From the NCBI GenBank assembly GCA_006503475.1, contig RSEH01000040.1, positions 124,001 to 188,000 of the forward strand: a DNA stretch of 64,000 bases, read 5' to 3'. The notes beneath the pieces are model-generated. The model had not been told where the DNA came from. It worked only from the letters and a program-made list of their open reading frames with translations, and made no database searches. Below, piece by piece: positions 1-64,000 of this stretch (position 1 is the first letter of the stretch; each line of letters starts with the position of its first letter). A program made the position numbers and the translations under genes. Source of the DNA: Stentor roeselii. Taxonomy: Eukaryota > Ciliophora > Heterotrichea > Heterotrichida > Stentoridae.

Positions 1-1260
1 TTAAATTCTTTACTCAACTTCCCCATCCAAGGTCCATTTTCTTATCAAAGCGATAGATTTACCCTAAAGACCCATATAAAATCAAACAACTGCAACGAGG
101 AAAACTCAATGATTGAGCAAGTTTTCCTCGATTCTCTTCTGGAATCAAAGTCGCAGACCTTAAAAAGCTTAATCGATTTTGATTATCTGGAAAAAATCAT
201 CTCAGATCTGGTATCAAGTCCTTTTCCTGATCCACTCACCTGTCTAGATCTCCTCGAACTTATCCTAAAAGACCCTCAAGAAAAGAACCACGAAAAAAAC
301 CCGGATTTATTCTTAGCTCTCTTCTTAAAACTCTTAAAAAATCCAGATTCAGAGGAAAATTTCAGAAAAACCTTGAAAATTCTCTCGATTTTCTTGAAAC
401 GTTCAAGAAAAATCTGCGAATCATTAAAAAAAACTCAAGATTTCGAAGATTTTTTTATGTTTTTCGAAAGATTTCCAAGTAAAAATAGTCAATTTGCAAT
501 TCTAAAAGTTTTTAAATGTTTTTCAAGCCATGAAGAAATATTTAACGATTTTGAAGTTTCTGCTTTTTTTGACTCTTTTAGAATTTTTAAGACTTGTGAC
601 TTGAAAGTAAGAAAAAAATGTTTTTCTGTTTTAGTGAAAATCATTCAAGGGCATGAATGGAGTTCAGAGATTTTCATGGACCATGAGATTTTTTTAGATG
701 TGATGACTGGGGCAAGAGAAGAGAGTTTTTTAAAAAATTATTGTGAAATAGTTTCAGTTTGCTCTTGTGGAACGAATAGACAAATGCAAAGACTTTTGGA
801 TTTCGATGTTTTAGATGATTTTTTCGTTGTTTTTAAGAGAAAATGTTGGAAAACTGCGAAAAATGTTTATTTCACTTTGGCTAATATTGTCGCGGGGACT
901 AGTGACCAGTTTAGTCAACTTCTTAGTCATCCTGTGTTTGAAGAAAGTTTGAAATACTTGAATCAACTTCCTGTGGAAGGTAAAATTGAGGCTTCTTTTT
1001 ATGTGAGGAACTTGATGAAACTTACTAGTGAATTTATCAAGATTAAAATCTTGCAGAGTTCATTTCCTGACACTTTGAAAGAGCTTTTATCAACTCCTGA
1101 CTCTACATCAGTCATCAACTATTTGACAGTTTTTGAAGAGATTTTGAAGATATTCGGAAGAGAGTATTTTATTGAGAAAAATTTCGAAAACATTGTGGAG
1201 GGTTTATTAAAAAGTAGTAGCTTGGAAGTGTATCAAAGAGTATCAAGTCTTTTATTTTAA
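1..1260 (+). CDS. Helical-repeat (armadillo-like) protein, 5' end missing
   Basis: The reading frame is open from the first base of the window, so the first ATG at 109 is probably internal and 419 residues of a longer protein are visible. The visible part is almost wholly alpha-helical, with repeated Leu/Ile/Phe-rich helix pairs resembling armadillo or HEAT-type repeats. It has no membrane segment or catalytic motif. I do not recognise the family; regulatory subunits of phosphatases are one possibility, but nothing in the sequence proves it. The stop is TAA. The last ten codons and the stop lie inside the first copy of the 119-nt tandem repeat that follows. Codon style changes along the gene: A/C-rich third positions up to about 450, then G/T-rich. 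Confidence 0.7.
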   Translation, partial: LNSLLNFPIQGPFSYQSDRFTLKTHIKSNNCNEENSMIEQVFLDSLLESKSQTLKSLIDFDYLEKIISDLVSSPFPDPLTCLDLLELILKDPQEKNHEKNPDLFLALFLKLLKNPDSEENFRKTLKILSIFLKRSRKICESLKKTQDFEDFFMFFERFPSKNSQFAILKVFKCFSSHEEIFNDFEVSAFFDSFRIFKTCDLKVRKKCFSVLVKIIQGHEWSSEIFMDHEIFLDVMTGAREESFLKNYCEIVSVCSCGTNRQMQRLLDFDVLDDFFVVFKRKCWKTAKNVYFTLANIVAGTSDQFSQLLSHPVFEESLKYLNQLPVEGKIEASFYVRNLMKLTSEFIKIKILQSSFPDTLKELLSTPDSTSVINYLTVFEEILKIFGREYFIEKNFENIVEGLLKSSSLEVYQRVSSLLF

Positions 1261-1672
1261 TGATTAATTTGGTTAGCTTCATGATGACTCTATTCAACAT
1301 TCAAAACCATTTAAATCATTACCTTCATTAAAATTACAAGTTTACAAGTAAATCAAAGAGTATCAGTCTTTTTTTTTAATGATTAATTTGGTTAGCTTCA
1401 TGATGACTCCATTCTACATTCAAAACCATTTAAATCATTACCTTCATTAAAATTACAAGTTTACAAGTAAATCAAAGAGTATCAGTCTTTTTTTTTAATG
1501 ATTAATTTGGTTAGCTTCATGATGACTCCATTCTACATTCAAAACCATTTAAATCATTACCTTCATTAAAATTACAAGTTTACAAGTAAATCAAAGAGTA
1601 TCAGTCTTTTTTTTAATGATTAATTTTCTAAGCTTCATGATGACTCCATTCTACATTCAAAACCATTTAAAT
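1228..1672. repeat. 119-nt tandem array at the 3' end of the preceding gene
   Basis: Copies of a 119, 119 and 118-nt unit follow one another. The marker ATTAATTTGGTTAGC recurs from about 1262, 1382 and 1501, and a diverged version occurs at about 1619. The first copy contains the last ten codons and TAA of the upstream gene; the next copies are nearly identical to one another but carry an untranslated version of that segment. About 3.5 copies are present. The array therefore grew from the gene's own 3' end. Confidence 0.9.
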
Positions 1673-1679
1673 CAATACC

Positions 1680-1836
1680 TTTAAAACCCTTAAAATGTTC
1701 CAATAAACCAACTCCTTCAAACCTTATAAAAAAACCCTAACCTTCCCCTTAAAACCCAATCCCCATCCACCCTTCACCCTCCAAAATTTCTAAAATCCTT
1801 CATCTCCAAAGGATCTCCATAGTAGAATAAATACAA
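1680..1836 (+). promoter_or_regulatory. G-depleted 5' flank of the flippase gene
   Basis: The strand in the sense of the flippase gene is rich in A, C and T and almost lacks G over about 110 nt, with CCCTAACC, CCCCATCC and similar tracts. The same asymmetry precedes the ALIX, arrestin-like, VDAC, helicase and kelch genes in their own sense direction. I read it as the core promoter and 5' UTR, by pattern only. No TATA box can be fixed with confidence. Confidence 0.4.
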
Positions 1837-4800
1837 ATGAAAGAAAACCTGATCGAAGAAGCCCCACCAAAGCGAAGTACAACTCTTATATCTTCAACAC
1901 GAGTCTTCCAAATTCCCCTGACAGGTTCTCCCTACAAATCCAACAAAATCTCAACAAGTAAATACAACTGCCTAACATTCCTTCCAAAGAACCTCTGGGA
2001 GCAGTTCCACAAGTTAGCAAATGTTTATTTCTTGATTCTTGCAATTCTTCAAAGTATTCCAGCGATTTCTAATTCTAGTGGCATTCCAAGTATAATGCTT
2101 CCACTTTCAATAGTTTTGGTCATGAGTGCAGTGAAGGACATCATCGAGGACAATAAAAGAAAAAAATCAGACAACGAAGAAAACAACCGAAAAGTCCTTC
2201 GAAGGACAAAGGGCGGGTGGCAGGAGGTCAAATGGCAGAATGTCCAGGTGGGTGACTTCTTGAAGGTCAGAAAAGGCGAGTTTTTCCCAGCTGACATCGT
2301 TCTTTTATTATCAAGCGACGCGAAGGGCCTGTGTTACGTGGAAACTAAGAACCTTGACGGTGAGACGAACTTGAAGCACAAGTTAGCTGAGAAGTACTCA
2401 CAAAGTCTTATGCAAGATGAAAATACCATCGATGACTTCCACTGTGAAGTCAAATGTGACGACCCGAACCCTTTAATCTACTCGTTCAACGGGATCATCA
2501 AACATGCACATCATATGATGGTCCTCAGCTATGAACAGCTGCTGCTTCGAGGCAGTTCTCTGAGAAACACTGACTGGGTCGTAGGACTCGTCGTTTATTC
2601 AGGCCATGAAACAAAAATCATGCTCAACTCGCCTAAAGCACGGTCAAAATTCTCTAACCTTGAAATAGGCGTCAATAAACAAATCATCACTATTTTCATT
2701 GTCCAGTTCTTCATGTGTGTCTTTTGCTCCACTTACTACATACTCTGGTTCAGTAATAATAAAAGTGACACTGAAGATTACCTCAGCTTGGAAAAATTGC
2801 ATGAAGGAAAAGTTTACACTTTTTTTATCAACTATTTTTCGTGGATGCTACTTTTTGGAAATTTTGTTCCGATTTCTTTGTTGGTTACTTTAGAACTGGT
2901 TAAGTTTTTACAGGCTTCTTTTATCGCTGCTGATCTTGACATGTATTATGAGGAAATTGATGTGGCGACTGGGGTTCAAAGCTCGAACTTGAATGAGGAT
3001 TTAGGGCAGATTAGTTATGTGTTTAGTGATAAGACCGGTACTTTGACATGCAACATGATGGAGTTTAAGAGACTTTGTATCAATGGGGTTTCATATGGAA
3101 CTGATGAGCATGTGAATGGAAAAGAAAAACTTCCACATGTTGACTTCGTCGACCCGAATTTCAACCCGAAACTCGACTCGGCAAAAGACTTTTTATTTCA
3201 TTTGGCTGTTTGTCATACAATTGTCTGTGAACATAAAGATGGACAGGTCGAGTACAAGGCAAGTTCCCCTGATGAACTAGCCTTGGTCAATGCTGCAAGG
3301 TTTTTCGGGATTCAGTATGATGGACGTGATGAAAATCAAAGTATTTTAGTTAAAACTGAAGGAAAAACAATGGTTTTTGAAGTTTTGAATATTATTGAGT
3401 TCAATAGTGACAGGAAAAGAATGACTATTATTGCCCGCATGCCTAATGGAAAAGTTAGACTTTATATTAAAGGAGCGGATTCTGTTATCTTGCCATTGAT
3501 TTCTAGCTCGGCTTATGTTCAAGAGACTGTTGATAACTTAGAAGGGTATGCAAGTCATGGGCTTAGAACTTTGGTACTTGCTCAGAGAGATTTGAGTGAA
3601 AATGAATATATCAAATGGAATGAAAAGTATTTAGAAGCTATTCAAGACTTGAAAAATAAGGAAAATCGAATCGCTGCTCTGGCTTTGGAGGTCGAAAAGG
3701 ACTTAAAACTTGTTGGAGCTACTGCTATTGAGGATAAATTACAGGATAAAGTACCGGAAACTATTAAAATTATTAGGGAGGCTGGGGTTAAGGTTTGGGT
3801 TTTGACTGGTGATAAGATTGAAACTGCTATTAATATTGGGTTTTCTTGCAATCTTCTTACTAGTGAAATGCTTAGGATCACTATTACGGGAGGTAGTACT
3901 GCCGAAGTCGAGCAAGAAATAAAAGACGGTCTAGAGTCAATGAAAGAAGCCATCAGTGCAACTTTTTCGCTAGTAATCTCAGGAGAAGCCCTTCTAAGAG
4001 CCTTAAGACCAGAGGTAAAGCCAAACCTATTAAAACTAGCAGAAAGTTGCAGTGTAGTTCTAGCCTGCCGAGTTTCTCCTCAACAAAAAGCCGACATAGT
4101 TAAAATGATAAGAGAGGCGAAGCCAAAAGCAAGGACCCTAAGCATCGGTGACGGTGCAAACGACGTCAACATGATAACAGCAGCTCACGTCGGCATCGGC
4201 ATAGCAGGTCTCGAAGGAAAGCAAGCAGTGCGAGCATCAGACTATTCCTTCGCTCAATTCTCCTACCTTCACAAGTTAATGTTTGTGCACGGGCGAGAAT
4301 GTTACCGTCGAAATGCAAATCTTATCTGTTTTAACTTCTACAAAAACGTTCTGCTTATCATTCCTTTATTCTACGTCGGAACTTTTTCAGTTTTTTCAGC
4401 ACAAGTCTTTTATAACACCTGGGTGCAAATTTTATTTAACTTCTTGTTTTCTTCAGTGCCCATCGGCTTTTACGCTATTTTTGACAGACAATATCTGAAG
4501 GAAACTCTTTTGGAAGACCCTGGGTTTTATAGGATTGGATTATCTGGAGCGCTTTTTTCAACGAAAATTTTTTGGACTTGGATTTTAGAGGCGGCTTTGC
4601 AAGGTGCTTTTATTTTGTATGGGACTGTTTTTTCCATGGGGCTTGTATCTGGGGACTCCTCGGGGAAGATGTCGAGTTTGTCTGTGATGAGTGTCATGGC
4701 TTTTGCTTTAGTGGTTTTTTCTGTGAATATAAAAGTTTTTTTGATTAGCTATGCACACTTCTGGTTCACATTACTTCCTATTGTGATTGGTATCGCTCTT

Positions 4801-5241
4801 TACTTTATTCAGACAGCTATTTTAACTGAAGCTCTTCCGGTATCGGAGTATTTGTTGAACTTTGATGGGTATGGAGCTTTAGGACAACTTACAAGTATTC
4901 CTAATTCGTATCTTTTTCTTATTGTTTCACTTTTTGCTTTGTTTTTCTTGCAGCCTGTTATTGTGTCGGTCTTTAGGATCAGGGACTTGAGGAAGGGACA
5001 GATTAAAGTTGATTATGAAGATAAGGCTTTTAAGTCTGAGTTAATTGAAAAGAGGTCTGTACTTGAAACTGATGAAGAAAGGGCTCATGCGAGAAGTAGT
5101 ATAGCGAGGTATAGTCAGAAATGTAAGTGATATTTAGACACTGGATATGCTTTTAGTGGAGAACCTGGGCATGACTTGCCTATTACCGACCCATTGTTCT
5201 ATGAAAAACAAGTTGTTTTAACAGATGGTGAAGAAGAATAA
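1837..5241 (+). CDS. P4-type ATPase (phospholipid flippase), 1129 aa, one 15-nt intron
   Basis: Moves aminophospholipids from the outer to the inner leaflet of plasma and endosomal membranes. Diagnostic motifs in order: the DGETN actuator loop, PISL in the fourth membrane helix, the phosphorylation site DKTGTLT, the GDK and GDGANDV hinge motifs, then six C-terminal membrane helices. The uninterrupted frame would stop at a TGA in 5128-5130. That TGA lies in a 15-nt intron (5123-5137), whose removal extends the protein by 32 residues through TGYAFS, typical of flippase C-termini, to TAA at 5239-5241. A CDC50-type partner would be expected but is not in the window. The ATG at 1837 follows a G-depleted leader. 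The stop codon abuts that of the convergent PH-domain gene. Confidence 0.95.
5123..5137 (+). other. 15-nt spliceosomal intron (flippase gene)
   Basis: GTAAGTGATATTTAG, phase 1. Retention gives TGA in frame. Removal restores the conserved C-terminal TGYAFS segment of P4-ATPases, which is strong support for splicing. Confidence 0.9.
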
Positions 5242-6045
5242 TTAATTCTTTAGCTTAATTTTTAAGCAACTAACCCATGATTCAGCTTCTTCTTTTGATT
5301 TAGCTGAAAATAAAAAACGCCTTTCAGCCAACCACCACTCGAACTCGCGATAGGACCAAGAGGATCTATGTAATGACTGAAGTGATGGTGAATGGTGAAG
5401 AGGTGGTTTTTTCATAAGTTTACTTTCTTGAACAGTGACTTGAGAGGTTTTCATTGGAGAGTCGGGCTGGTTTTCTTGATTTGAAGTTGTTTCGTCTGAT
5501 TGTCTGAAAGAAGTCAACAAATTGACATCATCCTTCAAAAATATTTCGAATTGATACAAGTTGTTAGATTTTTTAAATTTTAACTCTTTCTCACTAGTCT
5601 TGAACGAAACACTGCTTAGAATTTACAGAGAAACTTCTGAAATTTGATTAAATTCTATCACAACCAAAGGTTTTTCATCCAAGGTAAATGAGTGAATAGA
5701 TTTAAAGTAACTGAAAGATGATTCAGTCAAAACACAATATCGAGGAATAAACTGAACTGAAAGTCCTGGAGAATATTTCATTAAAACACTTGCTAAAACA
5801 TAAGCTTTTCCCTGTTTTACCTCCTGGGTTCTCAAAGATCCTCTTACTTCAATTTCGGACAACTCAATCTCAGGAATAGAAAACTCACTATTAGACTCCC
5901 TAGGTATCTTCTCAATTCCTGACATATGAACAAATGTTGGCTCAGAAGGAAAAGTGGATTCATCTTCAAACTTTAAAGTAATATCAGAAGCCTCATAATT
6001 TTCCTCCATGTCCCTTAAACTACCCAAGCTACAAACACATCCCAT
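5242..6045 (-). CDS. PH-domain-like protein, 262 aa, one 15-nt intron
   Basis: The N-terminus begins MGCVC, compatible with N-myristoylation and palmitoylation, which would anchor it at membranes. Residues of about 80-262 read as a pleckstrin-homology-like beta-barrel: alternating strands such as YCVLTESSFSYFKS, and a final helix around W-L-A-E-R-R and A-E-S-W-V-S-C-L-K, where the tryptophan is the conserved one of PH domains. A disordered Ser/Pro/Gln segment is inserted before the last strands. Two open frames join through an intron at 5612-5626. Expected role is binding phosphoinositides or a protein partner; the ligand is unknown. The gene converges on the flippase with no base between the two stop codons. 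Confidence 0.75.
5612..5626 (-). other. 15-nt spliceosomal intron (PH-domain gene)
   Basis: On the minus strand GTAAATTCTAAGCAG, phase 2. Read unspliced, the donor gives TAA at once. Splicing joins two frames into a continuous PH-like fold. Confidence 0.88.
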
Positions 6046-6115
6046 TAATTATAAAAAATTCTCTTCCAATAAATCCTCGTCCTTCTTAATAAATCTATTC
6101 TTCTCATCTTTATCA

Positions 6116-6232
6116 ATTCACCATCATCCTCTTCATCATCTTCATCATCTTCATCATCTTCATCCTCTTCATCCTCTTCATTATCTTCATTATCTTCATC
6201 TCTTCATCATCAACACCCTCTTCATCATCTCC
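6116..6232. repeat. TCATCTTCA-type microsatellite in a divergent promoter
   Basis: About 115 nt of imperfect TCATCTTCA/TCCTCTTCA units lie between the divergently transcribed PH-domain gene (start 6045) and the coiled-coil gene (start 6262). The plus strand lacks G here, which agrees with the G-poor leaders of other plus-strand genes. Confidence 0.85.
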
Positions 6233-6261
6233 CCTAATTTCTAATCATTTGAACAATAAAA

Positions 6262-6978
6262 ATGTCCATGCACCTAACTGAAAAAACATACGAAGAAGAG
6301 GTAATCGACGAACACAACAAATTCGTAGAAGCCAAAAACCAGCGCAAACGTGCTGAAGAAGACGCGAAACTCTTAGCGAACCGCATCGCTCTTCTAAAGC
6401 AAGAAGAGCAGAAGTCCTTAAAAAAAATCGAAGAAACTCGAACCAAAGCTCGCGAAATCATGCAGAAAAAAGCTCAGATGCTTGAAGAAATCAGGCAAAA
6501 AGAAGAAGAAAAGAACAAAAAGTTCGAAGAAGAAAGGCAAAGGGCCGAGCAAAACCGTCTCGTTCGGGAGCAGTCAAGGCTCATCAAGGTAAACAACAGG
6601 GATGAACTTATGAAAAAACTTAAAGATGAAGTCGCATCGATTAAAATGAACAAGCAGGTCAATGAGAGTTTGATTGAAAAAAATAAGAACTTGGAACTTT
6701 TACAGAAAACCAGCACCACCCAGAAAGTTAAGAATGAACATCGAGAAGCTGAAATGAAGAGAAGGAGAGTTGAAGAGGAAAGGAAAGCGAAAGTAAGAGT
6801 GGAACTACAGAGGAAGATTGAAGAGGAAAATTTGAAGAAACAGCAGAAGGAGGATGAAATTTCGAGAATGGAGCAGGAAGAACTTGATTTGATTCAAAGG
6901 TTGCAGAACTCTCAGATGATACAGAGAAGTGCATTTGAGGAACTTGAAAAAGCTATGGGTACTAATCCTTATGTTTAA
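6262..6978 (+). CDS. Coiled-coil protein, 238 aa
   Basis: Nearly the entire protein is one charged alpha-helix rich in Glu, Lys, Arg and Gln with heptad patterning from residue about 10 to 225, ending in a short non-helical tail (GTNPYV). There is no signal peptide, membrane helix or enzyme motif. Such proteins in ciliates often belong to cortex, basal body or axoneme structures, but no specific family can be named. The ATG at 6262 follows AATAAAA, a typical A-rich context here. Stop is TAA. Confidence 0.75.
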   Translation: MSMHLTEKTYEEEVIDEHNKFVEAKNQRKRAEEDAKLLANRIALLKQEEQKSLKKIEETRTKAREIMQKKAQMLEEIRQKEEEKNKKFEEERQRAEQNRLVREQSRLIKVNNRDELMKKLKDEVASIKMNKQVNESLIEKNKNLELLQKTSTTQKVKNEHREAEMKRRRVEEERKAKVRVELQRKIEEENLKKQQKEDEISRMEQEELDLIQRLQNSQMIQRSAFEELEKAMGTNPYV

Positions 6979-7310
6979 AATATGTCTGAATCTTTTGTAA
7001 GTTTTTATTTTATTACTTAAATTCTTGAAAAAAATGAAAATTTTAGCGATTTTTTATTGTACTGGGTTCTAATCAATTTCTTTATTTAGTATTGGGGAAA
7101 ATGATCCTTTTATCGAAGTTTTAAGAAATATTTTAAAAAATCGATTGTTATTCATTTTAGGGTTCAATAAAACTTTGTTTTAAGATTTAAACATTTTGGG
7201 ATTGATTCATTTTATATAGAGATCAATTATTTTAGAATAGGAACATATCGAAACTTCAAAGAATAACCGCAAACTTTCACATCAGTTAAATAAGGAAATA
7301 ATTTAATTCA
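6979..7310. other. Gene-free interval
   Basis: About 330 nt of AT-rich sequence between the coiled-coil gene and the kinase gene. I see no reading frame, tRNA or repeat. It must hold the 3' UTR of the first and the promoter of the second. Confidence 0.6.
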
Positions 7311-8357
7311 ATGGGAAACTCAGAAATAAAAACCAACCCGATTACTCCTGGAATTAGTATTCGAGACTTTAAACAAGAAAAAATCATCGGAAAAGGAGGG
7401 TTTGGGGAGGTCTGGAAAGCTTTTCATAAGTCTTCTGGAAGATTTTTCGCTATGAAAGAAATGAGCAAATTGAGAGTAGTAAAGAAAAATTCAGTCCATT
7501 CAGTAATGAACGAGCGTTCACTGCTCTGCATTCTAAAGCATCCTTTCCTAGTAAACATGCAATACGCTTTCCAAGATAACCAGAACCTCTACCTAGTAAT
7601 GGACCTAATGTCCGGAGGTGACCTGCGTTACCACTTAGGCAAAAGAAAAGTAATAACAGAATCTCAAACAAAATTCATAATAAGCTGCATCCTGATGGGT
7701 CTTGAATACCTTCACATAAACGGTGTGATCCACCGTGACATAAAACCCGAGAACCTCGTATTCGACAACAAAGGTTATCTAAGAATCACTGACTTCGGAA
7801 TAGCCCAAAAACTTCGAAAAGAAAATTCAAAAGACACATCAGGCACTCCAGGATACATGAGTCCAGAAGTCATCACCGGCAAGTCCCACTCAATCGAAAC
7901 TGACTACTTCGCATTAGGCGTCATCGCCTACGAGTGCATGATGGGAAGACGACCGTACATTGGAAGGACCAGAAAAGAAATCCGAGAACAAATCTTGATT
8001 CGACAAATTCAACTTAAAAAGAACGACGTCCCTCTTGGATGGTCTCTTGAAGCTGCTGATTTTATCAATAAACTTATTCAGAGGAACCCGAAAGAAAGAC
8101 TTGGATCGAATGGTCCACAAGATGTGAAAAATCATTCTTGGCTATCAGATGTCCAATGGAGAAGAATGTTTGAAAAAAGTGTGAAAAGTCCTTGTAAATT
8201 TGGAGAAATCGCTGATGTTAAAGTAAAAGGTTTCGGTACCTGGAATGATGATGACAACTTGCAAGAAGGGTTGGAATTTGTTCAGAATTACTTTATCGGG
8301 TATCACTTTGATAGTAATTCCAAGTTCGCAGGTGATGAAAGTACTGAAAAAAAGTAA
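7311..8357 (+). CDS. AGC-type Ser/Thr protein kinase, YANK/STK32-like, 348 aa
   Basis: Complete kinase domain at residues about 20-275: glycine loop GKGGFGEV, ATP-binding Lys in FFAMKEM, HRDIKPEN catalytic loop, DFG, and SPE in place of APE. The segment around F-Q-D-N-Q-N-L-Y-L-V-M-D-L and GGDLRYHL is characteristic of the STK32 (YANK) branch. The MGNSE start suggests possible N-myristoylation as in STK32 proteins, although residue 6 is Ile rather than Ser/Thr. All catalytic residues are present, so it should be active; the substrate is unknown. The next gene starts only 77 nt downstream on the same strand. Confidence 0.9.
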   Translation: MGNSEIKTNPITPGISIRDFKQEKIIGKGGFGEVWKAFHKSSGRFFAMKEMSKLRVVKKNSVHSVMNERSLLCILKHPFLVNMQYAFQDNQNLYLVMDLMSGGDLRYHLGKRKVITESQTKFIISCILMGLEYLHINGVIHRDIKPENLVFDNKGYLRITDFGIAQKLRKENSKDTSGTPGYMSPEVITGKSHSIETDYFALGVIAYECMMGRRPYIGRTRKEIREQILIRQIQLKKNDVPLGWSLEAADFINKLIQRNPKERLGSNGPQDVKNHSWLSDVQWRRMFEKSVKSPCKFGEIADVKVKGFGTWNDDDNLQEGLEFVQNYFIGYHFDSNSKFAGDESTEKK

Positions 8358-8434
8358 TTAACGGGAATGTATTTAAATCTGTTAATTAAGCAGGTGTTAT
8401 TAATTATCTTGCCTCCATCTTATCAACGAAATAT

Positions 8435-11329
8435 ATGCAAAATCTCTCAAAAGGTCAAGAAAAAGGTCTTCAGCAAACTACTCCAACTGCACTGCTTCAC
8501 TCAGACCTGCCTTATTCTAAACAAGCCTCGACTCTGTCGAGGCCTCCCTCGGTCCCTGTCCTCGGTCGGAAGCTCAGCAGTGAATCGATTGTCACAGTTA
8601 ATGAAGAACTGTATTCAAAGTTCCCAATTCCTGTCATCCTCACTGGTAAAAAACCTTCTAGACAACTTAGCTCTAGCAAGTCGACCACTTGCATCAAACG
8701 CTCTTTAAAAACTATTAAAAACTCAGAACAAGTCATTTGCTGCAACTCTTCTCGTAAGTCTTCCTTGTTGATTAAAAGCAAAACTAGTCGAAGAGTGAAA
8801 AGAAAGAATTTTGAAGGGGAAAATGTTAAGTCTACTCAGAGAAGTCCGAGGTTTAATGGAAAACTTGTCAAAATGCTTGTTAGCAAGTCTATCAAAGAAC
8901 ATAAAAAAATAAAAAAGGCGAAGGAAAAGAAAGAAAAATGTAAAAAAGAAGCTAGGGCTAGGTTGAAGAATGAAGTTCAAAGTTTAAACTTGATTACTCG
9001 AGAGGAAAATCTGAAAAATTTTAAAGTTAAAGTTTTTAAACCAAGGTTTCCTTGGGGAGTTGATGAAAAAAGGGTGGAAAGGTCAACTGAGAGAAAGAAA
9101 GAAGTGGAAAATACAGAGAAAGTTTACTCGAAACCGGTCAAAAGACTAAAAATCCTAAAAAAATCAATAATTTCCTTCACCCCTGACTTCACCCCACTCA
9201 AGAAATGCCCGCACACAAGCCGGCCCGAAATAAAAACCTTCATAAAAAAGCAGCGAATCTCAAGAAAAAGAAGCAGAGAGCAAGAAGAAAACCAAAAACT
9301 CGAAAAAGAAAACAAAAGAGTCCTCCAACTAAAATACATCGACATAATCTCGCGTCAAATCTTAGAAAAAAACCAAAAAAAGCCTAAAAAACGTTTAAAA
9401 CAAGGTAAAAAGCTATTAAAACGTTGCGCTCCAATAAAATGGGTTCAAAAGAACATCGACGACCTTTCCGACAACGAAAGCCGCCAATGCCAAAAAAACG
9501 ATTTAAACGCGCCTTCAATCGAAAGTCCAAAACTTCGAAAACCTCTTCTTTTCTCAGAAGTTCCAACAAAAAAACCATCATTAATTCCATCAAAGCCCAG
9601 CGAGTTGCCGTCATCTTCCAAGTCACCAAGTCCAAAAGGAATTCCAAGTAATTTAGAACGAATCCGTAAGAAAAAACTTCAAAAACAAGAAGAACTAAGC
9701 CAAAAGTTCGACCTTGTAAAGCAAAAAATCTCAAATTTAGCGATAAATCTAGAAAAACCTCTTAATAAAGCCAAAGCAGCAGTCAAGATTCAAGCCGCTG
9801 TTCGAGGGTGGCTCGTTCGAATAAGGCTTTTAAAGAAAAAAGGAAAAAATACTGGCTTTGATGATTCAAATTCTTGGCTTTATAAAAAAAAGTACCCGTC
9901 AAGTCCTGATTCTTTCAATGAGGAAGATGAGGAAGTAAAAAAAATTTTAGGAGTTTTTCATATGAAAAATGAAGAAAAACCTGAAAGTCCTTCTAAGTTT
10001 TTTTTGCAAAAAGGGAAGAATTTCAGTCAGTTTTCACCGATTTTTAAAGGACAGGATTTGAGCTTTAGTGATGTTAATGAACCTCAGGAGCAGGTTATTT
10101 TGAATGAGGGAAGCTTTAGTGAGAAGTCTCCAGCTTGTGATATTTTTGAACAGAAAAACAAAAAAATAAAGGAAAAAGTTTTGAAGTTATTTAAGTTTGT
10201 TTTAGAACAGAAGGTAAATTTGAAATGCCCTGAAGGTCTTATCGAGGATATTTTAAGGATTTTTCAAGATTTTCTCGATTTAAAAGATAAACTCTTTATC
10301 AAATCGATGCATCAGAAACTTGAAAATCTTTCAAACAACATCACAATGAAAAGTTTTCTGATTTTTCTTCAAGAAGTTCCTGACCTTTCACATTTTTCAA
10401 ACCTTTTCAACGAAGATCCTCGAGAAGATCACACAGAATCTTCAGAACTTCAGCCACCAGGTCAATTTTTTCCATTATCAATAAAGCCATCCTTACCAGT
10501 TTCCAGTTTTTCACTGAAATCTCCTTCAAGGCCGTTGATGAGTGAAAAATCTTTGGAGTTCTTATCAGAATCAGTGATTCAATCATTTTTTTCGATATTT
10601 CTTGAAGACGGTCTCAATGATTTCCTTTTAAAAAAAGTTTTAGAATCTTTAGAAGTCCTTCTTTCTGAACTCGTGTCAAAGGAAGTCAATTTAATCACCC
10701 AAGAGCTCAAGTTGTCAATCAGCGAAGACACTTTAATTGAATTCACAGACCAGGTTTTTAGGACCTTCGGAGAAGAAATCGCTGAAGAACTCCTGAAAGA
10801 TCAGAGAGAAGACCCTCTTGATGTCTTGTCTTGCATGCAGGAAAGTGAAATTGGAGCAGGTGTCTTTCAAGATAGTTTCAATGAAATTATAAATACTTCT
10901 CAGTTTTTGAATCTTATCACAACAGACCCTATTCAACTCTGCATATTCAAAAAGATGCTTTTTGATAATATCAACGAAATTTTAATGCAAAATTCTTTTA
11001 AAACTCACTTGCCTTGGAGTCTCAACGTCGCACAAAAGCAAAAAAAACTAAAATCTTCAACTCTTTATTGCAAAGTCTTGTCAGCTGTTCTTAAATGGAA
11101 TTCTTGCAAACTCGGAAAAATTTTCAACTCTTTTGCTAGTCTTGGAATGAGTGAAGAAGCTTTGAATAAATTAAGAGAAAATCGAATTGTTTCTGTTTTG
11201 AAGCAAGAAATGTTAGATGGAGAAGAAAGGTGGGTTGTTTATGAATTCGAAGAAACTCAGCTGAAACTCGATATTTCCGATATGGTTTTAGAGCTGCTAG
11301 TCGATGAAATAATAGAAAATTGTATGTAA
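8435..11329 (+). CDS. IQ-motif, basic disordered protein with helical C-terminus, 964 aa
   Basis: The first about 440 residues are very Lys/Arg/Ser-rich and look disordered. One IQ motif (A-V-K-I-Q-A-A-V-R-G-W-L-V-R) at residues about 447-463 should bind calmodulin or a centrin-like protein. The C-terminal half is helical and ends in an acidic D-M-V-L-E-L-L-V-D-E-I-I segment that resembles the end of DUF4378 domains of microtubule and centrosome proteins of the CEP350/TRM type (tentative). A cytoskeletal or basal-body role is an inference. Codon style flips several times inside the gene, for example to A/C-rich at about 9125 and back to G/T-rich at about 9835. Confidence 0.75.
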   Translation: MQNLSKGQEKGLQQTTPTALLHSDLPYSKQASTLSRPPSVPVLGRKLSSESIVTVNEELYSKFPIPVILTGKKPSRQLSSSKSTTCIKRSLKTIKNSEQVICCNSSRKSSLLIKSKTSRRVKRKNFEGENVKSTQRSPRFNGKLVKMLVSKSIKEHKKIKKAKEKKEKCKKEARARLKNEVQSLNLITREENLKNFKVKVFKPRFPWGVDEKRVERSTERKKEVENTEKVYSKPVKRLKILKKSIISFTPDFTPLKKCPHTSRPEIKTFIKKQRISRKRSREQEENQKLEKENKRVLQLKYIDIISRQILEKNQKKPKKRLKQGKKLLKRCAPIKWVQKNIDDLSDNESRQCQKNDLNAPSIESPKLRKPLLFSEVPTKKPSLIPSKPSELPSSSKSPSPKGIPSNLERIRKKKLQKQEELSQKFDLVKQKISNLAINLEKPLNKAKAAVKIQAAVRGWLVRIRLLKKKGKNTGFDDSNSWLYKKKYPSSPDSFNEEDEEVKKILGVFHMKNEEKPESPSKFFLQKGKNFSQFSPIFKGQDLSFSDVNEPQEQVILNEGSFSEKSPACDIFEQKNKKIKEKVLKLFKFVLEQKVNLKCPEGLIEDILRIFQDFLDLKDKLFIKSMHQKLENLSNNITMKSFLIFLQEVPDLSHFSNLFNEDPREDHTESSELQPPGQFFPLSIKPSLPVSSFSLKSPSRPLMSEKSLEFLSESVIQSFFSIFLEDGLNDFLLKKVLESLEVLLSELVSKEVNLITQELKLSISEDTLIEFTDQVFRTFGEEIAEELLKDQREDPLDVLSCMQESEIGAGVFQDSFNEIINTSQFLNLITTDPIQLCIFKKMLFDNINEILMQNSFKTHLPWSLNVAQKQKKLKSSTLYCKVLSAVLKWNSCKLGKIFNSFASLGMSEEALNKLRENRIVSVLKQEMLDGEERWVVYEFEETQLKLDISDMVLELLVDEIIENCM

Positions 11330-11464
11330 AGTTCTTGACCAACACACTATCAAACATAATTTCCACCCAATAATAAAAAAACCCTTCAAAACTCTCTTCA
11401 CCTATCAACTAAAACCCTTTAAAATCATAATAATCTTCCATCAGTCTTTATTCCAATAAAATCA

Positions 11465-12328
11465 ATGGCGAAGCTTGAGACATTCAGCAATTTAACCCGT
11501 CCTCAAGAAGACCTTCTGAAAAAGTACTACTGTTTCGGCAGTCTCGCCTTATTAAACGTGAACATTGTAAACGACAAGTTCACTTTCCACACCCGTTTAA
11601 GCGAGCGTCATTCCGAACACCCTCGAGCATCGGCGTGGCTTCAGTTCAAGAACGACTTGGTTTCAGTGAAGGCGAAGAAAAGAAATGACCGGTTTTCGCA
11701 TTACAGACTGGAAGTGACTCCATCAAAGCTCTCACAGTACCTGAAAGCGATGTTTGAATGCAAGTTACTGCCAGAAGGTGGATCGACTGACGCCTCGTTG
11801 AATGTGGAATATAATCATGAACGATGCAAGACGAAATGGTCTTACTTGACTGCGAAAAACCTTGTCAGGCTTCAGGCTAACTTGGGAAGAGGCGACTATG
11901 GACTGGGACTTGAGGCGAAACTTGACTTGGATAGTCTTGCGATTAGTGAACATGTTCTTGCTTTTTGGTGGTTTAAAGGAAATTCTAGACTTGTTACTAA
12001 ACATCTTGGAAAGGCTTTTGATCAGGTTGGAGACTTTGAAGTTAGTTATTTGCATGGTGTTAGTGAGACTGCTACTTTGGCTTCGAAAGTTGTTACTAGA
12101 TGGGCTAGTAGAAGTACTAGTTTGGAAGTTGGAGGGGAGTATAAGTATGATGGGAATACTTTGCTTAAGGGAAAGGTTAACTCGGATGGCAGACTAGCCC
12201 TAGCCCTAAGCAAATCAGTAACCCCAACCCTTCGAGTATCAGCAGCAAGTGAGTTATCAGCATCAAGTCTCTTAACAAATCACGCAGACACTTACAAATT
12301 CGGGTTGCGATTCGATTTTACTCAGTAA
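11465..12328 (+). CDS. Mitochondrial outer-membrane porin (VDAC), 287 aa
   Basis: Length and pattern match the 19-strand eukaryotic porin family: an N-terminal helix region, then alternating amphipathic strands. Near the end come the typical V-G-G-E-Y-K-Y-D, L-K-G-K-V-N-S-D-G and final Y-K-F-G-L-R-F-D-F strands. It conducts ATP, ADP and metabolites across the outer mitochondrial membrane. There is no cleavable presequence, as expected. The sequence changes abruptly from G/T-rich to A/C-rich codons near 12185 without any change in the fold. It converges on the next gene with 34 nt between stop codons. Confidence 0.88.
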   Translation: MAKLETFSNLTRPQEDLLKKYYCFGSLALLNVNIVNDKFTFHTRLSERHSEHPRASAWLQFKNDLVSVKAKKRNDRFSHYRLEVTPSKLSQYLKAMFECKLLPEGGSTDASLNVEYNHERCKTKWSYLTAKNLVRLQANLGRGDYGLGLEAKLDLDSLAISEHVLAFWWFKGNSRLVTKHLGKAFDQVGDFEVSYLHGVSETATLASKVVTRWASRSTSLEVGGEYKYDGNTLLKGKVNSDGRLALALSKSVTPTLRVSAASELSASSLLTNHADTYKFGLRFDFTQ

Positions 12329-12362
12329 TAGCTAGTTAAGAATAGATTTATTAACTAAAACA

Positions 12363-12878
12363 CTACTGAGACCCTCTGACAAAAGGAACTTTGTTTAAGT
12401 CGATAGATTCAGTAGACTCGACCTGCGATTGCCAGGTCTTTTCGAAGCTTTTATTGCCGAAGGGTGTGAAGTGGCTTTGATAAGTGCTGAGGAACTTCGG
12501 TGAATAGTTTTCAGTATCGAAGGTGTTCTGGGCGTCTTTTGTAAGAAGCACAGGAATACTTATCTGTCCTAACACAATGTCTCTTTTTTCTTCCTTTCGC
12601 ACGTAGTTTACTGTGTACATCCCTGCTTCATTTGGGAATGTCACTCGAGCCACTCCTGATACGTTCCCGATGTCTCGCATTATTGGAATCTTCTTACTTG
12701 ATTTGTTGAAGTGATGTGTCACGCTTAGGTAGTCTTGGTCCATTATCACTGTACGCTCCATGTAGCAGAAGAGGTCCATGTATGCTGAACTGTTTGTGAA
12801 TTCCACTCTTGTGTGCTGGAATGTCACCATTGGTGCTGGCTTTGAACAGCAGAGGTAGTCAAATAAACTAAAGTTCAT
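12363..12878 (-). CDS. Small unknown protein, possibly beta-sandwich, 171 aa
   Basis: I do not recognise this protein with confidence. Residues 15-110 alternate hydrophobic and polar residues as in a beta-sandwich (V-T-F-Q-H-T-R-V-E-F, A-G-M-Y-T-V-N-Y-V, I-V-L-G-Q-I-S-I-P-V), faintly recalling SKICH domains. The tail from about 115 is polar. A CC pair at residues 10-11 near the N-terminus could be lipid-modified. There is no signal peptide or membrane helix. The stop is TAG. Confidence 0.65.
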   Translation of the reverse strand: MNFSLFDYLCCSKPAPMVTFQHTRVEFTNSSAYMDLFCYMERTVIMDQDYLSVTHHFNKSSKKIPIMRDIGNVSGVARVTFPNEAGMYTVNYVRKEEKRDIVLGQISIPVLLTKDAQNTFDTENYSPKFLSTYQSHFTPFGNKSFEKTWQSQVESTESIDLNKVPFVRGSQ

Positions 12879-14130
12879 ATATTCTTAACTATTTCGTTTT
12901 GATTATTTAAAGTTTTGGCATGTTTAGAGGATTTTAGAGGGTTTTTTTTGGAGTTTAGGGATTTATCATTGATTGAAGATTTTCTAACATTTAAGAAAAG
13001 AACTATTATATAAACAGTTAAATTTTGAACGTTTGTATCAAATCGAATAGTATTTTTTTTTTATTCTGCTCGTTTCGAGATTAAATCCCACGAAAACATA
13101 TTTAATTCTCTTTTAAGATAAATATTAAAGTACATTCCAATCACTTAAAGGATGTTTAAGATGTTGGTTTAATTTTTATAGAAATTGCTATTCTTCAGAC
13201 TTCACTTAGGATTATAGCAATTGACTATCATAATAAGATATAGCTTAAATAGAATTTTATTTTATAATTTTAGAATTGACTCTTAAACTGTTAAAGCTAT
13301 CCATATTCAAATTCTTCCTGGTTTAAAACTTGAAAACTACAGAAGTTAGATTTGCTAAATCTCTCTTAGAAGTGTTTTTTATTATTAGATTAAAAAACCT
13401 ACAATTCAATCAGGTTCTCTCTAAAATTTAAATTTATAAGTATAAATAAAATATATAATTTCAACAACATTGTAACTTTGAGGTATATTTTCAGAGTTTG
13501 GAAAAATAACAATTTTTTGGAAAAGGCTCAAAATCTCTCTGTGATAGACAAAATCCTATATTCTTTTTCATACAATGCTTTTAATATAATATATAATTAT
13601 AAAGATGAAGCTTGGTTATAAAAATAGTTATATAAGCTTAGGAATAAAATCATAAGCAATTATATCTTTCAGAAATATAAACATTTTTTATTTTTAATCT
13701 ATGTTAAAATTTCTCCCAGAAACAATTGAATCTGATTCATTAGTAGTAATTCTGATATATCTTCCCTCGTCATCGATACTGCTTAAAATATTTCATATAG
13801 AATTTTCTGTTCAACTATGTGTTTCATTGTCATCTGGATGAGGAGTGCCCTTAAAAAACTAAATGATGGGTAAGCACGCTCTCATACATTGCTAACTATA
13901 AGGAATAAATTACTGATTAACATTTCACAAATATATTTCAATCTACCCTGGTGGAGACACTCCTAAGTTAATATACTTTATTTTAATATCTTCGTTGTAG
14001 AACTAATTAAGATGAACAATCTGTTGCCCTATTTTTAATACTTTTTTATATTTTCCTCATTATATTATAATATATATAAGATTTTATATTTACCTTACAT
14101 CATACTGAAGAATTAATAATAATAAATCAA
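12879..14130. other. 1.25-kb gene-free interval
   Basis: Very AT-rich, with stops in all frames. I searched for tRNA boxes, snRNA-like blocks and repeats and found none I can support. It lies between two divergently transcribed genes and so holds both promoters. Confidence 0.6.
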
Positions 14131-14760
14131 ATGGAATCTAATGATCAGGTTAAAAATTTTTCAATTGGGGCCCTTGATCAAGAATTGTGTAAACCTACTG
14201 AACATCACCCATACCTAATCAACAATGAATTTGTGGAAATATTGCAAAAGACTCAATCAGCTCATAACCACCTGGCCCAGAGCTTCCAAACCTTAACAGA
14301 AATCCTTTCAAGATTATCTCAAATCAATGAAGTTCAAAAAGAAAAAATCTGCCAATTAAACCAAAAAATTTCCACCCAGAACGAAATTATTTTAAAATAT
14401 AAGAACAAAGGAAAAGTTCAAAACATTTGGAAAAAAGTGACGAACCTGAAACAAGAGCCCTGCAGTTTAATCGAAATTTTTTGTAATTCAGTAAAATCAA
14501 CAAGTACCAAAAGCATAAACTACCAAATCAAAAAAGAATCCAGCACAAAAAAGCACAAAACCGAGAAAAAACTATTAAAACCCAAAGAAAAAAAGGAAAA
14601 ACCTAAAAAAAAATCCAAAATCAATCCAAAACCCTTAAAAAATTCATTAAAACCCAAAGAAAAGGACCAATCCAACATCATCCAAAAAAAAGACTCCGAG
14701 GCGAAAGAAGTAGAAAAGAAAGATTCAATGATAATAAACTTGACCACAACAGAAGCCTAG
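14131..14760 (+). CDS. Coiled-coil plus lysine-rich protein, 209 aa
   Basis: Residues about 30-95 form a coiled coil (repeated Leu/Ile with Gln/Glu/Lys). Residues about 130-195 are extremely rich in Lys, Pro and Glu, with repeated L-K-P-K-E-K blocks, suggesting a nucleic-acid or microtubule-binding tail. The family is not recognised. The C-terminus is hydrophobic/acidic (M-I-I-N-L-T-T-T-E-A). Stop TAG; 21 nt separate it from the stop of the convergent ALIX-like gene. Confidence 0.7.
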   Translation: MESNDQVKNFSIGALDQELCKPTEHHPYLINNEFVEILQKTQSAHNHLAQSFQTLTEILSRLSQINEVQKEKICQLNQKISTQNEIILKYKNKGKVQNIWKKVTNLKQEPCSLIEIFCNSVKSTSTKSINYQIKKESSTKKHKTEKKLLKPKEKKEKPKKKSKINPKPLKNSLKPKEKDQSNIIQKKDSEAKEVEKKDSMIINLTTTEA

Positions 14761-14781
14761 TCCATCATAATTATTGATTAA

Positions 14782-16998
14782 CTACTTGTACTGGCCATAA
14801 GGATTCCCAGGAGGATGCCCCGGTGGGAAAAACTGTCCATAAGGATTATTCGCTCCCTGAGGCCCCTTCCCAGAAATCTGCGAAATAAGTTCATTCTTCT
14901 CAATATTCCTGGAATAAACAAAATCCGCAATTCTCTGTTGCAAAACACTTAAATGAGTAGAAAGATTCGCATAAAACTGATGTCCTTGTGCAAAGATACT
15001 CGCCAAGTCATTATAAATCTTCACCGCCTGTTCCAGCTGAGTTAAAATCTGCACTCTTTGCGGGTCAGACCTGATATGTCCCTTGATCCTCTCAAATTCC
15101 GCATTAAGTCCCGAGACATTTTCCAAAGCCCTTCGAAATTCAGCGATTTTTGCATTAATCTCTTCACGTTTCGGTGAAAATTTCGCGATTTGACCAGCGA
15201 AAGTAGATTCTTTAGGAAGTCTCTGCTCTACCAGCTTCAAAAGTTCTTCAATAATATTATCTTGGTCAGCTTCAATCTCCAAGCTTTTCAAACTTTCATT
15301 GACTGAAGCTTCTTGAATCCCAAGTTGTTCAAGAGCGACTTTTAGTCCTTCAGCCGCTTCATTCGGGTTAGCCGACTGTTGATTTGCAGGGATCAGGGCA
15401 TCTAATTCCATTTTTCCCTTTTTCAATAATCCCAATGTTTCTTGACTTGATTGCCAGGTATTTGCTGAATTTCTGTCAAGTTGAAGGGCCATGTTTAGCT
15501 TCTGGTTGTATTTATCAACGTCGGCTTTGAACCCTGCGTTTATTGCTGCACTGGTGGCTCTTCCCCATTGGTACCCGTAAGCTTGTCTTAAGCTTTGGTC
15601 TTCTTGTTCTTCTCTTTGAAGATTCGCTGAAAACTCGGTTAGGGTCTTTTGGCAGTTTTCGCTGAGTTGTCGAAGACTGGCTAAACTGTTCTCGAGTTGG
15701 AAAAAGCCTCCGGAGACTTGAACTTGTTGAATCTTTTTCCAAATCACGTCTGGAAGACCGGCCTCTGAACTTAAGGCTGTGATTTTCTGAGGAAGACCCA
15801 TTGATTCAAGAATTTGGTCCTTTTCTCTTTTGGTGTCTGAAATTTTACGTGATTCTTCACTCACCATCTGGTGTAAGGCTTCTTTGTACTCTGCACATAA
15901 CGCGAGGACTTCTTTTGGAACTAGCGATAATAAAACTTCTTGACCGGATATTATTGAATCGATGTCGACTTGGGGAGGATATTTTGGCTGCACCATTGTG
16001 AGCTCGTCGATTGGAGTGACGATTTCAGGGATGCCGTCCATATAAATACTCATATTTTCACCTTCCGCCGTTTCTTTCTCCTTCCTAATACTAATCAAAT
16101 AGTTCTTTCCAAAATCCAAGATACTCCCTCTAAGTCCTCTAACCTGCATAGCTTTCTGAATGAAATCATAAGCCACTCTCAACCTAGCAACTCCCTTTCC
16201 AAATCCAGTTCCAAGTTTCATTCCTTCTTCACGTTCTCCAAACGACGCCCAATAATTAGCGATTCCAGCATAAGCCATGCTTTGAAATCTTAAACTATTT
16301 TTGAACTCTTCAGGGTAGTCCCTAGCCAGTTTGACACTAGTCACAACTCCATGAGCCTGTTCATAGTTCTTATGAATAGTAAAGCAAAGCTTCGCCAAAT
16401 TCACCTTATTCGCCGTGGCCTTATCAAGTCTGTCATACATGATAAAGTAGCTCTGTGCAGTGAGGATATTAATAAGCATTGACAGATTTTCACTAGTCAA
16501 GTCAAGATTATTCTCCAGTCTCGCTTCCACTCCAATTTTTCTAATTTCATTCAAACAACCCATTGAAACTTGAAAAGAGTTCAAAGCGATTTTATGTGCA
16601 TCTGTCGAGGAAAGGTTAATCTCTGCGCCTTGTCTGCTGTAAAGTGCTGCTAGGTTGTAAAGAATGCAGATTTTTTCAAGTTTATAAGAAAGCACTGGGA
16701 ATTTTCGCTTTGTAAGCGTGTCGTACCAGGTGAATTTCAACTCGGTTGATTGGATGGGGATGAATCTTTCGAGTGATTTTATGTATCGGAAGTATTTCGC
16801 TGTGTTTTGGATCGCCTGGGGCAGCCCGTCGTAGGACACGGCCACTGTTGATAGAAGCTGGTCTCGGATACCGTCTCCTTCTGTCAGGTATGCACGAACT
16901 TTTTCCAGACTCGCTTTGTCGTAGTTCTTTTTTATGTACTTCTCGAGGTTCTTGAAAATTTTGGTACTTTCTGTTCGCTTTATTGGGACTATCAACAT
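14782..16998 (-). CDS. BRO1-domain protein, ALIX/Bro1 homologue, 738 aa
   Basis: N-terminal BRO1 domain (residues about 1-350) with the conserved F-T-W-Y-D segment and the helices containing I-L-Y-N-L-A-A-L-Y-S, followed by a long helical V-shaped domain (about 360-700). A short Pro/Gly/Tyr-rich tail (PYGQFFPPGHPPGNPYGQ) corresponds to the proline-rich region of ALIX. Family role: linking ESCRT-I cargo recognition to ESCRT-III/CHMP4 in multivesicular-body sorting, membrane repair and abscission. The tail is much shorter than in animals. The 5' flank on the sense strand is G-free and C-rich and carries telomere-like octamers. Confidence 0.9.
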   Translation of the reverse strand: MLIVPIKRTESTKIFKNLEKYIKKNYDKASLEKVRAYLTEGDGIRDQLLSTVAVSYDGLPQAIQNTAKYFRYIKSLERFIPIQSTELKFTWYDTLTKRKFPVLSYKLEKICILYNLAALYSRQGAEINLSSTDAHKIALNSFQVSMGCLNEIRKIGVEARLENNLDLTSENLSMLINILTAQSYFIMYDRLDKATANKVNLAKLCFTIHKNYEQAHGVVTSVKLARDYPEEFKNSLRFQSMAYAGIANYWASFGEREEGMKLGTGFGKGVARLRVAYDFIQKAMQVRGLRGSILDFGKNYLISIRKEKETAEGENMSIYMDGIPEIVTPIDELTMVQPKYPPQVDIDSIISGQEVLLSLVPKEVLALCAEYKEALHQMVSEESRKISDTKREKDQILESMGLPQKITALSSEAGLPDVIWKKIQQVQVSGGFFQLENSLASLRQLSENCQKTLTEFSANLQREEQEDQSLRQAYGYQWGRATSAAINAGFKADVDKYNQKLNMALQLDRNSANTWQSSQETLGLLKKGKMELDALIPANQQSANPNEAAEGLKVALEQLGIQEASVNESLKSLEIEADQDNIIEELLKLVEQRLPKESTFAGQIAKFSPKREEINAKIAEFRRALENVSGLNAEFERIKGHIRSDPQRVQILTQLEQAVKIYNDLASIFAQGHQFYANLSTHLSVLQQRIADFVYSRNIEKNELISQISGKGPQGANNPYGQFFPPGHPPGNPYGQYK

Positions 16999-16999
16999 T

Positions 17000-17160
17000 T
17001 TATTAGTTCGCCAGAAGAAGTTTAGGGATTTTTTTTGTTGGAGGAATGGGTGGACTTAGGGTGCTAGGGTGTTAGGGTGTTAGTGTTGGGGGAAGGGTTT
17101 AGGGGTGGGTGGAGATGGGTGAGTGGAGATGGGTGGGGAAAGGGATGGAGAGGTATTTTT
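17000..17160 (-). promoter_or_regulatory. G-depleted 5' flank of the ALIX-like gene
   Basis: In the sense direction (minus strand) this flank is built of C-rich blocks such as CCCACCCATCTCCAC with almost no G, like the leaders of other genes in the window. This marks it as the likely promoter and 5' UTR. Confidence 0.4.
17056..17087 (-). repeat. Short telomere-like octamer run (CCCTAACA type) in a promoter
   Basis: On the plus strand there are consecutive octamers TTAGGGTG, CTAGGGTG, TTAGGGTG and TTAGTGTT; on the minus strand this reads as about 3.5 units of CCCTAACA, the repeat I recall for heterotrich telomeres. It sits about 60 nt upstream of the ALIX-like start, inside a low-complexity G-free leader, so it may be a chance product of that composition. 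Confidence 0.6.
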
Positions 17161-17244
17161 TTTGATTTAATGATTGAAATTAGGGCAGGGAGGAATTTTA
17201 AATTTCTGGTTTTGATGTAGATGAACATTATTTATTAGAGATTT

Positions 17245-19167
17245 TTATTCGCTGATATCTTCTTTAGTATCTGCAACAACTTCAACAATCTGGGAGTCAT
17301 TATTGACCTCTTTATTCTTTTCCTCAAACCTAACCTCTAACAACTTATACCTGGCTTCTAAATTCAAGATCTGCCTGTTCAGTTCCTCTAACTGATCAGC
17401 TGAATGTCCTCCCCCAAGTAAAACCCTTGTAGCAGGTGACAAAGATTTCCTTAAATTCACGAATTTTCTTTTGAACTTATTCAAATCCGAGCTTTCACCT
17501 CCAATATCAGGAGCGATATCATTAATAAGATGTTTAGTTCTCATATAATCATCAATAACATCTTTTCTACTTTTCATGATTTTTTCCCTTCTTTTCTTAG
17601 CTTCAAAAATAAGAGGAATTTTCAAGAACTCAAAATTATGAAGAATATGATTGAAAAGGTCATCTCTAAAAAGACTTAAAATTTCACAGTTTTTGATAGC
17701 TTTTATGGAAAGTTCCCTCAAATCACTGAAAAAAAGTTCAATATCTCCAAAGTAGTCTTCATCAGAAATCTCTTCATAAGGAATATCTTTCGAATTAATA
17801 GTTTCAAAATAAGTCAATTCTCCATTTTTCACAAAAAAGATCTCATCTGAATAGTCTCCTTTTTTAAAGATCACTTCTTTCGGTTTAGCTCGAAGAGGTC
17901 TCAAGTACCTTAAGACCACAGTGATGAATTCAATAGGTTTATCTTTAAAGAACCTGTTTTTTTTAATGAATTTTTTGTTCATCAAATAGTTAAGTTTTGT
18001 GGCGAGTTTCTTCGGAAGGTTTGCGATCATATTATTCCTTTCTTTACTAATTTTACTTTGGTCGTATTCCAAGTCGGATTTAATTCTTTTATAGAAGTTT
18101 TTGGTCAAGTTGTACTTTTTCGTGATGTCCTGCAAAACCAAAATCCTCGACTGTAACTTCGACTTTCTTTTCTCAATCTGCCCGATGACTGAAGTAATAG
18201 TTCCAATTGTATAAGAGTAAAAAAATACCCCTCCAAGCATGACAAAAATACAGTAAAACCTTTCAATGCTATTAGCAGGTACAATATCCCCATATCCAAC
18301 AGTGGTCAAAGTAGTAATCGTCCAGTAAAAACTTGCCAAATACTGTGAACCAATCGAACAATCATTAATCTTATACTTCACAATCCAATTTTCCCTCTCA
18401 TCTGAAATCTTCGCCATAAAATACCACAAACAAGACAAAACATGCACAATTCCCAAGAAAACCAAAACAAAATACAAAAGTCTTTCAATTCCCACTGAAA
18501 TCTTACTGAAACATTCAAGACACTCTAGAAGTTTATTCTTATTCTTCAAAAATTTCATAACTCTCATCAACTTCGCAATTTTCACCAAACGATAAAGTTT
18601 CGGAAGTCTTCCAAGTCTTGAAACATTTGAATATTGCCCTGAAAACATAAGAGAATAAGGAAGACTAGTGAAAATATCGATCAACATCCAAGACTTGGCG
18701 TAACTTTTAAAGATTTCTTTGTTACTTGTGACAAGAGTTTCCTCGTCTTTGTAATAAGCTGAGATGCAGTTGACGAAAACGTCGAATAAGAAGCAGAAGT
18801 CGATTACGAGGTCCAGGGAGTACCAGGCGTTGTCGTCTTGGTCGATGAAAGCGACTCGGAAGGGAGTGACTGTGACTGTGTAAAAAAGAAGCCTGAGGAG
18901 AGTTTACAGAAGGATGATCATGTCCCAGATTAATTTTATTGTGTCGTCTGGAAGAAGAATGTATTTAAGATGCTTGTATTCTTCCATTTCTCGTAAGTGA
19001 GATTGGGCTTCGTTCTGTTTGAATATCACCTCGTCTTCGTTTAGGATTTCTGAATCTTTGAATTCTGTACCGTTGTAACCTGGGCTTTCGTCACCTCCAC
19101 CGTTGTCACCTGGGTACTCTTGTGAGTCTTCTTGTAATGCCCTATTGAGATTAATAGCTCCTAACAT
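17245..19167 (-). CDS. Voltage-gated-type K+ channel with cyclic-nucleotide-binding domain, 635 aa, one 15-nt intron
   Basis: Six-helix channel of the EAG/HCN/CNG superfamily. The first helix is interrupted by the intron at 18893-18907; after splicing the frame reads through an S1-S3 region with D-L-V-I-D-F-C-F-L-F-D-V-F-V-N, an S4 with spaced Arg/Lys (R-L-V-K-I-A-K-L-M-R-V-M-K-F-L), S5, and the pore with T-T-V-G-Y-G-D, so K+-selective. A C-linker, a CNBD (about residues 430-545, containing G-D-Y-S-D-E-I-F-F-V-K-N-G-E-L) and a C-terminal coiled coil follow. In ciliates such channels shape membrane potential and ciliary beating. The ATG at 19167 lies only 6 nt after the IFT22 stop and in the same frame; a start further downstream, at the Met in R-E-M-E-E-Y, is possible. 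Confidence 0.88.
18893..18907 (-). other. 15-nt spliceosomal intron (K+ channel gene)
   Basis: On the minus strand GTAAACTCTCCTCAG, phase 2; retention gives TAA immediately. Splicing completes the S1 helix and joins it to the conserved S2-S3 region. Confidence 0.9.
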
Positions 19168-19173
19168 TTCTTA

Positions 19174-19719
19174 TTATAATCCTCCTTTTTCTTGACCTTC
19201 TACCATTGAAGTGTAAATCGTTCCAAATAGCCTATCAAAAACCAGCTGAACATTCGATGAATTCTCCAATGAAGTTTCCGCCAATTGCACCCTTTCCAAT
19301 CCTCTAGGTGCTTTAAGATTTCCCTTAGGTTTAGCGTTTTTAAAATGCGCAAAAGTAGCACAATTAGCAATAGCGATTCCAGTTCTATGTGCGAAATTTT
19401 TAACCCAGATTTCCATATCAGCCAAATTATTTTCCCCATCAAAAACAAAGATAATTCCATTCAAGTCCTTTCGAAAAGCGCTCCAACATTTCTCATACCT
19501 TAAGTCCCCACTGCAGTCCCAAAGTTCAATTTGAACAGGAGTCTCTCCTCCAACTCGACTAGCGCGGGGAGGCACTCTTTCCATTTCAAGAATACGAACA
19601 CCTGCAGTAGGGTGGTAGTTTGCTGCAGGTGTTGATGAGTGACCAGCGATGAGGTTGGAAAGAGTTGTTTTCCCTGAGTTGCTGGGGCCGATTATCAGAA
19701 TTTTCATCTTGAGATCCAT
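19174..19719 (-). CDS. IFT22: IFT22/RABL5, small GTPase-like IFT-B subunit, 181 aa
   Basis: Ras-like fold with P-loop G-P-S-N-S-G-K-T-T, the G-V-R-I-L-E-M-E strand typical of RABL5, and the W-D-C-S-G-D switch II motif, in which the catalytic Gln is absent as in the family. E-K-C-W-S-A-F and the I-I-F-V-F-D strand also match IFT22. The usual NKxD guanine motif is not evident, again as in IFT22. The protein belongs to the IFT-B1 core (with IFT74/81) that carries cargo in cilia. Length equals that of other IFT22 proteins. The stop is followed by a second in-frame TAA, one codon and the ATG of the K+ channel gene. Confidence 0.9.
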   Translation of the reverse strand: MDLKMKILIIGPSNSGKTTLSNLIAGHSSTPAANYHPTAGVRILEMERVPPRASRVGGETPVQIELWDCSGDLRYEKCWSAFRKDLNGIIFVFDGENNLADMEIWVKNFAHRTGIAIANCATFAHFKNAKPKGNLKAPRGLERVQLAETSLENSSNVQLVFDRLFGTIYTSMVEGQEKGGL

Positions 19720-19721
19720 GG

Positions 19722-20220
19722 TTTATTTGAATGGGTTAAAGGATGAAGGGTTATCTAATATTGGTAATTGTGAAGATGGATTTTTGGTTTAGAAATTTTG
19801 ATTTTTTATTTGAATGGGTTAAAGGATCAAGGGTTATCAAATATTAGTAATAGTGAAGATGTATTTTTGTTGAGAACTTTTGACTTCTTTATTTGAATGG
19901 GTTAAAGAATAAAGGTTTATAATTATTATTAAATTGGGAAGATGTATTTTTGGTTGAGAGCTTTTGACTTCTTTATTTGAATGGGTTAAAGAATGAAGGG
20001 TTATCAGAATTATTAAATTGTGAAGATGTATTTTTAGTTGAGAACTTTTGATTTCTTTATTTGAATGGGTTAAAGGATGAAGGGTTATCAAATATTACTA
20101 AATTGTGAAGATGGTTTTTTTAGTTTAGAACTTTTAACTTCTTTATTTGAATGGGTTAAAGAATAAAGGGTTATCAGAATATTACTAAATTGTGAAGATG
20201 TATTTTTGATTTAGTACTTT
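19722..20220. repeat. 84-nt tandem array at the 3' end of the SWEET-like gene
   Basis: TTTGAATGGGTTAAAG recurs at about 19726, 19810, 19892, 19976, 20060 and 20146, giving periods of 82-86 nt. The first unit in gene direction includes the last about eleven codons and the TAG of the SWEET-like gene, and the rest are untranslated copies of that segment. Because 84 is divisible by 3, the array also keeps an accidental open frame on the minus strand. It separates the SWEET-like and IFT22 genes and reaches the IFT22 start region. Confidence 0.9.
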
Positions 20221-20862
20221 TGACTTCAAGTACTCGATCAAAGATGAGGACGAGCCACGAATCTTCAATGGACGGTGCAATAAGTGAGTTAAAACTAAAG
20301 AAACTCCTGATATTGACCAGATTAAATTTGTTAGGACTACTATTTTGTCTTTAGTTGCTAAACCGTAAAAAAACCAGGAAATGCTGCAGGTAAGGATCAG
20401 CAAGGACATGTTTAAGTCGATGAATGTGTGAAGACCGGTTTTAAAGACTTTTAATATTGACTCAAGTGTTGAAAATGCTGAGATTGTTGATAAGATTGAA
20501 CCTAGAATCCCCAAGACTTCTGAAGATATGCAGAATGAGCAGAATGAGATTGAAAGCATTAAGGTTAGGGTGTAAGATGGAAGGAAAGAGTATAGTGAAT
20601 TTGTTGAGAATTTTAAGAACAGGAGGCTTATCATTGAAAGGATTGAGGTGGAGATGTTTACTAAGATTAGTCCTGCATCTTTCATTCTTATTGCATAGAG
20701 GAACCAGAGCACCTGGCTCAAGTGGTTGAAATATAAAAATTTGCCTGGGATCTGGTCAGCATGTTTTGATGATATTTGATTCTTAACAGACAGGATTGAT
20801 GATAAATTCGCTAGCACTGCAGAAATTGTTCCAGAAAACGAAAGAATGAGCAGAATATCCAT
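20185..20862 (-). CDS. SWEET/MtN3-like (PQ-loop) seven-helix membrane protein, 225 aa
   Basis: Hydrophobicity shows about seven membrane helices in a 3+1+3 arrangement. The second triple-helix bundle, with G-I-L-G-S-I-L-S-T-I-S-A-F, a Ser-rich helix ending in S-W-F-F-Y-G-L, and T-N-L-I-W-S, follows the MtN3/SWEET pattern, where the usual P-N is T-N here. SWEET proteins are bidirectional sugar uniporters; a different PQ-loop transporter is possible. The C-terminal tail is short and basic, and its last codons seed the adjoining tandem array. Stop TAG. Confidence 0.65.
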   Translation of the reverse strand: MDILLILSFSGTISAVLANLSSILSVKNQISSKHADQIPGKFLYFNHLSQVLWFLYAIRMKDAGLILVNISTSILSMISLLFLKFSTNSLYSFLPSYTLTLMLSISFCSFCISSEVLGILGSILSTISAFSTLESILKVFKTGLHTFIDLNMSLLILTCSISWFFYGLATKDKIVVLTNLIWSISGVSLVLTHLLHRPLKIRGSSSSLIEYLKSKVLNQKYIFTI

Positions 20863-21058
20863 TTATTAAATTAAAGGCACTAGTTATAACTTTTAAAATG
20901 TTTTCAGGTTTAATAAACTAAATTTAAAGATAGTTTAAAAGAAATGATTTTTTTTCAAACTATAAGCTATGGAATTAATCATTATTATCGAATTCACTTT
21001 TTCAAAGCAATATTCGAAATAAGTGAACGATATTTATAAAACTAATCATATGAATTTA

Positions 21059-22159
21059 TTAATTATCCAAAAATATCTTGGTCGTATCATCCTTAAAACA
21101 ATTCCACCCAGTTGGCAAATTACTCCTCTCCTTCGCCAGAATCCCTTTAGGATTGACATAAATAGGAAGTCTAATAAAGCTCTGCTGTTTTCTAAAAGAC
21201 AAATCATACTGAACAGTGATCTGCAAGAAATACTTAGCCTTGATCAAATTAGTCTCAACACTTGAGGTATTTTTATCCCCTTCCGAGACCTTCAAGTCAC
21301 TTTTAAACTCAAAGTCTTTTTCATAGACCATAGCAGAAAAAGCAGCAATCCAAGTGACCCTATCCAGAGAACTAACTCTTTGCACAATAACACAATTTTT
21401 CTCTTTTCCACTGAATTCCATTTCCAAAACAACTTCAGCAATAACATGATTGATAGGCACAGCACAGTTGGAATTATCAGGAATAAGTTTATAACTAACA
21501 GTCTGATTAACAATAAGATCCTCATGAGTAACAACTTGAATAGTAAAACTCGAACTACCTTTATTCAAACAGCACAATCCTTGAATACTCTCAACACTCG
21601 AAGCTTCTTTTCGATGATTTTCTCGACTTTCCTTATTCCGAATGCAGACTTCACAGCTAGTTGAAAGACTTTCATCTCCTGAATACACAAGTTTCCCGAT
21701 CATCATGTAAGAAATAAGAGATTTTACGTAGTTTCCACTTTGGTCTTCTCCGGAATAAGAAAAAGTTGCAGGGATATGCGAAGGCAACTTATAAGAAAAA
21801 GGGAAGACATGTCGACCGGCAGTCATCAAACTGAGCTTGCGAAGGACTGACTCATGTGAAAAAATTTCTCGGGTTAAGTGAGAGGTCAGGACTTTTTGAC
21901 TGTAAATTTCAACACCTTCTCCTCCGCCGAAGAAGAGAGAAAGGGACAAGTTCGACATTTCACGAGGTAGGTCTAAGACCAGTTCGCCTTCTACTCGTTC
22001 ACCTGCCACGAAGTACTTGTAATCAAGCAACAGATTTAGACTTGGAGGGAGACTTTCCATTATCTCAGTCACTGCATTTTGAACGAATGTTTCACTTAAT
22101 GGAGGCTGGTCGTCTTCTTCTGCGAGGATGTCGTCGATTTCAGAACTGTCGAGAGACAT
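21059..22159 (-). CDS. Arrestin-like protein, 366 aa
   Basis: Two-lobe arrestin fold by pattern. The N-lobe has L-L-D-Y-K-Y-F-V-A-G-E-R-V-E-G-E-L-V-L and the G-R-H-V-F-P-F-S-Y-K-L-P-S-H-I-P-A-T-F-S-Y segment, which is the hallmark of alpha-arrestin/ARRDC proteins. The C-lobe strands run from about residue 200. There is no PPxY motif in the tail, so recruitment of a NEDD4-type ligase is not indicated. Likely a cytosolic adaptor for trafficking of membrane receptors or transporters. A cysteine cluster around C-I-R-N-K and G-L-C-C-L-N-K sits between the lobes. Confidence 0.8.
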   Translation of the reverse strand: MSLDSSEIDDILAEEDDQPPLSETFVQNAVTEIMESLPPSLNLLLDYKYFVAGERVEGELVLDLPREMSNLSLSLFFGGGEGVEIYSQKVLTSHLTREIFSHESVLRKLSLMTAGRHVFPFSYKLPSHIPATFSYSGEDQSGNYVKSLISYMMIGKLVYSGDESLSTSCEVCIRNKESRENHRKEASSVESIQGLCCLNKGSSSFTIQVVTHEDLIVNQTVSYKLIPDNSNCAVPINHVIAEVVLEMEFSGKEKNCVIVQRVSSLDRVTWIAAFSAMVYEKDFEFKSDLKVSEGDKNTSSVETNLIKAKYFLQITVQYDLSFRKQQSFIRLPIYVNPKGILAKERSNLPTGWNCFKDDTTKIFLDN

Positions 22160-22331
22160 TAGATTTATTACTGTTGAAGGTTTAATGGAATTGAAGGTGT
22201 TTATGAGAGATTTTAATTTTAGATGATTTTGAAGGTTTTTTTTGGATTATTGAAGAATTTTTTAGGGTTTTATTTGAGTTATCGAGATTTTTGATTATTT
22301 TTAGAAAGTTGGTTAACCCCCCCTTGTTACA
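22160..22331. promoter_or_regulatory. 172-nt divergent promoter
   Basis: Separates the arrestin-like gene (minus) from the Pol kappa-like gene (plus). The minus strand is G-poor over most of its length, as expected for the arrestin-like leader; a C7 run sits just before the plus-strand start. Both genes must share this short region. Confidence 0.5.
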
Positions 22332-23819
22332 ATGAAAAAAAACAAAGGGAAAAATCCTTGCACTTCTCTTTTTGATGGAAAAGAACGTCGTGTCCAAAAG
22401 GAACTTGAGAGAAAAGTGACATTAATAAACGAGAAAATTTCATCAATTCCTTCAATATCTCCAGAAATCGTTGAAAATGCAAGTCAATCAATAGAAAAAT
22501 TACTTCACAGTTACGAAAATCAAGTAATTTCAAGTGAAATCTGGATTTTCATCTCAATAGATTCATTTCAAACCTCAATCGAAGAACGTGACAACCCAGA
22601 CCTCTCTTCAAAGCCTTTCGCAATTTCAAGTAACTCTTTAATCCAGTCCTTCAACTCACTCGCTGCATCCTTTTCACTAAAGCCTTCAATGCCAGAGTTC
22701 CAAGCCTTAAGTCTTTGCAAAGACCTTGAAATCCTCATCGAAAATCCCTTAAAATACAAAACAGAAAGTTTAAAGCTAAAAGAAATTTTCACTACTTACG
22801 ACCCGTCCTTCGAAGAAACAGGTCTCGACGAAGCCGCCCTTTTCGTAACAACTTTCCTCAAAAGAAAATGCATGGACACTGACACCGGCAGAGAAGCACT
22901 TGCCCAGGAAATTCGAAGAAAAATCTGGAATGATTTAAAACTTCCTAGTTCCGCAGGTGTCGCCTGTAATAAAACCCTTGCTAAAATCGCTTGTCAAGTC
23001 AATAGACCAAATCGACAATTTTATCTAAGACCTGAAAATTCTAGAAAATTTATGAAAAATTTATGGATTAGAGATAATCCTTGTTTTACGAAAAATGATG
23101 GAAAATTGTTGGAAATGCTTGAGTTTAAAACTTGTGGACATCTTGTTGAGAGAAGTTTAGAAGTTTTTTTTGGGTTTAATGAAATTGCTTTGAAGAAGTA
23201 TCTAAAAATCGCATTGGGTGTTGGGGAATTTAATCATTTTAAACCGAAAAAAGAAAAGGGATGTTTAGCTGCTAGTAAAAGTTTTGAACCTTTGGACCAG
23301 GAAGAGGTTTTAGAGGAAAAGTTGAGGGAAATGGCTGATGGGCTTGAGTTTGAGTTGAAGAAGAATAAGGTTAAGGGAAAGGGAATTGAAATCAGCTTGA
23401 AGAATGTGAAGTATGAGACGAAGATTCGTAGGGAAGAGGCGAAACATTATTTTTTGGATGGTAAAGGACTTTTTGATTTAGCTGTTACTTTGCTTAGGAT
23501 GTTTTATCCTGTTCAGCCTATTAGGGGAATTACTTTGAAGGTCTGGAAACTTAAAGAGATTAAGGAAGAGTTTTCTAAAGAATTGGCTATGAAGGGAAGG
23601 ATTAGAAATGATAATGAATTTCAGAAAATGTTTCTTTATCATAGCATTGTTCCTAATAATGCTGTTCCGGTTGAGAGTGATGGGAAGAAAAAGAAGAAAG
23701 GAAATAGTTATGAATGCTCAGTCTGTAAACAGTGGTTTAATGGTAGAGAAACTGATGCTAAGACTCATAAGAAGTACTGTCAAGGACAAAGAAACTATTT
23801 CAAAAGTTTAAGTGAGTAG
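22332..23819 (+). CDS. Pol kappa-lineage Y-family DNA polymerase with degenerate active site, 495 aa
   Basis: The order of domains is that of DNA polymerase kappa: N-clamp (residues about 13-65), palm/fingers (70-205), thumb (205-275), little finger (about 285-400) and a C-x2-C...H-x3-C UBZ-type finger near residues 462-484. The family's D-M-D-A-F-Y-A is S75-I-D77-S-F-Q80-T here, so the first metal-binding Asp is Ser and the steric-gate aromatic is Gln. The usual N-Y-x-A-R-R-F-G segment is F-N-S-L-A-A-S-F-S (107-115), losing the Tyr and Arg that hold dNTP phosphates. L-D-E-A (165-168) keeps the other acidic pair. The thumb hairpin G-I-G is lost. The frame is intact and ends in TAG. Probably a non-catalytic scaffold (inference). 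Confidence 0.8.
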   Translation: MKKNKGKNPCTSLFDGKERRVQKELERKVTLINEKISSIPSISPEIVENASQSIEKLLHSYENQVISSEIWIFISIDSFQTSIEERDNPDLSSKPFAISSNSLIQSFNSLAASFSLKPSMPEFQALSLCKDLEILIENPLKYKTESLKLKEIFTTYDPSFEETGLDEAALFVTTFLKRKCMDTDTGREALAQEIRRKIWNDLKLPSSAGVACNKTLAKIACQVNRPNRQFYLRPENSRKFMKNLWIRDNPCFTKNDGKLLEMLEFKTCGHLVERSLEVFFGFNEIALKKYLKIALGVGEFNHFKPKKEKGCLAASKSFEPLDQEEVLEEKLREMADGLEFELKKNKVKGKGIEISLKNVKYETKIRREEAKHYFLDGKGLFDLAVTLLRMFYPVQPIRGITLKVWKLKEIKEEFSKELAMKGRIRNDNEFQKMFLYHSIVPNNAVPVESDGKKKKKGNSYECSVCKQWFNGRETDAKTHKKYCQGQRNYFKSLSE

Positions 23820-24470
23820 TTTTTAATATATGATTTAATTATAGTAATGCTTGTAAGAAACTCTTTAAATGGCTATATTGTTGAAATTATGCCTTTCATT
23901 ATTAAAATAGCGACTTTCAATTTATAGTTTTGCTTTAATTTGTGATAACAAACAGAATATCGATTCGAGTATGTTGTCTTATATATTAAAGTATTATTCT
24001 GGCATATATACTAGATACAATAGAAATTAATTCACAACTTTTTGTTTAATTAACTTACTGGATGAATAGCAACAATCAAAGTATTTATTCGATCTGCTTC
24101 AGAGTTCTATTCAATCAAATTACACAATTCCTTAAAGCCGAAAAAAATCAAAAAAATCATAAAATCAAGAGATTTTTCCGATCAATCAACCAAAAACCCA
24201 AACTTTCCAAATCCTTCCCTAAAACCCCCTAAGCCCAATCCCATCCTTAAAAATTCTATCACCTTCAAAAAGCCAATCCCTTAATCCACATTCCAACCAA
24301 AACTCAAAAAAACCCTAAACCTAACCCAAACCCCCCAAACCCCATCCTCCATCCTCCATCCTCCTCCTCCCTCCAAAAGCCACTCCACTTAAAAAAAAGA
24401 CTCAGGGAAAAACCACTTTGAAGATCACTGGATCATCTAGGGATAGTTAATCATCATTCCATATTTACCA
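23820..24470. other. 650-nt interval between convergent genes, with an orphan G-free tract
   Basis: 3' flanks of the Pol kappa-like and IFT57 genes. The first 340 nt are plain AT-rich. From about 24183 to 24395 the plus strand is A/C/T with only about three G, including CCCTAAACC, ATCCTCC triplets and C-runs: the same composition that elsewhere marks a gene's 5' leader. No plus-strand reading frame follows, so a non-coding or antisense transcript is possible. No RNA family is recognised. Confidence 0.5.
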
Positions 24471-25625
24471 CTAATTAGATTTTTCCTTTAGCTTAGCCTG
24501 GAAAAGGGCATGAGAAAGGACAGCACCTCTAAGTTCCATATCCCTAATCTCCGCCTTAAGCACCTTGAAAGCTTCTTTAATCCCCTGCAAAGGCGAGTTA
24601 TTCGTGACGACTTTTCCTTGTCTATCAATTTTATCCTGAATCTCTTCAATCCTCTCATTAATCTGCTGTAACTGACTTGAAAGTTCCGCAACATTTTCAT
24701 TTGACTGTTTATACCTCAATTGAACCTCATTAAGCGAATTTGCCTGAACTCGATAATTTCCAGTGATTTCGCCCATCGAGGTATTAATTTTCCTCTCTTG
24801 TGCCGAGATACGTTCAAGACATTTATTGAGATCATCTGCGATTCTCTTCAACTTCGCTTCAGTTTCTGGAAGTTCCTTTAAAATATTCGCTTTAAGCTGT
24901 TTTGTCTGCTCCAAATGTAATCGCCATTCACGAGAGTCTCCTCCTGTCGGGTCTGCTGCGAACTTAAGCCGGGGGCCGACTCTTTCAACTTCTAAAAGCC
25001 ATTCATTCGGATCGACTGAAGACCAGATAGGCGCGTTGTCTGCTTCGTTTTCTTCTTCGGCGACAGGCTGGCCTGCTTTGACTTCAGCGAAAACGGCTTC
25101 TTCGAAATCGTCTTCTTCTATCAGGTTGTCTTCTAAGTCGTCGTCTTCTCCTCCGATGACTTCGCCTTGGATTTCTTTTTCTTTTGGAAAGACCGGCTTT
25201 GAAAACTTGACCTTTTTTGACTGAAGTGCTCGCTTTGCTAGGGATAAGAGAATCAGACATGGAGCTTCACCGACTCCTGATCTTAACTTTTGAGGAGGAA
25301 AGTCAAGGTTTAGACCGAGTTTTGATAGTTCTACGGTTATGTTGTTCGCGATTGTTCCAGGATCGTCGTACTTGTTGAATGAGGCGGAGGCACCGTTTAA
25401 GGAGAGAAGCCATGTGAAGAGAGCGGTGAAGTATTGGAAGTTGTCTTGAGAGGATACTGAAGCACTGGTAAAGTGGCATCTGGTTAGTGGACGGAAACCT
25501 TTGGAGGATAGGAACGTTTCTTCATAGTTCAGAACTTTAAGTATATCGATAAGTTCTTCAACCATCAATCCAGGATCATTCTGAGGCCCCGCTGCGCCTT
25601 TTTCACCTTCATCTTGTTCAGCCAT
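24471..25625 (-). CDS. IFT57: IFT57 (IFT-B2 subunit), 384 aa
   Basis: N-terminal calponin-homology-like domain (residues about 20-130, with F-Q-Y-F-T-A-L-F-T-W-L-L) and an acidic linker rich in Asp/Glu (about 160-200). Next comes the diagnostic W-L-L-E-V-E-R-V-G-P-R-L-K motif with R-L-H-L-E-Q, then a long coiled coil (about 240-370) that in the family pairs with IFT20. It acts in the peripheral IFT-B complex during ciliary assembly. The open frame has an earlier ATG at 25655, which would add M-I-G-I-F-I-F-E-S-Y. I prefer the ATG at 25625 because the family begins with a polar region. Stop TAG. Confidence 0.9.
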   Translation of the reverse strand: MAEQDEGEKGAAGPQNDPGLMVEELIDILKVLNYEETFLSSKGFRPLTRCHFTSASVSSQDNFQYFTALFTWLLSLNGASASFNKYDDPGTIANNITVELSKLGLNLDFPPQKLRSGVGEAPCLILLSLAKRALQSKKVKFSKPVFPKEKEIQGEVIGGEDDDLEDNLIEEDDFEEAVFAEVKAGQPVAEEENEADNAPIWSSVDPNEWLLEVERVGPRLKFAADPTGGDSREWRLHLEQTKQLKANILKELPETEAKLKRIADDLNKCLERISAQERKINTSMGEITGNYRVQANSLNEVQLRYKQSNENVAELSSQLQQINERIEEIQDKIDRQGKVVTNNSPLQGIKEAFKVLKAEIRDMELRGAVLSHALFQAKLKEKSN

Positions 25626-25767
25626 ATATGATTCAAATATGAAGATTCCAATCAATCCCTAAAGAAAAATGCTAAAAATCCATAAGCCCAAACCCTCCAA
25701 ATCCAAACATCAAAAAATCTTCATCACAATAAAACAATCCCATTACTCCCCCCTAAACTCTAAATAA

Positions 25768-26196
25768 TTACCTACGACTCTTCAAATTCTTCCTGCTTTT
25801 AACAACAGGCTTCGCTGCTTCAACTGTCTCCTGAATAGTCGACTTCCTGGAAAGCTTTGGTTTATCCTTAGTAAGAAAAGTTTTCGCTGATTTTAATGTT
25901 TCAGAGATAGTTCGAGACCTGGGAAGTTTCTTTGCTGCCTTGCGAACGACGACTTTTTCTACTTTTTTAGCTGCTGGGGGTGCTTTGGGTGCTTCAGCTG
26001 CTGGCTTAGAAGGAGCTGCTTTTGATTTCTTTATTGCAGATTTTAATGGCTTGTTGGAAATGAACTCTTTACCTGCTTTGATGGTTTCGGTGATCGTTGT
26101 GGATCTTTGAAGCTTGTTTGGAACTTTTTTATGCTTCTTTGGTTGTGGTTTTTTTGCCGCTGGTCGTTGTTTACGTGCTCCTGCCATTCCCGCCAA
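25768..26196 (-). CDS. Small basic Lys/Ala/Pro-rich protein with three copies of a T-I-x-E-T motif, 142 aa
   Basis: Very basic and probably disordered, resembling histone H1 tails or other chromatin-associated proteins in composition. Three copies of the pattern R-S-x-T-I-x-E-T-h-[KE]-x-[AG]-K occur: R-S-T-T-I-T-E-T-I-K-A-G-K (about 31-43), S-R-T-I-S-E-T-L-K-S-A-K (about 93-104) and K-S-T-I-Q-E-T-V-E-A-A-K (about 118-129). The R-S/T-x-[ST] context suggests basophilic kinase sites. Family unknown; nuclear localisation is plausible but inferred. Upstream on its sense strand lies a G-poor leader. Confidence 0.7.
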   Translation of the reverse strand: MAGMAGARKQRPAAKKPQPKKHKKVPNKLQRSTTITETIKAGKEFISNKPLKSAIKKSKAAPSKPAAEAPKAPPAAKKVEKVVVRKAAKKLPRSRTISETLKSAKTFLTKDKPKLSRKSTIQETVEAAKPVVKSRKNLKSRR

Positions 26197-28891
26197 AATA
26201 TATATTGAAGATGGATTGTTTAGAGATTGATATAGGCAGAATGAAGAGAATTTTTTTATAGGGTATGGAAGGAAGGGAGAATTATGGGTTTTTAGCGATT
26301 AGGAATTTAGGGAATTTTAGGAAATTTTTAAGAGTTTTTTTGGTTTGGGAGATTTTTTTGAGGAGATTTTTATTTTTAGGGGATTTTTTTGGTTGTTTGT
26401 TGTGAGATTTCGTTTTGAGATTTTATTGTTGTAGTTGTGGTTTGATTGTAGAGAAATTGGAGGAGTTATATTTATTTATTTTTTTGGTTTTTTCAACAAA
26501 TTGTAATTAATGATAACGAAGATATCCTGGTAATTATTTTATAGAAGTTTGGGGTTTATTACTAGAAACTGTTTATAATATTCAAGGATAAATCACTGAA
26601 GAATCTATAGTATTTATTATATCTGTAATTTTTCTTATTGAGATTATTTCAAGATTTTTTATCTAATCCAGGTTTAGCATTGAATATTTTATTTTAATAT
26701 TGAGTAGTATTAATAATAAGTTTGATTATTTTATGTTTTTTTCAATATAGTATGAAAAAGGATTGAAGATGCTTGAGGAATAATCCCTTAGAACAAATAA
26801 TTCAACAAAGCTCAATCCAATTCTAAAATCGATCTAAATTTTTCGTCAATACAAATGGAAATTCATAAAATTTGATGATTAATATTAAAAATTAATTATG
26901 TTCTCATAAATAACGATCATCTAAAATATAATTGAATAAATTATGGAACTGATTTAAATATAATACAATTAGACCTCAGTAACTCAGAAGCAAGTAAATT
27001 ACTTTTCTATATCAATTGAGGCACTAATCAAACTACAAAACATCTAAATATTATTTATTCACATCAAGATAGAAATGTGAGGTGATTATTCAATTTTCAG
27101 TAGATCCTGACTTTCAAGACTAACTCGATAAAAAAATACTATTCAAGTCAAGTTCAAACATTAAATTTTACACACTGTGACTGCTAAAAAACTACTTTGA
27201 ACAATCCTAGTCTACTGTCCTCGCTCTACTTGAACTACCTCGGTCACATATACTTACACACTGAAGACCTCCTTGTTCTTTCAATTTAAATAACTGAACA
27301 TCTCGCCACTGATGCACTGTCAGCAGGTCGAACGACTTCAAAGTATTTAGCGATAAGCCTCTCTTAGATCTGTGTCATACTCAATTCAACTTGCACAGTA
27401 ACTGATGAAAATTCGTATTTACCTGAGGAATTTATTATCAACATTCCAGTAACTTGACTGTGTGCCGAGGTACTTTGATGATATAACTGGTATGGAGTTA
27501 CTAGTTTTAACTTTAAAGTGCTGGCTAGGTGACGGTGCCATGTCCTAATGGTTGATAGAGCGATTTACCTTTGTAGATACAAATGTTGCCTTTCTTGCCT
27601 CGTATTCAAGGTTTTACGTGATGCTCTTTCAGGGATGGCGTAAATACTGATTTCTATTAAAGGCCTTTTTTAAGAGGCAAGGTTCAGGATTTTACTTGTT
27701 CTTCTAGCTAGGATATGCTGAGATGCTTTTACTGTAGGGAATGTGCGGGTTTAGCTTACTTTTGATGAAGAATAATAATTATTTGAAGGAGAAATATTTT
27801 TTTTATGGCATGGTTACTGATTATTGATTTGATAGAATTAGTTTGGAGTTCATTACTTGTTTCAAGTTATTTTTTTTCTTTTTTAGTAGTTTTTGGAAGG
27901 GCATCAGATTAACTCAGAAGACTAGTCCTTAATCAAATGATTCTGAGAAGTGAGCACCAAATAGATTATTTTTGATGAATGTGGTTATCTAACTCGATAC
28001 TCCTGATTGTTGCGAAGATCTGGGAAAATTACAAACAAATTTGCAAAAATGTTTACTATTCACTGGCCGATTTTTATAAAGGCTTCTATCTTTTGATAGT
28101 CAATAGAATTTAAGATCAATAAATATATATTTATTTTGTGAATGAGTAACTAGAAAAAAATGGACTATTTTAAAGATTTTATTTTTAGAAATTTTTTAAT
28201 TTTGGTTATGCTTGTTAATTTTTGGACATTCATAAGATTTGTTTAAACTTATACCATTTATTAGTTAATGTTTATGGTTAGTAGTCCCTAATATCATGAA
28301 TTTCTAGACCTTGTGCTCCATACATCACTTTTTAAATGAATTTAAAATTTTAATAAATGCATTAACGACTATCTCCGTGTTCTTACTGAGCTTAAACAGT
28401 GATTTTGAAGATGTGTTTGGAAAGTTACCGAACCGATCAGTTAATAATCAAACATTTTTTATATTTTCAGTTAATGGTGATTTTTTTCTGATGATTCTGA
28501 ATAGTTCACTGCAATTTATGTAGCTTATTGATAAGACTCTTATCAATATAATTATTGATTTTCTTTAATACTTCACATTTTGATATTATTGAGAAGAGGA
28601 AATATTTCTAATTCAAATAAAATTTTTTGATTATCAAGAATTTTCAATAAAAGCTTAAATATCAAAGTATTTTTTTAATACTTCTGAAAGATCAAGCTCT
28701 TATGATAATTTTTATTGAATTTAACTGTGATGCAAATATCAACAAGTTTAACTTACAATAAACCCTTCCAAGAGTGAATTGACTGTCATCGAGACCATGT
28801 TATCACATTTATGATGAAAAAAGGTAAAATAATATTTAAAGTTTAAACTAATACTAATAATATAACCTCTACCATTTTCTATATAATTATA
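26197..28891. other. 2.7-kb gene-poor interval
   Basis: The first 260 nt are the G-poor (sense) leader of the basic-protein gene. The rest has stops in all frames. A segment at about 27180-27640 is visibly less AT-rich than its surroundings and contains stop-free stretches of 25-50 codons on the minus strand in shifting frames, suggesting a decayed gene or a structured RNA. No tRNA or known RNA is recognised. A 70-codon plus-strand frame at 28311-28523 has no protein-like features. Confidence 0.45.
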
Positions 28892-30995
28892 ATGTCAGAC
28901 TACCTTAAACCTATATTTCACTGTAGTTATCATAGCAAGGAATTCTCAGAAAGTAAAATCATATCTCACATTAAAAGCGAACCTAAGCACTCAATAATGA
29001 AACTTTACAAATTTAAACAAAGCTTTGATAAAGATTATTTCAAGAAAAAAATAGAATCCACCCAAAAATACCTAAAAGATAAGCAGATAGAAAACAAGTC
29101 AAACTATATAACATTTGCAAATAACAGAAATCAAAATTTGAATATAATTGAAAACATTTATAAAAATATAGAATATTTTATTACTGAAAAGCTAAAAATT
29201 TTAGACCTACTTAAAGAAAAAGTTTTTCGTGAGTCGATTATTTCTGAAGTGGAGAGACTAATGAGTAAAAAGCTTTACATAAGTTTAGACTATGAAAATT
29301 TATATAACATTCAACCCTCAGTCTTAAATGTTGAAGATTTTGCGAAATACCAGCTAAGGAGAAGGTTCTGCTTAAGGCAACTTAGATCAAAAATGTTAAG
29401 TACTCCATCATGTGCCCTTTACTATAAAAACGATTCTTTTCTACTAATCGGTTCATATGATTCAACAATCAATGTCTTAATATAAAAAAAAAAAAATTTC
29501 TTTCAGATTAACCCTCCACTCCGCAAAAGTATCAACATTAACCCTTTATAAACCATTGAGAAATACGCAGGGATCAACTTTAGAAGTCGATGATCATCTT
29601 ATATCATGTTCAGAAGATAAAAAAATCATCATTTGGAATATGGAAAAGAAAAAATGTGTAAAAACACTTAAAACCCATGAACATCCAATTGAAAACTCAG
29701 ATATTAACTTATCAGGAACTCTTTTTATATCAAAAGACAGTTCAGGAGTGATTTTAATATGGAGTCTTATTAACTGGGAATGTTTAAAGCAGATAATTTT
29801 GAAGCCTTTTTCTCCTTTGAGTTCAAAATTTATGAGAAATGATTCTCTGGTGATTGTTTACCCAAAGGAAATGATAATAACTTCAAACTATTCAAGTATT
29901 GACCATTCAATTAAATTAGAAATAAAGTTTATTGAAATTTCTCATTGCAAGTCTTTTGCAATATACCTTGTTAAGTCTCTTGAAGAAGTTTATATAGAAA
30001 AATTCACTATAAACAGCAGAAATCGTGAAAAGATTTATGAACACCCTGACAAATTCCATCAAATAAAATTAAATAAATCAAGTACTATTCTTATAGCACA
30101 GCGAGATGCAAATTTTCTAATCATCAATCTAATAACAAGAACACTTAAAGATATTCAATCAGTTTTCTTTATAGAGATAGTTTTACCAATGAACGACAAT
30201 GAATTTCTAATAATATCCCAAAGTATATCTTTAATTATATTAAACACAGAAAGTTCAACAAAAATAAATCTCAACATAACCGACTTTCACTTATATGATT
30301 ATAGTTCTTTTAAAATAGATAAGCAAAGAGGCTTAGCCCATTTAATTCGCTGTTCTGACTATTCGACATACGACATTGAAAAAGACTTGGTTATCAATAA
30401 AATCCCTGGAAAATCCATAACTTATATTACTCTAAACCCTCTTAATGGTACCCCAATTCTAGGAAGTAAAACAGGAGTGATTTATTTAATTAAATATCAA
30501 AAAAATTCATTTTTTCTTGAAGAATTGACTTCTTTCAAGGATTTAATACAACTTCAAGACCTTAATCATGGACATTGTCCAGTTGTTGAGATGTCTAATG
30601 TTTGTTCAATGAAAGTCTCTGATAGTGGAAAATTGCTTGCAATTGGGTTCGTTGGAGGACTGGAAGTGGTTTATTCGATCAATAGTAATAAGGTGATTAT
30701 ATTGCCTAAGAAGTATGGTTTTCATATTGAATTTCATGAGTTTTGTGAAAGTAGAAATCTTTTATTATCTGCTTCTTTTTATAGGAAAATCAGGGTTTAT
30801 GATATGAATCGAAAGTTTGAAGTCATTTTGATAGATACTCAGGAAAAAATTAGAAAGGTTAGTTTTAGCTTGGACTATGAATTTATTCTTTGTTTAACTT
30901 GGAATAGGAAGTTGAGGGTTTTTAGCATTCAAGGTTTTGAAGTTGGGAGAAGTTTGGTTTCAAATATGGATATTAAGAAATTGATCAAAGATTAG
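28892..30995 (+). pseudogene. WD40-repeat protein gene with frameshift at an A13 tract
   Basis: The first frame (28892-29485) encodes about 197 residues: a helical N-terminal region, then the start of a WD repeat (L-L-I-G-S-Y-D-S-T-I-N-V). A second frame, open from 29481 to 30995, continues the same propeller with R-L-T-L-H-S-A-K-V-S and then D-H-L-I-S-C-S-E-D-K-K-I-I-I-W-N. The two are offset by one base around the run A13 at 29484-29496. No GT-AG intron of 15 or 16 nt fits; the only GT...AG pair (29474-29506) is 33 nt and gives the wrong phase. So this is a recent disabling indel, a base-call error in the homopolymer, or a +1 frameshift site. Otherwise it would be a roughly 700-residue WD40 protein. 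Confidence 0.7.
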
Positions 30996-31787
30996 TTAGT
31001 TAATTAGTAGATTTTTATTGTTTAACATGTATTTCCCTAGTACATGAAAATTATTAAAAATAGACTATAGAAAAAATCTCCGACAGTGTTTTTTTAAACT
31101 GAATTTGAATCAAAATTCTAATTTCCTCTTTACTTGGACAATTCATTCATGGCCTTCCTTGCGACGCATATGTGAAGAAATGAAGTATAAGAAAAAAAAT
31201 TATCCGTAATTTTTGAAAATACAATCAGCAACTCTCATTACATCCAGGCTCCTTACAACTTATATTTATTTCCATTTATCGAATTGACCTAAATTCAATA
31301 TATTGAAGGAAGTTTAGAGGGAAAATCCTATTTATAATAAAATTATTTTCAGATAAATAATTTGATATAATATTGAATAGAATCATTATTAGAAAATTGA
31401 TACATTTGAGATTCAATTCTTCTTTAAGAATAATATTTACTTAATTATGAGCAAATCTTCTTAGCGATTTTATGTAAAAATATTAAATAAGAGGTGAGAA
31501 TCCTTTACATTTCCATTTTGCATAATTGAGATATTTTCAAATATTCACTTCAACATTATTCATTTGAAATAAATTAGATTTTGAATGTTATTTAAACTTA
31601 TTTGATAAATAGATACATAATCGAAAAAAAATACGATTCTGGTTAATTTCATTATTTCTTTGATATAAACTAAATAAAATACCATAAAATTATCTCTTAA
31701 CCCTAACTAAACTAAAACAATCAAATTCCTAAAATCTCTCAAAATCCTTCATTTTTCTGATCCCTCCCGAAACCTCCCCAATAAAAT
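30996..31787. other. 790-nt gene-free interval; G-poor leader at its end
   Basis: AT-rich without frames, RNA genes or repeats that I can support. The last about 105 nt (from 31681) are G-depleted on the plus strand, with CTTAACCCTAACTAAAC, and represent the probable promoter and leader of the helicase gene. Confidence 0.5.
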
Positions 31788-34700
31788 ATGAATCCAGTCC
31801 GAAAACAAACCAAACTCCCAAAAAACCCATCCTCCTCAAAAGACTCAAAACCAGAAGACCACAAGTTAAAAATCTCTAAAATCCTTTCAGAAATTCATCT
31901 AAATTGCGAAGCAATAAAACTATCCTACTCAAAACTGACGATAAAAAATCCTTCAAAAAATCAAATTTTCAAAGACTTTACCGAGGTCTGGCTAGAGTGG
32001 TTGAAACACGACATAAAAAAATTCGAAGAAGACAGATTCATGGGTCTCGAGCTTTCATCATTCAAAAAGATTTCCGACGCTTCAAAAGCCGAGACCTTAG
32101 AAGCCTTTTGGAAAGGTTTAAACATCTTCAAAGGCTGCAAAGATCTGAGGTGGACTGTAAGATTCACTGAAAAAGCTTTGAACTTGATAGTCTTGTGGGA
32201 TGCTGACCTTTTAGCGACTCTTATGAAGAAACTTGTTGACTTTGCTGTTGGTTACATCGCACCTGGAAAGAACTGTGAGGTAATCGAAGAAGGGCCTTGT
32301 GCTCATATGGTTTACCTGACAACGACTATAAAAAGAACTGACATCGTTATTTTATTCGCGATTTTACTTGAAACTACTCCTCAAGTCAAAACGAATAAAG
32401 TCGTTGGGCTGATTTCTCATCATTACTTGAAGGTCGTTGATGTTCTCAATAAGAATAAAGACCCGAAAATCGCTGTTCAAATTCATAAAAACTTGATAAA
32501 AAATGACCCTGATAAATGGATTGAACCTATTAGAGATCTTAATGGAAATTTTATTTTTACGAAATTTGAAAATTCTGTTAATTTTTTTGGGAATTCTTTT
32601 TATTGTGAACCGAAAAAGTTCTTGAGAATTGAACTTGACTCTGTTGAGTCTGGTAGCTATTGTTTTAATGAGGATAGAAAAAGATGGGAATCTTTTTTGG
32701 ATTTGAAGAATGAAAAAATTAGGGAAGTTGATGATTTTCAGAAGAGTATTATTGATAGGATATCTGGTAAGGATAATGGAAGAGATTTTATTAGGTTTGT
32801 TGAGAATGTTCCCAAGTTGAGAATTAAGTTGACTGAGGAGCAAGAAAATCTGATCACCTCAGCTGGCAACGTCCTCGCAATGGGTCGTTCAGGCACAGGT
32901 AAAACATTGTGCTCAATTCTGAGACTACTGTCAACTGAACTTCTCTTCAAGTCTTCCTTGGTCGATCAAAGCAAAAGCCTCAAACTTGAAGACCTGAACA
33001 GAGCGACTTCTCTTCATTCAGTGTTCGTGACGGCAAGTCCAGTTCTAACCAATGAAGTCAAACAATTTTATGAGAAAATCATGAAAAATATCAAAGAAGA
33101 ACTTGCTGAAAACGATATAAAAGTCAACAATCAAGGAAAAACCTCGAGTTTTAACAAACCTAATCAAGAAAGCATTGAAAAAGTTGAAGAAAATCAAGAA
33201 AACATTGAAAAAGTTGAAGAAAATCAAGAAAATATTGAAAAAGTTAAAGAAAATCAAGAAAACATAAAAAAATTTGAAGAAAATAAAGAAAAAATTGTAG
33301 AAAATCAAGAAAATGACAAGAAATGTAAAGCAAATCAGATTGAAATCGATTTTCAATCCGCAAATCATGATGATTCCAGTGATGAGGAGGGTTTTCAAGG
33401 GCCTTCTTCTTTAGAATTGATAAAAGATGATGAATTTCCTTTATTTGTTACAGCCAGGAAAATTATTTTTATGATAGATGCTTCTATGAAAAGTCCATTT
33501 TTCATGAGGGATAAAAACGGGCAGGTCTTAGGATCAAGCTCAAAATTTCAGTGGCATAATGAGATGAGAGGAGCCTTAATAATAAACAACGAATACAAAA
33601 TCTCCCGACAAGCCCGAGAGCTAGGTGAAGACGAATCATCCGACTCCTCATCCGACTCAGACCCCGATTCTGACTCTCCTGCCCAAGCCCTAAACCCGAA
33701 ATCAAAAAGCCGTCGAAACAAGCCAGTAAACATCCGACCATGCCACTCCTGTAAAAAAAAGCCAAGCCTCGAAGTTGACTATTCAATATTTTCTTCAAAA
33801 TTTTTCCCAACAATAAAAAACCGTTGCCCATTTTCCTCTCAACTTCTCTGGACAGAAATAATTTCCTTCATCAAAGGTTCTTCAATTTCCTATAAATACC
33901 CTTATTACTTTCTTCCCCAAGAAAAATACCAAAACCTCGGGCGTAAAGTTTCAATGCTTTCAAACGACGACAAGCCAAAAGTCTGGAGTTTTTTCCTCGA
34001 ATACGAAAAATGGAAGACAAAAGAAAACGCTTACGACATGCAAGACGTTGTGAATTATCTTTTGAATCAAATTCACTTTCACGGGTACTCAGGAGTTCCT
34101 ATTCACTTCATGATGGTTGATGAAGTTCAGGACCTTTCTCCAGCCACTTTGAATCTTTTTCTGCTTGTTACTGAGAAAAAGATGTTTTTTTCAGGGGACT
34201 CTGCTCAGACCATTGCCCAAGGCGCCGGGTTTCGCTTTAGTGACTTAAGCGTTTTATTTAAAGAGGCGAAACTTGAAGCTCCTGGGGTCTGTCGACTGAC
34301 GGTGAACTTCAGGACTCATAATCAAATCTTAGCACTTGCGAATTCAGTTGTTTGTATTTTGGAAGTGCTTTTTCCAGCTGCTATTGATGAAATGATAAAG
34401 GAAGTCAGTCGTTATGATGGACCTATGCCTTGTTTTCTTATGTCAGAAAATGTGGAAGATTTGATGTTTTTAGTACTTGGAGGACAGGATCAAGATACTA
34501 GGCAACATCTTTTCGGGTGTAATCAAGTTGTCATTGTAAGGGATCAGAAAAGTAAGGAAAATCTTCCGGGTATCTTGAAACATGCGCTTTGTTTAACTGT
34601 TTATGAAATAAAAGGACTTGAATTCGATGATGTTATTTTATTCAACTTCTTCGCTGATTCAAAGGTACCTGTAAATATTTGGAATAAAATCTTGAATTGT

Positions 34701-37700
34701 AAAAAAAAAATAATTGAAGAAAATGAAAAAAGTGAAAATTTTTCAATGAAACTTGAAAGTGACCTACTTCCTAATAACCCAGAAATTTCTCCACTTTGCA
34801 ATGAACTTAAACATTTATATGTCGCGCTTACAAGAGCGAAAAATCGCTTGATTATCTTTGATGAGGATTTTTCTTTAAGATCTTCTATTCAGCACTTTTG
34901 GAAGGATTTAAATGTCGCTGAGTTTGTCACTGTCAATCGATTTGAAAAAGTTGTTAAAGAGTCTGATGGAAATACTTTTGCAAGAAAAACTTCTGAAGAT
35001 GAATGGAAAGCTCAGGGTGTTAAAATGTTTTCGCTTAGGTATTTTGAACAGGCTCAGAAGTGCTTTGAAATCGGAGGGGATTTTGTTTTGGCCACTCGGG
35101 CTGAAGCTTATGTCTTGGCGGAAAAAGCCACTCAGATTAATGATGAGATTGAAATATTAAGTAATGAGTTTTTGGCTAATGGAGAAAAAATGAATTCTCT
35201 TATGAAGAAAGAGAGGAAAAGGAAGGAAATTCTAGCTTTGGAACTTTATAAAAAAGCTGGTAACTTATTTTTGATGGTTGCAAATGATCCAAGAATCTCA
35301 GAACAAAAAGTCTTAAAACAAGCAGCTAAATGTTTTGCTTCAGCTCATAACTTCAAAAAAGCAGCTGAAATTTTTAAAACTATTCAACTTTTTGGACATG
35401 CAGCTGAAAGTGAACTGGCAGGATGCTGCTTTGAAGAAGCCGGAGATATGTTTTTATTGAAAGATGAATATGCAAGAGCGATTGATGCATTTAAACTGAG
35501 CAAAAGTTGGGATAAGTTAATGAATACAATATATTTGTATAAGGACAAGATGGAACTAGAGGAAAGGCAGAAGTATATTAAGAAGTTTATTCCTGCCGCT
35601 TTTGAACAACTCTCAAGAAAAATCATCTCCTCTAAAGACCAGGAGACAAAATATCGGAAAGATCTTCTAATACAAAACAAAATAATACCTGAAGACTCAG
35701 AAGACTCCTTTTCCGATGAACAAGAATCTATAAACTTCGACTTAAACCCTTCAAACCACCTTGAACCATCAGAAAACTCAAAAAACCTATCAAAACCCTC
35801 AGAAACCAAAAAAAACTCATTAACCCCTTTAAACAAAATCCATTCCCCATCTCCCGACTCCTCCATAGTCCTTCTAAACTCAGAAAATTCCTTTTCACTT
35901 CTTTCAGAAACCCTAGAAGACCTAGACCCAGACGACGAATGGTTACAACTAGAAACAGGTTCCATACTAGAAAGTTTAGAAAGCGCAATAAACCCAGATG
36001 GAAGCCTTACATGCGACTTTTCATTGTTAGACTCAAATGAAAATAGTAAAATTCCAAATTCCCTTCAAAATCGATTAAAAATCAAAAATGAAGACGAGAC
36101 TATTTCAAAGTTCCTCGAATACATCAGCATGTTTTTCGAAGACATTTCAATTATGCTGAAGTCTTCAAATCTTAAAAATTTCGAAGTTTTTGAAGATTTT
36201 TTAATTGAGGAAAAAAGTGAAGTAGAACTTTTGCTTGATACTCTTGAAGAATTCGGCATGTTTCGCATGGGGCTGGTCGTCTGTAAAAGATACGGACTTG
36301 TTAAAAGAGCGGAAAAATTTGTATTGTCAGTCGCTTTCAAATATTCAAACCTTCCGACATTGACTTACGCCAGGTTTAAACTGAATCAAAAGGAACAGGT
36401 CCAAAGAGCTGTTGTTGCTTTTGCTGCTTTGAATAATGTTTTTCAGGTTATTGAATCGGATTCGCTTTTAAGTCAGGAGTTGTTTTCAGGACTTTTAATT
36501 CTTGGGTATTGGAAAAAAATCGCTTTTTTACTTCCGATGACGGAATTTTTAGCGGTTTCTTGGATGTTCTCTGAAAGTAAAGTTTATGTTAAAAAGATAT
36601 GCAATGACGATGAAGAACCTTGCATGTTTCAATGGCTTACTCAGCAGACTTCTGAATTTTACCTTGAACATCTACTTATCGGCTTTGACCTTCTTTTAAA
36701 TAAACCGCTAGTTTCAGAGGTTCCTAAAATTTATTCACAGACTTGGAACCTGCTTCAAAAAATCAGCAGAAATGAGAAAATTTTAGAAAGTTTGCAAAAT
36801 TCAGGAGAAAATATCAGGAAATTCTTTAAAAACTACAAAAAAAACGTTGAGATAGACATTTTTGATTCAGTTATCGCCTGGTCTTTATTCATGAGTGAAA
36901 TAAAAAAACAGTTTATTTTTGATGAGCTTTTTCAAAGTTCAGATGAAATTTTTGAGAGTTTTTTGTTAACAAGTAACTTGCTGATAAAAAGCTTGACAGA
37001 AAAAGGTAAACTTTTTGAAAACACTTTTTTAAAGCACTGCATTTTAGCCCCTTTTGGAATCCGTTTGATTCTTGACTCAAAGGCAACAAGTTGCTTGCCT
37101 TTCACAAGTCATTACGCGGTGCACTTATCCAGTCCTCTAATCAGCAGCTTCCAAAAAGACTCTCTTTTGCCGATCGACTTGGAAGGCAAGACTTACCTTG
37201 CAAGTATGGAAGAAACAGGAAAAGTCTTCAAGACTTGGACCATGTCAAGAATTTCTTCTATCATCGAAGCGAGAAGGCAAAGTGCCTCAACTTTAAACGC
37301 GAAAATTAACTCAATAGGCGAGATTTGGTTTAAAGACTTTTTAAATTCTGACCTTTCTCATTCTTTTTCAACTTTTTTCGACTGTTTAAGGCAAATTTCT
37401 CCTTTTTTTGAAAGTGACTTGGCCAGTCTCAACGAGCGCCTTGATGAACTTGAAGAAGTCGAAGCTTCTGATTTAAAATACGATCGAATCGCGTTGAAAA
37501 AAACTAAAAAAGAACTACTTTTAAAAATTTCTTCAATTAAAAAAGAACTCTTATCATCAAAGCACAGTGAAAAGTTTTCTCTTATAAATGACTTGTTATC
37601 TTTTTCCAAGTTTTCATTAGAACTTTCTTTAAAAATCACAAAAACTGCGAAGTTAGCTTTTTTGACTTATGCGCAGGTTTTCATGAATTCAAGTGAAAAA

Positions 37701-38825
37701 GATGAGGAAAGTAAAGACAAACAGGTTTGGATGGCCTTTGAACTTTGCAGGGTCTCTGATCAAATGCCTTACTTTATTGAAATGCTTCGATCTAGGCACC
37801 GGCTGGTTTTAAGAAAAGGAAAAAAAGTCAGCAAGTTCTCAAATTTCTATCATCAAGCTGTAGGACTCGCTGATCTTCATGTTTTTTTTCAATTTCGATG
37901 CTTTGACAGCCTGGCTGAAACTGCTTTAGCCTTAATCGAGACTTTTCAAGTAGAAGACTCTTTAAAAGTCTACTTTCTTCAACTTGCAACAATTTCATGG
38001 GTTTTTTCTTACTCGAAACAAGTAACTCTTCCAGAAAGTCTAACAAAATTCAATCTAGGCATCAAGGCTGTTACAAGAAATTCAGGAAAATTAAGACTGG
38101 CGCTTTTAGAGAAGCTTGGAGAATCATTTTCAGAAATTGTTTCGAAATCCTTCCAAGAGAGGAAAAATCTTGTCAATGATCTTTGTGATTGTTTGGCTGT
38201 TGTTATTTTTTATATACAAAAAGATCAACCTGTCACTGGCTTAGTTCGGAAAATAAAAAATCAGGAAAGTTTTAAAGAAGGGAAAAATCTTGTTGAAAGA
38301 CATTTTTTCTTTAATATTGTTGAAGAGTTTCCGAAGGTTAAGACGAAAATTCCTGGAAAAGAGTTTTGCCTTGGACATCAGGAGTATCCGGAAGATGAAC
38401 TTGAAAAGGCCTGGGTTCAGGAAAATAAAATTATTGCTTGTCGATTGAAAATCGCGAATTTATTTAGAAAATGGAGGGAAAAAAGGAAGAATCGTCAGGG
38501 GACTGGATTATGTGATTTGGGTTTTGGAAGGGTTAGTTGTTTGGAGGGCGTGGATCGCTATCTTCATGAACTTTTTCATTGTTTTTATCGGGTGGTGCTT
38601 TTTAAGAGTTTTGATATGCACTTTTTACTTCAGGAAATATTTAGAACTTCGAAAATGAAAGATTTTAAAGATTTTTCTCATGTTTCTGAAGATTTTTTTC
38701 AGAAAAAAGTTAAAAGGCTTTTGGAGTGGAAAGATCAGACTAGACCTAATAATGAAAAATTGAAGGAAAAGATGAGGAAAAAGTGGAATTTCAAATGGGA
38801 AGCTAGAAGGAGAAATAAATTTTAA
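31788..38825 (+). CDS. TRANK1-like UvrD-family helicase with TPR-like repeats, 2345 aa
   Basis: N-terminal helical domain (1-350); then superfamily 1 helicase motifs: Q-motif region L-T-E-E-Q, Walker A A-M-G-R-S-G-T-G-K-T (about 364-373), Walker B V-D-E-V-Q-D (about 774-779), motif III G-D-S-A-Q-T-I, motif IV N-F-R-T-H (about 838), motif V E-I-K-G-L-E-F-D-D-V (about 939) and motif VI L-Y-V-A-L-T-R-A-K (about 1009). TPR-like helical repeats follow (about 1080-1300: A-A-K-C-F-A-S-A-H-N-F-K-K-A-A-E-I-F), then a long helical region. This order matches TRANK1 (tetratricopeptide and ankyrin repeat-containing protein 1) and its protist relatives, whose function is poorly known. Between Walker A and B lies a low-complexity insert with ten-residue repeats and a Ser/Asp-rich stretch. 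No intron. All helicase residues look intact. Confidence 0.85.
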   Translation: MNPVRKQTKLPKNPSSSKDSKPEDHKLKISKILSEIHLNCEAIKLSYSKLTIKNPSKNQIFKDFTEVWLEWLKHDIKKFEEDRFMGLELSSFKKISDASKAETLEAFWKGLNIFKGCKDLRWTVRFTEKALNLIVLWDADLLATLMKKLVDFAVGYIAPGKNCEVIEEGPCAHMVYLTTTIKRTDIVILFAILLETTPQVKTNKVVGLISHHYLKVVDVLNKNKDPKIAVQIHKNLIKNDPDKWIEPIRDLNGNFIFTKFENSVNFFGNSFYCEPKKFLRIELDSVESGSYCFNEDRKRWESFLDLKNEKIREVDDFQKSIIDRISGKDNGRDFIRFVENVPKLRIKLTEEQENLITSAGNVLAMGRSGTGKTLCSILRLLSTELLFKSSLVDQSKSLKLEDLNRATSLHSVFVTASPVLTNEVKQFYEKIMKNIKEELAENDIKVNNQGKTSSFNKPNQESIEKVEENQENIEKVEENQENIEKVKENQENIKKFEENKEKIVENQENDKKCKANQIEIDFQSANHDDSSDEEGFQGPSSLELIKDDEFPLFVTARKIIFMIDASMKSPFFMRDKNGQVLGSSSKFQWHNEMRGALIINNEYKISRQARELGEDESSDSSSDSDPDSDSPAQALNPKSKSRRNKPVNIRPCHSCKKKPSLEVDYSIFSSKFFPTIKNRCPFSSQLLWTEIISFIKGSSISYKYPYYFLPQEKYQNLGRKVSMLSNDDKPKVWSFFLEYEKWKTKENAYDMQDVVNYLLNQIHFHGYSGVPIHFMMVDEVQDLSPATLNLFLLVTEKKMFFSGDSAQTIAQGAGFRFSDLSVLFKEAKLEAPGVCRLTVNFRTHNQILALANSVVCILEVLFPAAIDEMIKEVSRYDGPMPCFLMSENVEDLMFLVLGGQDQDTRQHLFGCNQVVIVRDQKSKENLPGILKHALCLTVYEIKGLEFDDVILFNFFADSKVPVNIWNKILNCKKKIIEENEKSENFSMKLESDLLPNNPEISPLCNELKHLYVALTRAKNRLIIFDEDFSLRSSIQHFWKDLNVAEFVTVNRFEKVVKESDGNTFARKTSEDEWKAQGVKMFSLRYFEQAQKCFEIGGDFVLATRAEAYVLAEKATQINDEIEILSNEFLANGEKMNSLMKKERKRKEILALELYKKAGNLFLMVANDPRISEQKVLKQAAKCFASAHNFKKAAEIFKTIQLFGHAAESELAGCCFEEAGDMFLLKDEYARAIDAFKLSKSWDKLMNTIYLYKDKMELEERQKYIKKFIPAAFEQLSRKIISSKDQETKYRKDLLIQNKIIPEDSEDSFSDEQESINFDLNPSNHLEPSENSKNLSKPSETKKNSLTPLNKIHSPSPDSSIVLLNSENSFSLLSETLEDLDPDDEWLQLETGSILESLESAINPDGSLTCDFSLLDSNENSKIPNSLQNRLKIKNEDETISKFLEYISMFFEDISIMLKSSNLKNFEVFEDFLIEEKSEVELLLDTLEEFGMFRMGLVVCKRYGLVKRAEKFVLSVAFKYSNLPTLTYARFKLNQKEQVQRAVVAFAALNNVFQVIESDSLLSQELFSGLLILGYWKKIAFLLPMTEFLAVSWMFSESKVYVKKICNDDEEPCMFQWLTQQTSEFYLEHLLIGFDLLLNKPLVSEVPKIYSQTWNLLQKISRNEKILESLQNSGENIRKFFKNYKKNVEIDIFDSVIAWSLFMSEIKKQFIFDELFQSSDEIFESFLLTSNLLIKSLTEKGKLFENTFLKHCILAPFGIRLILDSKATSCLPFTSHYAVHLSSPLISSFQKDSLLPIDLEGKTYLASMEETGKVFKTWTMSRISSIIEARRQSASTLNAKINSIGEIWFKDFLNSDLSHSFSTFFDCLRQISPFFESDLASLNERLDELEEVEASDLKYDRIALKKTKKELLLKISSIKKELLSSKHSEKFSLINDLLSFSKFSLELSLKITKTAKLAFLTYAQVFMNSSEKDEESKDKQVWMAFELCRVSDQMPYFIEMLRSRHRLVLRKGKKVSKFSNFYHQAVGLADLHVFFQFRCFDSLAETALALIETFQVEDSLKVYFLQLATISWVFSYSKQVTLPESLTKFNLGIKAVTRNSGKLRLALLEKLGESFSEIVSKSFQERKNLVNDLCDCLAVVIFYIQKDQPVTGLVRKIKNQESFKEGKNLVERHFFFNIVEEFPKVKTKIPGKEFCLGHQEYPEDELEKAWVQENKIIACRLKIANLFRKWREKRKNRQGTGLCDLGFGRVSCLEGVDRYLHELFHCFYRVVLFKSFDMHFLLQEIFRTSKMKDFKDFSHVSEDFFQKKVKRLLEWKDQTRPNNEKLKEKMRKKWNFKWEARRRNKF
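33166..33322 (+). repeat. In-frame 30-nt coding repeat (N-I-E-K-V-E-E-N-Q-E)
   Basis: About five copies of a 30-nt unit encode variants of the decapeptide N-I-E-K-V-E-E-N-Q-E inside the helicase insert between Walker A and Walker B. The first three copies are nearly identical and the later ones are diverged (K-K-F-E-E-N-K-E-K-I). Confidence 0.85.
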
Positions 38826-39311
38826 TAATTAGGAGATAATAAGGTGTAAACTTTGGCTAGTTTATATTAGTTCATAATTTATTTTAAGATTCAGATACTT
38901 ATATCAAATTTTCAACTTCTTAACCTAAATATAAAAAAAATTCTAAAGAAGGGTGCTTTAAAATATAAAAAATTTTTAAATTCAAAAACATATAAATTTT
39001 ATTAGGAAGATGTTAAAGGAATATCTAGACTACATCTATAATGATCTCTTCCTACAACCTGAAAAATAATTCACTTGGATTAATCAAAGTTCCAAATCCA
39101 TTACAAAACTTAGCTTCGGGTATAAAAATAAATTCTTTTACTTACAATTCAATACTGAAAAAAACCATTATATAACATATACTCAAATCTCTGCTCAGTT
39201 TGTAACCTTTACTTAACATCATCTTATTTCAAGTATTAAAATCAAACCTTTATTAACACCTTTATTTCAAGAATAAAAATCAAACCTTAAAACACCTTAT
39301 TTCTTTATATT
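38826..39311. other. Interval between convergent helicase and kelch genes
   Basis: AT-rich, no reading frames. It ends in a small tandem duplication at 39223-39303 next to the kelch gene's stop codon. Confidence 0.6.
39223..39303. repeat. 37-nt tandem duplication beside the kelch gene stop
   Basis: CTTATTTCAAGTATTAAAATC at 39223 recurs as CTTTATTTCAAGAATAAAAAT at 39260, giving two units of about 37 nt, with a third truncated start at 39296. It lies immediately 3' of the kelch gene (minus strand), like the arrays at two other gene ends. Confidence 0.75.
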
Positions 39312-42300
39312 TTAATTACCTAAACTATCAATTTCTAAGAAGTTCTTACATGGTTTAGACTTGGAATTATATGCAACAGTAGCATCAAGAGTTTCAACAG
39401 CCAAACCAGTATCTTTAGAAAAATGAAAACCATCTCTTCTTCTTTCTCTTAAAAATTGAATCAATTTTTCCTTTTCTCTGGATTCCTTAAAACTCAAAAA
39501 CTTTTCCTCAATATAAGACATGATTGACCCCAGAATATCCTTAATTCCTGGAATACTTCCAATTAAAGTTAAAATGAGAAGAGAGAAGGTATAAATAAGA
39601 GTTCTTTCAGTTCGGAGACCGTTAATGCTTCTTCTTATCAAAATTCTTATTTTCAAGTCAGCACTGAACCCAAGATTTGTCGGGTTGTAAGAAGTTCCTC
39701 CAGAAGGATCAGCAGATGGGGAGATATGATATCCAGTCATTTCAGAGCCATCTTCATCACTGGTAAAGTAAGAAGGTATAAAAGAAAATTCAAAAAGTGT
39801 CGGAGTTTGACCTCGAAACACATGATTTTTTTTCGGATAAGCCACCATAACCACTTCACTTTTCAGATCAGGAATAGAAGATTCCGAAGAGACTTTAACC
39901 GAGATCCTAGAAGTATAAGAGCCCTGTTCAAGAAGACTTAAAATCAATACACTTTGAGCTTGTACCTGAAAATCCTTCAAAAAAAGACTCAACAAGCACT
40001 CATCATGATTCTTAGCACACTTAAAGCTAATATCTTCCTTAAAATAATCAGTCAAAGAATAAAATATCGACTTTGAACACAAACCTTCTGAATTTTCCTC
40101 ATCCAAGACACAATCCCCTCCATAATTTCCAAGTCTAACCTCAACCCATACATTTCCACTAACTTTTGTAATTTCATCAAGCACTACAAACGGTACCAAA
40201 GTTTTACTTTCAACGACATTATCCAAAAAAAACACAATAAATGAAGCAGCGATGATAAAAGCCGCTAAACTAAAGTAAATCACTGAAAAAATTCCTCCAA
40301 TAAGAGTCTTCCTCGTGACAAGTGGGACTTCATCTTCATAATTATGAAGATCATCAAATTTATCAAATTTTATCAAAAATCTTCGAAATCGAGAAAAGGG
40401 CAGAATAAAGGCAAGTGAAAAGAAAGCAAAAATAATGAATGCAGTTCGAATACTTGACGTTAAATTCCCTGCTTCTTGAGTTTTACGCTGATAAGGCCCT
40501 GGCTGAGATGAGGAAATTTCGACTTCTTCCAGTCGGACAAGTGGCTTAGATGAGCCGATGGGACAATAAAAGCCTGCCTGGCAGTCGATGCAAAAACTTG
40601 AGCCTTGCTTTGAAGAATACGTCCCTTCGTGGCAAGGATAACATTGGCGCTCGCTTGTTGCTCCTGACTTGTCGTTGTAAGTACCGGATTCACATGCCTT
40701 GCAGAATGAAGAACCTTTCGTGTTTGAATAATAACCTGCACTGCAGGTCTCACAGGTTTTTAAAGAGGAGTTGAAATATGATCCTTGGGAACAGATTTGG
40801 TTACAGTCATTGGTGCATAGGTCTTCAAGGTCGAATGAGATAAAGTTGTGAGTCGCGATACTGTATCGGATTAATTCGTTGTAGGAGGAACCTCCTCCGT
40901 AGATATAGACCTTGCTTTTGAACCTGGCACTTGGAGCCTGATATGCGACTTCGTCTATTTTTCCAAGTTCTTTGATACTTTTGGTTTTTACATCTAATAG
41001 AAAAACATCTTTCTTCGGAGTAGTAGCCCAATAACTTCCTCCAGTAATATAAAACCTTTCCCCAACATCCACAATGATCGGTCTCGCCCTACTAAACCTA
41101 TCACGATCAGGCTGATACAAAGTCCTCCAAACCTTATCAGTAAAATTAAAGCTCTGAACATACCCAAGAGGTTCATCCGCATCAGAACTTCCAAACAAAA
41201 CAGTAAAAAGATCCCCAAAATCATTTAAAAAGCAAATCTGTCCATTTCCAAGAGTAAATCCATAACTTTCACTAATTTTCTTATAAGTTCCATCACTGAT
41301 ATTATACTGATACAAACTATCCGAGAAGCCATTCATAGTTTCTCCTCCATACATATAAATCAAAGGCAGCCTTGCAACAATACAAGGACTAAAGCGCGCA
41401 CTTGGATTGATTTCAGCGTATTCAAGAACTTCCCAAATCAACGTCAAGGCATTCATTTGAAAACCGTCATTAAAATACTGATTCGCGTCTTTTCCACCAA
41501 AGATGATCAAAACGTCGCCTTCTGAGGTGGCTGCATGATGAGAGCGAGGACTTGGAATGTCGCCGTAAGACCGGAGCTTTTGCCATTTTAAAGTCTGCAG
41601 GTCGAACCTCCACAGTTCGTTATACCGAGTTTCTTTATACATCCCGCCGAATAGGTAGAGAAAGGTGCAGATCTGAGTCAAACTTGCATTCATCAGGTTT
41701 TTTGGTGATGTTGATTTTTCAGTTATTGTTTTTAATGACCCTGAAGAAAATGTTTGTAAAAGATTTGTGACGCCTTTTTCAGTCACTCCTCCAAATAAGT
41801 AGATTGAATGGTCGTCAAAGGCAGATCCGTAGTTTTGGACTAAAGATTCAGAAGAAATTTTAACTTGAAGTAGGTCAAATCTGCATTTTTCTAGATCGAA
41901 CTTTAGGATAGAAGACTCGTATTCAGAAGTTGAGTCTTTCCACCCGAACATCACATAAACTGAGTCGTTTAACACCCCGACTGAGAATTTCGAGCGAGGT
42001 TTCCAGTTCTCACATAAAACTTCAGTCCACTTTTCGCTTTCCAAATCGTATTTCAAGACCTTTTCATTCATCTCCTCCTCAGCCAAGACGCCTCCAATTA
42101 CAAAAATCGACTGATTCAGGTAAAACAAAGCAAGTCCCGCAAGAGCCAAAGGGCCATTCTCAAGTTTTTGCCATTTCAACTCGTCCACATTAAGCCTGTA
42201 TAATTCTTACAAGTAAAACCCGCTGCTTAGTCCTTCATCTTTCCATCCTCCATAAATTGCAAAGAGATTACGGCCTTTATATTCAAAACTACAGAAGCCG

Positions 42301-42704
42301 AAGAGATATCTGAAACTTGGACTTGATGAAGGCTCTAATTCTTTCCAGGATAATGTCAACATGTTGTAAGACCAAAGGTCATTCACTGGCCCATTGTTTG
42401 TATTTCCTCCGAAGATGTAAAGACTTTCTTTAAATATAAAACAACCTGCGTTGTACCTCGCCTCAGGTGTTAAAGCCTTTATTGGAATACTTTCTATCCA
42501 GGTCTTTGAGGAAAGGTCGAAAAAATTCACTGAGTTGTAAAGTTTGTCTGACTTTTCGTGACCTCCGAAAGTAAAGAGATGGTTTGAGGAGTTCAGGCAA
42601 AGACAAAGGCCTTTTACTGAAGGTGGAGGGGTTCGGGTTTCTGGAATGTGAGAGACTTTTAGAGATATTGAGAGTTGAAGGAATAAGAGGAATAATTTTG
42701 ACAT
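39312..42704 (-). CDS. Kelch-repeat, Cys-rich (GCC2/GCC3-type) membrane protein, 1125 aa, one 15-nt intron
   Basis: Signal peptide (residues 1-17, M-S-K-L-F-L-L-F-L-Q-L). Then about two kelch propellers' worth of repeats (30-620) with the typical double-Gly and Y...W pattern (F-G-G-H-E, I-F-G-G-N, F-G-G-K-D, M-Y-G-G-E). A Cys-rich stretch follows (about 625-720) of GCC2/GCC3-like modules (C-E-T-C-S-A-G-Y-Y-S-N-T-K-G, C-K-A-C-E-S-G-T-Y). Membrane helices lie at about 743-763, 793-822 and 1028-1046, with a beta-rich lumenal domain between the last two and a basic cytosolic tail. Probably a cell-surface or alveolar membrane protein; the ligand is unknown. Two frames are joined by the intron at 42196-42210. 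Confidence 0.85.
42196..42210 (-). other. 15-nt spliceosomal intron (kelch gene)
   Basis: On the minus strand GTAAGAATTATACAG, phase 2; unspliced, the donor reads TAA. Splicing joins G-F-Y-L to L-N-V-D-E-L-K-W-Q-K inside a kelch blade. Confidence 0.9.
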
Positions 42705-42750
42705 TTCTTTTAGGGTTTGTTGTTTGGAGGATTGTGGATTATGGAAGAGG

Positions 42751-42990
42751 TTTAGAGTTGTAGAGTCAATGATTTGAGGTTTTTTTGGGTTTTAATGGAG
42801 GTTTATGGATTAGAACATTTTTTTATAGGAAAAGGAAAGTGGAGGATTTTTGAGGTTTTAGAGTTTTAGAGTCAATGATGTGAGAATTTTTTTTTTTTGG
42901 ATGATTAAAGTTTGGAGATTTTTGAGGTTTTTTTGGTTTTAATGGAAATTTATGGGATTAGATCATTTTTTGATATGGTAAGGAAAGAGA
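42751..42990. repeat. Imperfect duplication in the kelch gene 5' flank
   Basis: A unit at 42751-42839 (AGAGTCAATGATTTGAGG, then GGTTTTAATGGAGG and GGAAAAGG) recurs at 42855-42988 with the same order of blocks, interrupted by about 45 nt. The region is G-poor on the kelch sense strand and is probably its promoter. Confidence 0.65.
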
Positions 42991-43584
42991 TTTTCATTGC
43001 AGAGAATATTTAGAGATTAGGTCAAGTTTAAAGTTTTAAAATGTATTTTCAAGTATTTCAGTTAAATAAGCGATATCTCAGGTGTGATAAATTAATTTTA
43101 GCAAAAAAATCCTAAGAAATTTGAAAAAAGAATCATAGGAGTCAAATTTAAACAATAATAATTAGCCTTAAAGAAATGATAAGTCTTTAATTAATTCTCT
43201 TTAATAAAACTAAGATCATTTTTAAATCAAAGATTTTATTGAAATTTTGTAATAAATAATTATCCTAATTCATTATTTCATGTTAATTACTTACATAATA
43301 GATGTATAACAAAATCAATTCAATCTAAATAAATTAATTCCTAGAACTTTAGAATTTTATTGTTGTTCATAAACAAATTCTTAATATCAAAGTTTCTCAA
43401 TAACCTGTATCAGATTTGAAAATTCCTAAAAATTTCATCATATCATCTAAATTCCATTTTGTAAACATTCTTCAAAACCCATAAAAATATATTTAAATAG
43501 TGTTGTTGAGCATATAAAATCATTTAAGATTTTGAAACTAGTAAAATAATTGATTTTCCTATTTAAATTTCAACTATAATATAA
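42991..43584. other. Gene-free AT-rich interval
   Basis: No reading frame, RNA gene or repeat that I can support. Confidence 0.5.
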
Positions 43585-44088
43585 ATGGTTATATATTCTT
43601 GTATCTTTTTATACTTCTTGCATTAATTGCAGGAGTGAAGGTCTATTTGCTGGTTGAAATCTAAAAAAAACAATAGATCTTTGATTATTAAATTCTCTGT
43701 GAACAAAGATGTTCAATGATAGATAATGAAGACTTGCTAAAATCTTGTGAAATCTGCAGTCTTTAAGCAAATTTGACAATTTTAAATATAAAGCCTCAGT
43801 ATCTAAAAATATTTTCTACTTTTCTTGCCTCGTTTAAAGATGTAATATTTATTATAAAAATCTAAGTAAATTGTTTAAATGTTCTGAATTTTTATGTTTT
43901 AACTGTGAGACTTGCTTCATTAATTAGGGTGACAATGTCTTAAATACCTTCCAGATTGCTTGGCTTGTAAAGATAAAAATAAATGTGAAGTCTCTTTTGG
44001 AAGTTCTTTTGAAAAACTGAAGATCTTAGATATCTGTGATTTTAGCAGAAGTTGGTATAAGAAGATTTTCGGATATTTTAATTTCTGA
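43585..44088 (+). pseudogene. Decayed gene for a secreted Cys-rich (furin-like repeat) protein
   Basis: On the plus strand, broken frames resemble the start of a secreted protein. A hydrophobic signal-like stretch (Y-I-F-L-Y-L-F-I-L-L-A-L-I-A-G) lies at about 43590-43660. Cys-rich fragments follow (S-C-E-I-C-S-L; C-S-E-F-L-C-F-N-C-E-T-C-F-I-N at about 43877-43920). After a shift of frame comes Q-C-L-K-Y-L-P-D-C-L-A-C-K-D-K-N-K-C-E-V, ending at TGA 44086-44088. The C-x2-C spacing matches the units of the adjacent giant gene. Several stops and frameshifts make it non-functional. The assignment rests on cysteine spacing only. Confidence 0.4.
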
Positions 44089-44665
44089 TTGGGTTTGCGA
44101 AAATATGACATTTATTAAGAGTTACAGTATGTCAAATTCATCTATTGACTTTCACTGAGCTCTTGGTTGTAAGATTTTTTATAGTGATGAGGAATTTTTT
44201 TAGGTTTCATTAGTTTGAGTTTAGATGATTTGAATCGAAGGGTTAAAGATCAAATTATGGTAGGAGTAATTTTTTCATTTATCTTAATCTGATAATTTTC
44301 AGGAAATAATTTTGTAGCATACTTTAATCAGTTTACTTTCTAAGTCTTAATTGAAATTTAATGGAAGTATTTGATAATTTCTGCATATACGAAACATAAA
44401 TCACCATTTTTTGGCTTGATTATCTTGTAAATTTTAGAAACCAGATAAAAACAGAATTTTGATTCAGTAAGATTGAGTAAAATTATATCTAAAATTTTTA
44501 ATTCAAGATAAATAATGATTATTTCCGAAATCCTTTCACCTCTTCTAACTTGTTTAATACTCTATAAAATACCAGATAATCTACCAAAGCTCCTTAAGAT
44601 CCATTAAATCTCAAATCCAAGAAGATATAAAAACCTCCATAAAACTACTTCTAATCTCTAATTAA
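44089..44665. other. Gene-free interval next to the giant receptor gene
   Basis: No frames or RNAs seen. From about 44540 the plus strand becomes G-poor, although the neighbouring gene ends here on the opposite strand. Confidence 0.5.
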
Positions 44666-47600
44666 CTAAACCTTAAACCACTTCCTCATGATCATGACAA
44701 CACTTTCACAAATAACGAGTTCAGTAAAAACTCCAGAAAGGAAGTTGATATACCAAAGCTCTTCACATTTCAAGAAGTACATCGCGATAATACTACCACT
44801 CATCATCAAACCATTAAGAGCCACAAGTAAAACTTTAAAAACCCTCGAATTCACTTGTTTTCGCATCATCAAAACCTCCACCCAGGCCAAAGGCATGACA
44901 GTAAAAGCACTGATAACACCAGCAAGTCCCAAGTAAGCATCTCCAAACTGCATCAAGGCACTTTGAACAGGAATTCCAACAACAACATTAGAAAAAACAG
45001 TTAAAATCGCCAGATAAATCGGAACTTGCTGATTTTTCAAGAAAACACTGACAAACAAGTGCTTTTCAAAAATATTTTCTTTCTCAACTTGACCCTTGCC
45101 GCTTTTTTCTCTTATTTTTTCAGCCTCTTCATCGATATAGCTTCTTGAAGTCTCTAATCCCTTTTTTTCGTATTTTCCCTTTTTTTCGTATTTTCCCTTT
45201 TTATCTTTATTCTCAAAGTAAATGAGGAAAGGCAGACAAACAAGACAAAAACCGACAAAACTGATAACAAGATAAAACTTTTGATTGACGTTACTTTTCG
45301 CACTTTCCTGTAAAGTGACTCTATAAATTCCACTTTTAGAAACACTGACAGTGGCTCCTTTCTCTGCGCGTTGAACAATTTCGCAGTTTTGACTAACCCA
45401 GTCCGATTCCCAGATTTCACAACTCTCGATATCTCCTCCAAGTCCTTCAAACCGAGCAAGGCACCTTCCAGAAGCATTCATCAGATGCTCAGGAAGATAA
45501 ACATCATAAAGCGAGTCACTTTCAACCATCGGGTTCGCGACAAGGACCTGGAAAATCTTAAATCCTTCAACCACAGCAACTTGAAAGCGAATAAAAGCGT
45601 TTTCTTCGAAGCTAGTTTCATTTAAACTCACTTTCACAGAAGTCATTTCAATGTCCTTCAAATTTTCCATCATATCGAACATCTGAACGAGTTTTACCTT
45701 TGAAGAAGCGAGACTCACAGGTTCTAATCTGAAAAGTCTCGCAATTGAAGCGAAGGTCTTCAAAGCCAGAAGTGCCGTTGCTTGTGAGTCATCAAGAAGA
45801 GTCGCTTTTTCAACGACAAGGACTGCCTGATTCACTACCGGGTTCCAGATCTGCTGAAGTTCATCAAGATTTTTAATTAAGTGCTTTAGGTACTTTTCAA
45901 TCCGAGGCACGATAAGGGTCTTTTCTTGTGACTCATCAAGAAACAAGTTAAGAATAGAAGCCAGTTGTTCCACTGAAGTACTTGAAACCTCATCTTCTGC
46001 TTGATAATCAACCAGGTCCTGCCACAACAAATCAAGAAACTCAGAATCTGGCACAGTTTGCATCAAAGCAAAAATCACGGCAGTCGGTACTCCAAATAAA
46101 AGTTTATCATTTATGTAGTCTTCCAGGTGACTGTCTATTTCTTTCAGATGTCTCAAAGATGAAGAGATTGAAATAGAAACCGAGTAAGATTTACAATCAG
46201 ATAAAGAATCACAAGCTTCTCCTTTAATCCCAGTGACTTGATCAGGGAACTTCCTCGCTGAAAGGGTGTTGGTGGAAAAGGACCCGATTAAGAAAGGTCC
46301 TTTATTTGCCCTGAGTAATGAAAACTTGTAAGTCAACGGGTAGTCCTGGTTGTCCTGGTCGATGCAGTCGGAGACTGTAAAAGTGATGAGAGTCTTTTTG
46401 GAATAAGGCGGGTCTGGACTTGTCGAGGCTCCTGAGCAACTCGGTCCTGAATTGGTCGAAAACGTGAGACTTCCCCACATGGAGTACAAACCGTTCGTCA
46501 CTGTCAAGGTGAACGTGTAGGAAGTGCCTTGGTCTAAAGTTCCTCCTGGGATCTGGTAAATCGGTGAAGAGTTGACTCCGTTTAAAACTATGTTTGGAGA
46601 CCAGGTGTAAGTAATTTTTTCGAGGTAACCGGAAATGGAGTACTTTGCGAGAGATTCGAGACGCACAGTGATTGATGTTATCACCTTTTTGGAAGGACCT
46701 AGGACTGATAGACTTAGAGGGTTCAAATGGTCTATTGTGAATAAATGGGACTTGGATGCTGATCTACCGTCATTAGTCGAAACTGTCAAAATGATACTTA
46801 AAGTACTTGCAGAGTACGCCCTTAAATAACTGCTTAAAACAGTTAAAGTATTTCCAGTTTGAATCCAAACCTCTCCTGCCACTTTCCAAGAGAAAAACAA
46901 CAAAGTCTTATCAGGATCATTCGAGTCTCTCCCCGAGATCTTCAAGTCTTTCTGGTCACTAATCATCTGGTCCGACTTATCAGTGGTCACAACAAGTTCC
47001 GAAGCAACAACCTGAAGAAAAACTTCTGACGATCCTGGGATGTCTTCACTTGAAGTCTTGCAGATAGCTTGAAGTGCGACTGTGAAATTTCCTATAGACA
47101 ACCCGCCCGCCGAAATCCTTAAAGACTGTGCAGTCGAACTAATATCTAATGAAGCAATAGTCCAGGAATAACTCATTTTCCCAGAACACCCACAGAGGTC
47201 TAAAACAACAGGAGTGATTTTAACGGTACTCGACCTTCGCACCACCAGATTGGACCCTGAGTCTAAAGCTAATTTCATCGACTTCTCTGAAGAAACTGAA
47301 AGAGTGAGACTTTCTTTGTCTTTATTGCCGAACCTGTCAGAGACTGTCAAGGTTATCGTGTATTCTCCAGCGATTGAAACATTGAATGAAAAGAAAGACT
47401 TAGAACTGTTATCTTTATCTTCTGTCGACGCTTCCCAGGCGTACCCTGTGATACCGAATGAAGACCTGGAGCCTCCACTGTTATAGTTCATAGTGACCGT
47501 CGACTGCCCACAGGAAAGACTGACTCTTGTAATACCTTGAATCGCTGCTTTGATCATCGGTTGAACTGAGTACTCAATATAGAAACTTGCAACATTTTTC

Positions 47601-50600
47601 GCATTTGGAGGCTTTTCCAGAAGTAATAAAGAAGAAAATGTCAGAGAAGTTGATTCAGAAAGACTGAAATCTGAATCTAAATCAATTTGAAGAGTTCTCT
47701 TTCCGTTCAGCTTACATGTTGAGAGAGTCCCAAACAACTCTACAGTTGAAGTCTCGAAGAACTTCGAGCAGTTGAATGTGTTCAGAGGTTCTTTTATATC
47801 AAACAGGAAAATTATTTGGAAGAACTTGAACCCGCCTGACATCTTCTTAGAAAGAATGTCAAGTTCATCAGGGTACTGGTAAAATGCCTTGCAAGTACTC
47901 GCCTCTGGGTAATAAAAAGTTTCGCATTCTTTGCAAGTATCTTGCTGGTCACATTTGACACATTTTTCTATTACGCTGCTGCAAAGGACACAATTTGGCC
48001 CGTCTTTAAAGTAACCATCTTCGCAGATTTCACAAGACGGAGATGAACAACTCAAACAATTCGATGTGCATGGAAGGCAGGTTTCATTTGAATTGTAAAA
48101 TTTTGAAGCACAGCGGTCACAAAGAGTCCCGTTGTAGCCAGTCTCGCAGATATCGCAGGATATTGATGAGGTGCAGGTTATGCAGTGGCCAGCGCAAACT
48201 TCACATTGAGAAGTGGATAAGTAAAAGCCATTGTCGCATAGTGAACAGTTTGATTCACTACTGCAGGTTAAACATCCATTACTGCATTCTTCACAGTGAG
48301 TTTTAATATAATTGAAAAAATATCGCTTTTCACATTTGCTGCATTCGAAATTTGAGCAGTTTTCACATTTACCGAAACATGTTGAACAGTTAGTTGAACA
48401 TTCTAAACATTTTTCTGAGAATTTGTATGAGCCTTTATCACAGATTTCACATGAAGTTTTAGAAAGGCAGTCTTTACAGTAGTCAGAGCACTTTGAACAT
48501 GCTCCATCATCTAAATAATACCCTTTTTCACAGAAGGAACATTGAGATCTACCTGAACAATTCAAACACTTTGAGCTACATTTAATACATTCTCCATTCT
48601 CCAGAAAGTAACCTGATATGCATGAAGTACAATTACTTTCTGATACACAAGTCAAACATTTAGAATCACAAGATATGCAAGTGTGATTATTTAAATAATA
48701 ACCTTCTTCACAAAGACTACAAAATGATTCATTTGAACAGTTTTTACAATTTCCTAGACATTGTTGACAAGTTCCCATTTGAACAAAGAAACCAGTAGAG
48801 CAGACTTGACATTCTTCTTCATTTTCACAGAAGAGACAGTGACTTTTACAATTTAAGCAAAGTCCTGATTGTAAATAAAATGAAGGAGAACATAAAGTGC
48901 ATTTAGATGAAAAAGTGCAATTAAGACATCCAGTCTCACATTCAATGCACTTGCCAAGACCTTCATCAAGATAAAAGCTATCAATGCAACTGGTACAAAA
49001 TGAACTATTATAACACGAAGAGCAGTTCGAATTACAAGGAATACAAAAGCCAGAGTCCAAAAAGAACCCATTTTCACAAACTTCACAGAAACTTGCATTA
49101 AAACAACTTTTACAAGAATCTTCACATTTCAAACAACGATCTTCACTTAAGTAATACCCAATTTTGCAATTTTCACAAAAAGTAGAATTCGAACATACCC
49201 TGCAACTGAAATCGCAATGAGCGCATTTTACTTGAGAATCGATGAAAAATTCTTCATTGCACTCGATGCACTTTGTTTCTGAGCAAGTCTTGCAATTATC
49301 AAAGCATCTTGAACAATTTAAAGTGCAGGAAATGCAAGATCCTTGATCAATGAAAAATCCATTTTTACAGGAAAGACATTCGGCTTCTGAGCAATCAAGA
49401 CAGTGATCAAAGCACCTTGAACAGTTTTCAGAACATTTGAAACAAGTACCGTCATCAGATAAATGAAATCCTTCATCACAAATGGTACATGTTGTAGAGT
49501 TTTGGCATTTTTCACATGATTGAGGACATTTAACGCAGGATTTTTCTTCTAAATAAAATCCTTTATTACAAAAAGAACATTCTAAGCCATTCTCACAAAT
49601 TTCACAGTTGCTAATGCATTGAATACAAGATGACTCTCCTAAATAATACCCTTTATTACATGTGTAGCAATCTTTCTCATCATAGCAAAATAAGCAAAAA
49701 TCACTGCATTTTTTGCATTTTCTTTCAAATTCGAAATCTAAGAAATATCCTGTTTCACAATCAAGACAAAAAGTATTATTTATGCAGTTGATGCAGTTAG
49801 GCTCACACTCAAGACATTTACCTGACTCCTGATAAAAAAAGTTATCACATTCAACGCATTCATTAAGACTAAAGCATAAAGAACAGTTTTGTGCACATTT
49901 TTTACAATTCTCTGAATGTAAATAAAAACCTGAACTACATTCAAGACATTGAGTTTTATTAGAGCAAATTTCGCAGTTTTCTTCGCATTCGAAACAGTTT
50001 GAAGAATCGAGGTAGTAACCTTCATAACATACTTGACAAGAGGTTTCGTTTTCACAGTTTTTACATCCAGACTGGCAGTCTAGGCACTTGTTATAGTTTA
50101 AATAGTAACTTTCATCACAGACATAGCAAAGTGATTCGTTTTTGCAATTTTTACAGCCTGTGTCACATTCAAGACAAGAATTTTCATCAAGATAATAACC
50201 CAGTTCACAAGAAGTACAAAAATAAGGACTTGTGCATGTTGCACATTCATATTCACACATAAAACATTCATTTTCAGATAAAAAGTATGAATCTTCACAA
50301 TCATAACACTTAGAATCTGAACAATTCTTGCATTGGTAAAAGCAGTTAGAACAGTTCAAAGAGCAGTTAAAGCAACTTCCATCTTCCAGGTAAAAGTTCT
50401 CAAGACAATAATCACAGTAACTGCTATTATCACAATTTTTACAAAATTCAGGACATTTAACGCAATTTCCATTTTCAAGTGTATATCCACTAAAGCAATC
50501 GAAACATTCAGACGAGTTGCAATAATAACAGTTAGGACTACATTCAAAGCATTCTCCAAGTTCTGTCTCATAGTATCCTTCCAAGCAATTGTAGCAAATT

Positions 50601-53600
50601 GAAGAATTATAACAATACTGACAACCAGGTGCGCAACTTAAACAGCTTCCTGAGTCTAAAGGATCTAGATAATAACTTGTGTTGCAATAATAACACATGC
50701 TGTTATTGACGCAGTTCAAACAATTTGGCCTACATTCAAAACATTTTCCTTCTTCATCATAAAAGCCTTCATAGCACTCTATGCAATAAGTCGTGTTTAA
50801 ACAGATATGACAGTCAGATGCACAAGGAAGACATTCATCAGATTCTAAATAATACATATTAAAGCATTCGGTACAGTTTGTATCATTTTGACAAGTTCTA
50901 CAATTCTCCTTACAGCTGAAACATTCACCTGACTTATCGTAAAAACCATCAGTGCATTGAAGACAGAAAGTTTTATTCAAGCAAATTCTGCAAATTTCAT
51001 CACACTCGATACATTCTCCTGAATCTAAATAATAACTATTTTCACAAGATGTGCAGAATGATTCATTGTAGCAGCTTTCACAGCCTTGATTGCACCATTG
51101 ACAGTAAGATTCATTCAGGTAAAAGCCTTTATTGCATTCTTTACATTGCGAGTAGTTATCACACTTAAGGCAGTTCCATATGCATTCTTCACACTGATTA
51201 TCTTCACTATAAAAATATCCATTATTACACTCAAGACATTCAGAATCTGAACAATTTTTGCATTCATAAAAGCACCTTGAACAATTTAAAGAGCAGTTAA
51301 AACATCTCTCATTTTCTAAATAAAATCCTTCTCTACAGGAATAACAAGAAGTATTTGAACTGCACTCTTCACAAAATTCAGAACATTTCGAGCAAGTTTC
51401 ATTATCTAAAAAGTACCCATAACTACACAAATCACAAATTGAAGAGTTTCGGCACTCATCACATCCAAAGCCACAAGTATGACAGAGATCATCATCAGGA
51501 TCCATAAAATACCCAACTTTACATTGATAGCAAAATGTAGAATTATAACAATCTTCACAGCCAACATTGCACTTGATGCAATCAGAGCCTTCATTTTCAA
51601 GATAATATCCTGAATAGCAAATATAACAATATGTTAAGTTTGCGCAGTATGAACAGTTTGGTTCACAGTGAAGGCAAAGACCTGAATCACTGTAAAATCC
51701 TTCATCACAAGAAAAGCAATAAGAACTATTCATGCATTCTGAACAGTTTTCAGGGCATTGATGACATGAGCCGGAATCAATGTAATAATTTGAATAACAT
51801 CGTTCACATTGTGAATGGTTAGAGCACAGAGCACATCCATTCATGCAGTCTTCACAAGTAGACCCATTCAGGTAATAGCTAGATTCACATTCTAAACAAT
51901 ACGAAAAGTTAAGACAGTTTCTGCAGTTGTAATCGCAATATTCACATTGAGATTCGTTTAAATAAAAACCGAATTTACATTCTACACAATAAGAATTGGT
52001 TAGACAAGAGACACACCCGTAAGGGCAATCATCACAGTGATTTTTATACAAGTAAAATCCGGTTTTGCAAAGAAGGCATGATGATTCATTAACGCATTTT
52101 GAGCAGCTCCAGTCACAATCCTCACATCTTTTATCATCTAGGTAATAGCTATCTTTACATTCGAAACACTTGATATCTGAACAGTTTAGACATCCTGTGT
52201 AACATTTTGAGCAATTTAAAGAACAGTTAATGCACTTGTTATCTTCCAGATAGAAACCTTCCTCACAAGAATAACAATGAGTTTCATTATAGCATTCTTC
52301 ACAAAAATCAAGGCAGTTGTCACAAGTGTTATTATTTAAGATGTACCCGTATTTACATTCATTACAGGAAGTTGAATTAGTGCAATCTATACAATTCGGA
52401 ATGCATTTCTGGCATTCTTTACTCTCATTCAAAAAATATCCATAAGAGCATTGTTCACAAAATGAAGAATTTATGCAATAATTGCAATTAGAAGTGCATT
52501 CTTTACATTTAAAAGTTTCGGAATCCAAATAATACCTGAACTCACACTCATTGCAATAAGTATTATTTTCACAATATACACAATTTTCTGGACAATCAAA
52601 GCAATCTCCATCTTTCAAATAGAATCGATAAAAACATTCTTGACAAGTTTGATCATCAGTGCATCTACTACAATGATCTTCACAAGGTAAACAGTCTCCA
52701 TCGTGCTCATAATATCTCCAATTGCATTCTTTACAATATGATTGATTTGTACATGTTAAACAGTTTTCCTCACATTCTTTGCAAAGTCCTTCATTCGCAA
52801 AACTCCCTTCATGACACAAAATGCAAAAGGTTCTATTAAGGCATTCTAAACAATCATCAATGATCTCTTCACAATCTAAGCAGTCAGTTCCATTATAATA
52901 GTATCCAGTCTCACATTCAAGACATACTGAATCATTAACACATGATTTGCAATAAGATACACAATCATAGCACGTTGATGAATTCAAATAAAACCCATTT
53001 CTGCATTCAAAGCATAAATTATAGTTTTCACATTTAAGGCAAGTCCATCGGCAATTTCTGCAACTTCCATCATCAAGAAAATAACCGTTTTTATCACATG
53101 AATAGCATTCAAAATCTGAACAATTAAGGCATCCTTCAAAGCACAAAGAACAGTTTGAGGAACAGTTAAAGCATGCACCACTATCATAATCTACATAATA
53201 GCCATATTGACATTCCTGACAATAAGTGCTATTTTTACAGTAATTACATGAATCAGGGCATTTCAAGCATTTTTCATTTGAAAGATAATAAGAAATACTG
53301 CATTCGTCGCAATTTGATGAGTTTGAACAACGGTCACAATACGAAATGCAACTGAGACATTTTCCATCATCTTCTGAATAATATCCACTTGAACATTCAT
53401 AGCAATATGAAGAATTCATGCAATCGGCGCATCCAATTTCACATTTTAGACACTTATTTTCTTCGTAATCCTCATAATAGCCATAATTACAAGAGTAGCA
53501 ATAAGTTTCATTGAAACAATTCGAGCAGTTATCTGGGCATTTAAAACAATCTCCATCTTTCTCAAAGAAACGATATGCACATTCATAACAAGTTTTATTA

Positions 53601-56600
53601 TCAGCACATTCATCACAATTTTCTTCACATTTAAGGCAGTCTGAAGCATTTTTATAATATCCCCAATAGCATTTTTCACAATATGATTCATTTGTACATT
53701 GTCTACAGCCAACTTCACAACTTTTACAAAGTCTTTCATCAATGAAATACCCTCCGTTGCACTCGATACAAGAGATTGCATTGAGACATAAATCACAATT
53801 ATCAATAAACCTCTCACAATAATCACAGTAATTTCCATTTAAGAACCAGCCACCATAGCAGTCGATACAAATTGTTCCATTCACACAGTTTCTGCAAGAA
53901 TAATCACATTCAAAGCATTTTGTTCCATTGATATAATATCCAGTCTCACATTCAAGACATACTGAATCATTAACACATGATTTACAATAATATCCACAAT
54001 CATAGCACTTTGATGAATTCAAGTAATATCCATCCCTACATTCAAAACATGAAGTAAAGTTTTCACATTTATAGCAATTCTCTTGACAATCACTACATTT
54101 CCCGTCATCAAGATAATAACCACTTTCTTCACATGAAAAACACTCAAAATCTGAACAATTAAGGCATCTTTCAAAGCACATAGAACAGTTTAATGAGCAG
54201 TTAATGCAAGCATCAGTATCATAATCATGATAAAATCCATATTGGCAACCATAACAATTAGTTTCATTTTCACAGTAGCTACAAAAATTAGGGCATTTTA
54301 AGCATGTGTCATTAGAAAGGAAATAATTTTTATTGCATCGATAGCAGTTTGATGAGTTTGAACAATATTTGCAACCCAAAATGCAATTTAAACACTCTCC
54401 ATCATTTTCTACATAAAATCCATCTGAACATTCATAGCAGTAAGAAGAATTTATGCAATGATCACAGCCTAGCCCGCATTCTACACAATCATTGTCTTCA
54501 TAATCTTCATAGTACCCGATTTTACAAGAGGAACAATAAGTTTCATTTAAACAATCCGAACAGTTTTCCGAGCATTTAAAGCAATCATCGTCTTCAAGAT
54601 AATAACCATAATTACAATAAATACAGGTTTGACTATCAGAGCATTCCCCACAATTTTCCTCACAGTGTAAACAATCTCCAGCATCCTGGTAATATCCCCA
54701 GTAGCATTTTTCACAATAAGATTCATTTTTACATCTGTTGCAAACATCTTCACACCTTCTGCATTTTCCAGAATCAAGAAAATAATCATATAAGCAATCA
54801 ATACAAAAAGTGCCATTAAGACAATTAGAGCATCCATAGTTATCTCTATCACAGTAAATGCAAGTGGATTCATTTAAGTAAAAACCATAAAAACAATCAA
54901 TGCAAGTGTCTTCATTTAAGCAGTTTTTGCAAGGATATTCACAACTAAAGCATTCTGAACCATTGAGATAGTATTCTGATTCACATTCAAGACAAAAAGA
55001 ATCATTAATGCAGGATTTGCAGTAATATTCACAACTAAAGCATTCTGAACCATTGAGATAGTATTCTGATTCACATTCAAGACAAACAGAATCATTGATG
55101 CAGGATTTGCAGTGATATCCACAATCTTGGCATAAAGAAGAATTCAAGAAATATCCATTCCTGCACTTAAGACATTCAGAATCATTAGTGCATTTCGAAC
55201 AACCCCAGTTACATTCATCGCAGTTTCCATCATTTAAGTAAAAATTATCATCACATTTGAAGCATTGCAGATCAGAACAATTAAGACATCCATAATAGCA
55301 TCTTGAGCAATCTTGAGAACAGTTGAAACAAAGTCCATCATTTTGATAAAATCCTTCTTGGCAAGAATAACAAATTAAATTATTTTCACAGTAATTACAA
55401 AAATCAGGACATTTTTCACAGAAATCATTTTCAATATAATACCCGTCTTTACAGTAATAACAATAAGTGGAATTAGTGCAAGAATCACAATTAGAGCTGC
55501 AATTAAGACATTCTCCTAGGTCATCCAAGTAAAATCCTCTGAAGCAATCATAACAATAGGAAGAGTTATGACAATAAGAACAACCTTGACTGCACTTAAA
55601 GCAAATTTCTGATTCTAAGTAGTATCCATTGTAACAATCTTCGCAGTAAGTTTCATTCAAACAGTAAGAGCAGCCATCTCCGCATTTTAAACAAAGACCA
55701 TTTTCTTCGTAGTAACTATGTTCGCATGAATAGCAAAAACTCTCATTTGCGCAAGAATTACAGTTTTTTTGGCATTTTAGACACTTTCCATTGTCATAAT
55801 AGAATCCGTAGTCACATTCAATACATATTGTCGAATTTAAGCAGTATGAGCAACCCCAGCCACAGCTTGAGCAATAATCAGAATCGAAGTAATAACCTTC
55901 TACGCATTTAATACAAAATGATTCATTTTGGCAGGTCTTACAAGGATGAGAGCAGTTAAAACATTCTGAGTTGTTGAAGTTATAGGTTCCTTCGAAGCAT
56001 TCTATGCAGTAAGTGTCGTTTAAACATGTTTTACAAAAATATGTGCAACTTTGACAAATACGGTTATTTAAGTAATAGCCTGATCTACAAGTTGTGCATG
56101 TTGTATCGTCTTCACATTCATTGCAATTCCAATTACATTCAGAACATCTTTTATTTTCCAAATAATACCCTCCAGCACATTTGGTACATTCAAGGTCTGA
56201 GCAATTGAGACAACCATAATAGCAACCCATGCAATCAAAACTACAGTTTCTACATATTCCTTCATCTTCATAAAATCCATCTTTGCAATTATAACATTTT
56301 GTGCTGTTATAACAATAATCACAATTTTCAGAGCATTCAAGACATGAACCTTTATTCAAATAATACCCAGAAATACAATCATAGCACTCAGATAAATTAT
56401 AACAGTATCCACAATGATTACTGCATTTCTGACATTGCATTAAATCATCTTCATAATATCCACTTGAACAATAATTGCAAGATGAATTACTATCACAATA
56501 TTTGCAACCTTCACTGCAAGGAAGACATTCTGAAGTTTTCGAATTTAAATAAAAGTATGAGTTACAGTCATAGCAAACAGAACTGTTTAAACATTCTCGA

Positions 56601-59383
56601 CAGTTTTTTTGACACTCGAGACATAGTCCAGATTCTTCATAGAATCCTTTATTACACTCTAGACAGTAAGAACTGTTTTTACATATTGAACAATTTTCGA
56701 AGCATTCTATGCATTCACCCTTATCAGTATAATATCCTTCAGTACAATTTTGGCAATAAGTATAATTTGTGCAAATATCACAGGAATCTTGGCAGTAGCG
56801 GCAATAACCTGAATCAATATAAAAACCTTTATAGCACTCATTGCAGTGATAATAATCAGAACAATTCTTGCATCTCCAGTGACATTCTTCACAATATTCA
56901 TCTTCCAAATAGTAACCCTGTTCACACACTTCACAAAATGAATAATTAGAGCACCTTAAGCAATTATACCGGCATTCCCAACACTGTGATTCTTCTAGAA
57001 AATACCCTAAATCACATTCTGAACAGCGAGTATTATCAGAGCAAACTTTGCAATAGTCTGGGCAAGCTGAGCATCGAGTTGAACTCAAATAATACCCATA
57101 TTCACAAACCAAGCATTCTGTATCAGTGCAATTTAAACAGCCCTCATAGCATCTTTCACATTTAAAAGAGCAGTTTTTGCATCCATCATTTTCTAGAAAG
57201 TATCCATTTTTACATTCATAGCAAAAACTTTCATTAAAACATGTACCGCAACTTTTATCACAATCAATACATTCTCCGTCTCTAAGAAACTTTCCTGCTT
57301 CACAAAGGGTACAAAGAGTTTCATTCTCGCATTTGAGGCAAAAAGGTTCACATGGAATACAACCATTGATTGAATTGAACATCCCTATTTCACATTCAAG
57401 ACATAAAGTAGCATTTAGGCATTCTTTGCAGCCTTTTGAACAACTCAAGCAGCTTCCGTTTTTTAAGAAAAAATTATCGTGACATTCAGTGCAATCAGTT
57501 AAATTTACACAATTTGTGCAGTTTTCGGCACATGATAAACATGATCCCTGCTCAGAGTAATAACCAGTTTCACTACATGATAAGCAATATGTCGAGTTTA
57601 GACATGTTGAGCAAGGTTCTGAGCATATTTGACAGGATTCTCCGTTATAGAAGTAGTTTGGCTGGCACATATTACATTGAGTTTCATTTTTGCATGCAAG
57701 ACAGTTAGACATGCATTCATGGCAAACACCCTTATCAAGGTAGTATCCCTCTTCACACACTAAGCAGTCATTTTCTGAATTACACTCCAAGCAAGTCCAC
57801 GGGCAAATAGAGCACTGAAGTTCTTCAATATAATATCCAACATTGCATTCAAGACATTGAGTGAAGTTATCACATTTATTACAGTCAGAAGGACAAGATG
57901 AGCAGGAATTTGATTCAAGATAAAAGCCTTTCATGCATTCTGTGCATGATCTATTAGAGCAAACTTTGCAATCGCTGAAGCAAATATTGCAGGAATTCTC
58001 AGAGCAGAAGCACTCATCATTAGTTAAGTTAAAACCATTCATACAAACTGTGCATGTTGATTGATTTGAGCAGTTATTACACCCAGTGGAACATTCAACA
58101 CAATCAGTTGAATTGAAGAAATATCCAGCTTGACATTCTAGGCATTGAGTACTATTGCAACTTGCACAATTTGAGGGACATTCATTGCATTGTCCTGATT
58201 GAAGGTAGAAGCCTGAGTCACAGTCATAACATTCATTATTTGAGCAATTTGAACAGCGTCCAGGACATGGTAGACATCCCCAAGACACTCTGAAAAATCC
58301 TTTCTTGCACTCCATGCAAGTCCCATCATCACAAACTTCACACCCTGGGTAACAAGCACTGCATTCAGAAGTACATGTACATTTTCCCTCAACCAAACTA
58401 AACCCAGTATTGCAATCGATGCAAGAATTTAAACACTTGGCACAGTTCGAGTAGCAAGCATTGGCCTTGTCACAAACATACAACATCAAATCATACCGAT
58501 ATCCTCCATCATCTCGAGAAATAGGGTCACAAGTATCACAAAAGTCTCCACATCCATAACAACCGCTATTAAATTCTTTAAAACAGCCATCACTGCAATC
58601 ACATTCTTTCAAAGCCCTTCCATGTCCATCAAAATATTCATCATTAAAGACTTGACAACTTTTTCGATCACTGCATTTTAAACAATTCTTCTCACATCGA
58701 AAGCATTTTCCATCTTCATTGAAAAAGCCTTCTTCACAGCTTAAACACGATGTTTCAGAGCATTCCAAACAAGAACCACCACAACCAAGACATTTTTTTA
58801 AACTGTCAAGAAAATACCCAGGTGCGCATTGAGAACAGTGAGGACCTGCTTTCCAAGTAAGGCAATTTTCTTCAGTTTGCTTTTTTCTGATGAGATTTTC
58901 TTGGAAGATAAAAATATTTAGATGCCTTTTTAAATTTTGATCGGATTCGAGGATTTGGTTTATCGCTGAAGTCAAGTAAGTCAGTTTTTCCTCTGGGATA
59001 AGAAAAAGCTTGGGGGAGGACTTGAGCTCTTCACATTTTAACAGGAATGGCTCAGATTCGCCTTGTTTTGAGACCCAGACCATCACGTCAGAATCCAGAT
59101 TTTCCAAAGATTTAAGCAAAAATGGAAAGTTTTTGCAGAGATTTGAACTTTTGACTTGTATAGAAGTCAAATCTTTTAAGGACTTTTGATCCTTTTTTAA
59201 GATTTTAGAGAGATTTTCTTGTTCAGAGATTGAACATTTGGCTTCGCAAATCATTGCAAAAGTTAAAGATCGACCATTTTCTTTGACTTCAACTCTTGTA
59301 AACGAACTTTGGACTTGAGATTTACATTCAATCCTAACACTCCAGTCAAGAAGTACCAGGAATTGCATTAAAATATGCACCAT
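44666..59383 (-). CDS. Giant Cys-rich PKD/REJ-like surface receptor, 4905 aa, single exon
   Basis: Signal peptide (residues 1-18). A unique N-terminal domain (20-170) follows, then an uninterrupted array of furin-like Cys-rich units from about 175 to 3830, each near 31 residues, with C-x2-C-x3-C-x2-C spacing, N-[ST] sequons and a G-[FY]-Y-L turn. The next region (about 3850-4400) has PKD-like beta-sandwich blocks and a REJ-like domain, and a helical segment (about 4400-4600) follows that. A short C-E-I-W...W...C segment (about 4655-4675) recalls the GPS cleavage motif but lacks its C-terminal part. One membrane helix (about 4705-4725), a Lys-rich loop with a duplicated G-K-Y-E-K-K, and four more helices end the protein. 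The REJ plus membrane-helix order is that of polycystin-1/sea-urchin REJ relatives, without a PLAT domain. Likely adhesion or recognition at the cell surface (inference). Confidence 0.9.
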   Translation of the reverse strand: MVHILMQFLVLLDWSVRIECKSQVQSSFTRVEVKENGRSLTFAMICEAKCSISEQENLSKILKKDQKSLKDLTSIQVKSSNLCKNFPFLLKSLENLDSDVMVWVSKQGESEPFLLKCEELKSSPKLFLIPEEKLTYLTSAINQILESDQNLKRHLNIFIFQENLIRKKQTEENCLTWKAGPHCSQCAPGYFLDSLKKCLGCGGSCLECSETSCLSCEEGFFNEDGKCFRCEKNCLKCSDRKSCQVFNDEYFDGHGRALKECDCSDGCFKEFNSGCYGCGDFCDTCDPISRDDGGYRYDLMLYVCDKANACYSNCAKCLNSCIDCNTGFSLVEGKCTCTSECSACYPGCEVCDDGTCMECKKGFFRVSWGCLPCPGRCSNCSNNECYDCDSGFYLQSGQCNECPSNCASCNSTQCLECQAGYFFNSTDCVECSTGCNNCSNQSTCTVCMNGFNLTNDECFCSENSCNICFSDCKVCSNRSCTECMKGFYLESNSCSSCPSDCNKCDNFTQCLECNVGYYIEELQCSICPWTCLECNSENDCLVCEEGYYLDKGVCHECMSNCLACKNETQCNMCQPNYFYNGESCQICSEPCSTCLNSTYCLSCSETGYYSEQGSCLSCAENCTNCVNLTDCTECHDNFFLKNGSCLSCSKGCKECLNATLCLECEIGMFNSINGCIPCEPFCLKCENETLCTLCEAGKFLRDGECIDCDKSCGTCFNESFCYECKNGYFLENDGCKNCSFKCERCYEGCLNCTDTECLVCEYGYYLSSTRCSACPDYCKVCSDNTRCSECDLGYFLEESQCWECRYNCLRCSNYSFCEVCEQGYYLEDEYCEECHWRCKNCSDYYHCNECYKGFYIDSGYCRYCQDSCDICTNYTYCQNCTEGYYTDKGECIECFENCSICKNSSYCLECNKGFYEESGLCLECQKNCRECLNSSVCYDCNSYFYLNSKTSECLPCSEGCKYCDSNSSCNYCSSGYYEDDLMQCQKCSNHCGYCYNLSECYDCISGYYLNKGSCLECSENCDYCYNSTKCYNCKDGFYEDEGICRNCSFDCMGCYYGCLNCSDLECTKCAGGYYLENKRCSECNWNCNECEDDTTCTTCRSGYYLNNRICQSCTYFCKTCLNDTYCIECFEGTYNFNNSECFNCSHPCKTCQNESFCIKCVEGYYFDSDYCSSCGWGCSYCLNSTICIECDYGFYYDNGKCLKCQKNCNSCANESFCYSCEHSYYEENGLCLKCGDGCSYCLNETYCEDCYNGYYLESEICFKCSQGCSYCHNSSYCYDCFRGFYLDDLGECLNCSSNCDSCTNSTYCYYCKDGYYIENDFCEKCPDFCNYCENNLICYSCQEGFYQNDGLCFNCSQDCSRCYYGCLNCSDLQCFKCDDNFYLNDGNCDECNWGCSKCTNDSECLKCRNGYFLNSSLCQDCGYHCKSCINDSVCLECESEYYLNGSECFSCEYYCKSCINDSFCLECESEYYLNGSECFSCEYPCKNCLNEDTCIDCFYGFYLNESTCIYCDRDNYGCSNCLNGTFCIDCLYDYFLDSGKCRRCEDVCNRCKNESYCEKCYWGYYQDAGDCLHCEENCGECSDSQTCIYCNYGYYLEDDDCFKCSENCSDCLNETYCSSCKIGYYEDYEDNDCVECGLGCDHCINSSYCYECSDGFYVENDGECLNCILGCKYCSNSSNCYRCNKNYFLSNDTCLKCPNFCSYCENETNCYGCQYGFYHDYDTDACINCSLNCSMCFERCLNCSDFECFSCEESGYYLDDGKCSDCQENCYKCENFTSCFECRDGYYLNSSKCYDCGYYCKSCVNDSVCLECETGYYINGTKCFECDYSCRNCVNGTICIDCYGGWFLNGNYCDYCERFIDNCDLCLNAISCIECNGGYFIDERLCKSCEVGCRQCTNESYCEKCYWGYYKNASDCLKCEENCDECADNKTCYECAYRFFEKDGDCFKCPDNCSNCFNETYCYSCNYGYYEDYEENKCLKCEIGCADCMNSSYCYECSSGYYSEDDGKCLSCISYCDRCSNSSNCDECSISYYLSNEKCLKCPDSCNYCKNSTYCQECQYGYYVDYDSGACFNCSSNCSLCFEGCLNCSDFECYSCDKNGYFLDDGSCRNCRWTCLKCENYNLCFECRNGFYLNSSTCYDCVSYCKSCVNDSVCLECETGYYYNGTDCLDCEEIIDDCLECLNRTFCILCHEGSFANEGLCKECEENCLTCTNQSYCKECNWRYYEHDGDCLPCEDHCSRCTDDQTCQECFYRFYLKDGDCFDCPENCVYCENNTYCNECEFRYYLDSETFKCKECTSNCNYCINSSFCEQCSYGYFLNESKECQKCIPNCIDCTNSTSCNECKYGYILNNNTCDNCLDFCEECYNETHCYSCEEGFYLEDNKCINCSLNCSKCYTGCLNCSDIKCFECKDSYYLDDKRCEDCDWSCSKCVNESSCLLCKTGFYLYKNHCDDCPYGCVSCLTNSYCVECKFGFYLNESQCEYCDYNCRNCLNFSYCLECESSYYLNGSTCEDCMNGCALCSNHSQCERCYSNYYIDSGSCHQCPENCSECMNSSYCFSCDEGFYSDSGLCLHCEPNCSYCANLTYCYICYSGYYLENEGSDCIKCNVGCEDCYNSTFCYQCKVGYFMDPDDDLCHTCGFGCDECRNSSICDLCSYGYFLDNETCSKCSEFCEECSSNTSCYSCREGFYLENERCFNCSLNCSRCFYECKNCSDSECLECNNGYFYSEDNQCEECIWNCLKCDNYSQCKECNKGFYLNESYCQWCNQGCESCYNESFCTSCENSYYLDSGECIECDEICRICLNKTFCLQCTDGFYDKSGECFSCKENCRTCQNDTNCTECFNMYYLESDECLPCASDCHICLNTTYCIECYEGFYDEEGKCFECRPNCLNCVNNSMCYYCNTSYYLDPLDSGSCLSCAPGCQYCYNSSICYNCLEGYYETELGECFECSPNCYYCNSSECFDCFSGYTLENGNCVKCPEFCKNCDNSSYCDYCLENFYLEDGSCFNCSLNCSNCFYQCKNCSDSKCYDCEDSYFLSENECFMCEYECATCTSPYFCTSCELGYYLDENSCLECDTGCKNCKNESLCYVCDESYYLNYNKCLDCQSGCKNCENETSCQVCYEGYYLDSSNCFECEENCEICSNKTQCLECSSGFYLHSENCKKCAQNCSLCFSLNECVECDNFFYQESGKCLECEPNCINCINNTFCLDCETGYFLDFEFERKCKKCSDFCLFCYDEKDCYTCNKGYYLGESSCIQCISNCEICENGLECSFCNKGFYLEEKSCVKCPQSCEKCQNSTTCTICDEGFHLSDDGTCFKCSENCSRCFDHCLDCSEAECLSCKNGFFIDQGSCISCTLNCSRCFDNCKTCSETKCIECNEEFFIDSQVKCAHCDFSCRVCSNSTFCENCKIGYYLSEDRCLKCEDSCKSCFNASFCEVCENGFFLDSGFCIPCNSNCSSCYNSSFCTSCIDSFYLDEGLGKCIECETGCLNCTFSSKCTLCSPSFYLQSGLCLNCKSHCLFCENEEECQVCSTGFFVQMGTCQQCLGNCKNCSNESFCSLCEEGYYLNNHTCISCDSKCLTCVSESNCTSCISGYFLENGECIKCSSKCLNCSGRSQCSFCEKGYYLDDGACSKCSDYCKDCLSKTSCEICDKGSYKFSEKCLECSTNCSTCFGKCENCSNFECSKCEKRYFFNYIKTHCEECSNGCLTCSSESNCSLCDNGFYLSTSQCEVCAGHCITCTSSISCDICETGYNGTLCDRCASKFYNSNETCLPCTSNCLSCSSPSCEICEDGYFKDGPNCVLCSSVIEKCVKCDQQDTCKECETFYYPEASTCKAFYQYPDELDILSKKMSGGFKFFQIIFLFDIKEPLNTFNCSKFFETSTVELFGTLSTCKLNGKRTLQIDLDSDFSLSESTSLTFSSLLLLEKPPNAKNVASFYIEYSVQPMIKAAIQGITRVSLSCGQSTVTMNYNSGGSRSSFGITGYAWEASTEDKDNSSKSFFSFNVSIAGEYTITLTVSDRFGNKDKESLTLSVSSEKSMKLALDSGSNLVVRRSSTVKITPVVLDLCGCSGKMSYSWTIASLDISSTAQSLRISAGGLSIGNFTVALQAICKTSSEDIPGSSEVFLQVVASELVVTTDKSDQMISDQKDLKISGRDSNDPDKTLLFFSWKVAGEVWIQTGNTLTVLSSYLRAYSASTLSIILTVSTNDGRSASKSHLFTIDHLNPLSLSVLGPSKKVITSITVRLESLAKYSISGYLEKITYTWSPNIVLNGVNSSPIYQIPGGTLDQGTSYTFTLTVTNGLYSMWGSLTFSTNSGPSCSGASTSPDPPYSKKTLITFTVSDCIDQDNQDYPLTYKFSLLRANKGPFLIGSFSTNTLSARKFPDQVTGIKGEACDSLSDCKSYSVSISISSSLRHLKEIDSHLEDYINDKLLFGVPTAVIFALMQTVPDSEFLDLLWQDLVDYQAEDEVSSTSVEQLASILNLFLDESQEKTLIVPRIEKYLKHLIKNLDELQQIWNPVVNQAVLVVEKATLLDDSQATALLALKTFASIARLFRLEPVSLASSKVKLVQMFDMMENLKDIEMTSVKVSLNETSFEENAFIRFQVAVVEGFKIFQVLVANPMVESDSLYDVYLPEHLMNASGRCLARFEGLGGDIESCEIWESDWVSQNCEIVQRAEKGATVSVSKSGIYRVTLQESAKSNVNQKFYLVISFVGFCLVCLPFLIYFENKDKKGKYEKKGKYEKKGLETSRSYIDEEAEKIREKSGKGQVEKENIFEKHLFVSVFLKNQQVPIYLAILTVFSNVVVGIPVQSALMQFGDAYLGLAGVISAFTVMPLAWVEVLMMRKQVNSRVFKVLLVALNGLMMSGSIIAMYFLKCEELWYINFLSGVFTELVICESVVMIMRKWFKV
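47900..58860 (-). repeat. Coding array of about 115 Cys-rich units with about 930-nt higher-order repeat
   Basis: The basic unit is about 93 nt (31 residues). A marker module with N-C-S-x-x-C-x-x-C-[FY]-x-x-C-x-[ND]-C-S-[DE], preceded by a C-P-x-F-C-x-x-C unit and usually followed by a W-x-C-x-x-C unit, recurs. Its start positions on the plus strand are near 57121, 56190, 55270, 54137, 53110, 52170, 51242, 50311, 49382, 49274 and 48349. Most intervals are 920-931 nt; two are longer by about one or two units, and one is a single unit (108 nt). A related module near 57960 precedes the series. Confidence 0.85.
54940..55125 (-). repeat. Near-perfect 93-nt tandem duplication inside the Cys-rich array
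   Basis: Two adjacent units, each encoding C-L-E-C-E-S-E-Y-Y-L-N-G-S-E-C-F-S-C-E-Y, differ at only a few bases. The rest of the array is far more diverged, so this is the youngest unit duplication. Confidence 0.9.
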
Positions 59384-60129
59384 TTATATTTAAAATCTTA
59401 AACTTAAAGAAAAAAGCCCATTTTCCCTACATATTATAGACAGGCCTAAATTTAATTTGATAGAATTTTTAAAAAAAGTATAATTTTGTTGAAATCTGAT
59501 TTTTTTGTTTTGAAGATTCAGTGTTAAATACTTTTTGGGTGAAAATAAAAGAAGATAAGGATAGTTTAAATTATTAATTGAGTTATCATTGAGTTTTTTG
59601 AGATTTAGATCTTTATCTGAGCCTTAAAATCAGTTATTTGTGGATTTGTGAGTAACTTTAAAGATATTCTATGATTAATCTAATAATCAGATCATATAAG
59701 AAATTTTGATAGCATTATCAAATAGATAGGCATTTAAAAATTAGATCTATAGCGATTATCATACTGAAGTGACTTGTATTGGGCTAGGCCAATATTAAGA
59801 TTCTATGGGATAATTAAGGTTAGTTACTATTCCTAGTTTTGGTAAGTCTTGAAGATAAGACATTTACATAGTCCAAAATGAAGAAATTAAAGGATTAATA
59901 TTAATATTTGTTTGAGTGTTGCTAGAGCCCAATCCGTTCTGCACTTGAAGTTGATAAATTAGATTATATAAGTTATTTAATAAACTCACCTAAGATAATC
60001 ATTCAAACTTTTATGAATACTCAAGATAAACTAATACAGAATATGAATTATTATCTAGATGTATTAAAATTTCTAATTTTACTCGGTTTAAAGTTTGTGT
60101 CACTTTATATTATAATATATCCAGCTGAA
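59384..60129. other. Gene-free 5' flank of the giant receptor gene
   Basis: AT-rich, no frames or RNAs I can support. It must contain the promoter of the giant gene, yet it lacks the strong G-free leader seen at other genes. Confidence 0.5.
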
Positions 60130-60670
60130 GATTTCTTTAGTCTCTTTCGTTCCATAACCTTTTGTTCAAGTTTTCCTCAGTTCTTTTCCGAAGTTTCCTT
60201 TAATCTTTTTCCTGCCTGATTTGAATTTTCAGTTCAGCTTCGGCTTCTGCAAGTTTTGTTCCTTGCAGAATTTCCATCATTTTACATCCTGAAAGTAAAT
60301 TTTTCAATTACTTTAGTTTCTTATAAACTGAGGCTCATTTCTTTATCATGTTTCTCATTATTTTTTAGAGTTCATCTAGCATTCTTCTCAGTCCCCAAAA
60401 GAACTTTTCTATGCTTAAACTTTTTTTCTTTAAACAAAATAATTGCATTTCTGGCTTGACTCTCCGCATTAATCACCTTTTCGACCTTGAAAATAACTTT
60501 CATAGCCACAGAGCACCGATCTTAAGTGATTCATTAGCTCTGCTGTTGATTAATGTCCTAAATCGTGAGATTTATCTTAGTGTTTCTTGCAAGAAAATCT
60601 TTCAGTGTTTTGTATCTTTGAGTTAAATCCTAATAGCCTCTTCAAATAAAAACAATCTCTTATGAGTAAT
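60130..60670 (-). pseudogene. Decayed coiled-coil protein gene
   Basis: The minus strand carries fragments of a charged helical protein broken by stops and a frameshift: a stretch with K-V-I-N-A-E-S-Q-A-R-N-A-I-I-L-F-K-E-K-K, then L-K-N-N-E-K-H-D-K-E-M. In another frame come K-L-A-E-A-E-A-E-L-K-I-Q-I-R-Q-E-K-D and K-R-T-E-E-N-L-N-K-R-L-W-N-E-R-D. The in-frame stops are TAA and TGA, at positions where CAA (Gln) or CGA (Arg) would fit a coiled coil, so they look like simple C-to-T decay. The parent family is unknown. Confidence 0.4.
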
Positions 60671-61457
60671 CTACCCTGATATTTAATGTCTTCAATGCAA
60701 GAAATTTCAACTTACAGAATAAAGAGTGAAAATGTGAAAACAAGTTCACTTGAGTACTTAAAACAAGAAATTTAAAAAAATTGGAATTAACAATTAGATT
60801 TTAACAAATAAAGACTAATACCTTGTAGGATTTTTGGGTTAATATTCAGGAAATAAGGGAAACTAAAAATTAAAGTATTAGTAGTTCTTGCCGATAAATG
60901 CAGCGATCTGGGTAAATCTTAGCATAATCATATCAGATATTAACGGATTACCTCTGAATATACTGAAAGCATTGCACGAATTTGATACCCATATTCAAAG
61001 GATCAATTTTTACAGTTTAGGGTTAGTTTGAATTAAAGGCTAAGTAACCTTATTTTCAGAAGAGATGAGGAATGAAATTTCGCTTCATTAATTATAGGAA
61101 GTTTATCAGAAAGAATTATAGTATAATCAACATGCTCTCTGGAGTTTACATAATTCTGCATTGTTTCAAGTAGAACTTCTGAATGATAAACACTGAGAAA
61201 TAAATTTTAAGATTTTATATCGATTAATTATCTATATTGTTCTAATTAGAGTTGACTAGATGCAGCTGTTTAAAATTACAGAGTCTGCTTGATTAGAATA
61301 TACTGATTTTTAGTCGAATATACTATTTTTAAATCAGCTTTGAAACTTTTCAACTCGAAGTTATTTGAATTTATGATTTTCATTTAACCTCCGAAAATTT
61401 GTTATCAGAACATCATTTTCCACTTCAAGGTTGGAATATATTAGATTCTAATAAAAC
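60671..61457. other. Gene-free AT-rich interval
   Basis: About 790 nt with stops in all frames. I see no RNA gene, repeat or protein relic that I can defend. Confidence 0.5.
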
Positions 61458-62030
61458 ATGTCTGGTCTTGATATAGAAAATCATTTATTTCAACTTGCAA
61501 ATCTGATCCAAGATCCAAATTATCAAGAATATCGTCTTCTAATACAGAAGACCAAAAACACTTATACAAAAAAATTCGAAATTATAAAAAAAAACAAAGT
61601 TTTTTATATTCAAATGGGATTACTCATAAACCCCACCAAAAGCCAATACATATAATAGCTGTGTCTTCAAATGGATTATTTGCAGTATGTGGAACTCCAG
61701 ATGAAACTCTTTCCATTCTGAATATTGAAAAAAATCAAATAGAACATATAATCCAAGGATAAGGTGAAAAACTCAAATCACTTTCTTTATCTCAAGACTG
61801 CAAATTTTTTTTCTGTGAATATCAAAATGTTATTGAAATATATTCGAGGTGTTCAAATTAGCTCTTTTTACTCTAGATGGAAAATTTTTTGTGAGATCAA
61901 TTGAAAACTCTTTAAATTCATATCAGGAAAATCTTATAGTAAAAATTTTTAAATGATTATTAGAAAGTTTTTCAAATAATAGATCTTTACTTGAATACAA
62001 CTTTGAAGAATGATTATTACTAATATAATT
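61458..62030 (+). pseudogene. WD40-protein relic
   Basis: Starts with an intact 65-codon helical N-terminus (M-S-G-L-D-I-E-N-H), then shifts frame before 61655. It continues as I-I-A-V-S-S-N-G-L-F-A-V-C-G-T-P-D-E-T-L-S-I-L-N, the S-S-N-G...G...D-x-T-L-x-I-x-N pattern of a WD repeat. After a TAA near 61760 it continues L-K-S-L-S-L-S-Q-D-C-K-F-F-F-C-E-Y and fades out. It resembles the N-terminal part of the WD40 gene at 28.9 kb in design. It abuts the stop of the intact WD40 gene on the other strand. Confidence 0.6.
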
Positions 62031-64000
62031 TTAATTAAGTTCACAACTATAGCTTAACGATGATAAAATCAATGAATTTTTGCTAGTTCTTATGTCTCTT
62101 TTGATTTTACCGAGCGCCTTCAAACTTTGAAAACTTATAGATATTCTTAAATTTCTCCAATCTATCAAACTATATCTTGAACATAAATCTTTAAGCAACA
62201 AAATGTTAAAATACTTACAAAAATAAAATTGCATCCCTTGACATCTTATAATTTTCAATAATTTATCAAACTTATCATAAACAAAAAAATCATAATTAAA
62301 ATCGATGAACACAAAACAATCAGATGAAAACTTCCCCGAAAGTATTCTTTGTGGTAAGTCTATTAAACATCTAGATGATCTCAAGTTAATCATACGTGAT
62401 TTATTTTCAGTAGAAAAACAAAGAATGTTTAAATCTTTTGATAAAGAAACAAAAAGAATCTTCGATATTTCTAAAAAATATCTACTCTTTACTTTAAAAT
62501 CACAACAATTAACAACATAAATATCACCGCTTGATGTTCCGCATAGTAAAATCGAGTTCACAAGAGATAAACTAAAAATATCACAACCAAACTCTATTGA
62601 TTTTATATCTTTCAATGATTTTAAACTAAAGAAGTAAAGTCTGTCATAGCCATAAATAATCAAATTCATTTTTAATGATATACACAAACAATTCGTATTA
62701 ATTCTGTTGAGTTTAGTTATTGCTAATGTCTTGGAAGAACAGATATTGAATTTGCTGATCTGACAATCAAGTCCTATAAAGTAAAGGTATTTTTTTGATA
62801 CTTGAATGCATTTAATTAGATAGGAAGGGTAAAAAAAGAAATTTTTTAGTTGAAATGATTTTGGACACCATAGTTTTACAAAAAAGTCATCCGAGCATGT
62901 TGCAAATATTGAAATATGTTTGCAAAAATCTATTGAGTTCACTATACCCAAATGGGCTTTTAAACTACTTAACAAGCAGAGATTTTTTGAATCTATAAAT
63001 TGAACCCACCCATCTGTATGTCCAGTCATCAGTATTTCACGCTCTTCAGCTAAACAACTGACATTCACACCATCTCTAAAATAAACATTTTTCAAAGATT
63101 TTAAATTGTTTAATTCAAAATTTTTGATAAGTCCTTCTAAACAAACAACAATTATTTGTCGGGATTTGGATTTGAATGATACAAATCGAATTGATGAGCC
63201 TGTATTTATCAAGAAAATTAGTGAGGGTTTAAAAGTATTCCAAATTCTGATCGTTTTATCATTCGATCCGCTTAAAATACAAGTTGAATTTTTCATAAAC
63301 TTTACAATAATCAAAGAATTTTCATGACCACAGAAGACTGTTTTGATTTTTTTTGATTTTAAATTCCACAAACAAATTAAGCGGTCCTCACCACCTGATA
63401 ATGCATAATTTGATGAGAAATCAATGTCAAGAGTAAAAATACCTGACTTATGATGTAATAGGCATGCAGTCTGATGTAGAGTCTCCGGGTTCCAGATTCT
63501 GACCCTTGAATCTACCCCTCCACTGATTAGGAATTTTTGATCTTTAGAAAGACACAACGAAGAAATTTTTTGAAGTCGATTATAAATAAAATGATTGAAA
63601 TTCATATTGGCTTGTTTTTTTAAGTATTTAAAGATTGTTATTTGTTTGACTGGATGTTTGTTCATGTTTTTCATTATAATGAAAAGCATATTTGAGTAAT
63701 TATTATCAGGTACTTTGCTAAATTGATTATGAATTTCGGTAAATATGAAATTTTTATCGGGTTTTGAAATGAATTGCAAGGGGTTACTTTTCTCAAATGC
63801 ATAAAATAAATGTTGAGGTAAAGTAACCCAAAACCATTTTGATTTGAAAAAGGATAACTTTATTAGTTGGCATCGTCCAAGTATATAATATTCGAATTTT
63901 ATTACTTTTTTTTTCGATTTATACGTTTTTATATTGTGGTTTATTGATTTTCTTATGTGATCTTTAAGATCTTTAGATGAGATAAAATTTATTTGACAAC
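62031..64000 (-). CDS. WD40-repeat protein, 5' end outside the window, 655 residues visible
   Basis: The frame is open to the window edge. The apparent start at 63779 is only a TTG, and in-frame codons continue upstream (basic region with S-K-K-K-V-I-K-F, then L-P-Q-H-L-F-Y-A-F-E-K), so the gene is cut by the window. WD repeats begin near 63550: L-I-S-G-G-V-D-S-R-V-R-I-W-N, A-L-S-G-G-E-D-R-L-I-C-L-W-N, I-L-S-G-S-N-D-K-T-I-R-I-W-N, F-A-T-C-S-D-D-F-F-V-K-L-W. Further, weaker blades follow, enough for two propellers. A protein-interaction scaffold of unknown partners. Stop TAA. Confidence 0.8.
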   Translation of the reverse strand, partial: CQINFISSKDLKDHIRKSINHNIKTYKSKKKVIKFEYYILGRCQLIKLSFFKSKWFWVTLPQHLFYAFEKSNPLQFISKPDKNFIFTEIHNQFSKVPDNNYSNMLFIIMKNMNKHPVKQITIFKYLKKQANMNFNHFIYNRLQKISSLCLSKDQKFLISGGVDSRVRIWNPETLHQTACLLHHKSGIFTLDIDFSSNYALSGGEDRLICLWNLKSKKIKTVFCGHENSLIIVKFMKNSTCILSGSNDKTIRIWNTFKPSLIFLINTGSSIRFVSFKSKSRQIIVVCLEGLIKNFELNNLKSLKNVYFRDGVNVSCLAEEREILMTGHTDGWVQFIDSKNLCLLSSLKAHLGIVNSIDFCKHISIFATCSDDFFVKLWCPKSFQLKNFFFYPSYLIKCIQVSKKYLYFIGLDCQISKFNICSSKTLAITKLNRINTNCLCISLKMNLIIYGYDRLYFFSLKSLKDIKSIEFGCDIFSLSLVNSILLCGTSSGDIYVVNCCDFKVKSRYFLEISKILFVSLSKDLNILCFSTENKSRMINLRSSRCLIDLPQRILSGKFSSDCFVFIDFNYDFFVYDKFDKLLKIIRCQGMQFYFCKYFNILLLKDLCSRYSLIDWRNLRISISFQSLKALGKIKRDIRTSKNSLILSSLSYSCELN

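Follow-up and report, generated by a model that had tools for sequence, protein, structure and literature searches.

Catalytically inactive relatives of Y-family DNA polymerases are known in bacteria, where ImuB, a component of the mutasome, and other inactive Y-family homologs have been described (PMC6511836, PMC12926913). ImuB joins an inactive Y-family core to a RecA-NT motif and ImuB-C, and is encoded in a cassette with imuA/dnaE2. In ciliates, dead PiggyMac-like paralogs of Paramecium and Blepharisma, found beside an intact one, are reported to be under purifying selection, and knock-down in Paramecium leads to IES retention (PMC9942806). Among eukaryotic enzymes, human Pol kappa (DINB1/POLK) has the catalytic residues D107, D198, and E199, residues near the incoming dNTP (Y112, T138, Y141, R144, and K328), and an N-clasp that holds the enzyme locked to DNA (PMC2686167), with the Y112 position acting as the steric gate (PMC6695781). 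Multiple Pol kappa genes are reported in trypanosomatids, in a paper whose text lacks the word "inactive" (PMC7576959), and no inactive eukaryotic Pol kappa paralog was found among the matches listed from the openly licensed literature. An earlier note on the DNA studied here had regarded a Y-family pseudopolymerase as an undescribed kind, which is too strong at the level of the family because inactive bacterial homologs are known (PMC6511836, PMC12926913) but may stand for eukaryotic Pol kappa.

The gene in question lies at 22332..23819 on the forward strand of the window (the whole stretch of 64,000 nucleotides of Stentor roeselii DNA that was analyzed), or G000:C295:146332-147819 in an assembly of 44.4 Mb and 522 contigs, and all features of it given below are on the same strand. 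As previously claimed, it is a full-length reading frame without interruption: an ATG-initiated ORF of 495 codons ending in TAG, with 0 internal stops in the standard code, whose 495-aa product is a putative Pol kappa-like pseudopolymerase. Pfam domains IMS (E=3.2e-28, aa 76-221) and IMS_C (E=2.2e-9, aa 314-409) give it the palm-fingers-thumb-little finger order of the Y-family fold, and the nearest solved structure is human Pol kappa (2oh2, E=5.8e-43). Neither the BRCT nor the C-terminal domain of REV1 appeared in the Pfam scan up to E=1. The structure prediction recommended in the earlier note returned a Pol kappa-type fold with high confidence over aa 71-240 (pLDDT blocks 82-96), within the palm and fingers (aa 67-240; 22530..23051). 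Like ImuB and the other inactive bacterial homologs, the protein appears to be a catalytically dead Y-family fold kept in a genome; its likeness to ImuB is seen in the inactive core, and its gene arose separately, according to the tree described below, within the eukaryotic kappa-type lineage. Unlike the imuB cassette, the locus has no mutasome context: upstream is an arrestin-like ORF (21059-22159, reverse strand, divergent, 172 bases off), and downstream is an IFT57 ORF (24471-25655, reverse strand, convergent). Similar to the PiggyMac-like proteins, which belong to an unrelated transposase family, it would be a dead paralog beside intact copies in a ciliate. The sequences themselves make a ciliate plausible: alpha-tubulin is most similar to a Tetrahymena entry of the PDB (6u0h and further entries), leading the next groups by only about 12 bits, and IFT57 is encoded in the window. 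A tally of 15-nt intron-like strings, made as a heterotrich test, gave no clear peak.

The difference from Pol kappa is most evident in the active site, which has been dismantled. With human numbering derived from the structure-match alignment (2oh2 chain index + 18) and PMC2686167, the eight active-site positions read S75, D166, E167, Q80, S106, S109, A112, and R225, so that two of the eight are kept and two of the six changes are conservative (T to S and K to R). In the alignments, Ser75 (22554..22556) stands for the first metal-binding Asp (human D107), while the other two catalytic carboxylates are retained as Asp166-Glu167 (22827..22832; human D198 and E199). Gln80 (22569..22571) occupies the steric gate (human Y112; PMC6695781), and N-S-L-A-A-S (aa 108-113; 22653..22670) replaces N-Y-x-A-R-R, with S109 and A112 at the positions of human Y141 and R144 and the loss of both fingers triphosphate ligands. 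Arg225 (23004..23006) replaces the Lys that binds the triphosphate (human K328), and none of the five dNTP-binding positions is identical to the human residue, two of them being conservative; both the carboxylates and the dNTP-binding residues depart from those of an active polymerase. The losses noted earlier at Ser75, Gln80, and N-Y-x-A-R-R, and the retained Asp-Glu pair, are all present in the sequence. These losses are not a local frame error because the other two frames contain no remnant of the lost motif (local scores 17 and 24, versus 192 in frame, for aa 61-135), and an assembly artefact, named in the earlier note as a possible refutation, was also rejected considering that the four kappa copies of the genome are separate loci. 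We infer from the residues that the protein is catalytically dead, a conclusion that they support.

When the whole assembly was searched for IMS, four candidates were obtained and all four matched; these loci are the window gene and three others (C271, C522, and C98). The latter are open frames of 488-524 aa, each with all eight active-site residues, so the search for an intact DINB1 in the same genome that had been suggested yielded three intact copies. C98 is a canonical-looking Pol kappa with a G-I-G thumb, the finger end HIDQC, and the C-terminal sequence LTLDKFY, which resembles a PIP box. C271 and C522 share 85.5% identity, and the window protein is 45% identical to C271 and 43% to C522, with which it shares architecture, a finger lacking the ubiquitin-contacting Asp, a motif following the little finger, and an altered G-I-G; the difference is that these sisters keep eight of eight catalytic and dNTP residues versus two of eight. 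The thumb G-I-G loss reported previously is real in that aa 251-253 (23082..23090) read C-F-T, but it is partly ancestral, since both sisters read S-G-I-T (G-I-T where canonical copies have G-I-G). DinB sequences for comparison comprised seven bacterial ones from prokaryote genome contigs and 13 viral-contig loci from a DinB-alignment search (20 in total); A4 took in 18 of the 20 (without L031 and L032), and the conservation panel and the tree 14 of the 20. Across 67 columns conserved at >=87% in these 14 bacterial and viral-contig DinBs plus C98, which is thereby itself part of the panel, 36 are retained in the window protein, 48 in each of C271 and C522, and 56 in C98. In the tree, the window gene is sister to C271/C522 (support 99), and the trio is separated from the rest with support 100, with a branch length of 1.09 for the window gene versus 0.34 plus 0.055 or 0.129 for its sisters. 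On the simplest reading of these sequences, the finger without Asp and the altered G-I-G would date to the common ancestor of the trio, and the catalytic losses would be private to the window gene. No relatives of the window protein were detected in the viral contigs, where the four-paralog alignment also found none, and the viral and prokaryote collections scanned yielded no orthologues from other species.

Third-codon differences (0.545) had raised the possibility that the gene is a recent duplicate of C271, which was rejected by codon likelihood, preferring the window gene as sister to the C271/C522 pair by about 45 lnL. Where the amino acid is shared, codon identity was close to saturation, with some excess of identical codons versus C271 (107; 90.3 expected, sd 5.8) and C98 (65; 53.5 expected, sd 4.7) and none versus C522 (74; 80.8 expected, sd 5.6). 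Our inference is that this excess might come from a shared local base skew. As a separate observation, GC skew at third codon positions is higher in the 3' half than in the 5' half in 11 of the 12 ORFs tested on both strands of the window (26 ORFs listed), the exception being ORF 17245-18687 and the steepest change that of the window gene 22332-23819 (-0.51 to +0.73). The rise may reflect transcription-linked mutation and can mislead synonymous-site comparisons.

Conservation is uneven along the protein. Sites shared by the sisters are best kept in the palm at aa 138-240 (63 of 94) and in the little finger, or PAD (48 of 81), to an intermediate degree in aa 67-137 (33 of 67) and the thumb (26 of 57), and poorly in aa 1-66 (14 of 52), the aligned linker (3 of 19), and the finger region (6 of 25). 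The little finger (aa 306-405; 23247..23546), claimed to remain, is retained according to both this count and the IMS_C match. The claim that the N-clamp remains is partly correct: the N-clasp (aa 8-66; 22353..22529) has two predicted helices (aa 9-38 and 44-66) of low to moderate confidence (pLDDT blocks 40-76), and the alignment of the model with human kappa starts at aa 7-10, but the sequence is weakly conserved, as the count for aa 1-66 indicates. Model confidence is also low at the thumb end (54-79, aa 271-310), in the linker, and in the finger.

A short post-PAD motif (aa 428-441; 23613..23654), NEFQKMFLYHSIVP in the window protein and SEFENLFLNQSVRP in the sisters, is common to the trio in a linker that is otherwise diverged. 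Six of its 14 residues are identical to C271, and none of 5000 shuffled linkers attained its alignment score, the stretch having been chosen after the alignment was inspected. It is a candidate partner-binding site, and it does not match what we take to be the PIP consensus. In human kappa, an internal PIP box lies near this position (PMC8526622). Downstream is a single UBZ-like C2HC zinc finger (aa 462-483; 23715..23780), in place of the two UBZs of human Pol kappa; it has all four zinc ligands (C462, C465, H479, and C483). The Asp that follows the zinc-binding His forms a critical salt bridge to ubiquitin (PMC8526622), and here it is Lys481: the finger ends in H-K-K-Y-C in the window protein and in HTFQC and HTGKC in the sisters, so that the Asp is found solely in canonical C98. 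The statement that a ubiquitin-binding finger remains is therefore accurate for the zinc ligands only, since the contacting Asp is missing in both sisters as well, and the finger is unlikely to bind ubiquitin in the established manner because this critical residue is Lys. With that Asp gone (PMC8526622) and no recognisable PIP box seen, the suggestion that the protein binds ubiquitylated PCNA is not supported for the established mode of binding. It is possible that the finger binds PCNA directly, by analogy with some fungal Pol eta fingers (PMC8784325).

Synonymous sites are near saturation even in the C271/C522 pair, which has 172 identical codons where 162.8 (sd 8.8) are expected, so ordinary dS is uninformative for examining selection. 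A codon model gave an omega of 0.049 on the window branch, with omega=1 rejected (2 dlnL 13.7) and some branch lengths at bounds, and this value is no different from that of the other branches (0.059). Neutral simulation from C271 until six of the eight active-site residues had changed, which assumes that these residues changed neutrally, produced a median of 24 stops (5-95% 13-34) and 0 of 400 stop-free runs, compared with 0 stops in the real gene; when halted earlier, 60 of 400 runs were stop-free at one of eight changed and 3 of 400 at three of eight. At sites where the sisters agree, leaving out active-site positions and purging the simulated sequences of stops, replacements across aa 66-405 were much more conservative than neutral ones (mean BLOSUM +0.21 versus -0.59, sd 0.14, 0 of 200). 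The same was true around the lost site (aa 67-137; 0.48 versus -0.65, 0 of 200) as well as for the PAD (0.61 versus -0.55, 0 of 200), and not significantly so in aa 1-65 (46 of 200) and 138-240 (21 of 200). Hydrophobic retention over the whole core was 0.90 versus a neutral 0.81 (1 of 200), and was non-significant in each of four sub-regions alone (20 to 81 of 200). Among 158 positions identical in the three paralogs, active-site positions changed in six of eight cases versus 48 of 150 for the others, a modest difference (Fisher p=0.02). Taken together, the four lines fit a protein that would have retained its fold while losing catalysis. Some of the constraint signal may predate the catalytic loss, and constraint before and after that loss is only partly separable. 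Selection on a non-catalytic protein, for which the earlier note had argued from intact length, absence of stops, and conserved surface domains, is thus supported by constraint beyond the mere absence of stops, proof of it depending on orthologues.

The window protein is probably a helper or regulator rather than an enzyme. We hold with moderate confidence that a gene for a Pol kappa-type polymerase was duplicated in this lineage and that the copy lost DNA synthesis, was kept as a protein with a Pol kappa-like fold, and would support damage tolerance or repair as a subunit that recruits or gives structure without catalysis. It would probably engage DNA and/or the same partners as C271 and C522 via the palm, little finger, and post-PAD motif, by a logic that may be the one seen for ImuB in bacteria and for the dead PiggyMac-like subunits in ciliates. 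That the gene is instead a relaxed duplicate in decay, with catalysis lost, no new role, and a frame so far unbroken, appears possible but unlikely: its branch, longer than those of its sisters, and the badly eroded N-clasp, linker, and zinc finger would be expected from decay, but the lack of stops where 13-34 are expected for equal neutral active-site change, core replacements more conservative than in any of 200 neutral runs, the retained post-PAD motif, and the complete set of zinc ligands argue against it. It is improbable that the protein is a natural dominant negative, occupying primer termini or clamp and partner sites and restraining its active error-prone sisters. The retained Pol kappa-type fold and PAD and the presence of intact sisters in the same genome are consistent with such a regulator, and a competitive DNA-binding role has been raised for the dead ciliate PiggyMac-like paralogs (PMC9942806), but the N-clasp, by which Pol kappa is locked to DNA (PMC2686167), is eroded. 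Sequence cannot tell a positive partner from such a competitor.

Translesion synthesis in eukaryotes is generally regarded as organized by REV1, which acts mainly as a scaffold. A quite speculative proposal, for which we see little probability, is that the dead kappa copy is a eukaryotic analogue of ImuB in this scaffolding job, bridging active kappa paralogs, the clamp, and Pol zeta, which would parallel ImuB with DnaE2. One IMS search of the assembly, within the limits of assembly completeness, gave the four kappa-type copies alone, with neither a convincing REV1 nor a Pol eta, and a protein nearest the Pol zeta catalytic subunit is present (E 2.8e-139). Two weak REV1_C matches below the cut-off were discounted because they are located in unrelated-looking ORFs, one apparently with WD40 repeats and one apparently coiled-coil-like. 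Finally, it is very improbable that the protein still works as a polymerase or nucleotidyl transferase by means of an unusual active site. In favor of activity, D166, E167, and the adjacent D77 are present, and a non-aromatic steric gate alone is not lethal to a Y-family enzyme, given that mycobacterial DinB2 is active with Leu (PMC4176160); against it, the first metal Asp, one of three catalytic residues as D107 (PMC2686167), both finger triphosphate ligands, and the gate have been lost together.

If the preferred reading of a retained non-catalytic subunit is true, the retention of a dead kappa paralog alongside active copies would mean that a polymerase can be turned into a pure accessory in eukaryotes as it is in bacteria with ImuB, and the protein could serve as a natural separation-of-function mutant for the Pol kappa body apart from synthesis. 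Dead catalytic paralogs matter in ciliate genome rearrangement (PMC9942806), so the same trick is testable in repair synthesis.

Several other observations were made in the same genome and window. Clear PCNA_N matches were found at four loci of G000 (C230, C252, C391, and C476, two of which are L011 and L012), together with a weak fifth at C11 that has an internal stop, so that several clamps occur beside several kappa paralogs. A HORMA search gave one match. An 877-aa open frame at L039:82-2712 resembles Pol alpha most closely, best of all over aa 507-622, and is clearly diverged, with DFSSLYP and YGDTDS kept, and is possibly a divergent Pol alpha paralog. In the window, the N-terminal part (1461 aa tested) of the 4905-aa ORF 44666-59383 on the reverse strand has a match (E 8.5e-47) to the variant surface protein family of Giardia, suggesting that it is perhaps a cysteine-rich repeat surface protein.
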